From assembly GCA_946699065.1 (NCBI GenBank), contig CAMPDV010000425.1, positions 218,946 to 282,945 on the forward strand: 64,000 nucleotides of DNA, written 5' to 3'. The stretch is from Loxodes magnus (taxonomy: Eukaryota; Ciliophora; Karyorelictea; Loxodida; Loxodidae). A model generated the notes under the pieces. That model had not been told where the DNA came from. It did not search any database and saw nothing but the letters and a program-made list of their open reading frames with translations. This document shows positions 1 to 64,000 of the stretch, in pieces (the first letter of the stretch is position 1; every line of letters begins with the position of its first letter). The position numbers were made by a program, and so were the translations under genes.

Positions 1-290
1 TTTGTTACTAAGAAAATTATAAGCTTTTTTAAGAAAGAAAGAATAATTTTACTATCTTCTATTACTATTTCTGAATTAATAGAAAGAGTAAACTTAACAT
101 AATATGCTTCTTTGTAGTATGAGATAATATAAGTATTATATTAGCTAATATAAACTATTTAAAACTAATCTAACAGATTATTATTTACTCTTAATACATT
201 TTATTAGTCTACTATTATTCTATATCTTTCGGTTCCTAATAAACAATTCTCTATGTTTTGCTTTATAGCACATCATTATTTATTAATCTT
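1..290 (-). repeat. WD40 unit, 5' flank, truncated copy 0
   Basis: The reverse complement matches the start of the other WD40 units (10,838; 29,340; 61,795), including the stretch around GCTATAAAGCAAAACAT. Only about the first 290 bases of the unit are inside the window. A minus-strand WD40 gene is therefore expected about 1 kb beyond the left edge. Confidence 0.75.
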
Positions 291-3200
291 ATTACAAATT
301 ATTTAAACATTAAAAGATGATATAGATAACTATAGAATTATTTGAGCTGAGACATTAAAATGAACTAGACTTTTAGATTATTTATAATTTTCCTAAATTT
401 AAATTATATTTATATATTCCTTTTTATTAACTATCTTTTGTAATTAACTTTCGTTTGGAAAACTGATAAAAAGATACATTTTTTAAATATTTAGTCTTAA
501 TTTATCTAAGTTTATTTTAGTGAGTATAAGAATATATTAAATTTAAAGTATTAATGATACTAGTTCTAAAAAGCATTTAGGTAATTATATGTACTAAAAT
601 AAATAGTCAAGAGAAAACATTATTCTTTTATATAATTAAATAAAGAAAAGCTAGCTTAGATCTTCTATATAGTCAATTATTTACATATCTAAAATCCTCT
701 ATTTATCTTAAAATCAAATGTTTAATATATTATAGCCTCCTTTACTAACTCATTTAATTATATTAATTCATAAAAACTTAAAAGAAAATTCCTTTTTACT
801 TTAACTGTACTTGCAAATATTCTAAGTACTTTAACTAGTTAAAGTTATGTTTAATTAGAGACTAATAAGAAATTTTCTTATCCTCTAGATACAAATATTT
901 AAAAAAACTGTGATTGCATTTCTTATTAATGAATAATAATATTTTAAATTAAAATAAAAATAAGGAAAATTAATATTTTTCTTTTTGTTTAATAAAAATT
1001 TAAAATAATTTATATAAAAATTTCTTAATATTTTATAAAAAACCAAAGTAAATGCAAAATAATTAATTAAATATAATTTAAAAAATATTAAGAAAATTTA
1101 TAATTCTAAATGATATTATAAATAAATATTTTAAATATTTTATTAATCTTTAGATAAACATATAATCAATTATGTAATCTATATTTTAACTTAGAAATGT
1201 AGTTAAATATTTTTAAAAGTTAAATGAAAAATTATAAGGAAAACTTAAGAAATTAAATTTTTCTATAAAAAATGAATATAAAATTTACTAATTATTTAAT
1301 TGATACTATCAGTTTTATTAAATTATTTAAAAGAATTACTAAAAGAAAAAAATAAAGTATAAATTAATTAATTTAAAAAATTAAAAAATATTATAATTTA
1401 AAATTTTATATTTAACAATAATTGTGTCTAAGATAAATATTATAAATAAAAATTTTATAAATATAGCATTGATTGACTTTTTAAATAAAGTAATTCAACA
1501 AAAAAATAATTATTCTTAGAAATTTTCAATTTAAAAATATAAAAAATTAAAAACGTTAAAAATGTTAAAAAATTCTCTAACTCTCAGATTTTTATAATCA
1601 GCCTATTCGAAGATAGTTTATTTTTATTATTTTTCACTGATTATAGATGTATATATGGTACAAATACTATTTTTTTTAATTTTCAAATTTTAAACTTCTG
1701 TTTAAGAGGAAACTTTTCAATATTTGAATAAATAAGTAAAAATTATTTAATTTTTTATTTTCTAAACTTAATATGAAATCCAGCTTCATTTTTTTTAAAT
1801 AATTTAATTATTTAAATATTAGCATTCTAACTTTATATATTAAGTAAAGTAGCAAAATTAATTAAAATTTTGAATTAAAAGCTTATTTATTTTTTTATTT
1901 TATTGATTAAAATACGCCTATAAATAAAAAAATATGAAATTAGGAGCATTTTTTTAAAAGGAGAGTTACTGATTGTCTAAGAACAATAGATATACAAATA
2001 AAATAAGATTAAACTTTTTGATAAATTTCCATTAAAAAAATAAAATATAAATGATAGTAAATTTGAATATTATTGTTGCTTATTTAAAATTTAATATTAT
2101 TTAAATATTTTAATTAAAATAAAAATTTCTAATAATTAAATTTTATAAAACTTACTCATTTATAATTACAAATTATAAGCTAAAATAATATTATTATAAT
2201 AATAGTATTTATAATTTATTTACGTATCTTATATTTATTATTTTTATAAATTTAATTTCATAGAAAAAAATTAATAATGATTAATATTTAATAATTAATG
2301 CAATTATATCTAATTTATAATTAAAATCAAATTTTTATAGTTCTAGGTTTAACAGATTGGAAAATGCTATTTTTTTACTTAAAATAGATAATTAAAATTA
2401 CATAAGGAAAAATTATTTATTTATAAAATAAATTATATCAATAGAGTATATATCCCTTCTTATTTTAGTTTAAAATATCCCTTTCTATTAAAATTTATTT
2501 TTAAACATTTTCGACGAAATTAATTATAAAAATCTATTTTGCAATCACTTAAAAACTCTATCAAGTTGATAAGTAATATTTATACTTTTATCGAAGAGAA
2601 TTTCTTTCTAATTATATTATAGCAAGTGGTTATCATACTTTCAAATATATATAAAAATTAAAAAATGTGAGACTAAAATTTTAAAGCCTTTGCATTGTAA
2701 AAAAATGTATTTATAGATAATAAATTTAAACAAAGAAATTATAAAGTAAATAAAGAATATAATAGATAATTTTACATTATGAATGGATTCTTTTTATCTA
2801 TTATAAAATATTTAATTTCTTATTATGTATTAAAATAATATATTTTTATATTTATAAAATAGTTTTAATTCATTTTTCATTAAATTTAGTTTATCAAAAT
2901 CTTTATAAATTAAAAAATATTTAGATATCAAATTTAAAATATTTAATTTGTAAAATGATTAAAAATGTAATAAAAATATCTTATGATTTCAAGTTAAAAT
3001 TAGAAATAAAAGAAAGTATAAAATTTATGTATCGTATTTAAAAAATATAATTAAACTTATTTAATATATTAAATAGCTTAAAAAATAATTTTCTTTATTT
3101 TTAAACATTTTAAGCATAGTTTTAAATAATTTTAAATTATATATAGAAATAAATATTATTATTTTAATAATAATTATAAATCAAATAGTTTAATTTATAT

Positions 3201-3980
3201 AATTCTTTCAAACTTTATTTAATAGCATTTTCATTTCTTATTATTTTTATTTTTTATGCATATTTATTTATAATTTTTATTATTAGATTCTAAATATTTT
3301 TAATAGTGAAATTTTATATTTAGTTTTTATTTGTTTCAATACATTTTTCTATGTTATAATTTTATTATTAAGTTGTGTCATTTATAATATTTATCATTAT
3401 CTTTTAGATTAAATATTATCTTATATTTGTTAAATTCTTGTCATTTAACTTATTAATATCGTAATTATATTACTTAAAATTTAAGCATCAATTAATTTAA
3501 TTCTAGCGAATATCTTCCAATAATTAAGTTTCTTCACTAATAAATTAAATTAATCTATTTTTTCTATATTTTTAAATTATGTTATTTCAAATTGTCATAT
3601 TCTATTAAAAAATTACTCTGATGCTTAATAAAGTTTGAAAAGTTATTTTTTTATAATTTTTTCACTTAAATTATTTTATATCAAGAAAAATTTGACTAAA
3701 ATCTTATTTATCACAGTATCAGATCAAGCTTTTTTTCTCAACTAGAATCAAATGATTAAGTTTTAATGAAATTCATAGTTTATTTAATAGTATTATTTTA
3801 ATTTTTCATTTGTATTATTGATATCCTTTTTTATATAAAAGCTTCTAACTTTTGGAGTAAAATAAATATCTTTGGAATTAATGAGGAGAAAACGCATACT
3901 TAAAATTAAATCATTTGATACTATAAAGTTTTAGATAAAACAACTAATATTAAGTTTTGTAATTATTATTATATAAAATT
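291..3980. other. AT-only stretch, no gene seen
   Basis: About 85-90% A+T with long homopolymers. Positions about 290-2,000 repeat, in inverse, the module at 27,715-29,340 and 60,060-61,790. I see no frame with protein-like composition and no structured RNA. Confidence 0.5.
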
Positions 3981-3984
3981 GTTT

Positions 3985-4905
3985 CTCCATTATTAAGGAG
4001 TTTTATCCTCTCAAAAGTACAGCGCTTCAAGCTTTTCGGTGTTCGTTAAAATACTTGGGGCAACGGAAAGATTACACGTTCCCATCAGCGATTTTTTTAA
4101 ATAGTTTTACCTTTCTACATTCCTGTCGGGCTTGGTTATAACTCCATATTCATCCTCTTATACATACTTCCATTCTCGTGCAAAAAATCTTGATCAGCCC
4201 AATTGCTTCTGTTCGCTTTGCTTATCAGAAATTCCTTTGTTTCTATTGAAACTTCTTACAGTTCCGATATAGCTTTTATTGGTTTTAGAAGCGAAAGCAT
4301 CTCTTCTTGATCGGAATTAGTCTCATTTGAGATTAAGCTTAGGGTTTGACGATCATTGAGATCGATCCAGTATTTAGCTATTCCATTCTTGATTCTTTTA
4401 GGAGTTGAATTTCCTATTCTTATTTCACTACTTAATCCCTCAGCTAAGTTGTGTTTTTATCCTAATGGTGTTGGATGCTGAAGAATGCATCCATTTGCAT
4501 TCATAGTCATCTATACGATCCCCGTCCATTTAATTCTTTTCTTTGTGGCTTGAAAATTAGTTTTTGTTCTAGTATTTCAACTTTTAAACCTCTTCATTGA
4601 AGTTCACCACCCTTAATGCAAACTACGCTACATCAAATTGCTCAGAGTTAAAGCCAAAAGATCGTTCCTAGTCACGCAATACCATTTCCTACTGCCTTCG
4701 AGGCCTCTCTTCCGTGTTTGGAGTTTACCAAGTTTGTTTCTGTCGTTTGCCCGGCTTTGGAAGTTGTTAGGTCTATTATTAGTTTTTTTGTTGATATAAA
4801 GGTTTGTCTAATTAAAGGAAAGACGTGAGGTTAGAAGAATGGCATCTCGGTTGCTCTCTTCCTTTTGTCTTTGGAAGAGGTAGTAAAGAAGCCCTATCGG
4901 ATGTT
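3985..4905 (-). pseudogene. Retroelement-like ORF remnant, left copy
   Basis: This block is clearly richer in G+C than its surroundings and is the inverse copy of 57,150-58,075. With TAR as Gln and TGA as Trp the minus strand gives protein-like text, for example RKWYCVTRNDPLALTLSNL, then a DDYECKWMH segment, and near the end EALYFWE before a charged KTP stretch. The pair EALYFWE[D/G]KTP is kept between the two arms, with TGA as the Trp codon in both. The frame changes at least once, so it looks decayed. It lies downstream of, and in the same direction as, the coiled-coil ORF at 8,700-9,245, so both may come from one element. I do not recognise the family. Confidence 0.4.
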
Positions 4906-5529
4906 TGAGATTATTTTTAATTACATATAAATTAATGTGATTTATAATGATCTAAGCTAGAAAAAACTTATAATTTAAGAAGTTAATAATTTAAAATAAT
5001 TTAATTATTAGATTTAACCTTTTTAAATAAAATTTAGTTTTCATATATCTTACTAAATATTATTGCTTTTAAGAAAGCATCTTAAATATTTTTTATTTTA
5101 AGTTTTTAAAATTAAATTTTATTTTAAATTAAATTATTAAATTAAATATATTAAGCTAAATAATCTTAATTAGTTTTAGCTTTTAATATTGCTTCAATAA
5201 GAGTTTACAATATTATTAGAATATAAATATTTAAACGATAGTTTAATTAAAAATGTTTTTAAAGTTTCTATCTATATAGAGGAAAAAAAACTCAAACTCT
5301 ATAGATATATTTCACATTACAAATGACTTGGATCACCATGCAAAGTAGCTTTCTAAATTTATGAGAAAGATGAAAAACATATAGGATATCCTGCCTCGTC
5401 TTCTATTTGCTGTTATATTCTTTCTTTTTCTTGTCGAAGATACTAATGTTTGAACAGCTTTTTATGAAGGAATACTTAATTCAATCGAAAGGAGGAGAAA
5501 TAGAGTGGTAAATAATATCTAAGATTATA

Positions 5530-7250
5530 AACTAAAAATTTCATTAATACTCAATTTCCTCTTACATTTACTCTTATATTTCTTCCTGCTTTTCTTCACT
5601 TTCTTCTACATATTTTTGCTATATATCCTGATTTTTTCTTATAGTTTATCCTAATTACATTGCTATAAGACTTGCTTATTCTTTACCTGATTTTCTTCTT
5701 TTTCTCCAATTCATATCGTAATTGTTAAGCTTGGAAGTTTTTTCTTGAAAACCTCATATACTGCGCTATTTTAAGAAACTGTTCTTGCAATTATAAATAA
5801 AATATATTTGACTCCTAAAGGTGGAGTAGGCTTTTCTTCTTTATAACCATCTAATTTTCTCTTAGATAGCTTGAGCATTTTCTTCAGTTCAATCTTTTGC
5901 TATACCGAAAATATTAGTTTTTTATTATTTGCTATTTTAAGATGTATAAATTTGATTTGAAAAGGGAGATCTTAAGATTTGATAAATATTTAACATTTAT
6001 TTAGTTTTATTTACTTTTTCTTATTCAGTTTATTAAGTACTAAGAACATTTTAAGTATTTTAGTCTATTTTTTAGTGGGAGCATTTTATTATACTAATCT
6101 AAGCATCTACTCTCCTGTTCAAACAGCACACCTATTAAACTTACTAGCTCCTAGAATAAATTCGGCAACTCCTGCTTCACTTAAGGAGCTTTTCCCACTT
6201 AGACAGATTGCTAAACATAGAATAGTAATTCCATTCAAATTTTTACAATTTTACCTTACTAAAAAATAATTCTTCTAAGTAGCATATAAGCTAGACATTC
6301 TTCATGGTCTCTAAAATACTGTTCTGAAGCAATCTAATTCAAAATTTCAACTTATTGTCGTATTTTGCACTGAACTTCATACTTTTTTGTGTAAATATTC
6401 AATCAGTTAATCACTTTCAAATATGCTTTTCATTTAAAGACTTGGAATATTTCTAGCAAATCTTTCCCAAATCATTCTAAGGATTTAATCAGATAATCCA
6501 TCAGCTGTTATATTTTATTGATGAGTAAAATATAAACCACAGATAAAACACCATAAGTCGGTTATTTAAGAATGCTTTGCCATTTCAAAATATCTCATAT
6601 TATAAAGTATGAAATCATAGTTACTAGGATCAAGAAAATTTATATAATCTCTATACTTTAAAGCTGGTTCAAGAGAGCTATTTCTCTTCATCATCAATTC
6701 TTCCAATAGCTATTCTCCTTACAATTTCTACTAAAAGCTTACCAAGTTTGTAACTTTCACGGATTATTCTCTTAGAATTATTTATACAGTGTTTATCATA
6801 GCCAATATATAGGTTAAATATATGTCTTCTCATGATTTATAAAAAACCATTAAAGTACCATGAATATATGCTAGATAAGACTAAACCATTTCAAAGCATA
6901 TATTTTTTATTTCCCTTCTGATCTTAAAAACTTATTCCATACATCAGGCTCTAGATGTACGAAAGATGATATTAATCAGTTTTAGTTCTCTGGAAGTTTC
7001 TCTCTCCAAAATGCATTATTAATTATACTGCAAGGTAATAATCCTAAAACACCTAGCTAATTTACACGCTTCATCCAGACCCAATTATTTGTTCTAAAAT
7101 ACAAACAGGTACAGTTCTCGTTTGTAATGTTACGTCTGCTTCTAAAAAACTAGCATCAATTTCTCATCAGCTTCGGTTTTTCCATCATGATTTTTAAAGG
7201 TATCATTAAGCATTTCAATTCCTACATTTTATCTCAATAAATTTTATCCC
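5530..7250 (-). pseudogene. Unrecognised decayed gene, minus strand
   Basis: The minus strand reads as protein over about 1.7 kb if TAR is Gln and TGA is Trp, but the frame switches several times. Clear stretches, in order, are a segment with HLEPDVWNKFLRSEGKQK, a basic-helical segment with RIIRESYKLGKLLVEIVRR, one with KYRDYINFLDPSNYDF, one with TILCLAICLSGKSSLSEAGV, and a Glu/Gln-rich C-terminal coiled-coil (EESEEKQEEIQEQ near 5,600). The switches could be small introns or decay; I cannot place clean GT-AG junctions. The family is not recognised. It sits wholly inside the 3.8-kb segment that the right arm lacks. Confidence 0.4.
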
Positions 7251-7638
7251 AATAAATTTTATCTCTCTGTAGCCTCACTAAGTATGAGATGGTATTTAAT
7301 AATTAATTATTGGAGGCAATCTTAATAAGATATAAAAAGTACAGGGACTGTAAATTTAATGGCAATAAAAAGTGTTAATTAATATAATAGATTTTTAGAA
7401 TATTTATATTACCAAAGACGCGGTATTTGTCAGAATTAATTCCTTGAACTATTCTTCAGAGATAAAAAATAAAATGATATAATCACTAACTAAAAATAAG
7501 TAGCAAGATGTGCTTTAAAAAGTCTTAATTCTACTTTTAATTAATCTTACTTTATTGTCTTGAATTGGTTATTCTTTTAAAATTACATTGCAATGTATTA
7601 TTTCAAATTCTATATAAAACTTCACACTGAACCTTAAA

Positions 7639-8300
7639 TGGATCCCAACTCTGATGTAGCGTTTATTTTAACAAAGAACAGTAACCTTAAATATTTAAAG
7701 AATTCTAAATAAATGACTTAACATTTTCAAATAGAACTTTAAGATGCTAGTAGTAGCAAATAATTTTAAATAAAGTTTTAAATAAAATAGAATGAAAATT
7801 TTATTCAGATGTATTGGGAAGGTTGAGTGCGATGCCTATTTCACACCTTTATTTTGAAGATTAAGATAATAACATTGATTAATAGAAATTTCCAACTTAT
7901 ACTTACACAATATTAAACAAGACAATGATTAGAGAAATAGTATCAATTTTCAAATTAATGACCTTTAGTTATACTTTTTAGTATTATTTGAAATATAGGT
8001 ACTATTAAATAAAACAATCTGAAATTTGCATTTGCAGAGAATAAGAAACCTATTAACATATTTCTTAATGTGAAGCTCTGCAAGATTTAATGGAAGAATT
8101 TAAAGACTTGAAAAATTATGATTTGCTTAAACTTATAACTTACAAAAAATTTAAATTAATCCTAACTTCCATACTCTAAGATAACTTTAACAAATTGACT
8201 TAAGAATTAAATACTTTCATTCAAAATTGCTTCATAGAAGAATTTAAATTTTAGAGTAAAAACGAACAAGTGAAAAAGTTAATGGAATAATTTTACTAGT
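7639..8300 (+). pseudogene. LINE-type RT C-terminal remnant
   Basis: From ATG 7,639 the plus strand starts MDPNSDVAFILTKNS. After a frame change near 7,845 it continues with MPISHLYFEDQ and a basic helical segment, and then CICREQETYQHISQCEAL. This CxC...E...H....C pattern is typical of the Cys/His tail after the reverse transcriptase of many non-LTR retrotransposons. It is followed by about 80 residues of charged helix. TAA/TAG serve as Gln throughout. Upstream RT motifs are absent, so this is a 3' fragment. It faces the opposite way to the remnant at 5,530-7,250. Confidence 0.5.
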
Positions 8301-8699
8301 GAGCAAGTGAAGAAGAAAACGATTGAAGAAAATTAAATCAAGATTATTGAGATGGAAGTCGTAAAACATTTTTTATTATCTATATGAAATATGGTAAACA
8401 CATATAAATTTTAATTATTATATATTTTAATCAATATAAGTCAAAAAAAATAACCATTTTAATTTTTGACTTATTTTTTAAATTATATATAAAAAAAATT
8501 TAATTTAACTTAAATTAGAATTATAATTGAAAATATTATTAAAGTTAAGGCTTTAAAAATGAAAGCAAATGTTTTCATTACTAAATAATTTTTAAATTTA
8601 ATTAGTAATTAGTTATCATTTTCATATTGTATCAAGATTGAAAATGCTTTGCAAGCACAACAATTTTTTTGTTTAATTAAAATGCTACAAAAATTTTAA

Positions 8700-9245
8700 T
8701 TAATTTTAAATAATAAAAATAAAAGTTTAGACTTAAATCTTGAGTTATTTTCACCTTCAATTATCATTGGATAATTCCTTTATTCTTTTAATTCCATTTA
8801 AAGCTGCATTTTGTACTGATTTTCTTCTATTTTTTCTAATTTGCTGATTAGTTCTTTCTGCTTCTATTGTTAGTTTTGAGATTAACTGCTCTAGTCTTGT
8901 GATATATTTCAAAATGCGTTAAGGTCTCTTTCTTAGGTCACGAGTCTCGATTCTATTTCCTCTGCAAGTTCAAGCTTTACATTAACTTCTTATTGTCTTT
9001 CTTCAACATTTTTACCTCTTCTTGGAGGTCTAGCACCACTTTAATCAGCTTATTTACTATTATATGGTGAGATTCTAGACTTCCGAGCGCATAATATTCT
9101 TAGCCTATTTCCTAGGCTTTTCTTCAAAGGCGGGAGATTCATCCTGATGGGTGACATTTTTGTTACCCTTTTCCTGGTCCTAGCCTTTCTAGGATACCGT
9201 TAACTTCTACTTTTTAGGCGCCGCGAAGAATCCTGGTTTGAATAC
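8700..9245 (-). pseudogene. ORF1-like coiled-coil protein remnant
   Basis: The minus strand gives a low-complexity start (KPGFFAAPKK), then an acidic linker (THQDESPAFEEKPRKQAKN). After a frame change it gives a coiled coil containing LDLQEEVKMLKKDNKK and, in a second frame, ESRLVTQERDLNAFWNIS. That last block resembles RIINQERELQAYWNIQ in the coiled coil at 33,541-34,352, so the two are distant relatives. Such coiled-coil proteins are the usual ORF1/gag partner of non-LTR retrotransposons. Frame changes mark it as decayed. The right-arm copy at 56,716-57,150 is shorter. Confidence 0.5.
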
Positions 9246-10135
9246 TGATATCTTTTTTTAAAAAAATAAATTTAAAAGATAATAATTTATAAAGATAAAA
9301 TGTAAGATAAACTTTAGAATTTATAATTAATAAAATTAAAAAAGAAAAATTTCATTCAATTAACAGATAATCCTATTTTTTTAATTTGAATCCTATTAAA
9401 ATAAAATAGATAAAAAGATATTTTAATTAATGTTATAATCTAAAAATATTAGAAGTAAAAAATGAGTAAAATCTTAAAGGATTCTTTAGTAATAATATTT
9501 CTAGATAATCGTTAGTAAAGAGAAAGAAAGTCACAAATTTTAAGATTTTTTATTAAATTTACGAAGAAAAAATTAATATTAAAATTCATTCCTAAAATGA
9601 ATTACAATTTAAACATATTTAACTACAAATTTATATAAATTTTATATCTTTTTAAAAAGCTAAATTTTTATATAAATTAAAGAACTATTTCTAAAATTAA
9701 ATAAATATTTTTATATGAATTAAAGAATTAAAAAATTAAAAAATGTGTAAGACAATTTCAAATAAACCTTTCTTAAAAAAAGTTTAGCGTTAAAAAATTA
9801 TAAATAAATATACAATTACTAAAATATTTAAACTAAAAATTACATAAATATTCTTATTTAAGCAATCTTTAGTTTTAAATTCTAAAATTAAAATGTTATC
9901 TTAATTTAATAAATAGAGCGATAAAGATATCTAAAATTTAATAAATTCTAATAGAAAAAAGTCGAACCTAAAAGAGATAATATTTATAGGATATTAATGA
10001 ATCTATTAAGTAAAAAGAATTTCTAAAGTTTTATTATTATTATTAAATAATTAATTCTTATGCTACATAATTATTTTATTTAGTTTAAACTAGCTAAAAT
10101 GTAATAAACTGAAAATATAATATAAAATTAGTTGT
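8750..10135. repeat. Outer inverted repeat, left arm part 2
   Basis: Reverse complement of about 55,820-57,150, anchored by the GC-richer ORF1-like block at 8,800-9,245 and by AT-rich sequence up to an (ATT)n run at about 10,030. Beyond 10,135 the similarity is lost. Confidence 0.75.
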
Positions 10136-10139
10136 TTAA

Positions 10140-10585
10140 GTTTAATAAATAAAATAGATTTAAAATACTTTGATTAATATATAGTTAAATATTCTAAAAG
10201 GGATCCTTGATTATGAAAGTTTTAAATTAGGCTTTTTAATAATTTGAATATGATTTAGTGATAATTTTTGATGATTTAAAGTGGGAAATAAAAGTAAATT
10301 AGGATTATTTAATAAATGATAATTGAATTTGATTAAAAAGGATAAAATGATTAGTTAGTATTTTGACTTAAAGTAGTTAATGAATAATAGACTAATGATT
10401 TAATGATTATATTGATTTTGAATAATAATGTTTATAGTTTTAAAATATTAGTAGTATAATCCCTTATAATGCTTTTATATTTTTGATGACTAATTTAAAT
10501 TAATCTTTTTTGATAAAATAATAATTTAATTAATTAATTTTATTATTTTTAAATTAAATATACTAATTATTTATTTATCAATTCA
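10140..10585. other. AT-rich spacer, nothing seen
   Basis: Unique AT-rich sequence between the outer inverted repeat and the next LINE fragment. No protein-like frame or structured element is visible. Confidence 0.4.
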
Positions 10586-10589
10586 TAGT

Positions 10590-10834
10590 CATTTAACATT
10601 ATAAATCTATTTATTACTTCAGTTTTTCTTATTTATTATGTATTCAGTAATCAAATTTGTAACTGCCTCATATATGTGTATTAGTTCAAAGTTTGGTAGA
10701 TCTATTAGTTCTAACCTGTTATTGAGGTAAATGTTGTACAATTAAGATTTACATCTTTCTCTTTCTTCCATATATTATTCTCATGTACTTATGATGGGAG
10801 TTTCGTCTTATACTCCAATATTGCAGAATTTACA
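10590..10834 (-). pseudogene. LINE RT tail fragment
   Basis: In one minus-strand frame it reads KFCNIGVQDETPI, followed by WEQYMEERERCKSQLYNIYL and a helical end. The C..C...DETP...E.Y...R pattern matches the Cys/His tail after RT in non-LTR retrotransposons. TAA/TAG are Gln and TGA is Trp. It is cut at its upstream end exactly where the WD40 unit begins (10,838), so one of the two was inserted or recombined into the other. Confidence 0.5.
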
Positions 10835-11064
10835 AATTATGATGTGCTATAAAGCAAAACATGAAGTATTGCTGATTAGGAGCCGAAAGATATAGAATAA
10901 TAGCAGACTAATAAAATTTGTTAAGAGTAAATAATAATCTATTAGATTAGTTTTAAATAGCTTATATTAGCTAATCTAATACTTATATTATCTTATACTA
11001 CAAAGAAACATATTGTGTTAAGTTTACTCCTTCTATTAATTCAGAAAAAAAAAACTTTATTAAA

Positions 11065-11091
11065 GTGCGCGTAGCACCACAATGGTGCGCA
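11065..11091. repeat. GC-rich bulged hairpin motif
   Basis: CACCA-CAA-TGGTG forms a stem-loop, continued by TGCG/CGCA after a GTAG-type bulge. It lies in a roughly 70-bp insertion that copies 2-4 of the WD40 unit lack. A close relative in inverse orientation is at 22,622-22,647, also in an insertion. G+C this dense is rare in the window. Confidence 0.55.
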
Positions 11092-11866
11092 GCATTATAA
11101 AAAGTCAATTGAATACAAAAATAATAATGGAAGATAGTAAAAATATTTTTTCTTTCTTAAAAAAGCTTATGCTTTTCTTAATAGCAAACAACTAATTTTA
11201 AGAAAGAGAGTATTAATAGTGGTAACAATATAATATAGATTTGTATAGAATAATAGAAAAGAAGTAAGTGTAATATAAAGTAAAATAATTTAGGTATTAT
11301 TAATTTAAAATGATAATTCCAAAAATAACATAAATAATAAATATTAGTTTGCTATAAAAAGAGAAAGTTATCTAAATGTATTTATTACATTTATATATTT
11401 TGCTTAGAATCAACATTATAAGTAATAAATTATATATTAGTTTATTATTTTAAGAGAGACTTTTATAAATAAAAAGTTTTAATGAAATAATAGTAAGAAA
11501 GTGGGCAATTAAAAGATTTTATCTTATAAATTCTAAAAATGTTTTGCTTTAAATAATTTGACGTTTTTTAATATTTATTCAAACTAATTAATAAGAAACT
11601 TATTTTATTTCATTTTTTTTAATTAGTAAAAAGCTTAAAGAAATATTTTTTTTGATTAAATTTAAGTGAAAAACAATAATTAATAACAGTAGATTTAAAA
11701 GAATTTTAATATTTTATTTATCATTTAAAAGGGTCTACAACGAAATAAGGTTTTCTTATTAAGAGTCTTTGATTTAAAGCACAAATAATTTGTAATTAAT
11801 AAATGCATATTAAAGTTATTATAATAAGGATACAATTCTTCGTTATAAACTTTTGAAATAATAATT

Positions 11867-11958
11867 TATCCTTTTATTTAAAAGTAAAAGGATATAAAAT
11901 AATTAAAAATGTAAAAGTATGTACTATTTGTTTAATATATTGTCTTGTTTTAAGACAA
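11867..11958 (+). promoter_or_regulatory. Two conserved hairpins upstream of WD40 gene
   Basis: TATCCTTTT/AAAAGGATA (11,867-11,894, 9-bp stem) and TTGTCTT-GTTTT-AAGACAA (11,940-11,958, 7-bp stem) lie about 240 and 160 bases before the ATG. Both recur at the same place in copies 2 (30,523 and about 30,600), 3 and 4, with a few mismatches. A 5'UTR or promoter role is inferred from position only. Confidence 0.4.
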
Positions 11959-12110
11959 AAATAGAATTTTAAAATAAATGTTTAAGAAAAAAGATACTTA
12001 TAAGTATGCTTAATAAATAATTTAATTGTTTAATTTTATTGGAATTGAGTCAGTAAAATTAATTGAGTTATTTTAATTAAAAATTTATAGAAGTAAGTTA
12101 TAAAATTAAA

Positions 12111-13197
12111 ATGGAGAAAAAATAAACGGAGAAAAAAGAAAAGCAATTTACTAAAAGTATTTTTTTAAGAAAACTCTTAAGAGCGAGAAGCCATATTTTA
12201 GGGAAAGTATCTCTACTTCATTTTAAGTATGAAATTCTGCCTAACTTATGCTACTAAAAGTTAATAAACAAGATTAATTATGACCAAAGTAAAGGTATTT
12301 CTTTAATATTTTTTAGACTTAATCCTTACTGGTCACACCTCACCTGTTAACTCGGTAGCCATATCAAGTGACCTGAATTGAATTGTATCAGGTTCAGGAT
12401 ATCCTGAAAATTCGATAAAGATCTGGAATTTCCAAACAGGTGTTCTCCAAAGAATTATAGCAGGAAATACTGATTATGTTTTATCGGTAGTAATCTCCTC
12501 TGACTCTAGCTATATCGTATCAGGATCTGGTGACAAAACCATCAAGATCTGAAACTTATAGACTGGCGCTCTCATAAGAACTTTAACGGGGCATACTTAT
12601 CCTATTACTTCGGTAGTAATCTCCCCAGACTCTAGATATATTATATCGGGATCTGGAGATAAAACCATAAAGATCTGAAATTTCCACAATAGTGCTCTCA
12701 TAAGAACTATAATGGGGCATACTTCCTTCGTTAGATCGGTAGTAATCTCCTATGACTCTAGATATATTATATCGGGATCTTACGATAACACTATAAAGAT
12801 TTGGGATTTCTATACTGGTCAGCTTGTGCGAACTCTTACTGGACATTCAGGTTATGTTTTATCGGTAATAGTGTCTAAGGATAATAGGTATATAATATCG
12901 GGTTCTCGGGACAAGACAATTAAGATATGGGACTTCTTTTCTGGTTAGTGTATTCGTACTCTTTAAGGTCACTCAAGTTATGTATCAAGTATTCAGTTAA
13001 GTGTTGATTCAAGTGTTATATTTTCTGGTTCTGATGACAGAACAATCAAGATCTGGAACTTTGATAAGGGTGAGTGTATATAGACTTTGTAAGGGCATAC
13101 TTTAGATATAAATTCTATAGCATTGAGTGTTGACAATAGATGGTTGGTATCGGGAGAATGGGACAGGACAATAAGAAAGTGGAGAGTTTCGAGTTGA
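12111..13197 (+). CDS. Seven-blade WD40 repeat protein, copy 1 (intact)
   Basis: Exon 1 (12,111-12,288) and exon 2 (12,317-13,197) join across a 28-nt intron into 352 codons with no break, reading TAA/TAG as Gln and internal TGA as Trp; the final TGA is at 13,195. Residues 1-60 are a basic N-terminal region of unknown fold (HILGKVSLLHFKYEILPN). It is followed by seven WD repeats of about 42 residues, each with GH, a D and IKIW, enough for a complete propeller. Three TGA codons sit exactly at Trp positions (DLN-TGA-IVSG, KI-TGA-N). TAR codons fall at Gln positions such as TL-TAA-GH and EC I-TAG-TL. WD propellers act as binding platforms; the partner is unknown. The blades are near-identical in DNA except at a few surface positions. 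The start is chosen because this ATG is shared with copy 2. Confidence 0.85.
12289..12316 (+). other. 28-nt spliceosomal intron
   Basis: GTAAAG at the 5' end and TTTTTTAG at the 3' end. Removing it joins the N-terminal exon to the WD repeats in frame (codon A|AC, Asn). The same intron is in copies 2 and 3 (28 nt) and in copy 4 (29 nt, one extra base), as expected for a non-coding insert. Confidence 0.8.
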
Positions 13198-13310
13198 GTA
13201 ACTTATGATTTGACTTAATTAAATTTTATGATTAAAGATATAAGATATTGGTAATGAATTTAAATGAATGTTTAATGTTAACTATGTTTTTTGTTATATG
13301 AAGTGTTTGC

Positions 13311-13340
13311 TTTATTTATTTATTTATTTATTTATTTATT
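13311..13340. repeat. (TTTA)n microsatellite
   Basis: About seven TTTA units about 110 bases after the WD40 stop. Copy 2 has only about three units at the same place. 13,341-13,704 is AT-rich 3' flank without a gene. Confidence 0.8.
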
Positions 13341-13704
13341 AAAAGGTTGTATATTCTTAAATATTCTTGGTTTAAAAAAAAGGTTGAGTAATATAGTTTA
13401 TTGAAATTAGTGAGGTAAATGATTTAAAGTGGTAATATTTAAAAATATTAAAAATATAATTTTGTTAAATGAAGACGTAAAATAAATTTAAGTTTAATTT
13501 TATTCTATAAAATTTCTTATAGATTTATTTTTAGATTTGGTAAAAATTTCAAGTTGAGTATAAATTGTAATTTTGTTTTGTGGAGTAGTTAAAATATTAT
13601 CTGTACATGCAAAGTTAGTTTATAACCTTGATTATTAATTAAAAATTTTAATTAAGTATTTTATTTTATTTTAAATTAACTTTTAATTTTTTAAATTTTG
13701 TTTT

Positions 13705-14052
13705 TTATTATTTATTTTTTATTTAATTAATTTCAACTAAAAAAATTTTCGGACCAGAAACTTCTTTCCGATTGCACAACCCAACGCTCTCTTTTTATGG
13801 ATTAATGGGGATATCCTGTTGTGCTCCAGGCAAAGCTGCTGGGAGCTCCATCGCTATGAGCAGCCAGGCTTCAAGCCCCTACCAAGAGCGGATAATCTCT
13901 AAGACAGTGTTCCCTTCAGAAATTGACTCTGACCAGGGACTTTCTCAGCGACAGGAATGGAACTTGTTCCTAGCCATAAAACCAGAAAGTGTTGCCACGA
14001 AGGTCATTCTCAGCTCTCACCATCTTTTCAATTATTATTATTTATTTTTTAT
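13705..14052 (+). mobile_element. SINE-like insertion A with 18-bp target duplication
   Basis: A 312-bp block (13,723-14,034), much richer in G+C than its surroundings, is flanked by identical 18-bp repeats (13,705-13,722 and 14,035-14,052). The related flank of WD40 copy 3 (inverse, about 43,430) has one copy of that target and no insert, so the empty site is seen directly. The block is related to 39,013-39,293 and 34,516-34,727 (shared GGATATCCTGTTG, then GCGGATAAT, GACTCTGACC and CTTTCTCAG blocks). A 3' ATT-rich end and a long target duplication point to LINE-driven retroposition. No clear tRNA A/B boxes were found, so the parental RNA is unknown. The in-frame stretch 13,772-14,098 is incidental. 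Confidence 0.7.
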
Positions 14053-14235
14053 GATTGACATTTATTATTGCTTATTATTATTTATTAATTATAATTAATT
14101 GTTATTATAAAATTTTAATATTTAAATTTAATATTTTTCGTTACCGATTGGAAAATTAATTTTTCTGATAATAAGTTTTATTTATCTTTCAGGTTCAGAG
14201 TTTAAATTTCATAAAAAATAAAAATTTGTTTTTTT

Positions 14236-15417
14236 GCTCAGCGTTTTGCACTACCAAAGATTTTCGGCACGGAATAAATTTAATTATTTCGGGATAAATA
14301 AATCTAAATATGAATAAATTATTTTATTTCGGAATATAAAAACTAAAAAGGAATAAAAAACACCTAAATAGGAATAAAAAATTTTGAAAATAGTTTTCTA
14401 AAATGATTTAAAAAATATTTTTATAAAATAGTTTTTGAAAGCGATTATTCCAAATATTTGTTGAAAAATTTTAAAAAAATTTGTTTTTTTTAGGAAAATG
14501 AATTTTTATAGCTTCCTTTGATTAAAAAATTTTTTTCGAAAAATTTCAAATTTGTTATTTGCTCAGTGATTTATACTACCATAGATTTTTGGGAAGGAAT
14601 AAATTAATTTTTTTTTATGTAAAAAATTTTTGAATTTTGAGATTAATTTAAATTTTTTCAGGTAAATGTTATTAAAATTAATTTAAATATGTTTACTCTT
14701 GTGTTTTTGATCAGGTTTAATTTTAATTTTTATGTTCAAGATGTTACGTTTCTAATTAGAAAAAATTTTTTTGATAGTAAGTTTTTTTATTTATGTTTCA
14801 ATTTCAAAGCATAGATTTCATGAAAATTTCAAATTTGTTATTTGCTCAGTGATTTATACTACCATAGATTTCTGGGACGGAATAAATTTAATTATTTCGG
14901 GATGAAAAAAGTTAAAAGGGAATAAAATTTCAAAAAAAATTCCAAATATAAAAGATTTTTGAAAAAAATAAGAATTTAAAAATTTTTTTAGTTTAATTAG
15001 AATTTGTAAATCTCTTTTTAAAATGGTATTTTGTAAAAATGAAAACACTTATTTTTGTTTTAAGGAAAAATATTTGATTTGAAAAATTTTAGCAAATTTT
15101 TGTTGCTTTTTATTTCAAGAAAAAAATTTGATAAGTTTAATTTTTTTGAAATGATAAAAACAAAAGTTATTGTTTATGTTTTTGATAAAAATGCATTTTT
15201 TTTACTTGGATGTAAAATTTTTTAAATTTGAATTTCTTTTCGAGTAAATGAAAAAACTAGTGATAAAATTTTTAAATTTTATAAGAATTTACTTAATTGA
15301 ACAGGATCTCAATTAAAAAGGAGAGAAAAGAAAGTAAAGAATGAAATTGTGAACAATTATTTTTTATTTTTTAGCTCTGAGTCTTACACTACAGAAGATT
15401 TTCGGGATGGATAAATT
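14236..15417 (+). repeat. Array of a 45-nt motif, four copies
   Basis: The motif runs GCTCAG, then a short spacer, ACTACCAAAGATTT, and then a GGGACGGAATAAATT-like end. Copies start at 14,236, 14,571, 14,844 and 15,374, separated by AT-rich DNA. Inverse copies are at 42,145, 42,629, 42,955 (partial) and 43,180, and one is at 19,799-19,842. The region has no protein-like frame. The conservation of the motif against a drifting background suggests a functional end or signal of an element. Confidence 0.6.
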
Positions 15418-15439
15418 AAAAAAAAGGGTTAGAGTTTTG

Positions 15440-16850
15440 ATAGATATAAAAATTTTTAGCAATACTTTTTAAATTAAGATATCAAAGATTAAGCTTATGA
15501 ACTTCTTGACATATTGCTAAATAAGTCTGATGAGAATCAACATATACTGACGGGAGATTTCAACACCCTTTTATAAGGTTTTGTAGACAATCCTGAAAAT
15601 AATTTGATAATACATATAGATTATAAGAATTTCTCCTGCTAAATGTCCTTGAAATAATGAATGATAGTAACGTTAATACATGTATACAAAAGAAACTGTA
15701 TAATTGTGGTTTAATGATTATTCATTATAAGCACCAGGTTAAATTAAAAAAATGGAAAATACTTAAAATTCACTAGTTTTAACTAGCGACTCTTCTTTAA
15801 TTGATTATTAAGAAGCTGCAAACTGATAGATCAAACACAGGCAGGTGCATAGAAACCTCCAAATAAAAGAAAAGGAGTTGATACAAATAAATAAGTAAAC
15901 ATAATAATGGATTTATTTAGAAAATTACTAAATATCTGTAGTCAAAAACTATAAAATAAATTCTTACACGTTCCAATGAAATCAATTCGAAATTCTCTTC
16001 ATCGTGAACATCAATTGTAGCATCTATTGAAAGAAAAATAAATCTATAGGTAGAAAACTAGTTTAAACGCCTAATATATTACCGCAGAATATACAAAAAG
16101 ATCATCGAAGAAATCTTTGAAAAATTAAGATATTATCTAAGACACTCCTATCTCTTAAGATAAGCTTTCAAATCTGAATTAAATTTAAATAAAAATATCC
16201 TTTTACAATATAAAAAAAGTACATAAACTTAAGATTTATTTTTTAATAACAGTAATCAAATTCGATTAAATTGAATGTAATAAAAACAGTTAAAAGTAAG
16301 GCAATAATATTATTTCTGTTAATTCAAAATATCACTATTTATTTGATCTTTAGAATTAAAATAAACAACTATAATAAAATGGTGGCCCGATAAATGCAAT
16401 TCAAAATTAAGCAATTAATAATTCGTTTAATGAAATTAAATTTTTTTTAGGTATAAAAGTACTTAAATAGGATATATAAAGACTAATAGATAAGAACTAT
16501 TTGCTAAATGAAAAGTTAGATAGTACAGAAACGAAATACGAACTAGAAAAATAAACCTTGATAAATAACTAAGAATCATCAAAAGCATATTATAAAGCAT
16601 ATATTAATAAAATTAATTAGAAATACAAAAAAATAAAATTAGTTACTAAAATTTGCCTTATAATATTATTAGGAAAAGCTATTTAAAAAATAATTAAATA
16701 TTATAACAGATAAAAAATAACCTATTAATAATTTTAAAGTAGAAGATTAAACTGAACAATTTCATTAGATAATGTTACTTATAAATAATATCTTTCTTTA
16801 GTAAAACATAATTAATAACTACTTTAGAACATTTTTAAATAAAAATTTGA
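15440..16850 (+). pseudogene. LINE endonuclease (APE-type) remnant
   Basis: With TAR as Gln, the plus strand reads AYELLDILLNKSDENQ, then HILTGDFNTLLQGFVDNPEN. GDFN (15,553-15,564) is a hallmark of the APE-type endonuclease of non-LTR retrotransposons. About 60 residues on is NCGLMIIHYKHQVKLKKW, which fits the degenerate SDH..V end of the domain. A Lys/Gln-rich linker follows, with a possible coiled coil (LIDKNYLLNEKLD near 16,490). The N-terminal part and the RT are missing, and the next RT (16,890 on) points the other way, so these are separate fragments. Several catalytic positions cannot be identified; it is a relic. Confidence 0.6.
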
Positions 16851-16889
16851 GAGGACTTAGTTTTCATTTTAACCCAAAGAGTAAATAAT

Positions 16890-18290
16890 ACTCCAACCCT
16901 GGCATTTGAATCCCAATTAGGTACTTTTACTTTCCAAATATCTAATTACTATATCATAATATAACAATGCTAAAACTTGTCCATGCGAACTTCCTTACAT
17001 AACTCCATTGTTGTATTATAATCAAATGAAAGTCTTCTTTTTATTGAGTCAAACATTTTTTCAACATCTATCAGTGTTGCTATCAATTTAGTCTTACATT
17101 TAGCACGTTTCCGATAATTATCAATTATTTGTTATATTACTCAAATTTATTAAGTTTTTTATCTGATTTTTATAAATCCCATTTATGAAGGGTGAATCAA
17201 ATTTCTCTAATAAATCAGATTGTATAGTCTTTTTGTTAAAGCTTTATCATATAGTTTTATAATAATATTAATAAGAGAAATAGGTAGTCAGTTTTTCCAG
17301 TCATCTTTATTTCCTTTTTTAAATATTGGAATTACCGTCAATGTATTTAATTCCTAAGGGATTCTTCCAAATCTTAACATATTATTCAGAAAAGAGTAAA
17401 AAATTATTAACAAATATTATCCACCATATTTCAGAAGTTCGTTTTTTATTCTGTCTGGATCAGCTGCTTTTCCATTCGTAATTTCTTTTATAATTTCTTG
17501 TATTTCTTGTATGGTAAAAAGATTAAGTCTTTATAAAATGAGAGTTGATAATCTTTAATTTCTTAAATACTATCTTATATTTTATCTATTTTTTAATTAC
17601 TAAGAATTATTTATTATTGAGTTATATTAGAATGTTTGTTAAAAGTACAATTTTCCCATGGATCGTTGGATTTATTTTTTATTTCTTAATTAAAGTTCAT
17701 TTAATTTATTATTTTAGGGTTTTTAATTTTCTTAGTATGTGAAAATATTTTTTTAGCATCTCCATTTAGAAGTAAAAGTTTCTTTTTTGCTTTGTTTTTT
17801 CAAACTTTCACAAATTAGACTTGAAGTCATTCAGAATGTCGTTTCACTTTTTCATGAATATTAGTTACTTATTAATTTATTTTTCCAGATTTAGGTTATG
17901 CTTCTCATATACTGAGTTAGCCCTTTTAGGCCTACATATTTCTTAATAAGATCTCGAGGAAATTTGTTATAACTTGAGTCTGGAATAAAGAATCCTAATG
18001 TTTAATCAGCATTTTATTAGAAATTATTTTTGATAAATTCATATTAAACTTCAAGATTATCTTAATCTATCTAAAAGAATTCTAGATAAGTTTGCACGAA
18101 AGATTCTAAATATTTTTGACGATTTATTGCATTTTATAACCTATTTATTTTATATTTCCTCAAATTCTTGCTCATAATCAATTAATCGCATATAAAATTA
18201 AGTTTTGTTTTATAAATCAATTTGCAGGAAAAAATTTTATATTTAAGCTATAATATCATCTTATTTCTGTTTATCTTATAAAAGGATTGT
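16890..18290 (-). pseudogene. LINE reverse transcriptase remnant
   Basis: The minus strand gives the classical order. A helical segment (DSIQEIKDYQLSFYKDL) is followed by ITNGKAADPDRIKNELLKY (about 17,425-17,480; usually GKAPGPDGI), then VIPIFKKGNKDDWKNWLPIS (17,263-17,330), QMGFIK, and motif A LIDVEKMFDSI (17,043-17,076) with its metal-binding Asp. TAG is the Gln of RIPQEL and TGA the Trp of KNW. Two frame changes are present. Motif B is barely traceable and the motif C (F/Y)ADD is absent because the copy ends at about 16,890. It is a dead copy of a non-LTR retrotransposon that used this nuclear code. Confidence 0.75.
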
Positions 18291-20050
18291 TTTTAAGAGT
18301 TAATTTTTTATCTCTAAATAATCTAACAATTTTTCAGACATTATGAAAACATATAATTACAATCTTTAAAATATAAATAAAATAGATCAATTAACAAAAA
18401 ATAATAACTATTTTTAATTAGAAAATGAATATTAAAACATTTTAATTAATTTCTTGATAAGATCTTTTAAATTGAAATAAGTTGCTTTTTTTAATTTATT
18501 TTAAATAAAGCACTTTAAATATTATTATGCTTATAAATATTTAGTATCTTAAATTAAAAAATACTATATTTTATATTAAAGCAAACATTTATTAAAGGAA
18601 TGCTTAAATTATAAATTATAATTTAGTTGTCTAATAATTTAGAATATAACAAAAATAGCTCATTTTTAAGGTTATTTATGAAATTGTGTACTATTAACAT
18701 TATCGGCTTAGTAAAAACTTTGCTTTTTATTATGCTATATATGTTTCATTTATATTGTTCGAAATATTTTCCATTTTTTATAGATATAATTATAATAGTT
18801 ATTAACTTACACTTTGTATATTATTTTATTTAATTCAAAAGATTAAAGCTTTTCTTTTAACCTTTTTTGATATAATGAAGCTATATTGATTTCTTAATTA
18901 TTTACACTTTCATTTTGCTAATTCGTATTATTTAATATTAGAATATAATTTTATTCTTATTTTAGATGGAATATAAGATAATTTACAAGAAAGTGAAGAT
19001 TTTTATAATTTTGCATATATTCAAATTATTTATATAGTTTACTAGCAAATGTTTTTATATGATAAACAATAAATGAATTTTTTTTAAGTTTTCAACTTTA
19101 ATAAAATAGCTTCATTAGGAATTCAAATTTTAAGATTAAATAAATAAAATCAATTTTTACATGTACAGTAGATATATTCAAGTTGCTTAAAATCAGAAAG
19201 TTTATCTTTAAAACAATTCCTTTTAATATTACGAAATGAGAACAAATTTTAAAGATAAAAAATATTTAATATAGCAATTTTTTCTTAAAAACTCGTTTTT
19301 CTCTCCTAAATTAACATCTTTTCGCAAAATAAAAACAGATAATTAGTCGTAGTAAGCTCTTTTCAAAACTCTTTTACTCATCTTTTCGATTTTTAATGTT
19401 TTTCTAATTATTATAATAAAGCAGAATATTTTTAAACTTGATTAATAAATTTTTGTTTCTATATTTTATATAGTTAGGATAGATATATTATTTAGATCCT
19501 TGTTTAATTCCTTTTTTTAGATTCTTTGTAAATTGGCCTAAAATTTATTATTACAGATGTATTGTACCTCATTTTTTCTATTTGACTGTTCAAATTTTTA
19601 TAAATGGAATTTTAAATTCCTTTTAGATTTGTTTTTTAACAATTCAGAATACCTACTATAAGCGGTAAGCACTCTAATAGAGGTTTTCTTTACTAATTTA
19701 TTTCTTCCTAAAATTGTCATTTATTTTTTTATATTTACTTCTTAAAAGTAATTTAAAAAAATTTTCAAATCTTTTAAATTCTATCTCTTTAAGAAAAGGA
19801 TTTATCCATCCCGAAAATCTTTTGTAGCGAATAACTCAGAGTGTAAAAAGGATAATATTTTCACGATTTCATGGTTTATTTTATTATATCTCCTTTCTTC
19901 TAGAGATCCTTTTCTTTTAAATAAATTCTTATAACATTAAAATTTTTTAAAGCGAATTTTTTCATTTACTCAAAAAGAAGTTCAAAATTAAAAAATGTTT
20001 TTACTTCAAAACATAAATAATAATTTTTTTATAATTTCAAAAATAATTTA
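18290..20050. repeat. Dispersed AT-rich repeat K, copy 1
   Basis: Matches 40,570-42,420 in the same direction, and its first kilobase matches 32,150-33,240 in inverse. It carries the 45-nt motif near 19,800. No convincing gene: the short standard-code frame at 18,627-18,833 is not conserved in the other copies. Confidence 0.7.
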
Positions 20051-20055
20051 CCTTA

Positions 20056-20790
20056 TCAAAGTTTTAAATCTTAAATTGAAGTTTATTAATTAAAATATTC
20101 AAGAATATCATTTGCAATCTAGAATGAAATAGCTTCTAAATTTCATTTTTTTCTGAATAAATTAAAATAATCAATCGCAGCAAAAAGGCATGCTTGATAT
20201 TTAAAAAATATTTAAGATTTCAAGTAGTTACAGATTGGATATTGAGCATGGTTTAACAAGTGTTTCTTAAGATAAAATAGAATAGCAAACGTTTTATAGA
20301 AGAATTAAATAATTATAGAATTCCAGTGTTTCTAAATGAAAAAAAAAGAAATCACTAAAATTTAATTAATCAAAGTCATAAATAAAAAAGCGGTAAATAA
20401 ATGAGAAATGTACATGTCCAAAGGGTTGCCAAAATATCTACTTTAAACTTATAAATCTAAGAATTGTCCTTTTGAAAAAACGAAAAAATATAAATCCTTC
20501 TAGAACTACAAATATTCAATGGCTTTTATTAAATTTAGATTGAAATATTCATGCAATAGCTTGAGATCTAAATTTTCGAAGTAGCATAATTGTACACACT
20601 CTTTAAGTTTTTCAATTTCTTGATTATCTTAAATCAAAAATTTTCAGTTGAGTTTATTTTTTATATTCTAAAGAATATAAAAACTGCTGTCTTTTTCTCC
20701 AACTTTGCAATATCTTAGACTTGAATTTGCTGCTTCATTCATTACACTATTCAATAGACATAAATTTAAACCCCAAAATTATAAAAGCAT
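20056..20790 (-). CDS. Gene C: unrecognised 244-residue protein
   Basis: One minus-strand frame runs unbroken from ATG 20,790 to TGA 20,056 with TAR as Gln and TGA as Trp (for example KK-TGA-NLEA). It starts MLLQFWGLNLCLLNS. It contains an acidic helix (DNQEIEKLKECVQLCYFEN), a hydrophobic core with PLDMYISHLFTAFLFMTL, and a C-terminal part with ACLFAAIDYFN and LEAISFQIANDILEYFN. The helical, Ala/Phe-rich C-terminus is faintly cyclin-box-like, but no family is certain. An upstream stretch in another frame (MKKREVKQIELQRIRL) may be a lost 5' exon. It is divergent from gene A, which starts about 250 bases away. The second copy (46,460-47,140) has indels. Confidence 0.55.
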
Positions 20791-22489
20791 TCATACTTTA
20801 GTCTCTTGAAAACATTATCAGTCTAATCCTTTAAAGCTCTATCTGCTTAACTTCCCTTTTCTTCATTTAGATCATACTACTCTAATTGATTTCCTTATAT
20901 CTCTAAGCTAAAATAAATCTAAAATATTAACTATCATAAAAAGCATTAAAGCTAGATTTTATTTTTAAATTAGTTTAATATACTTATTACCAAATCTCTT
21001 GTAAATAAAAGCTTAGAATGAAATATATAGTATATTTAAAGGTTTAATGTATCTTGTTAGTTTATTAAGATACATAAATAAGAAGTATTATACAGAATTA
21101 GGCTATCTTTAATTAAAAATACTGAGTCTAGTAATCTTAATAATTTATTAGCTCTACTAATAAAGCTCCAATATAATAAATAATCAATTAAATACTTTAA
21201 TGGATTTATTAACTCTAAGGCTAGTACTTTAAAGTTGTTTTTTGGTCAGTTTGAACTTGCTTTCTTCTCTATCATTTCAATTTACTGTTCATTGATATGT
21301 AGTTTCTCGCTCATGCACTTAGTTTGTCTTTCTTTAACGGAAATTTTTTAAGAAGATAAACTGAAAGAAACTAAGCCAGCAACTAAACTATCTTAATTGA
21401 TTCATATAAGCAAGCAGCTACTTTGAAGGTAAATCTACTTCCTAACCTCAATATTGTAAATCTTCTAAAAAGAATAATATGAAGTTGTCTATTTTCTTTT
21501 ACGAAAATCTTAAAAATAAATCTATCTAATGTTTTTTGTTTTAAACTCCAGATTCTACTTATTAGGTAAGTAAATGATATACATGTTCCTTAATCCTTAA
21601 TTCTTGTAGCTTATATTGATTATTTTTTTTGCTTTTTTCTTTCCTTTTAAAGAAAGTTGCTTAGTATCTTTTTACTGCTAGATTAAACTCCTCATTGTAG
21701 CTTAGCTCCAAGACGTAACTTGCAATATAAAAAATTGAAAGCAGGCAGGTTAAACATTTTTTACTAGTCAGTTTTACTTGGCAATTATATTCAGCATGTT
21801 AAAAACAATAGGAGACTCATTGAGATTCTTTAATTTTAAATATCTTGCGTTGCTGGGATATTCCTATAATTTTTTCTTTTTTTAATTCCTTTAGCTCAAA
21901 TAATTCTTTCAAGAGTAAGAATTCTTGTAAACCTCTGATGGTTTTATCAGATAATCTTTTAACTATATTTAGCTTCTTCTCAAATCTACCCGTTTATATC
22001 CAACGAGGTCTGGATTAAAAGTAAACGTTTATTTCCTTTCTATCTTTGAAGATGTGACTTTATTTTAAAGATAAAGCTTCATACTGGGAATGCTTTATTT
22101 TTGGTATTTAATTTTTTTCTGTTTCTTTGATTTTTATCTGGATATCAGGCTTATTATTATATATTATTAAATCGCCATAGTTGTTCGAAGGTGAACAACA
22201 AGGGACGGCTTCATCAGAGATTGGGGAAGCTAAGTACCCATAATCGACTTTATGTCTTCCTCTGCTTTGGCTTGACCTCGAGACATAAGATTCTTAGACC
22301 TTCGGCACTGGCTTAATTTGGATTGCATTCTGGAACAAAAAAGAAATAATATTGCGAGTTTCATCAGAGGTGTGGAATTTAAGTACCCATAATTGACACA
22401 TGTCGTCCTCTGCTCTGGCGATGCAATGAGACACAATCCTGCCATGTCCTTGGACCTCCAACAAGTATTAAAGATTATGAGTATTCTTA

Positions 22490-22606
22490 AATTATATCAG
22501 TATTGAACATTTTTATATGTACTGAATAATTATATCAGTATTGAACAAGGTTTATCAGTATCTGATAATTTTATCAGTAAGAAACTTTCTTGTCAGTATG
22601 AAACAT
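22490..22606. repeat. Minisatellite, unit about TTATCAGTATTGAACA
   Basis: Five to six degenerate units of 19-23 bp built on TATCAGTA followed by T/A-rich sequence, inside the composite insertion, just before the GC-rich hairpin. Confidence 0.65.
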
Positions 22607-22621
22607 TTTTTTTTAAAGAGT

Positions 22622-22647
22622 TGCGCACCAACGAGAGTGCTACGCGC
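22622..22647. repeat. GC-rich bulged hairpin motif, second copy
   Basis: TGCG-CAC...GTG-CTACG-CGC shares TGCGCACCA and GTGCTACGCGC with the inverse of 11,065-11,091. It sits at the end of the composite insertion, next to a T9 run. Confidence 0.55.
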
Positions 22648-23529
22648 TCTATAATCAATTTTATTTATTTATATACATCAAAATATAGTAAAAAAACTTA
22701 CAAAGCTTGTTTAATCCGCCATATATTTTTCTTTTTCTGTTTAACAAATAATTCCTACTATAAAAATATCACAATTCTAGCAATGAAGTTAAGTAGAAAT
22801 CAGACAGCAATTTAATGTTCTCCATAACCTTCATCAAAGAGTTCAAAATTTTTAGCAATCCTTAGAGAAATTAACATCACTAATAAGAATCTCTCGTTTG
22901 GAAGTATTTGATGCTTTCAAATATTTCTTAGATGAATTCATAGACACAACTAGGCAAGCAACTAATGACAAATATGAGATTATTCGAAACCTCGCTTTAT
23001 CTTAATTCTAAGCACGTTCTTAGTGTCTATTATTTGCTTCATTCAACATTCTCTACTTTTTACTAAAATTTTGTTTATAGAAATTGATATCTGACTCTCA
23101 CTTTTAGAACACTATTTCTTATTAAGATAGAATTAACTTTTTATCTTGCAAATTTTTCAATTATAGTTCCTTTATTCACCATATCAAGATCTAAAGAAAT
23201 TGCCAATCAACTACTTCAAGTAACTTTTTAAGCTTCACATATTACTAGACTAGACTAAGCTTTTTATTAGATCTTACTATCTTGAATCTACTCAACTGAT
23301 TGCTATTAAAACGTAGTAACCTAATTACATCTCACTCACTATAACTACAAATAATGCTAAACCTTAATATATTTAAAAGTAGTAAAAGCTTCTTATTTTA
23401 GTAGCAACTTATTTTAACCTAAATAGACAAATAATTAGATATTAAAGTAGCAAGGATATAAGATTAACAACCTAACTTAATTAACTAATCACTATATCCT
23501 AATTTTAATAGCCTAGCATTATTATATTA

Positions 23530-23680
23530 CAGTTACTAAGACTACTTGACAGTGAAGGGAGGAGAAGACCACCTAGAGATCAAGTTCCTATTGGTTGGAT
23601 AGGGAAGTAGGAAGCTTTTAAGTAGACGATCCTTCTTTAACACTTTAATTTAAATTTAAATTTAAACAGTTACTAAGACT
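23530..23680 (+). mobile_element. Short SINE-like insertion with 14-bp target duplication
   Basis: CAGTTACTAAGACT is present at 23,530-23,543 and again at 23,667-23,680. Copy 2 of the duplication has it once (about 49,383) and no insert. The roughly 121-bp insert ends in an (AATTTA)n-type tail. A long duplication and an A-rich simple tail are typical of LINE-mobilised retroposons. No A/B box is certain. It interrupts gene A. Confidence 0.7.
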
Positions 23681-23999
23681 ATTAGCAACCCTTTATTTTA
23701 ACAAAGCAGGTTATTACTATTATATATTTAGTGCTTTAAAGACTATAGGAGATACAGTCTAGGATATACATAAAAGTAATAGAAAGGCTATAATATATAT
23801 AGAGTAAGACTTTTATATCCCTATTTAGATACAAATAGTAGCTTTTATTGAAGACATTAAAGAGGTAGACTAGAATATTAATTTCTATATAGATTCATTT
23901 ATAAGATTAAATATTTAAAAGTACAAGAAAGATATGAATGTCTAAAAGTACGCTATTCATAATCTAACTTACTTTATGATTTCATTTATCTTATCTGAT

Positions 24000-26640
24000 A
24001 TTTTGGAAGCATATACAATCATCTTTCACATCAAAAGTTATTTAATCAAACTCCATTCAAATTTATTTTACTTAATGTATTGCTGACAATAGATCTAATA
24101 TTTTCTATCAATGCGTTTATTAACGAATGAATCTCTGTTAATTTCTAGTTTTTCAGCAATCCTATGAACTAATAAAATTCTTAATTTATTACCTTATTTC
24201 TTATCGTAAGTAAATATTATATTTATTCAATTAATGTATAACAATCCAACTATTAAATCTAAACAATCTTTAACTGTTTTAAATCAATATAATTAAATTT
24301 CTATTTATAGGTAGTATTCATCCTTAGGCACCAACATATATTATATTATAATTTCCGATTTGTACCTATTTATTAGCAATTTCTTTTAATCTTATATCTA
24401 TAAATTTTCAAATATATGATGCTAGCTTATTTATTTATCTACTATTAATAATCTACCCCATTTTAATTATTTTTACTCTTTATTATTTTTTATTTATTTT
24501 GAAAGAGTTAATCAATTAATAAAAGCTGGTAAATTATGTAATGAATAAGGTGTTAGTATATTTAAAAATTTAGGCAATTTCTTATAATTTACAGTATTTT
24601 ACTTAATTAGTAGTATCATATTGTTAAATATTTTTATTAGTTTAAATTTTCCTATTCCAGTTGATCCTAATGGAAGAAGTATGTATTAGATATTTTGCTT
24701 TGTAAAATTAAATAAATTAAATTGCTAATTTTTAATTTATTTATAGTTGAATATCTATAATTTCTAATATTTTAAGTTTAACTTTATTCTTTTATTTTTC
24801 ATTTTCTAGTTTTTTTTCTGAATTTATAAGCTAATTTTGTTGGATAATGCTTATTGCTTATTAATTCTATATCAAATATTTAAAACACATCTTCATTGTA
24901 ACTTTCTCTAGAATTATTTCTTTTAAATATACAGTCAGTATCTTCTTAATGTCACAGGTTTATATGAAAATGAATTAATTTTAGCAATTTTAGGTAAAAT
25001 ATTTTTGTTTATACTTTTAGGATCTAAAAAAATAATTTATTAGATTATTATTTTTTTAATTTTTAGTTCCTATAGTAATTGCTTTTTTTCTATACTAAAT
25101 AATAGAATCAATTCATAACAAGTTATATTTTTTAATTCTTTGCTACTACTCTCAAATAAACGATTCGGAGTAAAGTTTGTTTTGAATTATATGCAAAAAA
25201 TATCGTAATTTATCTTCAGAAAATAATGCTTATTATTAATATCTTTCAAATTAATCAATATCTTTATTAGATATTAGATTAGATTAAATTTTATTAAATT
25301 TAAGTTTTCGTTATTTACCTCGACTTAGTTTTAAATTTAATGAGAACATTTGCAAATTATTCTACTTTCCAAACTTCTCAATATTTCTAAAATTTTATAT
25401 TTCTCAAAAAGGATTAATTCAAATATATTTTAATTTACTATTCTACGTTATAAGAGTTTTAATAAATATCTATTTCCAAAATACTTTACAATCCAATATT
25501 TTTATTTTACTTTTTGTCATATTTTTGATTTTATACTTTAGTACATTATTAATATCCAATACAAGCTAAGCATCCTAATTGGTTATTCATAATTGAAGTT
25601 AAAGTTTCATGAACGGCAATATAAATTTATCATTCCATCAGGATTTTATAATTTCCTTTTAATAAAAAAGCCAATTTCTTATATCTTAACATATAATCTT
25701 AATTTGTGGTTTAGTTCTTTTGCTATTTTTATCGACTTTCCTTTTTAATTTGTTGGTTTATTTAGTTTTTATTTAATGTTAGCTGCATTAGTGTAAAACG
25801 ATACTAACTATAATTCTAATTAGTTTGATTAATTTAATTTTTTAACACCAATAATGATGTTTTATTTTAGCTAAAATTAAAGTAATATTCTCTAATGTTG
25901 CTGTTTATACTTATATATAATGAATATGATTAATGATATAAAATGTATTATGTAATATATGCTTCATACTTATAATTCAAATCTAAATTAATCTTTATTA
26001 TAATTTAGTGAAGAGAAAGTTCCCTATAATTCTCTATTAAAGTAACTAGTTTTGCTATTTTACTAACTGCTACTTAATTTATTACATATCCCTTTTACAT
26101 AATCTAGATATTTTCATCTATTTTTAGTTATTTTTAAACTAAATAACTAAAAATAAAATAAATCTCATTTACTAAAGCTAAAATTAATAGAATAGCTTCT
26201 ATAATTTATTCCTTTTAAACTATTATTAAATTACAATACTTTAAAACCTTAAACTTTCTAGATAAGAAAGGAAAATAGGCTATTAAGGATATAATAGATT
26301 ATATATAAGGATAAATTTAATTCGAAAAGATAATTGCCAATCTCATTAGTATCCACAGTGCAAGAAATATTCCATTATAAGTCTTGCCTTACGTTACTAT
26401 ATTAACTTTGAGTAAGTTTCATTAAAGCATAAAGTAAACATAGCTACAGACCTAAAGACAATCATATTAAGAATCTCTCTTAGAGCATAAATTTATTTCC
26501 TCCTAGGTATGAATTTTATCTTTTTAAGGATTTTAGGAGATTATTTAGTATATTAAGATTGAGAGAAGCACATAACGATACTCCTTCAGACTTTTTATTT
26601 TATACATAAGCACTTTTTTAAATTTTCTTTGTAATTGAAT
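24000..26640 (-). pseudogene. Gene B copy 1: large P-loop protein
   Basis: The minus strand is protein-like over about 2.6 kb under the alternative code. The 5' part has KSEGVSLCASLNLN and YLGGNKFMLQERF; further on come NPDGMINLYC and LFESSSKELKNITCYELI. Near the end is IQYILLPLGSTGIGKFKL, a beta strand plus Walker A-like loop (GSTGIGK at 24,647-24,667, with Phe where Ser/Thr is usual), and about 70 residues later WGRLLIVD, a possible Walker B. Between the copies, PKFLN/AQFLN downstream of the loop differs by three silent changes in this frame but by amino-acid changes on the plus strand, which supports the direction. The frame changes more than once, from decay or introns. The exact NTPase family is not identified. 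Confidence 0.45.
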
Positions 26641-26880
26641 ATTCTTTTTAATAATCTAAGTTATAATGAAACTTAGAGCTATTGAAATCCTTAATACTTT
26701 TAATTAAAAAACTTTAGAATGCTGCTACAAATGTTAAATTTGATAAAATGATATAAAAATAGAAATAGTATCCAGTTTATAAAAGGATATAATAATTAAA
26801 ATTAATTTTAGAGATTATAATAAGTAATTGTATGATATAAAAAGGATAAAGGATAAAATTAAGTTTATAGTTTTAGAAAA

Positions 26881-27201
26881 GAGCTCCAGGGTTCACTTGT
26901 TTTTGTTCCTGCTCTTTCCTGAACTAAAGGACTGCGTAGGACTACATTAGTCCGCCATCCTTGTCTCTCCCTCATCCACTAATTATCGTTATAGTTTCTT
27001 CTTCCATTTTTATAAAACTCGTTGTTTCTTGAGTTGTAGAATTTCTTTCTGTATACTTATCCTGTTCTTGCTGGACATATTCTGAAAAGTTAGTCTAATA
27101 TTTATTACTTGTTAATTTTTTCAATTTCTTGTTTCTTCCAGCATTTTTTCCAGCGATGATTTTTCTAACATAAATAGCACCGAATCTTTTTGCGATAATA
27201 A
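26881..27201 (-). pseudogene. Lys/Gln/Glu-rich coding fragment
   Basis: A G+C-richer block open in one minus-strand frame without any TGA except one Trp. It reads AKRFGAIYVRKIIAGKNAGR, then a Lys-rich helix, then VQQEQDKYTERNSTTQETT and an acidic end. The style resembles the ORF1-like proteins elsewhere in the window, but direct similarity is not clear. It abuts the end of the 7-kb duplication. Confidence 0.35.
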
Positions 27202-27714
27202 TTGATCTTATTTATTTCTTATTATTAGAATTCCGATTCGATTTCCATTGGGATATTTGATTATTAATCTTATTAATCTTATAATTTTTAAATTATTACT
27301 TGTTATTATTCTTGTTTTTCTTAAAGTTGCTTTATTTGATATTCAATTTAAGAAAAATGAAATTGGAACATTTGAGGGACTTCGTTAAATTATTTATCAA
27401 TTTATTCCAATTTAATTACTATTTACGATTAGATTTTATTTAATGATTCATCTATGGATGGGAATTATAGGTTTAATTATTCCATTAATTTTTCTAGTAA
27501 GTTTTCTTAATTTTCTATTTTTTATCTTTGCTTTTTCAAGTCATATTGGATATTTGATATCCTTTGCTGAACTGATTATGCAAAGGATTCCTTAGATTAT
27601 TAATCTTTATCTTATTAAGACTATTCTTCAATTAAATTAGGTTATTCTTATTTTTTCAAGTATTCGTTAATAGAGGTCTATTATTTCTTAGGTGTCATTT
27701 TATTTTTAATTTAT

Positions 27715-29340
27715 ATTTAATAAAAATGCTCCTAGTTTCATATTTTTAATTATATGCATATTTTAATCAATAAAGTTAAATATATTTTTAATTCCAAATG
27801 TATATTTATTTTACTCTACTTAATATTTAAAGTTAGAATGTAATATTTATATGAATTAAATTGTTTAAAAAATGAAGCGAGTTTTCATATTAAGTATATA
27901 AAGAGAATTAGAAAATAATAATTTTTACTTAATTATTCATTTAATTAAAAGTTTTCACTTTAGCAGAAGTTTAAAGTTTGATGCTAAAAAAATTGTTATT
28001 TGACCATAATATACATCCACAATGGATAATAAATGGTAACAATAACCTATCTTCAAATAGACTGATTATTAAAAAACTGAAAGTGTGAGAATTTTCTATA
28101 ATTTTTAATTTTTATATTTAATAATAAAAAATTTCTAGGAATAATTCAATGGGGAATTTAAGAGAATTAAATATTCTTTATTTATCTTAATCATAAATAT
28201 TGTAAAGTATAAAATTTTAATTTTATATTTTTAACTTTTAAATTAATTTATTTATACTTTAATTTTTTCTTTTAGTAATATTTTTAAATAATTTAATAGA
28301 AAACTGATAGTATCAACTAATTCATAAGTAAATTTTATGTTCATTTTTAATTGAAAAATTTAATTTCCTAGGTTTTCCTTACAATTTTTCATTTAATTTT
28401 AAACATTTTTAACTAGATTTCTAAAGTTAAAATCTAGATTACATAATTTATTATATGTTTTATCTAAAAATTAATAAAATATTTTAAATATTTATCTAAA
28501 ATATCCTTTAGAATTATAAATTCTCTTTAATTTTTTTAAATTTTATTTAATAAATTTATTAGCATTTACTTTTATTTTTATAAAATACTAAGAAATTTTA
28601 TTTATAACTAATTATTTTAATTTTTTTTAACAAAAAGAAAAATATTAATTTTCCTTAGATTTTTTTAATTTAAAATATTTTTCTTAATTTATAGGATATG
28701 CAATCGCAGTTTTATTAAATATTTGTATCTAGAAGATAAGAAAATTTCCTATTAGTATCTAATTAAACCTATCTAATTTAGCTAGTTAAAATACTCAGAA
28801 CATTCGCAAGTACAGTTAATGTAAAAAGAGTTTTTCTTTTAAGTTTATGAATTAATATTACTAAATGAATTAGTAAAGGAATATATAATATATAATCACT
28901 TAATTTTAAGATAAATAGAGTTTTTAGATATGTGAATAATTGAATCTATTGAAGATTTAAATTAGCTTTTCTTTATTAAATTATATAAAAGAATAATATT
29001 TTCTCTTTACTATTTACTTTAGTATATATAATTACCAAATGTCTTATTTTTTTAACTAGTATCATTAATACTTTAAATTTAATATATTCTTATACTCAGA
29101 TAAAAATTCTTAGCTTAGATAAATTAAGACTAATTATTTAAAAAATGTACCTTTTTTGTTAGTTTTAAAGGAAAGTTAATTAGAATATGCAAAAAGATAG
29201 TTAATAAAAAGGAATATATAAATATAATTTAATTTAGGAAAATTATAAATAATCTAAAATTAAAACTTATTTTAATGTCTAGCTTCAATAATTCTATAAC
29301 TATCTTATCATCTTTTTAGGTTTAAATCTTTTGTAATAAG
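27715..29340. repeat. AT-rich module upstream of WD40 unit, copy 2
   Basis: Matches 60,060-61,790 directly and 290-2,000 in inverse. It always lies next to the WD40 unit, but copy 1 lacks it. No gene seen. 27,202-27,714 is AT-rich with only weak, ambiguous reading frames. Confidence 0.7.
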
Positions 29341-30763
29341 ATTAATAAATGATGATATGCTATAAAGCAAAACATAGAGAATTGTTGATTAGGAACAATA
29401 AGATATAGAATAATAGTAGATTAATAAAATGTATTAAGAGTAAATAATATTCTGTTAGATTAGTTTTAAATAACTTATATTAGCTAATCTAATACTTATA
29501 TTATCTCATACTTATTACAAAGAAACATATTGTGTTAAGTTTACTCTTTCTATTAATTCAGAAAATAATAATAGAATATATTATAAATATATTTTCTTTC
29601 TTAAAAAAGATTATAATTTTCTTAATATCAAACAAGTTATTTTAATAAAGAGAGTATTAATAGTGGTAACTATATTTTTTAGATTTGTATAGAATAATAG
29701 AATTAAGTTTTTATCTTTAAATAATCTAGAATAATTTAGGTATTATTAATTTGAAATGATAATTACAAAAATAACATAAATAATAAATATTAGTTTGCTA
29801 TAAAAAGAGAAAGTTATCTAAATGTATTAATTATAACTAATCTAATATCTAAATTAAAGAGAAATTAATTAATAACTAATAAAGCTAAAAGGATAAAATA
29901 TTAAGTATTTAATATACATAATTAAACATATTAAAGCTTATTTTAATAATAAAATTAAATATTACTATTTAATAATTGTAAGATAAAATTAGTGATACAC
30001 CATTTCTAGTTAATTTAAATATTTACTTTCTACTACTTATATTTATTACATTTATATATTTTGCTTAGAATCAACATTAAAAGTAATAAATTATATTAGT
30101 TTATTATTTTAAGAGAGACCTTTATAAATAAAAAGTTTTAATGAAATAGTAGTAAGAAAGTGGATAAATAAAAGAATCTATCTTATAAATTTAAATACTT
30201 TATTTTAAATAATTTGATGTTTTTTAATATTTATTCAAACTAATTAATAAGAAACTTATTTTATTTCATTTTTTTTAATTAGTAAAAAGCTTAAATAAAT
30301 ATTTTTTAATTAAATGTAAGTGAAAAACAATAATTAATAACAGTAGCTTTAAAAGAATTTTAATATTTTATTTATCATATAAAAGAATCTACAACGAAAT
30401 AAGGTTTTCTTATTAAGAGTCTTTGATTTAAAGCACAAATAAGTTGTAATTAGATAAATGCATATTAAATTTATTATAATAAGGATATAATTCTTCGTTA
30501 TAAAACTTTTTATATAATAAATTATCCTTTTATTTAAAAGTAAAAAGATATATAATAATTAAAATTGTAAAAGTTTGTACACTATTATTTTAATATTTTG
30601 TCTTGTTTTAAGACAAAAATAAAAAAATCAATGTTTTATAAATAAGATACTTATAAATATGCTTAATAAATAATTTAATTGTTTAATTATATTGAAATTA
30701 AGTAAGTAAAATTTATTGAGTTATTTTAATTAAATGGTTATTGAAGTAAGTTATAAAATTAAA

Positions 30764-31835
30764 ATGGAGAAAAAAGAAAAGCAATTTACTAAAAGTATTT
30801 TTTTAAGAAAACTCTTAAGAGCGAGAAACCACATCCTAGGGAAAATATCTCTACTTCATTTTAAGTATGAAATTCTGCCTAACTTATGCTACTAAAAGTT
30901 AATAAATAAGATCAGTTATGACCAAAGTAAAGGTATTTCTTTAATATTTTTTAGACTAAATCCTTACTAGTCACACCTCACCTGTTTACTCGGTATCTAT
31001 ATCAAGTGACCTGAATTGAATTGTATCAGGTTCGTACAGGCCTGAAAATTCGATAAAGATCTGGAATTTCCAGACAGGTACTCTCCTAAGAACTATAACA
31101 GGACATACTGATTATGTTTTATCGGTAGTAATCTCCTATGACTCTAGCTATATTGTATCAGGATCTGAAGACACAACCATAAAGATCTGAAACTTGTAGA
31201 CTGGTTCACTCATAAGAACTTTAACGGGGCATACTGGCTCAGTTTACTCGGTAGTAATCTCTCTAGACTCTAGCTATATTATATCAGGATCTTACGATAA
31301 CACTATAAAGATCTGAAATTTACACAATGGTGCTCTCCAAAGAACTATAATGGAGCATACTTCACATGTTATCTCGGTAGTAATTTCCTATGACTCTAGA
31401 TATATTATATCGGGATCTGGTGACAACACTATAAAGATTTGGGATTTCTAGACTGGTCAGCTTGTGCGAACTCTTACTGGGCATTCAGGTTATGTTTTAT
31501 CGGTGATAGTGTCTAAGGATAACATGTATATCATATCGGGTTCGGATGACAAGACAATTAAGATATGGGACATCTCAACTGGTTATTGTATTCGTACTCT
31601 TTAAGGCCATACAGGTGTTGTACGTAGTATTCAGTTAAGTATTGATTCAAGTGTTATATTTTCTGGTTCTTGGGATGAAATAATCAAGATATGGAACTTT
31701 GATAAGGGTGAGTGTATATAGACTTTGTAAGGGCATACAGGATGAATATGGTCTATAGCATTGAGTGTTGACAATAGATGGTTGGTATCGGGAGCATGGG
31801 ACAATGCGATAAGAAAGTGGAGAGTTTCGAGTTGA
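30764..31835 (+). CDS. Seven-blade WD40 repeat protein, copy 2 (intact)
   Basis: Exon 1 (30,764-30,926) and exon 2 (30,955-31,835) flank a 28-nt intron and give 347 codons without a break under TAR=Gln, TGA=Trp. The N-terminus lacks five residues that copy 1 has (KQTEK), and exon 2 has the same length as in copies 1 and 3 (881 bp). Seven WD repeats follow. Internal TGA codons stand at Trp: DLN-TGA-IVSG, two KI-TGA-N sites, and GG-to-G-TGA-I-W in blade 7. Compared with copy 1, scaffold codons are largely the same, while the residues after GHT and around the Asp of GSxDxT differ strongly (for example GSDDRT against GSWDEI in blade 6). Likely functional; a binding protein of unknown partner. Confidence 0.85.
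30927..30954 (+). other. 28-nt intron of WD40 copy 2
   Basis: GTAAAG...TTTTTTAG, same position and phase as in copy 1. Confidence 0.8.
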
Positions 31836-32149
31836 GTAACTTGCTAATTGACTTAATTAAATTTTACGATTAAATATAAGAAATTGGTAATGCATTTAAA
31901 TGAATGTTTAATGATAATAATGTTTGGAATTTTATGAAGTGTTTGTTTTTTATTTATTTATTAAAAGGTTGTATATTCTTAAATATTATTGGCTTAAAAA
32001 AAAGGTTGAGTAGATAATATAGGTTATTGAAATTAGTGAGGTATGTGATTTAAACTGGTAATGTTAAAAATATTAAAAATATAATTTTGTTAAATGAAAA
32101 CATGAAGTGGGTTTAAGTTTAATTTTATTCTATAAAATTTTATAGATTT

Positions 32150-33240
32150 GAAAGACGTTAATTTTGAAGAGAAAAATAAGTTTTTAAGAAAAATTGCTAT
32201 ATTTTTTATCTTTAAAATTTTTCATTTTGTAGTTTTAAAGGAATAGTTTTAAAGATAAACTTTCTGATTTTAAGTAACTTGAATATATCTACTGCATATG
32301 TAGAAAATTGATTTTATTTATTAATCTTAAAATTGTAATTCCTAATGAAGCTATTTTATTAAAGTTGAAAAATTAAAAAAATTTGATTGGTTGTTTATCA
32401 TATAAAAAACATTTGCTAGTAAACTTTATAAATAATTTGAATATATGCAAAATTATAAAAATCTTCACTTTCTTGTAAATTATTTGTTATTTCCATCTAA
32501 AATAAGAATAAAATTAAATTCTAATATTAAATAATACGAATTAGCAAAATGAAAGTGTAAATAATTAAGAAATCAATATAGTTTTCATTATATCAAAAAA
32601 GTATAAAAGAAAAGCTTTAATCTTTTGTATTAATTAAAATAATATACAAAGTGTAAGTTGATAACTATTAGAATTATATCTATAAAAAATGGCAAATATT
32701 TCGTACAATATAAAAAGAAAAATATATAGCATAATGAAAATCAAAGTTTCTACTAAGCCGATAATGCTAATAGCCCACAATTTCCCAAACAACCTTAATA
32801 ATGAGCTATTTTTGTTTTATTCTAAATTATTAGACAACTAAATTATAATTTATAATTTAAGCATTCCTTTAATAAATAATTGCATTAATATAAAATATAG
32901 TATTTTTTAATTTAAGATACTAAATATTTATAAATATTCATAAACATAATTTTCATAAACATAATATTATTTAAAGTGCTTTATTTAAAATAAATTAAAA
33001 AAAAGCAACTAATTTAAATTTAAAAGATCTTATCAAGAAATTAAATTAAAATGTTTTAATATTCATTTTCTAATTAAAAATAGTTATTATTTTTTGTTAA
33101 TTGATCTATTTTATTTATATTTTAAAGATTGTAATTATATGTTTTCATAATGTCTGAAAAATTGCTAGATTATTTAGAGATAAAAAATTAACTCTTAAAA
33201 TCGATCCTTTTATAAGATAAACAGAAATAAGAGGAATTAT
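32150..33240. repeat. Repeat K, inverse copy
   Basis: Reverse complement of about 18,290-19,270 and 40,570-41,620. It begins directly after the WD40 3' flank of copy 2. No gene seen. Confidence 0.7.
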
Positions 33241-33540
33241 AATTAAACAAAATTCTAACAAACAAATTTATAAGACAAAAAAATTAATTTTATAAGAGAT
33301 CAATTGAAGATGTGCAAGAATTTGAGAGCAAAAATATTACAGTTAATATCAAAATATTGTAATCCAAAAGCCATAGATGCAAAAATTGATGCTCAAATTA
33401 AACTACAAATAGATTTATTATTTGGTAAATTAATCTAGAAATAAGAAATATGGCATTGCTTTAACAGATTTATTGAGAAGTTTAATTTATCTTCAAACTT
33501 AATATCTTTTTTTTATTATTAAATAATAGTAAAATTAAAA

Positions 33541-34352
33541 ATGGAGTCTTAAAATCTTGTTCCCGGCTTTTTCTTGAGCAAAGAAGAGAAAAAAGCTCTA
33601 GAGAAAAAGCAGGCATAAAAAAATTAGCAAGAGTCTTCTTCTCCCCACTTACAAAACTAATAAAAACCTAATAACTATAATAAACACCTCCTAAAGTAAT
33701 AAAAAGAAAGGAATTTAATATAATAACATGAAAAGAACTTCCATCAAAGATAATTAAAAAGGAAATAAATGTTTAACAGTTAGTATTTGAAATGTCCAAT
33801 CTCTAGGAAGAGATTAAAGGGTTTAAGTAGGATAATTAAGAACTAAGAAACTTATTATCGCTTGGATAAGATAACTTAGAGATTAGAATTATTAATCAAG
33901 AAAGGGAACTCCAAGCATATTGGAACATTTAAACTGAACATAGATAAGAAACAGCAAGGCTTGGAAATATCGTATAAAAACAAGAATTGGAGTTTATTAA
34001 GCAAAAGAATATTAGCATAAACATAATTAATTAGACAAATTAGATGGAATTAGAATAAAAAGAGGTTATAAATCGAAAACCAATCAGGTAAGTAAGGAAG
34101 AAGTGCTGCTACTGTAAGAGTAAGTGACATTGTTACAAGAATTGCTAAAAATTTTAGAATTTCAAGAAAAAATTTTGGCGTAAAGAATAAGAAAAATACT
34201 AGAGGCTCTATTGCAACTAGCATGGAGATATTTACAGAAGAAATGATGTGAAGTACTTTTGAAATAATAAGAACAAGAAGTCAAAGAAACTGAGAAGACC
34301 TTAGCGAAGATAATTTCATTAGAAAGTCAAGAATGATGAGAAGTGTTGCTGA
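33541..34352 (+). CDS. ORF1/gag-like protein: coiled coil plus CCHC zinc knuckle
   Basis: ATG 33,541 starts MESQNLVPGFFLSKEEKKAL, a Lys/Gln-rich segment with a Ser patch. Near 33,640-33,690 the reading moves by -1 to PPKVIKRKEFN, ITWKELPSKIIKKEINV and a long coiled coil (FEMSNLQEEIKGFKQDNQEL; RIINQERELQAYWNIQ). At 34,104-34,145 lies a textbook CX2CX4HX4C knuckle, with TGA as one of the spaced residues (Trp). A very basic tail follows, and TGA at 34,350 is a plausible stop. Coiled coil plus zinc knuckle is the build of nucleic-acid-binding ORF1/gag proteins of retroelements. No RT follows in this direction. The -1 shift could be programmed or a mutation. The second copy, at 39,464-40,275, appears identical. 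Confidence 0.65.
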
Positions 34353-34515
34353 TAAAACAACTTATTTTAAACAGTGTCCAGATTGGCACTGTTGAACATT
34401 TTAATTTCATTATCATTATTAAATAATAGTAAAATTAAAAGTTTACTATGTAATTTTAAAACTTTTTATTATATGTATAGTTATATTAAAATTATGTACG
34501 AATTATTTAAAAACT

Positions 34516-34727
34516 AGATAATTAAAAAGATTATGGGAGCTGAAGTTGATTCTCATAAAACCTTTGAGCCTTTTGGATAATGTCGAGTTCCTATCCACTG
34601 AGAAGGTCCATGGTTAGAGTCATTCTCAGTAGGAAAACAAAATCTTTCCGATTATCCACTCTTGCTAGCAACTTGAAGACTGTCGGCTCCTTGTTATGGA
34701 ACCCCCTGGCTGAAGCTATTGAATTAA
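34516..34727 (-). mobile_element. SINE-like element, 5'-truncated copy C
   Basis: Inverse copy of the 3' three quarters of 39,013-39,293. The similarity ends at ATTGAATTAA (34,727), which is also the inner edge of the left palindrome arm. The standard-code frame at 34,580-34,783 is incidental. Confidence 0.65.
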
Positions 34728-36710
34728 TATGTGGTAAAATGCAAAGAAATATCAATTTCTTTGGGATACTATTTTTATTTTGAATAAAACTTATCCTTTA
34801 TAGATATTAACATATTAAAACATAAACAAGTTACTTTTCTTGTATCTTTCTTACAGTATCCAACATTTCTTAAAATAAACTAAAAGCATTTTAAAATCAA
34901 ATAAATATTAGAATTACGATGAAAAATAGTAAAAATTATTATATTTTAAATTTATAATTTTCGTAGATTAAAATATTTTCTGATTTTGGAAATAAATAAT
35001 TTTATTGTTTAAACTAAAGAAAATAATTTTATTTTCCTTTGTAAACTAATTTTTATGTCTGAATAATATAAAATTTGAATTTTAAGTTGTTTTTAATATT
35101 TGAACTTTAAAATATTGAAGTTATAAAATTATTTTATTTAATTTGCTGTAAATTTCAAATTTTTTTGTTCAATTTCTTTAAACTATAGCATCTATTTAAA
35201 TTAAAAACGTTTTGAATTGTTTTTTTAATTCGCATTTAGTTTTTTTAAATAATTAGTAAATCTGTATTAAATCTACAAAATTTAAGCATCAATAACCTAA
35301 TAATTCTAAACCACTATTACTTCTAAATATTTTTTCATTCATTCGATAAATTTTTTCCAATTATCCGTAGTTTACTAAAATGCATTACTATCAACATCAA
35401 GTTATATAAATACAAACTAAGTATTTATTTATAATCCTATTATATTAAATAATTTGCAATTTTAGTAAGATAGTAAGTAAAAAGTGATTAAAAAATAAAA
35501 TATTAAATTAATTTTTAAATTTTATGATTAAATATCTGATATACGAGTTATTATCGTTATATTATAAAAATACTTAAGCAAATTTAGGATATCTATAAAT
35601 AATTATAGTTAAAGAAAGTAAAATAAGTTATTTTTTAAAACCTTAAAAAATTTAATTATTTCTTAATCGGTTGCATATAAATAAGAAAAATGGTAAAAAT
35701 TTGATAAAAAATTAAAAAGTTAATAAATTTATAGAATAAAAAAATCTTTAAAATAAAAGAATTTCATTAAACATAATATTCTTAACGCCAAAAAAATTAA
35801 TATTTAAATAAAAAGTAAGTATTTCTTTATATTAAAATGATTTTACTTAAATAATCAAATTATTTAAAAAAAAACTTCACTTAATAATGATAATTATTTA
35901 TCTAATTTACAGTAATAAAAATAATTAAAGCTAAAATCTAGTAGAATTAGTCAAAATAAAAATAAAAATAAAATTTAAACATTTAAAATTCTTAAGAAAC
36001 TTCAATTTATTAATATTTTTTTTAATTAATTCAGATGGAAAAATAAATATGTAAAATTAAAAAAGATAAAATTTTTAGATTAGGAAACTTGAAAAGCATA
36101 ACCAGTAATCGTTATATTTTTAACGTGTCTCTTAATAAATTAACAAGGATATTTTACAAGGCATTTTATGCAAATACAAATTTCTATGTAAAATTTATAT
36201 TATAAAATTTAAATTCCACTTGCAATCTTTTGAATAGGTTCTCTTCAAGAAATTGATTCTAATTAGGAATCACTTAAGTTTATGAATTAATAAGAAAATA
36301 ATAATTATTTTTGCTAATTACAATTTTGCTTATATGATAAAAAAACTAATGGAAAACTTAAGAAACTTTTCCCAAAAACCTTGAAGTGAATCTGTATCAT
36401 TTGCAGATAATTTCGAGACTTAAGGAAAATTGATTTATAAACTTAAGTTTTAAAGAAAAAAAAATTTAACTTTTGTTTGCACTAAAATTTTATTGCAAAA
36501 TAAGCAAAGGATCAAATCTAAAATATCGAGAAATAAACTACCTTAAGAAAAATTCGCAAAAGAGACTTCCTTAAAGAAAATATTTTTCTCTTTAAGATTA
36601 AAACTTAATCCTGTCAGGAATTGTCATTTTACAATTAAGGTTGAATTATTAAATTTTTGTTCTTTTTATTAGTTTAATAAATTTATATTAAAATAGAAAT
36701 TAATTATTTT
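34728..36710. other. Palindrome spacer, first half: no clear gene
   Basis: Unique AT-rich DNA. A weak plus-strand reading at about 36,230-36,640 (Lys/Gln-rich with a CIIC) is not convincing. Nothing else is seen. Confidence 0.35.
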
Positions 36711-36714
36711 TTTA

Positions 36715-36921
36715 ATATTCTTTGAAGAGTGCTCATATCTCTTTGTATTGCTTCTAAGAATTGATTTATATTTTTAGATTGTTTAAATTCAAATTTTGAA
36801 TTTGATTTTATATAGTAGAATCTGTTAATCATAGTTAATTAATTTTACAAGTTATTTGCTTGATTATTATTTTGACATTTTTATAAAGATTATAATCTAT
36901 TTATTAATCTTGCTCATTCAT
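36715..36921 (-). CDS. Short Asn/Gln-rich ORF, start of an unknown protein
   Basis: From ATG 36,921 the minus strand reads MNEQDQQIDYNLYKNVKIII, then a Gln/Asn-rich helical stretch to about 36,715. It lies in the same frame as the pentapeptide gene, about 100 bases after its tandem TGA. It may be a separate small gene, a truncated one, or, if those TGAs are read through, a tail of the pentapeptide protein. Confidence 0.35.
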
Positions 36922-37023
36922 AAAAGTTTTAGTTTCTGTATAATGTTTTAATTTTAAATAATGTCAGTAAATATATGAAACTTATTAGTTTAGATTCTTT
37001 ACTTATGCTACTTTAAATCTTAA

Positions 37024-38425
37024 TCATCATCTATTTTTTAATTCTAACAATGTGCAGAATAAATTTAATGAAAAATAAAGTTGTTTATTTAATTCTTATA
37101 AGCAACAAAACTATCTATTTTAGACTAATAAAGATTTAACTAATGAAACTATACATTCTCTCCATTTAGTAAAGTATCTGTTTAAATAATAATTTAATTA
37201 TAATTTTATAGTAAAAATATGTTTCAGCAAAGTATCAAAAGATTAGGGCAATTTCAATTACATATTATTTAAATTTCCTCCATTTAAGTTGCATTTGGTT
37301 AGTTTCCCATTCCTTAGATTGACCACTTATAAATTTGAGTTTCTTAGATTACAATCTTGAAAATTTGATTCATTCAATTAGCACCTTAGATTCCTATTCC
37401 CTCAAATCTTTTTTATATACAATTATAGTTAAAACATTTTAAGATTGCTATCGCATTTGCAGAAGCTTATTCTACTTTGATATCAGCCTTAGATAATTCT
37501 ATGATATCATTCAATTTTTTTTATCAAACCTTAACTTGATAACTGTTTTAATTTAATCAAAACATTTTAATTATTACATATGTTAGAAAAATTTAAAGGC
37601 TTTTCTTGCAAATTAGCATTTTTCAAAACTTTATTTTAAAATTTTTCTAAGAACTTAGCAACATTTTCTACTGTTAATAGTGTAAAATCATATTTAATTT
37701 ATTATTTAAAATATTTATTTAATATATCTGTAATATTATAATCTTATGGATTTTAATTCTGCACTTTTCCGCAATAAAATTCATAACGATAAAATAATTT
37801 TAATTAACTGATCTGAAATTTAATTAACATTTACTTCTTCATTTTTAACTTAGTTATATTTCTAAATCATTAACTTTATCTGTTTGTATTGATGTTTAAT
37901 TATATCTAATAATGCTACTATTTCTTCTTGCTACTATCTAGTTTATGATGGTAAATGTAATGTTTTTTCTAAATTTTAAATTATTTCTTCGATTTTTCTT
38001 ATATTATTTTATAATTCCCTCTAATATTATTTAAGGTTTGAAGTACATACTTAATTGATGATATTGGAAAAGAGTTTTTAGATCATCAATATAACTTTAA
38101 TGAAGTTAATTTACTATATCTTTTATTATTTAAATATTTGCAAATAATTCTATAAATTTTCATTTAGTTTTGCTTTTTATTGAAACTCATTAGTTTCTTC
38201 TCAAATTTTTCAGTTGAAATCTAGTCTTTTAACTCAGATATTTAGCCTTTAAATATTTACTAATGTGTTTTACAAAATATTTATCGAGCGACATAAGGCC
38301 AATTTTAATACACTTTGAACACATTAAGCAACTTGAAGTATATTAGGAATTCTTTTCTAAGAACCAAATTATTTTTTAGGACTTTTATAATTTTACTAAT
38401 CCATTTATTAAACTAAAACAAGCCT
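37024..38425 (-). CDS. Zn-finger, coiled-coil, pentapeptide-repeat protein
   Basis: Minus strand. The N-terminal part reads WFLEKNSQYTSSCLMCSKC and IGLMSLDKYFVKH, a CxxCxxC...H cluster that could bind zinc. It is followed by two coiled coils (ISELKDQISTEKFEKK; NNIRKIEEIIQNLEKTLHLP and QQEEIVALLDIIKHQYKQI). At 37,246-37,395 lie ten tandem pentapeptide units of the form X-[L/F]-XXX, for example NFQDC, NLRNS, NLQVV, NLRNG and NLNGG, which should fold as a right-handed quadrilateral beta helix. A helical C-terminus ends at TGA-TGA (37,024-37,029). The frame changes two or three times upstream of the repeats, from small introns or decay; the start is not resolved. A Zn-finger plus coiled coil before a repeat domain is a common ciliate build. 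The partner is unknown. It is the only gene in the palindrome spacer. Confidence 0.6.
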
Positions 38426-38429
38426 ATAG

Positions 38430-39010
38430 ATTTTAATTAATTATATTATAAATTAAAATTAAAGAGAATTTGTTTAAATGAAAACAAAGTGAAATTAATA
38501 AAATAATAAATTTGTTAAAATAGATATTATTTAATGCTTATAGCTAAGCAGTTAATTAAGCTCTTATTTATATTTAATTTATTTATTTTTTACATTTAAA
38601 TATTTTAATTTTAGTCTTATATTAAAAATTAATTCAAATTTTATATTTTTTAATGTCTATATTTTGGTAATATTTCTACATAATAATAGCAATATCGAGA
38701 TATAGTGATAATACCTTGGTAAATACTTAAACCAATTGAAAATAATTTCCTTTACTAAATACTTCGCTAGTCTTCCTCAGTTTTATACTATATCATGACA
38801 ATTCTACTTATTTTCTTTTCACCTATTATGATTTAGATATTTAACTGAAACGGGGACTATTTTCGAATATTTATTAATACTGACTTATAAAGATTTCTAC
38901 AAACATAGCAAGCAAATATTTTCAATTAAGTATTTTAAATCTTTAAATATTATCCTTAGGAGTAATAAGCAGTTTACAATTAATTAATTATAAACTTTAA
39001 AATTTCTCTT
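38430..39010. other. AT-rich spacer, nothing seen
   Basis: Between the pentapeptide gene and the SINE-like element B. It probably holds the promoter of the pentapeptide gene, but no motif stands out. Confidence 0.35.
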
Positions 39011-39012
39011 TC

Positions 39013-39293
39013 GAGGGACTGGAAACTCCTTTCCAGTTAGACGACTCAGGGCACTCTCTCAATGCATATAGAGAGGATATCCTGTTGCTTAATTCAATAA
39101 GCATCAGTCAGGTGTTCCATAACAAGGAGCAGACAGTCTTCAAGTTGCTAGCAAGAGTGGATAATCGGAAAGATTTTGTTTTCCTGCTGAGAATGACTCT
39201 AACCATGGACCTTCTCAGTGGATAGGAACTCGACATTATCCAAAAGGCTCAAAGGTTTTATGAGAATCAACTTCAGCTCCCATAATCTTTTTA
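39013..39293 (+). mobile_element. SINE-like element, copy B (longest relative of A)
   Basis: About 280 bp, G+C-richer than its surroundings, co-linear with 13,723-14,034: GAAACTCCTTTCC, GGATATCCTGTTG, AGTGGATAAT, GACTCTAACCATGGACC and CTTCTCAGTGG in order. No target duplication can be called. It stands at the inner edge of the right palindrome arm. Confidence 0.6.
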
Positions 39294-39463
39294 ATTATCT
39301 AGTTTTTAAATAATTCGTACATAATTTTAATATAACTATACATATAATAAAAAGTTTTAAAATTACATAGTAAACTTTTAATTTTACTATTATTTAATAA
39401 TGATAATGAAATTAAAATGTTCAACAGTGCCAATCTGGACACTGTTTAAAATAAGTTGTTTTA

Positions 39464-40275
39464 TCAGCAACACTTCTCATCATTCTTGACTTTCTAATGA
39501 AATTATCTTCGCTAAGGTCTTCTCAGTTTCTTTGACTTCTTGTTCTTATTATTTCAAAAGTACTTCACATCATTTCTTCTGTAAATATCTCCATGCTAGT
39601 TGCAATAGAGCCTCTAGTATTTTTCTTATTCTTTACGCCAAAATTTTTTCTTGAAATTCTAAAATTTTTAGCAATTCTTGTAACAATGTCACTTACTCTT
39701 ACAGTAGCAGCACTTCTTCCTTACTTACCTGATTGGTTTTCGATTTATAACCTCTTTTTATTCTAATTCCATCTAATTTGTCTAATTAATTATGTTTATG
39801 CTAATATTCTTTTGCTTAATAAACTCCAATTCTTGTTTTTATACGATATTTCCAAGCCTTGCTGTTTCTTATCTATGTTCAGTTTAAATGTTCCAATATG
39901 CTTGGAGTTCCCTTTCTTGATTAATAATTCTAATCTCTAAGTTATCTTATCCAAGCGATAATAAGTTTCTTAGTTCTTAATTATCCTACTTAAACCCTTT
40001 AATCTCTTCCTAGAGATTGGACATTTCAAATACTAACTGTTAAACATTTATTTCCTTTTTAATTATCTTTGATGGAAGTTCTTTTCATGTTATTATATTA
40101 AATTCCTTTCTTTTTATTACTTTAGGAGGTGTTTATTATAGTTATTAGGTTTTTATTAGTTTTGTAAGTGGGGAGAAGAAGACTCTTGCTAATTTTTTTA
40201 TGCCTGCTTTTTCTCTAGAGCTTTTTTCTCTTCTTTGCTCAAGAAAAAGCCGGGAACAAGATTTTAAGACTCCAT
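39464..40275 (-). CDS. ORF1/gag-like protein, inverse copy
   Basis: Mirror copy of 33,541-34,352, 812 bp in both and, as far as I compared by eye, identical. It includes the -1 shift region, the coiled coil, and the CCHC knuckle with its TGA. Its perfect state contrasts with the decayed copies elsewhere and indicates a recent duplication, gene conversion between the arms, or selection. Confidence 0.65.
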
Positions 40276-40299
40276 TTTTAATTTTACTATTATTTAATA

Positions 40300-42145
40300 A
40301 TAAAAAAAAGATATTAAGTTTGAAGATAAATTAAACTTCTCAATAAATCTGTTAAAGCAATGCCATATTTCTTATTTCTAGATTAATTTACCAAATAATA
40401 AATCTATTTGTAGTTTAATTTGAGCATCAATTTTTGCATCTATGGCTTTTGGATTACAATATTTTGATATTAACTGTAATATTTTTGCTCTCAAATTCTT
40501 GCACATCTTCAATTGATCTCTTATAAAATTAATTTTTTTGTCTTATAAATTTGTTTGTTAGAATTTTGTTTAATTATAATTCCTCTTATTTCTGTTTATC
40601 TTATAAAAGGATTGATTTTAAGAGTTAATTTTTTATCTTTAAATAATCTAGCAATTTTTCAGCTTTTTTCAGACACTATGAAAACATATAATTACAATCT
40701 TTAAAATATAAATAAAATAGATCAATTAACAAAAAATAATAACTATTTTTAATTAGAAAATGAATATTAAAACATTTTAATTTAATTTCTTGATAAGATC
40801 TTTTAAATTTAAATTAGTTGCTTTTTTTTATTTATTTTAAATAAAGCACTTTAAATAATATTATATTTATGAATATTTAGTATTTTAAATTAAAAAATAC
40901 TGTATTTTATATTAATGCAATTATTTATTAAAGGAATGCTTAAATTATAAATTATAATTTAGTTGTCTAATAATTTAGAATAAAACAAAAATAGCTCATT
41001 ATTAAGGTTGTTTGGGAAATTGTGGGCTATTAGCGTTATCGGCTTAGTAGAAACTTTGCTTTTTATTATGCTATATATGTTTCTTTTTATATTGTACGAA
41101 ATATTTCCCATTTTTTATAGATATAATTATAATAGTTATTAACTTACACTTTGTATATTATTTTAATTAATACAAAAGATTAAAGCTTTTCTTTTATACT
41201 TTTTTGATATAATGAAAACTATATTGATTTCTTAATTATTTACACTTTAATTTTGCTAATTCGTATTATTTAAAATTAGAATATAATTTTATTCTAATTT
41301 TAGATGGAAATATAAGATAATTTACAAGAAAGTGAAGATTTTTATAATTTTGCATATATTCAAATTATTTATATAGTTTACTAGCAAATGTTTTTATATG
41401 ATAAATAATCAATCAATTTTTTAAAAAGCTTTCAACTTTAATAAAATAGCTTCATTAGAAATTCAAATTTTAAGATTAATAAATAAAATCGATTTTCTAC
41501 ACGCACAGTAGATATGCTTAAGTTGCTTATAATCAGAAAGTTTATCTTTAAAGCTTTTCTTTTAATATTACAGAATGAGAAAAATTTTAAAGAGAAAAAA
41601 TACTTAATATAGCAATTTTTCTTAAAAACTTGTTTTCCTCTTCTAAATTAACATCTTTTCGCAAACTAAAAACAGATAGTTAGTCGTAGTAAGCTCTTTT
41701 CAAAACTCTTTTACTCATCTTTTCGATTTTTAATGTTTTTCTAATTATTATAATAAAGCAGAATATTTTTTAAACTTGATTAATAAATTTTTGTTTCTAT
41801 ATTTTATATAGTTAGGTTAGATACATTATTTAAATCCTTGTTTAATTCCTTTTTTTAGATTCTTTGTAAATTGGCCTAAAATTTATTATTACAGATGCAT
41901 TATACCTCATTTTTTCTACTTGATTGATCATATTTTTATAAAGAGATTTTTTAGTTCTTTTTAGATTAGTTATTTTTAAAATTCGCAATATCTATTAAAA
42001 AGGTAGTTTTAAGCCCTCTTATAGAAAATTTTTTTAACTAATTTATTTCTTCCTAAAATTGTAATTTATTTTTTTATATTTACTTCTTAAAAGTTATTTA
42101 AAAAACTTTTCAAATCTTTTAAAATTCTATCTCTTTAAGAAAAGG
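40300..42145. repeat. Repeat K, copy 3
   Basis: Same direction as 18,290-20,050, inverse to 32,150-33,240. 40,300-40,570 mirrors 33,240-33,500. No gene. Confidence 0.7.
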
Positions 42146-43560
42146 ATTTATCCATCCCGAAAATCTTTTTAAGCGAAAAAAGGATAATTTTTTCACGATT
42201 TCATGGTTATTTTATTATATCTCCTTTTTTCTTGAGATCCTTTTCATTTAAGTAAATTCTTATAATATTAAAAATTTTTAAAACAAATTTTTTCATTTAC
42301 TCAAAAAGATGTTCAAAATTAAAAATTGTATTTTTTCCAAAGCATAAACAATAAATTTTTTTATAATTTCAAACATAATTAACCTTATCAAAAATATACT
42401 TTTAAATAAAAAAGAAAAAAAGTTTTGATGAAATTTTTTCAAAAAATTTTCTTAAAAACAAAAAAATTTTTTTTATTTTTAAAAATACCATTTCAACAAA
42501 AAAGATTTCCAAATTCTATTTTAATAAAAAAAATTTTTAATTCATATTATTTTTTCAAAAATCTTTTATATTTTGAATTTTTTCTTGAAATTTTATTCCT
42601 ATTTAGGATTTTTTATCCCGAAATAATTAAATTTATTCCGTCCCAGAAATCTTTGGTAGTGTAAAACGCTGAGCAAAAAACAAATTTTTTGTTTTCATGA
42701 AATTTAAACTCTAAAATCGAAAGATAATGATAAATAAAAAGCTTAATATCAAAAAATTTTATAATCCAATCGGAAACGAAACATATTAAAATAAAAATAA
42801 AAATTTATTATTGAACTTAAACACAAGAATAAACAAATTTAAATAAATTTATTAGCATATAACTTAAAAAATTAAATTACCATCCCAAAATTCAAAATTT
42901 TTTTAGTTTTAAGTAAATTTAAAAAAAAACCTTTTTTACATATTAAAAAAATGTATCCCGTCCCAGAAATATTTATCAAAAAAAGTTTTCAAAAAAATTC
43001 CTTAAAAAAATTTAAAGATTTTTAAAATTAATTTCCAAATTTAATTTCAAAAACGATTTTAGATAATTATTTTCGAAATTATTTTAGAAACGCTTTTCTA
43101 AGAAATTTTAAAAAACTTTTTTTAAAATTACTTTCAAAATTTTTATTCCTATTTAGAATTTTTTTTCCCGAAATAATTAAATTTATTCCGTCCCAGAAAT
43201 CTTTGGTAGTGTAAAACGCTGAGCAAAAAAACAAATTTTTTGTTTTCATGAAATTTAAACTCTAAAATCGAAAGATAATGATAAATAAAAAGCTTAATAT
43301 CAAAAAATTTTATAATCCAATCGGAAACGAAACATATTAAACTTAAATATTAAAATTTTATAATATCAATAAATAATAAATAATAAATAATAATTGATAA
43401 TAAATAATAATAATCAATCATAAAAAATAAATAATAAAAAAACAAAATTTAAAATAAAATAAATATTTAATTAAATTTTTTAAATTATAATCAAGATTAT
43501 AAACTTACTTTGCCATAATAAATAATATTTTAACCACTTCACAAAAAAAATGAAAATTTA
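42145..43560 (-). repeat. 45-nt motif array, inverse copy, with tandem 200-bp duplication
   Basis: Inverse of about 13,560-15,417 without the SINE-like insertion A. 42,591-42,790 and 43,141-43,341 are a direct duplication, identical except for two or three bases. Each carries the motif, reading AATTTATTCCGTCCCAGAAA on this strand. The standard-code frame at 42,425-42,664 has no support. Confidence 0.7.
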
Positions 43561-46294
43561 TACTCAACTTGAAATTTTTACTAAATCTAAAAATAAATCC
43601 ATAAAATTTTATAGCATAAATTTAAACTTAAATTTATTATACGTCTTCATTTAACAAAATTATATTTTAAATATTTTTAAACATTACCACTTTAAATCAA
43701 CATACCTCACTAATTTCAATAACCTATATTACTCAAACTTTATTTTAAACCAAGAATATTTAACAATATAACAAATTTTAAATAAATAAAAAAAACTTCA
43801 TAAAACTAAAAACATTACAAACATTAAACATTCATTTAAATACATTACCAATATCTTATATTTTTAATCGTAAAATTTAATTAAGTCAAATAGCAAGTTA
43901 CTCAACTCGAAACTCTCCACTTTCTTATCGTCCTGTCAAATCCTCCTCCCGATACCAACCATCTATTATCAACACTCAATGCTATAGAATTTATTCATCC
44001 TGTATGCCCTTATAAAGTCTAGATACACTCACCTTTATCAAAGTTCCAGATCTTGATTGTTTTATCATTTGAACCAGAAAAGATAACACTTGAATCAACA
44101 CTTAACTGAATACTACGTACAACACATGTATGACCTTAAAGAGTACGAATACACTAACCAGAAGAGAAGTCCCATATCTTAATAGTCCTGTCAACAGAAC
44201 CCGATATTATATACCTATTATCCTTAGACACTTTTATCGATCAAACAGAACCTGAATGCCCAGTAAGAGTTCGCACAAGCTGACCTGTCTAGAAATTCCA
44301 AATCTTTATAGTGCTATCCCAAGATCCCGATATAATATATCTAGAGTCATAGGAGAGTACTACCGATATAACTGTATTAGTATGCTCAGACAAAGTTCTT
44401 TAGAGAGCACCATTGTGGAAATTTCAGATCTTTATAGTATTGTCTTCAGATCCTGATATAATATAGCTAGAGTCATAGGAGATTACTACCGAGTAAACTG
44501 AGCCAGTATGTCCCGTTATAGTTCTTATGAGAGAACCAGTCTATAAGTTTCAGATCTTGATCGTGTTATCAGCAGATCCCGATATAATATATCTAGAGTC
44601 ATAGGAGATTACTACCGAATTAACATAATCAGTATGTTCTGTTATAGTTCTTTGGAGAGTACCTGTCTGGAAATTCCAGATCTTTATCGAATATTCAGGA
44701 GTTCCTGAATCTGATACAATTCAATTCAGGTCACTTGATATGGCGACAGAGAAAACACGTGAAGTGTCAGTAAGGACTTAGTCTAAAAAATATTAAAGAA
44801 ATACCTTTACTTTGGTCATAACTGATCTTATTTATTAACTTTTAGTAGCATAAATTAGGCAGAATTTCATACTTAAAATGAAGTAGAGATATTTTCCCCT
44901 AGTATGTGGCTTCTCGCTCTTAAGATTTTTCTTAAAAAAATACTTTTAGTAAATTGCTTTTCTTTTTTCCTCCGTTTCTTTTTTCTCCATTTTAATTTTT
45001 ATAACTTACTTCAATAAATATTTAATTAAAATAACTCAATAAATTTTACTTACTTAATTTCAATACAATTAAACAATTAAATTATTTATTAAGCATACTT
45101 ATAAGTATCTTCTAAAAATTGATTTTTCTATTTTAGTCTTAAAACAAGACAAAGTATTAAACTAATAGTGTAAAAGCTTTTATAATTTTAATTATTTTAT
45201 ATCTTTTTACTTTTAAATATAAGGATAAATTATTATATCAAAAGTTTTATAATGAAGAATTTATATCCTTATTATAATAACTTTAATGAACATTTATTAA
45301 TTACAACTTATTTGTGTTTTAAATAAAAGACTCTTAATAAGAAACCTTATTTCTTTGTAAATTAATTTAATTGATAAATAAAATATTACAATTCTTTTAA
45401 AAGCTACTGTTATTAATTATTGCTTTTCACTTACATTTAATCAAAAAAAATTATTTCTTTAATCTTTTTACTAATTAAAAAAAATTAAATAAAATAAGTT
45501 TCTTATTAATTAGTTTGAATAGATATATAAAAAACATCAAATTATTTAAAGCAAAGTATTTTTAGTATTTATAAGTTAAAATCTTTTAATTGTCCACTTT
45601 TTTACTACTATTTCATTAAAACTTTTTATTTATAAAGGTCTCTCTTATAATAATAAACTAATATAATTTATTACTTTTAATGTTGATTCTAAGCAAAATA
45701 TATAAATGTAATAAATAGAAGTAGTAGAAAGTAAATATTTAAACTAACTAGAAATGGTTGATCTCTAATTATATCTTACAATTATTAAATAGTAATATTT
45801 AATTTTATTATTAAAATAAGCTTTAATATGTTTAATTATGTCTATTAAATACTTAATATTTTATCCTTTTAGCTTTATTAGTTATTAATTAATTTCTCTT
45901 TAATTTAGATATTAGATTAGTTATAATAAATACATTTAGATAACTTTCTCTTTTTATAGCAAACTAATATTTATTATTTATGTTATTTTTGTAATTATCA
46001 TTTCTAATTAATAATACCTAAATTATTCTAGATTATTTAAAGATAAAAACTTAATTCTATTATTCTATACAAATCTATATTATATTGTTACCACTATTAA
46101 TACTCTCTTTCTTAAAATTAGTTGTTTTATATTTAGAAAATTATCAGCTTTTAAGAAAGAAAGCATATTTTTAATATCTTCTATTACTATTTTCTGAATT
46201 AATAGAAAGGGTAAACTTAACATAATATGTTTCTTTGTAATAAGTATGAGATAATATAAGTATTAGATTAGCTAGTATAAGCTATTTAAAACTA
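43450..46294 (-). repeat. WD40 gene unit, copy 3
   Basis: Inverse orientation. The 5' flank ends early, at 46,294, compared with the other copies. 46,295-46,440 is unique AT-rich sequence before the 7-kb duplication starts. Confidence 0.8.
43902..44990 (-). pseudogene. WD40 repeat protein, copy 3 (exon 1 frame-broken)
   Basis: Exon 2 (43,902-44,782, 881 bp, ending in TGA) is fully open through seven WD repeats under TAR=Gln, TGA=Trp, and the 28-nt intron (44,783-44,810) is intact. Exon 1 (44,811-44,990) carries two single-base insertions relative to copies 1 and 2, one in the GAGGAAAAAAG run and one in AGGGGAAAA. The shared ATG (44,990) is therefore out of frame and no other ATG lies in frame in exon 1. 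Sequencing error in homopolymers is possible. Blade residues at the variable positions differ again (GSWDST in blade 4, GSVDRT in blade 5, GSNDKT in blade 6), which suggests that the propeller was under selection until recently. Confidence 0.7.
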
Positions 46295-46459
46295 AAATTA
46301 AAGCCACAATAAATCCTAGTCTAGTTGACTTTAGTCATAAAATTTAAAAAGAATACAGTCTTTAGTAGTAATAAGAAAGGATTTAAATAAACATAATGAA
46401 AGTGAGAAAAAAATTAAACCTACAAGATAAGAGTTTTAAAGCTTAAATTGAAATTTATT

Positions 46460-47140
46460 AATTAAAAGATTTAAGAATATCATTTGCTATCTAGAATGAA
46501 ATAGCTGCTAAACTTTAATTTTTTTCTGAATAAATTAAAATAATCAATTGCAACCAAAAGGCATGTTTGATATTTAAAAAATATTTAAGTTTGCAAGTAG
46601 TTACAAATTGAATATTGAGCATGATTTAACAAGTGCTTCTTAAGATAAAATAAAATAACAAAAGTTTTATAGAAGAATAAATATTATAGAATTCCAGTGC
46701 TTCTAAATAGAAAAAAAAGAAATCACTAAAATTTAATTAATCAAAGTCTTAAATAAAAAAGCTGTGAATAAATGAGAAATGTACATGTCCAAAGGGGTTG
46801 CCAAAATGTCTACTTTGAACTTATAAATCTAAGAATTGTCCTTTTGAAAAAATCAAAAAATGTAAATCCTTCTAGAACTAGAATATTCAATGGCTTTTAT
46901 AAAATTTAGATTGAAATATTCATGCAATAGCTCGAGATCTAAATTTTCGAAGTAGCATAATTTTACACACTCTTTAAGTTTTTCAATTTTTTGATTATCT
47001 TAAATCAAAAATTTTCAGTTACGTTTATTTTTTATTCTCTTAGGAATATAAAAATTGCTGTTTTTTTCTCCAACTTTGCAATATCTTAGATTGAATTTGC
47101 TGCTTCATTCACTACACTATTCAATAGACATAAATTTAAA
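46460..47140 (-). pseudogene. Gene C, copy 2 (indels)
   Basis: Same protein as 20,056-20,790 in most segments (NHAQYPICN region, ENLDLKLLHEYFN region). Single-base differences shift the frame, for example one base fewer in the AACTAGAATATTC stretch near 46,880. Probably non-functional. Confidence 0.5.
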
Positions 47141-47409
47141 CCCCAAAATTACAAAAGCATTCATACTTTAGTCTCTTGAAAACATTATCAGTCTAATCCT
47201 TCAAAGCTCTATATGCTTAACTTCCATTTTCTTAATTTAGATCATACTACTCTATTTTGATTTTCCTTATATCTTTAAGCTAAAATAAACCTAAAATATT
47301 AACTATCATAAAAAAGCATTAAAGCTAGATTTTATTTTTAAATTAGTTTAATATACTTATTACCAAATTTCTTGTAAATAAAAGCTTAGAATGAAATATA
47401 TAGTATATT

Positions 47410-49470
47410 TAAAGGTTTAATGTATCTTGTTAGTTTATTAAGATACATAAATAAGAAGTATTATACAGAATTAGGCTATCTTTAATTAAAGATACTGAGT
47501 CTAGTAATCTTAATAATATATTAATTTAACTAGTAATGCTCCAATAAATAATCAATTAAATACTTTAATGGATTTATTAACTCTGAGGCTAGTACTTTAA
47601 AGTTGTTTTTTGGTCAGTTTGAACTTGCTTTCTTCTCTATCATTTCAATTTACTGTTCATTGATATGTAGTTTCTCGCTTATGCACTTAGTTTGTCTTTC
47701 TTTAACATAAATTTTAAGAAGATAAACTGAAAGAAACTAAGCCAGCAACTAAACTATCTTAATTGATTCATATAAGCAAACAGCTACTTTGAAGTTAAAT
47801 CTACTTCTTAGCTTCAATAATGTAAATATTCTAAAAAAGAATAATATGAAGTTGTCTATTTTCTTTTACGAAAAGCTTTAAAATAAATCTATCAAATGTT
47901 TTTTGTTTTAAGCTCCAGATTCCACTTATTAGGTAAGTAAATGATATATATGTTCCTTAATCCTTAAATCTTATAGCTTAAATTGATTATTTTTTTGCTT
48001 TTTTCTTCCCTTTTAAAGAAAGTTGCTTATTATCTTTTTACTGCTAGATTAAACTCCTCATTGTAGCGTAGCTCTGAGACTAAACTTGCAATTTAAAAAA
48101 TTGAAAGTAGGGCAGGTTAAACATTTTTTACTAGTCAGTTTTACTTGGCAGTTATATTCAGCATGTTAAAAGTAATAGGAGACTCATTGAGATTCTTTAA
48201 TTTTAAATATCTATCGTTGATGGGATATTTCCTATACTTTTTTCTTTTTTTAATTCCTTTAGCTCAAACTATTCTTTCATAGTAATAATTCTTCTAAACC
48301 TCTGATGGTTTTATCAGATAATCTTTAAACTATATTTAGTTTCTTTCAAATCTACCCGTTTATATCCAACGAGGTCTGGATTAAAAGCTAACCGTCTATT
48401 TCGTTTCTATCTTTGAAGATGTGACTTTATTTTAAAGATTAAGTTTCATACTGGGAATGTTTTGTTTTTGGTATTTCGTCTTTTTCTGTTTCTTTGATTT
48501 TATTCGGGTATCAGGCTTAATATTATATATATCAAAATATAGCGAAAAAAACTTCCAAAGCTTGATTAGTCCTCTATATATTTTATTTTTCTGTTTATCA
48601 AGCATTTCTAACTACAAAAAATATCGCAATTCTAGCAATGAAGTTAAGTAGAAATCAGACAGCAATTTAATGTTCTCCGCAGCCTTCATCAAAGAGTTCA
48701 AAATTTTTAGCAATCCTTAGAGAAATTAACATCACTAATAAGAATCTCTCGTTTGGAAGTATTTGAGGCTTTTAAATATTTCTTTGATGAATTCATAGAC
48801 AAAGCCAGTCAAGCAATTAATGACAAATATAAGAGTGTCCAAATACCTCGCTTTATCTTAATTTTAAGCTCATTCTTAGTGTCTATTATTTGCTTCATTC
48901 AACATTCTCTACTTTTACTAAAATTTGGACTATAGAAATTGATATCTGACTCTGTCTTTTAGATCACTGTTTCTTATTAGAATAGAATTAAATTTTCATC
49001 TTGCTGACTTTTCTTTAATGTTCCTTTATTCACCATATAAAGATCTAAAGGAATTGCCAATAAACAACTTCAAGTAAGTTTTTAAGCTTCACATATTACT
49101 AGACTAGACTAAGGTTTTTATTAGATCTCACTATCTTGAATCTATTAAACTGATTGGTATTCAAACGTAGTAAGCTAATTACACCTCACTCACTATAACT
49201 ACAAATAATGGTAAACCTTAATATATTTAAAAGAAGTAAAAGCTTGTTATTTTAATAGCAACTTATTTTAACCTAAATAGACAAATAATTAGATATTAAA
49301 GTAGCAAGGATATAAGATTAACAACCTAGCTTAATTAACTAATCACTATATCCTAATTTTAATAGCCTAGCATTATTATATTACAGTTACTAAGACTATT
49401 AGCAACCCTTTATTTTAACAAAGCAGCTTATTAGTATTATATATTTAGTGCTTTAATGTAAAGACTATAA
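47410..49470 (+). pseudogene. Gene A, copy 2 (no insertions, several indels)
   Basis: Co-linear with gene A copy 1 and uninterrupted by mobile elements. 48,457-48,651 (MFCFWYFVFFCFFDFIRV on) and 48,753-48,935 (EVFEAFKYFFDEFIDKASQA, then a hydrophobic helix LILSSFLVSIICFIQ) are open even in the standard code. In the first 500 bases indels relative to copy 1 shift the frame. Near 48,650-48,750 both copies change frame at the same place, which suggests a real short intron rather than a mutation, but I could not pick its borders. Multi-membrane protein of unknown family. Confidence 0.45.
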
Positions 49471-49474
49471 GAGA

Positions 49475-51358
49475 TATACTTATAACATTTAAATAATTAT
49501 TAACCATGTATCTTAGTAATAGCACATCTATATACTATTGTAGAACTTTTAATTTTATAGTGGAAATAGTTAATATGCTTAATTTATTATATTTTTGGTT
49601 ATTAAACAATATAATGCTAAAAAGGCTAAAGACTTTTTTAAAAAAACTAATACAAAATTTGATCCTTCAAACAAATTCCTGGAATAGAAATTCTATCAAT
49701 ATTGGAATTTTCGCAAAAGATTTACCCAATAGGTGGAAAATTCTAAAGAGCCTTAAATGATTATTTCTTTTATCCATAGGCTATTAGCAAACAGACTTGA
49801 ATAATATTGTACGACTTTATAATTATAATATGTTAGATTAAAGTGAAGATTAGTAAGATTCTTAAGAAATAATATAACTAGGAATAAAGCTAAAATATCA
49901 ATTCCATTTTGAGGGTTTCTAATACTTATTTACTAATAAGTATCGAATAGCATTTATTTGATAATTATAAACTTGATAGTGTTTGTTTAATATAATATAG
50001 AGAAGGTATTAAAACATTTTGTTAAAAGTAATAATTAGCTAAACTTAAATAAGTAAAAATAATAATAGAAAACAAAGATTTATTATTTGCTATTAAGCTT
50101 CTTATATTAGTTATAAACTTAATTAATTAATATTAGCCATATATTAGACCAGGTAATAGCAAAATAATTACTATCACTAAAAGAATGTAGTTTTACCATG
50201 CTTTTTCCTTACTGAAAATTAATAAATAATAGAATTCCATTAAGCTCCTTTTCTCTTACTCTTCTGATGTTTCCTTCTTAAAATAAGGATAATTTTATTT
50301 TTCTGGTATTTGGCAATTGTTTTTTCCCTGAATCGTAAACATCTAAATGTTTATCACCTCGACAAATATGTAAACCTTTCAGAAATTTATTTTGTTCTTC
50401 TTTATTTTAGCTCTCATTTACTAATGAAAAGGTTTTTTTATAAATCTGCACCTTAAAATAGTAAATTTTACCTATCTCTGCCTATTCCTTCATATCTTGT
50501 ATATGCACACTTGTTTAAGCTCTGTGTTATTCCGTAATTTTTTATACTCTTCTAAATAGTCAGAGTTAATTTCAATTACCTTCTAGAAGTTATGTAAAAA
50601 ATGCCCGCTTACTTTCTCTGCTTTTACTCAAAAGGATGTTCATTTCTTCTATATCTTTCTATCTATATTTATAATATCGCTATTCATTCTATTAGCTGTT
50701 GCTAACTTATTTAACTTCACTCTATTTATTGTCAATCTTTTCTGAATTAATGTGGATTATAATATTTTGCTTTAAAAGCTTTTTTACTGCAAAACTTAAT
50801 GGTTTTCTTTGGTTTACTCTTACAGTTTTATTCTCTATGGAGCACAAATTTTTTCATCGATTGCTACTTCTTTTTGAGTTTAATCTTGCTAACATGTTTA
50901 TCCTGTCTCTTCATTATACCAAGAAACCTTTGGTTTTTCTTCTCGTTTTGGTATAAAATTCAGACCCGCTTACAGTTCCACGAAAGACTCTTATATCTGT
51001 TAGTAAATTTACATTTTAAGCTTTTTATTCTCTCATCCAATTTTTAGAAAAGCCTCAACATCTGCTATAAGCATAGTTCAAAGATCAAATAAAAAATTTA
51101 ATTTCTATTTTTATTTATTTTTCTTACAGATGAAATCATAAGTAAATTAAGCCAATATGCTACAATCTTCAATGTCTTTATTTTTTATTATATAAAAGTA
51201 AGAAAAAAACCTAATTTTATTTAAAAAATAGATTTAAGTAGCTCAAAAAGTAGATCTTTCTTGAAGGAATATCTTTAAATAAATACATTAAACTGCAATA
51301 ATAATAAAAGCTAGAAATTTAGCTTTATAGACTAAAATGAGAAGTCTGTTTTTTAATT
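49475..51358. other. 1.9-kb insertion in the duplication
   Basis: Copy 1 of the duplication has about 160 bp of different sequence here. The insert carries the minus-strand ORF at 50,100-51,074. 49,480-50,100 is ambiguous: both strands give protein-like text (plus strand FAKDLPNRWKILKSLK; minus strand RIFHLLGKSFAKIPI). Ends are not defined well enough to call terminal repeats. Confidence 0.55.
50100..51074 (-). pseudogene. Unrecognised protein in the 1.9-kb insertion
   Basis: From ATG 51,074 the minus strand reads MLIADVEAFLKIGWENKKLK and continues openly for about 185 codons (KPKVSWYNEETGQTCQQ; TINRVKLNKLATANRMNSD). After one frame change near 50,520 it goes on with IGKIYYFKVQIYKKTF, GLHICRGDKHLDVYDSGKKQ and REKELNGILLFINF. 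It is Gln/Lys-rich and likely from a mobile element, since it lies in an insertion, but no catalytic motif is recognised. The plus-strand frames at 50,699-51,047 are shadows of it. Confidence 0.5.
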
Positions 51359-51479
51359 GCTAGAGTGGTAGACTAGAATATTAATTTATATATAGATTCA
51401 TTTATAAGATTAAATATTTAAAAGTACAAGAAAGATATGAATGTCTAAAAGTACGTTATGTATAATCTAACTTACTTTA

Positions 51480-54060
51480 TGATTTCATTTATCTTATCTG
51501 ATATTTTGGAAGCATATACAATCATCTTTCGCATCAAAAGTTATTTAATCAAACTCCATTCAAATTTACTTTACTTAATGTATTGCTGAAAATAGATCGA
51601 AGGTTTTCTATCAATGTGTTTATTAACGAATGAATCTCTGTTAATTTCTAGTTTTTCAGCAATCATATGAACTAATAAAATTCTTAATTTATTACCTTAT
51701 TTCTTATCGTAAGTAAATTATTATATTTATTAAATTGGAACATAACAATCCAACTATTAAATCTGAACAATCTTTAACTGTTTTAAATCAATATAATAAA
51801 TTTCATTTATTGGTAGTATTCATCCTAAGGCACCAACATATATTATATTGTAATTTCTAATTGGTACCTATTTATTAGCAGTTTCTTTTAATCTTATTTA
51901 TAAATTTTCAAATATATGATGCTAGCATATTTAATTAGTCTACTATTAATAATCTACCTCATTTTAATTATTTTCACTCTTTCTTTATTTTTTATTTTGA
52001 AACAGTTAATCAATTACTAAAAGCTGGTAAAGTATGTAATGAATAAGGTGTTAGTATGTTTAGGAATTATGCCAATTTCTTATAATTTCCAGGATTTTAC
52101 TTAATTAGTAGTATCATATTGTTAAATATTTTTAATAGTTTAAATTTTCCTATTCCAGTTGATCCTAATGGAAGAAGTATATATTAGATATTTTGCTTTT
52201 CAAAATTAAATAAATTAAATTGCTAACTTTTAATTTATTTATAGTTGAATATCTATAATTTCTAATATTTTAAGTTTAATTTAATTTTTCATTTTAAATT
52301 TTCTAGTCTTTTTTCTGAATTTATAAGCTAATTTTGTTGGATAATGCTTATTGTTTATTAATTCTGTATCAAATATTTAAAACGCATATTCATTGTTACT
52401 TTCTGCAGTATTATTTTTTTAATTTTAGTTCTTATAGTAATTGCTTTTTTTTCCTATACTAAATAATAGAATCAATTCATAACAAGTTATATTTTTTAAT
52501 TCTTTGCTACTATTCTCAAATAAACGATTCGGAGTAAAGTTTGCTTTAGTCATATATAAAAAATCTCATAATTCATCTTCGAAAAGTAATGCTTATTATT
52601 AATATCTTTCAAATTAATAAATATTATTAGATATTAGATTAGATTAATTTTTATTTAAATTTAAGTTTTCGTTATTTACCTCGACTTAGTTTTAAATTTA
52701 ATGAGAACATTTGCAAATTATTCTACTTTCCAAACTTCTCAGTATTTCTAAAATTTTATATTTCTCAAAAAGGATTAATTCAAATATATTTTAATTTACT
52801 ATTCTACGTTATAAGAGTTTTAATAAATATCTATTTCCAAAATACTTTACAATCCAATATTTTTATTTTACTTTTTGTCATATTTTTGATTTTATACTTT
52901 AGTACATTATTAATATCTAATAAAAATTAAGCATCCTAATTGGTTATTCATAATTGAAGTAAAGGTTTCATGAATGGCATATAAATTTGTCATTCCACCA
53001 GGATTTTATAATTGCCTTTAATAAAAAAGCCAATTTCTTATATCTTAACATATAATCTTAATTTGTGGTTTAGTTCTTTTGCTATTTTTATCGACTTTCC
53101 TTTTTAATTTGTTGGTTTATTTAGTTTTTATTTAATGTTAGCTGCATTAGTGTAAAAACGATACTAATTATAATTCTAATTAGTTTGATTAATTTAATTT
53201 TATAACATCAATAATGATGTTTTATTTAGCTAAAATTAAAGTATTATTCTCTAATGTTGCTGTTTATACTTATATATAATGAATATGATTAATGATATAA
53301 AATGTATTATGTAATATATGCTTCATACTTATAATTCAAATCTAAATTAATCTTTATTATAATTTAGTGAAGAGAAAGTTCCCTATAATTCTCTATTAAA
53401 GTAACTAGTTTTGCTATTTTACTTAATTTATTACATATCCCTTTTACATAATCTAGATATTTTCATCTATTTTTAGTTATTTTTTAAACTAAATAACTAA
53501 AAATAAAATAAATCTCATTTATTAAAGCTAAAATTTAATAGAATAGCTTCTATAATTTATTACTTTTAAACTATTATTAAATTACAATACTTTAAAACCT
53601 TAAACTTTGCTAGATAAGAAAGGAAAATAACCTATTAAGGATATAATAGATTAGATATAAGCATTAATTTTTTATTTATTGGCAAATAAATTTAATTCGG
53701 AAAGATAATTGAAATCTCATTAGTATCCACAGCACAAGAAATATTCCATTATAAGTCTTGCCTTACGTTACTATATTAGCTTTGAGTAAGTTTCCTTAAA
53801 GCATAAAGTAAACATAGCTACAGACCTCAAGACAATCATATTAAGAATCTCTCTTAGAACATAAATTTATTTCCTCCTAGGTATGAATTTAATATTTTTA
53901 AGGATTTTATGAGATTATTTAGTATACTAAGATTGAGAGAAGCACATAATGATACTCCTACAGATTTTTTATTTTATACTTAAGCATTTTTTTAAATTTT
54001 CTTTGTAATTGAATATTCTTTTTAATAATCTAAGTTATAATGAAACTTAGAGCTATTGAA
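51480..54060 (-). pseudogene. Gene B copy 2: P-loop protein
   Basis: Co-linear with 24,000-26,640. The Walker A-like loop GSTGIGK is at 52,145-52,165, followed by WGRLLIVD in the Walker B position (here the W-codon region includes TGA as Trp). Downstream, AQFLN shows three silent changes against copy 1. A short deletion near 52,400 removes about 100 bp relative to copy 1, and one-base indels change the frame after the Walker B segment. Confidence 0.45.
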
Positions 54061-54210
54061 ATCCCTAATACTTTTAACTAAATAATTTTAGAATGCTGTT
54101 ACAAATGTTAAATGATATAGGAATTAAAAATAGAAATAGTATCCAGTTTATAAAAGGATATAATAATTAAAATTAATTTTAAAGAGATTATAATAAGTAA
54201 TTGTATGATA

Positions 54211-54980
54211 TAATAATAATACTTCCAGTTATTATTAGTAAACCATATAATTATACTCAATCTATCATACTTTTCATTTATTTTCTATTACCATTAATCT
54301 TACATAAGTTAAAACCAATATAATAGTAAGCCAGGCTTAAATTAAGGCATCAAGAATAACTTTTTGGGACTATATAATTAGTTCTAAATAGAAAATTATC
54401 AAAACAATATATACTAAAGTCTATAAAATTAATTTTAACACTTTATAAAGTAAGCTATTAACATTAGAGTTTAATGTAATATAATATTTTACTTAAAAAA
54501 GCATATAGTTAAAAATAAACACATTAAGTGGATTAAGATTTATAGAAAATAAATAATTATAATTTAACTTTTAAGATTTTCAAGCATAATTATATCAACA
54601 ATCAGTCCTTTAATTAAAATAATTTGTTCACTTGATAAATCTTTCAGGTACTTAGCGAATTATCTTAGTTATAATAATCCTTCTTAAATTTTTTAAGGTT
54701 TTTTATCCTTATGATCTCTAAATAAGAAACTTCAGCGGTAATTCATTTTCTCTTTATTTTTAAATTCTAGGAAACAATTTTTTCTTTCTAACTTGATATA
54801 ATATTTAAACTTAATTGTTGCCTTTAATTTTCAATTGTTTTTTTCCGGATATTTCAAAGATTTTTAATAAAGCTTAATTGGTTTAAGTTTTTCGTTTTTC
54901 AATTATCTAGATAATCCTTTCAAAGAATTCTAAATTTTACTTGTTTTTTCAAGTAATTTATAAGCAATCTCCTTCTTAGA
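54211..54980. other. AT-rich spacer, nothing seen
   Basis: Unique sequence after the 7-kb duplication. No protein-like frame or repeat recognised. Confidence 0.35.
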
Positions 54981-54987
54981 AAAAAAA

Positions 54988-55815
54988 ATGGATTAATCTC
55001 TTCGACTCTCAAAGAATTAACTTAAAAAACCTAAAGAGAAAAGCGGCAAAAGAAATTTAGAAATAACAATAGCAACGAGAGGAGTCAAGTTCGTCATCGG
55101 AAGGTAAAGTGATGGTAGGGATCTATAGAGATAAGATAACCTAAGAACGAATCTGATCAAAAACTTTAAATTTAACTAGATCAAAATGTAAAAAATTAAT
55201 TTCAAAGTATGAAGAAATAGCTTATAACTAAGGAGAAAAAATAAGGGAATTAATGAATAGCATAGAGGATTAAAAACAACGAATTATTAATACTCAGAAG
55301 ACAGCTCATTCAAAGAAATTTGATAACGGAAGAACAATTCTGAACTTAGTCACAATAAAACTTTAAATATGACACGAATATGGAAATAGAAAAAATACCA
55401 ATAGAATTAAAAACAGAATTGAATCCAGAAAAAGAAATGATTGCTTACAAGTTTACATTAAAAGATTAGAAAACATAGAAAATAAATTATCATAAAAAAG
55501 AACGAAATAAAGACAATAATACAAACTTTGTTGATGTTGCAAATCAAATCAACATATTTTAAAAAAACTGTTTGATAATGAAAGAAAATAAACGAATAAG
55601 AGCAGAAAAGAACATGGAGGACAACTCAATAAACTATGAATAACTCCAACAGGGATCTACAAATAAAAGCTTTTTGCAAGGCCACTTGAACGGTTACAGT
55701 GGTAACCTTCCACTTAATAAAAATGGTCGTGGATCACACCCACGTTAAAAAAACTGTCCGCAGGAACTGGTTTGCAATTCCAGAGAATGCAAAAACTCTA
55801 CTAGCCTTTAAGTAT
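54988..55815 (+). pseudogene. ORF1-like coiled-coil protein with Cys-rich end
   Basis: ATG 54,988 starts MDQSLRLSKNQLKKPKEKSG. The next frame gives a Gln/Glu/Ser patch (QQQREESSSSSEGK), GIYRDKITQERIWSKTLNL and a coiled coil (KLISKYEEIAYNQGEKIREL). A third frame gives EIEKIPIELKTELNPEKEM, YKFTLKDQK and an end with CPQELVCNSRECK. The start and Ser patch resemble MESQ...LSKEEKK...QESSS of the ORF at 33,541, so I place it in the same ORF1-like family. Two frame changes imply decay. The stretch GTGGATCACACCCAC near 55,733 looks like a T-arm but has no tRNA around it. Confidence 0.5.
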
Positions 55816-56715
55816 ATTATTATTATTATTATATTTTTATTACATTTTAGCTAGTTTATACTAAATCAAATAATTCAACTTTGTAGCATAAGAATTAATT
55901 ATTAATTATAATAATAAAACTTTAGAAATTCCTTTTTACTTAATAGATTCATTAATATCCTATACATATTATCTCTTTTAATTTCAACTTTTTTGTATTA
56001 GAATTTATTAAATTTTAGATATCTTTAATCGCTCTATTTATATAAATTTAAGATAACCTTTATAATTTTTAGAATTTAAAGCCAAAATTTGCTAAAATAA
56101 GAATATTTATGTAATTTTTAGTTTAAATGTTTTAGTAATTGTATATTTATTTATAATTTTCTAAACGCTAAACTTTTTAAAAAAAAAGGTTTATTTGTAA
56201 TTGTCTTACACATTTTATAAATTTTTAAATTCTTTAAATATATAATAAAAATTTTATTTAATTTTAGAAATAGTTCTTTAATTTATATAAAAAGTTAGCT
56301 TTTTTTAAAAAGATATAAAATTTATAGAGATTTGTAGTTAAATATGTCTAAATTATAATTCATTTTAAGACTGAATTTTAATATTAATTTTTTCTTCGTA
56401 AATTTAATAAAAAATCTTAAAGATTGTGACTTTCTTTCTTTTTTACTAACGATTATCTAAAAGTATTATTACTAAAGAACCCTTTAAGATTTTACTCTTT
56501 TTTACTTCTAATCTTTTTAGTTTATAACAATAATTAAAATATCTTTTTATCTATTTTATTTTAAGAGGATCTAAATTAAAAAAATAAGGATTAATCTGTT
56601 AAATTGAATGAAATTTTTTCTTTTTAATTTTATTTATTATAAATTCTAAAGTTTATCTTACACATTTTATCTTTATAAATTATTATCTTTTAAATTTATT
56701 TTAAAAACTAAATAT

Positions 56716-57150
56716 GTCAGGATTCAAAACCGGGATTCTTCGTGGCTCCTAAAAAGTAGGAGTTAAACGACATCCTAGAAAGGTTAGGACCAGGAAAAGA
56801 GTAATAAAATAATCATCAATCAGGATGAATCTCCCACCTCTAAAAAAAGCCTAAAAATATGGCTAAGAATATTATGCGCTCGGAAGTCTCGAATCTCACC
56901 ACATAATAGTAAATAAGCTATGATTAGCTTATTAAAATGCTGATAGACCTCCAGGAAGGAGGTAAAAAATGTTGAAGAAAGACAATAAGAAGTTAATGTA
57001 AAACTTGAACTTGCAGAGGAAATAGAATCGAGACTCGTGACCTAAGAAAGAGACCTTAACGCATTTTGAAATATATCGCAAGACTAGAGTATTAATCTCA
57101 AAACTAACAATAGAAGCAGAAAGAACTGATTAGCAAATTAAAAAAATTGT
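56716..57150 (+). pseudogene. ORF1-like coiled-coil remnant, right copy
   Basis: Co-linear with the minus-strand ORF at 8,700-9,245 (KTGILRGS start region, MRSEVSNLT, EESRLVTQERDL block). It is cut at about 57,150, where the left copy continues for about 60 more codons of coiled coil. Frames change as in the left copy, so both descend from an already decayed or spliced ancestor. Confidence 0.45.
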
Positions 57151-58075
57151 CAAACATCCGATAGGGCTTCTTTGCCACCTCTTCAAAAGAAAAAAAGGAA
57201 GAGAGAAGCGAGATGTCATTCTTCTAACCTCACGTCTTTTCTTTAATTAGACAAACCTTTTTATCAGCAAAAAAACTAATAATAGACCTAACAACTTCCA
57301 AAGCCGGGCAAACGACAGAAACAAACTTGGGTAAACTCCAAACACGGAAGAGAGGCCTCGAAGGCAGTAGGAAATGGTATTGCGTGACTAGGAACGATCC
57401 TTTGGCTTTAACTCTGAGCAATTTGATGTAGCCGTAGTTTGCATTAAGGGTGGTGAACTTCAATGAAGAGGTTTAAAAGTTGAAATACTAGAACAAAAAC
57501 TAATTTTCAAGCCACAAAGAAAAGAATTAAATGGTTGGGGATCGTATAGATGACTATGAATGCAAATGGATGCATTCTTCAGCATCCAACACCATTAGGA
57601 TAAAAACACAACTTACCTGAGGGATTAAGTAGTGAAAAAAGAATAGGAAATTCAACTCCTAAAAGAATCAAGAATGGAATAGCTAAATACTGGATCGATC
57701 TCAATGATCGTCAAACCCTAAGCTTAACTTCAAATGAGACTAATTCATATCAAGAAAGATATGCTTTCGCTTCTAAAACCAATAAAAACTATATCGGAAG
57801 TGTAAGAAGTTTCAATGGAAACAATAGAATTTCTGATAAGCAAAAGCGAACAAAAGCAATTGGGCTGAACAAGATTTTTTGCACGAGAATGGAAGTACGA
57901 ACAAGAGGAAGAAGATGGAGCAATAACCAAGTCCTAAGGGAATTATAACGTAAAACCTATTAAAAAAAACCCGCGGATGGGTACGTGTAATCTTTCTGTT
58001 GCCCCAAGTATTTTAACGAACAGCGAAAAGCTTGAAGCGCTGTACTTCTGAGAGGGTAAAACTCCTTATCAATGT
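57150..58075 (+). pseudogene. Retroelement-like ORF remnant, right copy
   Basis: One plus-strand frame is open from 57,150 past 57,600: HVFSLIRQTFLSAKKLIIDL, TSKAGQTTETNLGKLQTRK, GSRKWYCVTRNDPLAL, GDRIDDYECKWMHSSASN. A second frame then gives TIEFLISKSEQKQLGWTRFF, REWKYEQEEEDGA and RMGTCNLSVAPSILTNSEKL, ending EALYFWEGKTP. TGA is the Trp of LGW and YFW. Two short standard-code frames on the other strand (57,230-57,463; 57,745-57,930) are shadows. Family unknown; the left copy is at 3,985-4,905. Confidence 0.45.
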
Positions 58076-58079
58076 TGAA

Positions 58080-60060
58080 ACAATTTTATATAATAATAAT
58101 TACAAAACCTAATATTTGTTGTTTTATCTAAACTTTATAGTATCAAATGATTTAATTTTAAAGTATGCGTTTTCTCCTCATTAATTCCAAAGATATTTAT
58201 TTTACTCCAAAAGTTAGAAGCTTTTATATAAAAAAGGATATCGATAATACAAATGAAAAATTAAAATAATACTATTAAATAAACTATGAATTTCATTTAA
58301 ACTTAATCATTCAATTCTAGTTGAGAAAAAAAGCTTTATCTGATACTGTGATAAATAAAATTTTAGTCAAATTTTCTTAATATAAAAAAAATTTAAGTGA
58401 AAAAATGAGCAAAAAATAACTTTTCGAACTTTATTAAACATCAGAGTAATTTTTTAATAGAATATGACAATTTGAAATAAAATAATTTAAAAGTATAGAA
58501 AAAATAGATTAATTTAATTTAATAGTGAAGAAACTTAATTTATTGGAAGATATTCGCTAGAATTAAATTAATTGGAGCTTAAATTTTAAGTAATATAATT
58601 ACGATATTAATAAGTTATTATGACAAGAATTTAACAAATATAAGATAATATTTAATCTAAAAGAATATGATAAATATTATAAATAATACAATTTAATAAT
58701 AAAATTATAACATAGAATAATGTATTGAAACAATTAAAAACTAAACATAAAATTTCACTTTTAAAAATATTTAGAATCTAATAATAAAAATTATAAATAA
58801 ATATGCATAAACAATAAAAATAATAAGAAATGAAAATGCTATAGTAAATATAGTGTGAAAGAATTATATAAATTAAACTATTTGATTTATAATTATTATT
58901 AAAATAATAATATTTATTTCTATATATAATTTAAAATTATTTAAAACTATGCTTAAAATGTTTAAAAATAAAGAAAATTATTTTTTAAGGTATTTAATTA
59001 TATTAAATAAGTTTAATTATATTTTTTAAATAAGGATACATAAATTTTATACTTTCTTTTATTTCTAATTATATCTTAAAATAATATTATAGTTTTATTA
59101 AATTTTTAATCATTTTACAAGTTAAATATTTTAAATTTGATATCTAAATTCTTTTTAATTTATAAAGATTTTGCTAAATTAAAGTTATATGAAAAATTAA
59201 TTAAAACTATTTTTATAAATATAAAAAATATATTATTTTAATATATAATAAGAAATTAAATATTTTTATAATAGATAAAAAGAATCCATTCATTATATAA
59301 AATTATTTATTATATTTCTTTATTTACTTTATAATTTCTTGTTTAAATTTATTATCTATAAAATACATTTTTTTATAATGCAAAGGCTTTAAAATTCTAG
59401 TCTCACATTTTTTAATTTTTATATATATTTTGAAAGTATGATAACCACTTGCTATAATATAATTAGAAAGAAATTCTCTTCGATAAAAGTATAAATATTA
59501 CTTATCAACTTGATAGAGTTTTTTAATTGATTACAAAATAGATTTTTATAATTAGTTTCGTCGAAAATGTTTAAAAAAATAAATGTTAATAGAAAGGGAT
59601 ATTTTAAACTAAAAATAAGAAGGGATATATACTCTATTGATATAATTTATTTTATAAATAAATAATATTTTCCTTATGTACCTATTTTAAGTAAAAAAAT
59701 AGCCTTTTCCAGTCTATTAAACCTAGAATTTGAAACTTTGATTTTAATTATAATTAGTAGGAATTGCATTAATTATTAAATACTAATTATTACTAATTAT
59801 TTTTCTATGAAATTTAATATATAAAAATAATAAATATAAGTAAATAAATTATAAATAGTATTATAATAATATTATTTTTCACTAATAATTAATAACTATA
59901 AATGAGTAAGTTTTTATAAAATTTATTTACCATGAAATATTTAAAATATTTAAATAATATTAAATTTTTAAATAAGCAAGAATAATATTCAAATTTATAT
60001 AGTTTATATTTTATTAATACAAATTTATCAAAAACTTTAATTTATTTTTATTTATTTATT
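58080..60060. other. AT-only stretch, no gene seen
   Basis: Mirror of about 2,000-3,980. Homopolymer-rich, with no protein-like frame. Confidence 0.45.
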
Positions 60061-61790
60061 GTTCTTAGACAATCTTTAACTCTCCTTTTAATAAAAAATT
60101 GTTCTAATTTCATATTTTTTTATTTATAGGCATATTTGAATCAATAAAATTAAAAATAAATATGTTTTTAATTCAAAATTTTAATTAATTTATTGCTACT
60201 TTACTTAACATTTAAAGTTAGAATCTTAATATTGATATAAATTATATTATTTTTAAAACATTTAGCGGGATTCATATTAAGTTTAGAAAAAGAATAATAA
60301 AATAAAAAATTAAATAATTTTTTTACTTATTTATTCAAATATTGAATAGTTTCCATTTAAGAAAAAGTTAAAATTTGAGATTAGTAAAATAATTAGTACT
60401 TGTACCATATATTTATCCATAATCGATTGAAAAAATAGTAAAAAATAAACTATTTTTCGAATAGGCTGATTATAAAAATCTGAGATTTAGAGAATTTTTT
60501 AACATTTTTAAACATTTTTTAATTTTTTATATTTTGAAATTGAAAATTTCTAAGAATAATTATTTTTTTGTTGAATTTCTTATTTAAAAAGTCAATCTAT
60601 CTAGATTTGTAAGATTTTTATTTATAATATTTATCTTAGACATAAATATTGTTAAATATAAAATTTTTAATTCTAATTTTTTAATTTTTTTAATTAATTA
60701 ATTTATACTTTATTTTTTTCTTTTAGTAATATTTTTAAATAATTTAATAGAAATGTTAGTGTCAATTAAATAATTAGTAAATTTTATATTCTCTTTTTAT
60801 AAAAAAATTTTAATTTCTTAAGTTTTCCTTATAATTTTAATTTAACTTTTAAAAATATTTTACTACATTTCTAAGTTAAAATCTAGATTACATAATTTAT
60901 TATATGTTTTATCTAAACAATTAATAAAATATTTAAGATATTTATTTATAATATCATCTAGAATTATATATTTTCTTAATATTTTTTAAATTATATTAAA
61001 TTAATTTTTTTTGCATTTACTTTGGTTTTTTATAAAATATTAATAGATTTTATATAAATTATTTAAAATTTTTATATAAACATAAAGAAAAATATTAATT
61101 TTCCTTATTTTAATTTAAAAATATTATTATTCATTAATAAGAAATGCAATCACAGCTTTATTAAATATTTTTTCTAGAGGATAAGAAAATTTCTTATTAG
61201 TCTCTAATTAAACCTATCTTTAACTAGTTAAAGTAATTAGAATATTTGCAAGTACAGTTAAAGTAAAAAAGTAATTTTCTTTTAAGTTTTTATGAATTAA
61301 TATTACTAAAATGAATTAGTAAAGGAGGCTATAATATATTAAGTACTTGGTTTTAAGATAAATAGAGGATTTTAGATATATAAATAATTGGACTCTATAG
61401 AAGATTAGCTAGCTTTTCTTTATTTAATTATATAAAAGAATAATGTTTTCTTTTGACTATTTATTTTAGTACATATAATTACCTAAATGTTTTATAGAAC
61501 TAGTATCATTTATAATTTAAATTTAATATATTCTTATACTCACTAAAATAAACTTAGATAAATTAAGACTAAATTATTTTACAAAATGTATCTTTTTATC
61601 AGTTTTCCAAACAAAAGTTAATTACAAAAGATATTTAATAAAAAAGGAATATATAAATATAATTTAAATTTAGGAAAAATTATAAATAATCTAAAAATCT
61701 AGCTTATTTTAATGACTCAGCTTCAAATAATTCTATAACTATCTATATCATCTTTTTAGGTTTAAATCTTTTGTAATAAGATTAATAAAT
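60060..61790. repeat. AT-rich module upstream of WD40 unit, copy 4
   Basis: Direct match to 27,715-29,340, inverse match to 290-2,000. No gene seen. Confidence 0.7.
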
Positions 61791-61794
61791 GATG

Positions 61795-64000
61795 ATGTGC
61801 TATAAAGCAAAACATAGAGAATTTTTGATTAGGAACAGAAAGATATAGAATAATAGTAGATTAATAAAATGTATTAAGGGTAAATAATAATCTGTTAGAT
61901 TAGTTTTTAAATAGCTTATATTAGCTAATCTAATACTTATATTATCTAATACTACAAAGAAACATATTATGTTAAGTTTACTCTTTCTATTAATTCAGAA
62001 AATAATTATAGAAGATATTAAAATATGTTTTCTTACTTAAAAGCTGATAATTTTCTTAGTAACAAACAAGTTATTCTAAGAAAGAGAATATTAATGTGGT
62101 AACAATATAATATAGATTTAGTATAGAATAATAGAATTAAGTTTTTTATCTTTAAATAATCTAGAATAATTTAGGTATTATTAATTAGAAATGATAATTA
62201 CAAAAATAACATAAATAATAAATATTAGTTTGCTATAAAAAGAGAAAGTTATCTAAATGTATTAATTATAACTAATCTAATATCTAAATTAAAGAGAAAT
62301 TAATTAATAACTAATAAAGCTAAAAGGATAAAATATTAAGTATTTAATATACATAATTAAACATATTAAAGCTTATTTTAATAATAAAATTAAATATTAC
62401 TATTTAATAATTGTAAGATAAAATTAGAGATACACCATTTATAGTTAGTTTAAATATTTACTTTCTACTACTTATATTTATTACATTTATATATTTTGCT
62501 TAGAATCAACATTAAAAGTAATAAATTATATTATTTTATTATTTTAAGAAAGATCTTTATAAATAAAAAGTTTTAATTAAATAGTAGTAAGAAAGTGGAT
62601 AAATAAAAGAGTTTATCATATAAATTCTAAAAATAATTTGTTTTAAATAATTTGATGTTTTTTATATATATATTCAAACTAATTAATAAGAAGCTTGATT
62701 TATTTCATTTTTTTCAATTAGTAAAAAGCTTAAAAAAATAATTTTTTTGATTAAATGTAAGAGGATAATAATAATTAATAACAGTAGCTTTTAAAAAAAT
62801 TGTAATATTTTAATTATTATTTAAAAGGGTCTATAAGAAATAAGGTTTTCTTATTAAGAGCCTTTTGATTTAAAGGCACAAATAAATAGTAACTAATAAA
62901 TGCATATTAAAGTTATTATAATAAGGATATAATTCTTCGTTATAAAAACTTTTGATACAATAAATTATCCCTTTTATTTAAAAGTAAAAAGGATATAAAA
63001 TAATTAAAATATTAAAAGTTTATACACTATTAGTTTAATATCTTGTCTCGTCTTAAGACAAAAATAGAAAAATCAATGTTTTAGAAATAAGATACTTATA
63101 AGTATGCTTAATAAATAATTTAATTGCTTAATTGTATTGAAATTAAATCAGTAAAATTTATTGAGTTATTTAAATTAAATAATTATTGAAGTAAGTTATA
63201 AAAATTAAAATGGAGAAAAAAGAAAATGCAATTTACTAAAAGTATTTTTTTAAGAAAACTCTTAAGAGCGAGAAAACACATACTAGGGAAAATATCTCTA
63301 CTTTCATTTTAAGTATGAAATTCTGCCTAACTTATGCTACTAAAAGTTAATAAACAAGATTAGTTATGACCAAAGTAAAGGTATTATCTTTAATATTTTT
63401 TAGACTAAATCCTTACTGGTCACACTTCAGTTGTTAACTCGGTAGCCACATCAAGTGACATGAATTTAATTATATCAGGTTCAGGATATCCTGAAAATTC
63501 GATAAAGATCTGGAATTTCCAGACAGGTGCTCTCCAAAGAACTATAACAGGACATACTTCTAATATTTTATCGGTAGTAATCTCCCCAGACTCTAACTAT
63601 ATAGTATCGGATCTTATGACAAAAACCATAAAGATTTGAAATTTCCACAATGGTGATCTCCAAAGAACTTTGTCGGGACATACTGATTGAGTTTGATCGG
63701 TAGTAATCGCCTATGACTCTAGATATATTATATCAGGATCTCGTGATAAAAACTACAAAGATCTGGGATTTCTAGACTGGTCAGCTTTTTGCGAAATCTT
63801 ACTGGGCATTCAGGTTCTGTTTTCTCGGTTAAAAGTGTCTAAGGATAATAGGTATATAATATCAGGTTCTTATGACAGAACAATTAAGATATGGGACTTC
63901 CTCTTCTGGTTAGTGTATTCGTACTCTTTAAGGTCATAAAGGTGGTGTATATAGTATTCAGTTAAGTGTTGATTCAAGTGTTATCTTTTCTGGTTCTTAT
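61795..64000 (+). repeat. WD40 gene unit, copy 4 (cut by window end)
   Basis: 5' flank closest to copy 2, including its extra roughly 200 bp (62,260-62,470) and the two upstream hairpins. The unit runs off the window. Confidence 0.8.
63210..64000 (+). pseudogene. WD40 repeat protein, copy 4 (decayed, partial)
   Basis: ATG 63,210. An extra T soon after (GAAAATGCAATT) and another in CTCTACTTTCATTT break exon 1. The intron is 29 nt (63,375-63,403). Exon 2 has several one-base gains and losses, for example GTATCGGATCT one base short, GACAAAAACC one long, and GATAAAAACTACAAAG. It nevertheless shows five to six recognisable blades (GHTDWVWSVVIAYDSRYIISG; GSYDRTIKIW). The DLNWIVSG of the other copies is DLN-TTA here. 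Clearly a pseudogene; it continues outside the window. Confidence 0.7.

Follow-up and report, generated by a model that had tools for sequence, protein, structure and literature searches.

The question raised by this locus is why the members of a WD40 gene family in the ciliate Loxodes magnus differ at the same few places in every blade of their propeller, and what such a family might be for. The window, that is, the whole stretch of 64,000 nucleotides that was analysed, is part of contig C425 of a genome assembly of 705,730,643 bases in 7,843 contigs. The data support purifying selection on exon 1 and on most of the propeller, and diversifying selection at four positions per blade. This evolutionary claim is well supported, and recognition, probably of non-self, is the best reading of what the sequences suggest about its meaning.

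Gene A and the extent of the family

Gene A, on the forward strand, starts with an ATG at 12111, contains one short intron and ends with a TGA stop at 13195-13197. Its first exon (12111..12294) encodes a constant N-terminal region of 61 residues, predicted to form one long helix, together with the first base of a split codon, and the ATG is in frame with exon 2 once the intron is spliced. The ratio of nonsynonymous to synonymous change per opportunity in exon 1 was 0.26 in the coding frame (15 synonymous, 17 nonsynonymous), against 0.47 and 0.80 in the other frames. The intron was predicted from sequence as a 22-nt model (GTATTT...TTTTTAG, 12295..12316); an alternative 28-nt model (12289-12316) likewise preserves the frame, and the 22-nt intron had a mean pairwise identity of 0.983 over 46 copies. 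Introns of L. magnus average 19.3 nt, 93% of them being no longer than 25 nt, according to the figures given in PMC11441545. Exon 2 (12317..13197, ending with the TGA) encodes seven WD40 blades, recognised by a Pfam search as seven stretches of PF00400 (E 2.8e-82).

The reading frame of the family can be followed only if TAA and TAG are read as glutamine and internal TGA as tryptophan, TGA being the final stop as well; the published account of the 706 Mbp macronuclear assembly of L. magnus gives the genetic code as NCBI table 27 (PMC11441545). The final codon was TGA in all 38 intact copies. Within their last 21 codons, tryptophan was encoded by TGG 87 times and by TGA 0 times, and farther upstream by TGG 188 times and by TGA 140 times (of 328). 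The absence of UGA as a coding codon near gene ends is a context rule stated for L. magnus genes in the same account (PMC11441545), and the match to this rule supports the gene model. TGA was used for tryptophan at 6 of the 35 named sites defined below.

Three further copies in the window have exon 1, intron and propeller sequence in common with copy A. Copy B (30764..31835, forward strand) has the same intron and an intact seven-blade exon 2 with its codon frame from 30954 (30954-31835), and its exon 1 bears a 15-nt in-frame deletion relative to copy A. Copy C (43902..44990, reverse strand) also has an intact seven-blade exon 2, running from 44783 down to 43902, and the two 1-nt insertions in its exon 1 may be assembly error or decay. 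Copy D (63200..64000, forward strand) is partial with a broken frame and was left out of the statistics; contig C425 ends inside it, at 282,945, which is the last base of the window. Elsewhere in the window, direct duplicated segments were found at 20511-26638 and 46882-54012 (93-98% identity in the listed pieces), along with a perfect inverted repeat of 1,552 nt (33154-34705 with 39111-40662) and, 3' of gene A, a GC-richer island at about 13750-14030. An Rfam scan of the window, this island included, gave no match at gathering scores, a tRNA scan of the window found none, and a Pfam search of ten other window ORFs returned one sub-threshold match and none above the curated cut-off.

Searching the genome with a 28-mer of the intron at no more than 2 mismatches gave 685 + 703 = 1,388 matches (0 for the reversed control), a figure that counts assembled places and overstates distinct genes, 55 distinct places having yielded 46 distinct sequences. 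A propeller was encoded at five of five places picked by genomic position among the intron matches listed, and an exon-1 search in the right frame gave at least 150 full-length matches at 90% identity or more (all of the best 150 scored, from 2,750 first-look candidates). Among the matches listed (100 of 1,388), family copies lay towards one end of four contigs, within the first 406 kb of C13 (1,760 kb long), the last 336 kb of C33 (1,366 kb), the last 115 kb of C84 (889 kb) and the first 175 kb of C127 (736 kb); on C156 and C213 they were spread or central. For the analysis, 68 loci (several fetched twice) and the window copies gave 46 distinct sequences, with copy D and the shortened L087, L091 and L092 excluded. 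The exon-2 frame was intact in 38 of the 46 and interrupted by frameshifting indels, again either assembly error or decay, in eight (L031, L034, L042, L053, L056, L080, L090 and L098); the exon-2 indels among the 38 were multiples of three. L087 reads as six blades in one frame, and L091 and L092 have lost about 130 nt, which indicates that blade loss occurs. The main sample is biased in that its loci were selected by exon-1 similarity to the window, and only five copies (L099-L103) were picked by place.

Variation and selection on the propeller

The original prediction held that the scaffold is almost constant and that a fixed set of positions changes in each blade. These 35 named positions are the residues at GHT+1 (h1), GHT+2 (h2) and GHT+4 (h3) together with x1 and x2 in the seven blades, with the x1/x2 motif modified in blade 1, and the other positions number 258. 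All the residues that had been listed were present in window copies A, B, C and D, both the tetrapeptides SFVR, SHVI, NTVI and DWVW that follow GHT in blade 4 and the x1/x2 pairs given for blades 4, 5 and 6. The excess of variation was borne out across the family, with a mean entropy of 2.07 bits at the 35 positions against 0.31 bits at the 258 (Mann-Whitney p = 6e-22). Over 46 copies, mean pairwise nucleotide identity at the three codon positions was 0.60, 0.47 and 0.61 in the named codons and 0.93, 0.94 and 0.88 in the remainder of exon 2. Moreover, 34 different 35-residue combinations occurred among the 38 intact copies, and in a non-redundant set of 28 genes (more than 8 residue differences) all 28 combinations differed, by 25.2 of the 35 residues on average and by at least 3. 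The five copies picked by place (L099-L103) differed from copy A at 21, 25, 25, 28 and 25 of the 35 named positions and at 31, 32, 34, 26 and 38 of the 258 others, counting aligned residues only.

The AlphaFold model of exon 2 was a closed seven-blade propeller of 28 strands (pLDDT 96.9, pTM 0.92) with a TM score of 0.94 to chain B of PDB 5yzv, and the seven repeats, four-stranded blades and closure of a WD40 beta-propeller were all found. In WD40 proteins, the residues termed R1-2, R1 and D-1 are described as protruding on the top face, with contacts in 29 complexes of 17 WD proteins (PMC3419727). When the sequence rule from that description was applied, h2 corresponded to R1-2, h3 to R1 and x1 to D-1, and x2 was the residue after the tetrad Asp. 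By this assignment, three of the four selected positions would coincide with published top-face hotspots of WD40 proteins. From published WD40 rules, and by analogy with the modelling of Podospora proteins considered below, the four positions per blade (about 28 residues in all) are predicted to be top-face residues. The labels of top and bottom loops rest on this published rule and on the usual WD40 topology, from which we take the bottom-face loops to occupy offsets +11 to +15 and +31 to +35.

Many of the changes involved several nucleotides, and single-nucleotide differences were therefore counted separately from the codon model. Omega was obtained from single-nucleotide codon differences between nearest neighbours only (214 pairs), weighted by the mutation spectrum of the flanks. 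It was 6.96 at h2 (1 synonymous, 34 nonsynonymous), 15.0 at h3 (1 and 58), 10.35 at x1 (1 and 45) and 3.17 at x2 (4 and 52), compared with 0.29 in the core (286 and 249); at h1 it was 0.64, which indicates no positive selection there. A binomial p of 2e-6 for all five positions jointly is only indicative, since the neighbour pairs are not independent. In the 28 non-redundant genes, the four positions showed 7 synonymous and 194 nonsynonymous differences, giving an omega of 6.64 with a 2.5-97.5% range of 3.07-17.66 over 200 half-samples, and the values were 0.56 for the bottom loops and 0.31 for the core. Furthermore, a measure free of pairs, based on distinct codons one step apart, gave 2.84 for the four positions, 0.72 for h1, 0.71 for the bottom loops and 0.44 for the core. 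The predicted diversifying selection was thus found at h2, h3, x1 and x2 (omega 3.2-15.0) and not at the residue directly after GHT. A dN/dS near or below 1, or a lack of excess variation, had been named as evidence against the prediction; neither was seen at these four positions, and only such a dN/dS was seen at the fifth.

A fixed-effects codon model was also applied, in which a site was significant if beta exceeded alpha and the LRT exceeded 3.84, and in which separate blade trees guarded against recombination between blades. With one tree, 11 of the 35 named sites were significant (24 were not), against 9 of the 258 others; with blade trees, the counts were 8 of 35 (27 were not) and 3 of 258. 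Pooled beta/alpha on one tree was 10 at h2 (LRT 31.5), 5 at x1 (19.9), 3 at h3 (12.8) and 2 at x2 (5.5), and on blade trees 6 at h2 (18.7), 3 at x1 (10.4), 2 at h3 (6.6) and 2 at x2 (2.4, not significant). For h1, it was 1.0 and 0.67, respectively. The synonymous rate of the named sites was raised in the model (alpha 2, beta 3), as is expected with many multi-nucleotide changes, and the single-change counts avoid this effect.

In copy A, the top loops (h2, V or I, h3) lie on the forward strand at 12343..12351 in blade 1, where codons 10 and 12 had beta above alpha on one tree; at 12475..12483 in blade 2 (codons 54 and 56, one tree); at 12601..12609 in blade 3, where the entropy was 2.56 bits at h2 and 1.96 bits at h3 and the codon model found no individual significance; at 12727..12735 in blade 4, the F-V-R of SFVR (codon 138, LRT 5.0 on one tree; entropy 2.24 and 2.79 bits); at 12853..12861 in blade 5 (codon 182, LRT 5.7 with either tree); at 12979..12987 in blade 6 (codon 222, LRT 8.0 on one tree and 6.3 on the blade tree); and at 13105..13113 in blade 7 (codon 264, LRT 5.8 on one tree). 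The second variable loop comprises x1 and the modified x2 in blade 1 (12397..12402, forward strand as for the loops that follow; codon 28, LRT 10.9 on one tree) and x1-D-x2 in the other blades. It was supported at individual sites in blade 4 (Y-D-N, 12781..12789; codon 158, LRT 5.3 on one tree and 3.9 on the blade tree; x1 2.65 bits) and in blade 7 (W-D-R, 13159..13167; codons 282 and 284, LRT 6.0 and 4.2 on blade trees). Without individual significance in the codon model, the entropy at x1 and x2 was 2.38 and 1.84 bits in blade 2 (12529..12537), 2.39 and 1.69 bits in blade 3 (12655..12663), 2.04 and 2.02 bits in blade 5 (R-D-K, 12907..12915) and 2.25 and 1.83 bits in blade 6 (D-D-R, 13033..13041).

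Several sites outside the named set were also significant. At +5, the V/I position between h2 and h3, beta exceeded alpha on one tree (LRT 10.6 when pooled over blades 2-6; single codons 55 and 97). The same was true of +35, which lies in the c-d turn of the bottom face (LRT 5.6, pooled). Codon 127, at +35, and codon 43, in blade 1, which is two residues longer, were among the strongest single sites, and codon 220, adjoining h1 of blade 6, was significant in the codon model as well. The signals at +5, +35 and codon 220 indicate that selection is concentrated at the four positions and not confined to them.

A probable recognition repertoire and competing explanations

The mean column identity of exon 1 was 97% over 16 members, and its AlphaFold model was a helix from residue 2 to residue 60 (pLDDT 89.6, pTM 0.49). 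A Pfam search of exon 1 returned only zf-CCHC_4 (E 0.011; 15.8 bits, the cut-off being 27) and no HET, NACHT, F-box or other adaptor domain, and the best match in a PDB sequence search had an E of 0.29; the helix matches no described domain, so that these searches point to no particular output function. A phage search with the propeller matched 2 of 50,697 records at 30-34% identity, that is, no close phage relative in that collection.

Taken as a whole, these features are probably explained by a repertoire of selected surfaces for the recognition of variable partners, most plausibly non-self. The family would then be a very large dispersed set (about 1,400 assembled places) in which a constant basic helix of 61 residues is joined to a seven-bladed WD40 propeller, and each copy would display a different binding surface on one common scaffold. 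The genome would thus hold a germline-encoded repertoire, probably intracellular. The constant helix may be the common output or assembly part and the top face the specificity part, since a helix kept constant beside a propeller that varies points to output or assembly in common and to a specificity particular to each copy. The likeliest driver would be non-self proteins of pathogens, symbionts, mobile elements or other individuals. The constant-plus-variable layout would also suit paralogous substrate or adaptor receptors, in which the helix docks on a shared machine, for example a ubiquitin ligase, and the propellers pick endogenous clients; WD40 top faces are described as commonly binding partner peptides and proteins (PMC3419727). 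However, an arms race accounts better than stable clients do for replacement at more than the neutral rate across about 1,400 copies, and the Pfam search of exon 1 showed neither an F-box nor any other adaptor domain, which makes such receptors an unlikely account of the family.

The copies exchange sequence, as indicated by a PHI-type test (0.566 against a null of 0.647, sd 0.009, with 0 of 500 permutations as low) that gave the same outcome once the named sites were removed (0.321, with a null of 0.368 and again no permutation of 500 as low). Blade shuffling, which the original prediction had proposed as a check, was not seen, each of 266 blades out of 266 being nearest to a blade of the same position. 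Between-blade DNA identity was 0.76-0.78 for blades 2-4 and 0.34-0.64 for other pairs, values taken at the DNA level, whereas the published criterion for highly repetitive WD40 proteins, at least 0.7, refers to internal repeat identity of the protein by its own method. Such strong recombination, together with 273 multi-nucleotide codon replacements between nearest neighbours at the named codons against 59 elsewhere, and with the large WD40 arrays elsewhere in the genome that vary at the same positions, would be in keeping with local hypermutation or templated replacement without selection, for example by short conversion tracts from a donor pool. Synonymous single-nucleotide change was nevertheless not raised at the named codons (20 per 2,016 opportunities against 346 per 16,814 elsewhere), which disfavours hypermutation as the whole story. 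Identical loop segments in different blades (2-4) were not clearly enriched within one gene: the h loop gave 2 of 84 within a gene and 12 of 2,268 between genes, and the x loop 1 of 84 and 38 of 2,268. Mutation or templating by itself is therefore quite improbable, and we read the diversity as arising when copies duplicate, equivalent blades exchange sequence and selection acts on changes of one or several nucleotides, and not through repeat shuffling of the fungal kind.

Relaxed constraint, under which the top loops tolerate any residue and the duplicates drift, would agree with the placement of all five named positions in or beside loops and with the omega of 0.64 at h1. It predicts an omega of up to 1, however, against the values of 3-15 at the four positions. 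The bottom-face loops, in addition, had an omega of 0.52 (+11 to +15) and 0.64 (+31 to +35), or 0.58 together (214 pairs), even if +35, taken singly, showed beta above alpha. The Asp at +23, which separates x1 from x2, was conserved, with an entropy of 0.15 bits, an alpha of 3 and a beta of 0.05. Relaxed constraint is disfavoured by the bottom-loop control and by omega above 1 at the four positions, and we consider it very unlikely.

Outside the genes, mean pairwise identity of the 5' flanks was 0.82-0.95 within 800 nt of the gene and fell to 0.74 in the outermost 100-nt bin; for the 3' flanks it was 0.82-0.92 within 500 nt and 0.68 farther out (flanks of 42 and 41 copies). Some window copies were alike to about 1.3 kb upstream, and copies were nested in larger segmental duplications. 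Although the occurrence of homologous stretches of some 2.4 kb or more on either strand of many contigs, inside larger duplications, might recall a satellite-like or transposon-borne repeat with an incidental propeller, this is hardly credible in view of the core omega of 0.29, the intact frame of 38 of the 46 distinct copies with indels in multiples of three, and the lack of coding UGA in the last 21 codons, as in genes of this species.

Comparison with fungal and other repeat families

The original prediction likened the variable positions to those of Podospora HET-D/E. In those proteins, codons 7, 9, 25 and 27 are reported as selected, flanking codons 8 and 26 (PMC1805685), and the four positions have been modelled on top loops (PMC2873952). 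The spacing is equal, with +4, +6, +22 and +24 in the Loxodes blades, and in the accounts of the HNWD family of Podospora anserina, which includes HET-D and HET-E (PMC1805685, PMC2873952, PMC12222747), the same four positions are likewise selected in pairs around one residue, with exchange among members. The correspondence is partial, as the Asp at +23, the equivalent of codon 26, is held in Loxodes, but codon 8, under purifying selection in Podospora, has as its equivalent +5, where beta is above alpha. The fungal proteins, as described in these sources, combine HET and NACHT domains with arrays whose near-identical repeats change in number and order, whereas the Loxodes family has a single seven-blade propeller after a constant helix, with blades fixed in position (266 of 266). 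Diversity is moreover spread over about 1,400 dispersed places in Loxodes, compared with 10 genes in Podospora by the published count.

With regard to the domains themselves, a Pfam search of exon 2 gave no NACHT among the families listed (25 of 64), and none of 31 NACHT-like places found genome-wide at an E of 0.001 or better was on contig C425. On contigs C33 and C254, a NACHT match and family copies occur at a great distance from each other. This NACHT model also matches 11 of 14 control genomes, and its weak matches may be other NTPases. Membership among the HNWD receptors is disfavoured, since these searches showed no N-terminal HET or other known effector domain and no NACHT, and repeat shuffling was not seen. 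The fungal comparison therefore stands for the way in which a surface diversifies and not for membership, no HET or NACHT domain having been found at the locus: the sequences support a likeness to HET-D/E in the variable surface only, and do not support a place among the HNWD receptors. A fuller picture can be drawn by analogy, in which roughly a thousand stand-alone WD40 receptors form an innate immune or allorecognition system that came by convergence to the same four positions per blade as HET-D/E, with the dispersed genes of constant helix and variable propeller as one pool and the tandem arrays as a second, related one; we put it forward tentatively, as a doubtful extension.

The recognition of pathogens or of other individuals by single-celled eukaryotes is a poorly known field. 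Should the propellers prove to be receptors, fungi and ciliates would have recruited the same four positions of the WD40 blade for diversification, and the WD40 top face as a ready-made variable surface would, if true, be a testable general rule. For binding studies, the family also supplies numerous natural versions of a single scaffold, in which the bottom face and core are an internal control for measuring selection. The prediction had suggested that such a family might be undescribed for a ciliate with this code. Among the papers listed from the open-licence part of PubMed Central, titles and opening lines of abstracts described no WD40 repertoire in a ciliate, no open-licence PubMed Central literature was found that joined karyorelicts and WD40, and the word WD40 was absent from the available text of the L. 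magnus paper.

Other repeat families show partial resemblance. The propeller of copy A scored 310.6 bits with the Pfam model of WDR5 (PF25175), against a curated cut-off of 250, a likeness by score only. WDR5 binds conserved motifs on its propeller, whereas in the Loxodes family the top face is the part that varies. The species-specific LRR families of Tetrahymena are also described as a lineage-specific expansion of a repeat scaffold with rapid evolution in a ciliate, although they consist of LRR rather than WD40 units in tandem 90-bp exons (PMC6564038). Highly repetitive WD40 proteins of bacteria, fungi and protists likewise combine a conserved scaffold with diverse hotspot residues, and as characterised in PMC5587647 they are repetitive inside one protein (internal identity of at least 0.7), whereas the Loxodes family is repetitive across genes.

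That highly repetitive class is resembled more closely by tandem 126-nt WD40 arrays in this genome, which were found on C1503, C119, C9 and C4046 (loci L001-L030) and also on C272, C620, C1832 and C6957. A 32-mer of the array unit, at no more than 2 mismatches, gave 523 + 3,536 = 4,059 matches genome-wide, with 0 for the control. The unit tail was kept in frame in 402 of 420 units from L001-L030, which comprised 122 distinct units at the DNA level and 106 at the protein level. The four positions, 4 of 42, accounted for 49% of the amino-acid differences between distinct units, and the h1 position for 11%. Among codons one step apart, the four positions had 6 synonymous and 38 nonsynonymous differences, and the other 38 positions had 19 and 34. 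An open frame of 2,899 aa was observed on C6957.
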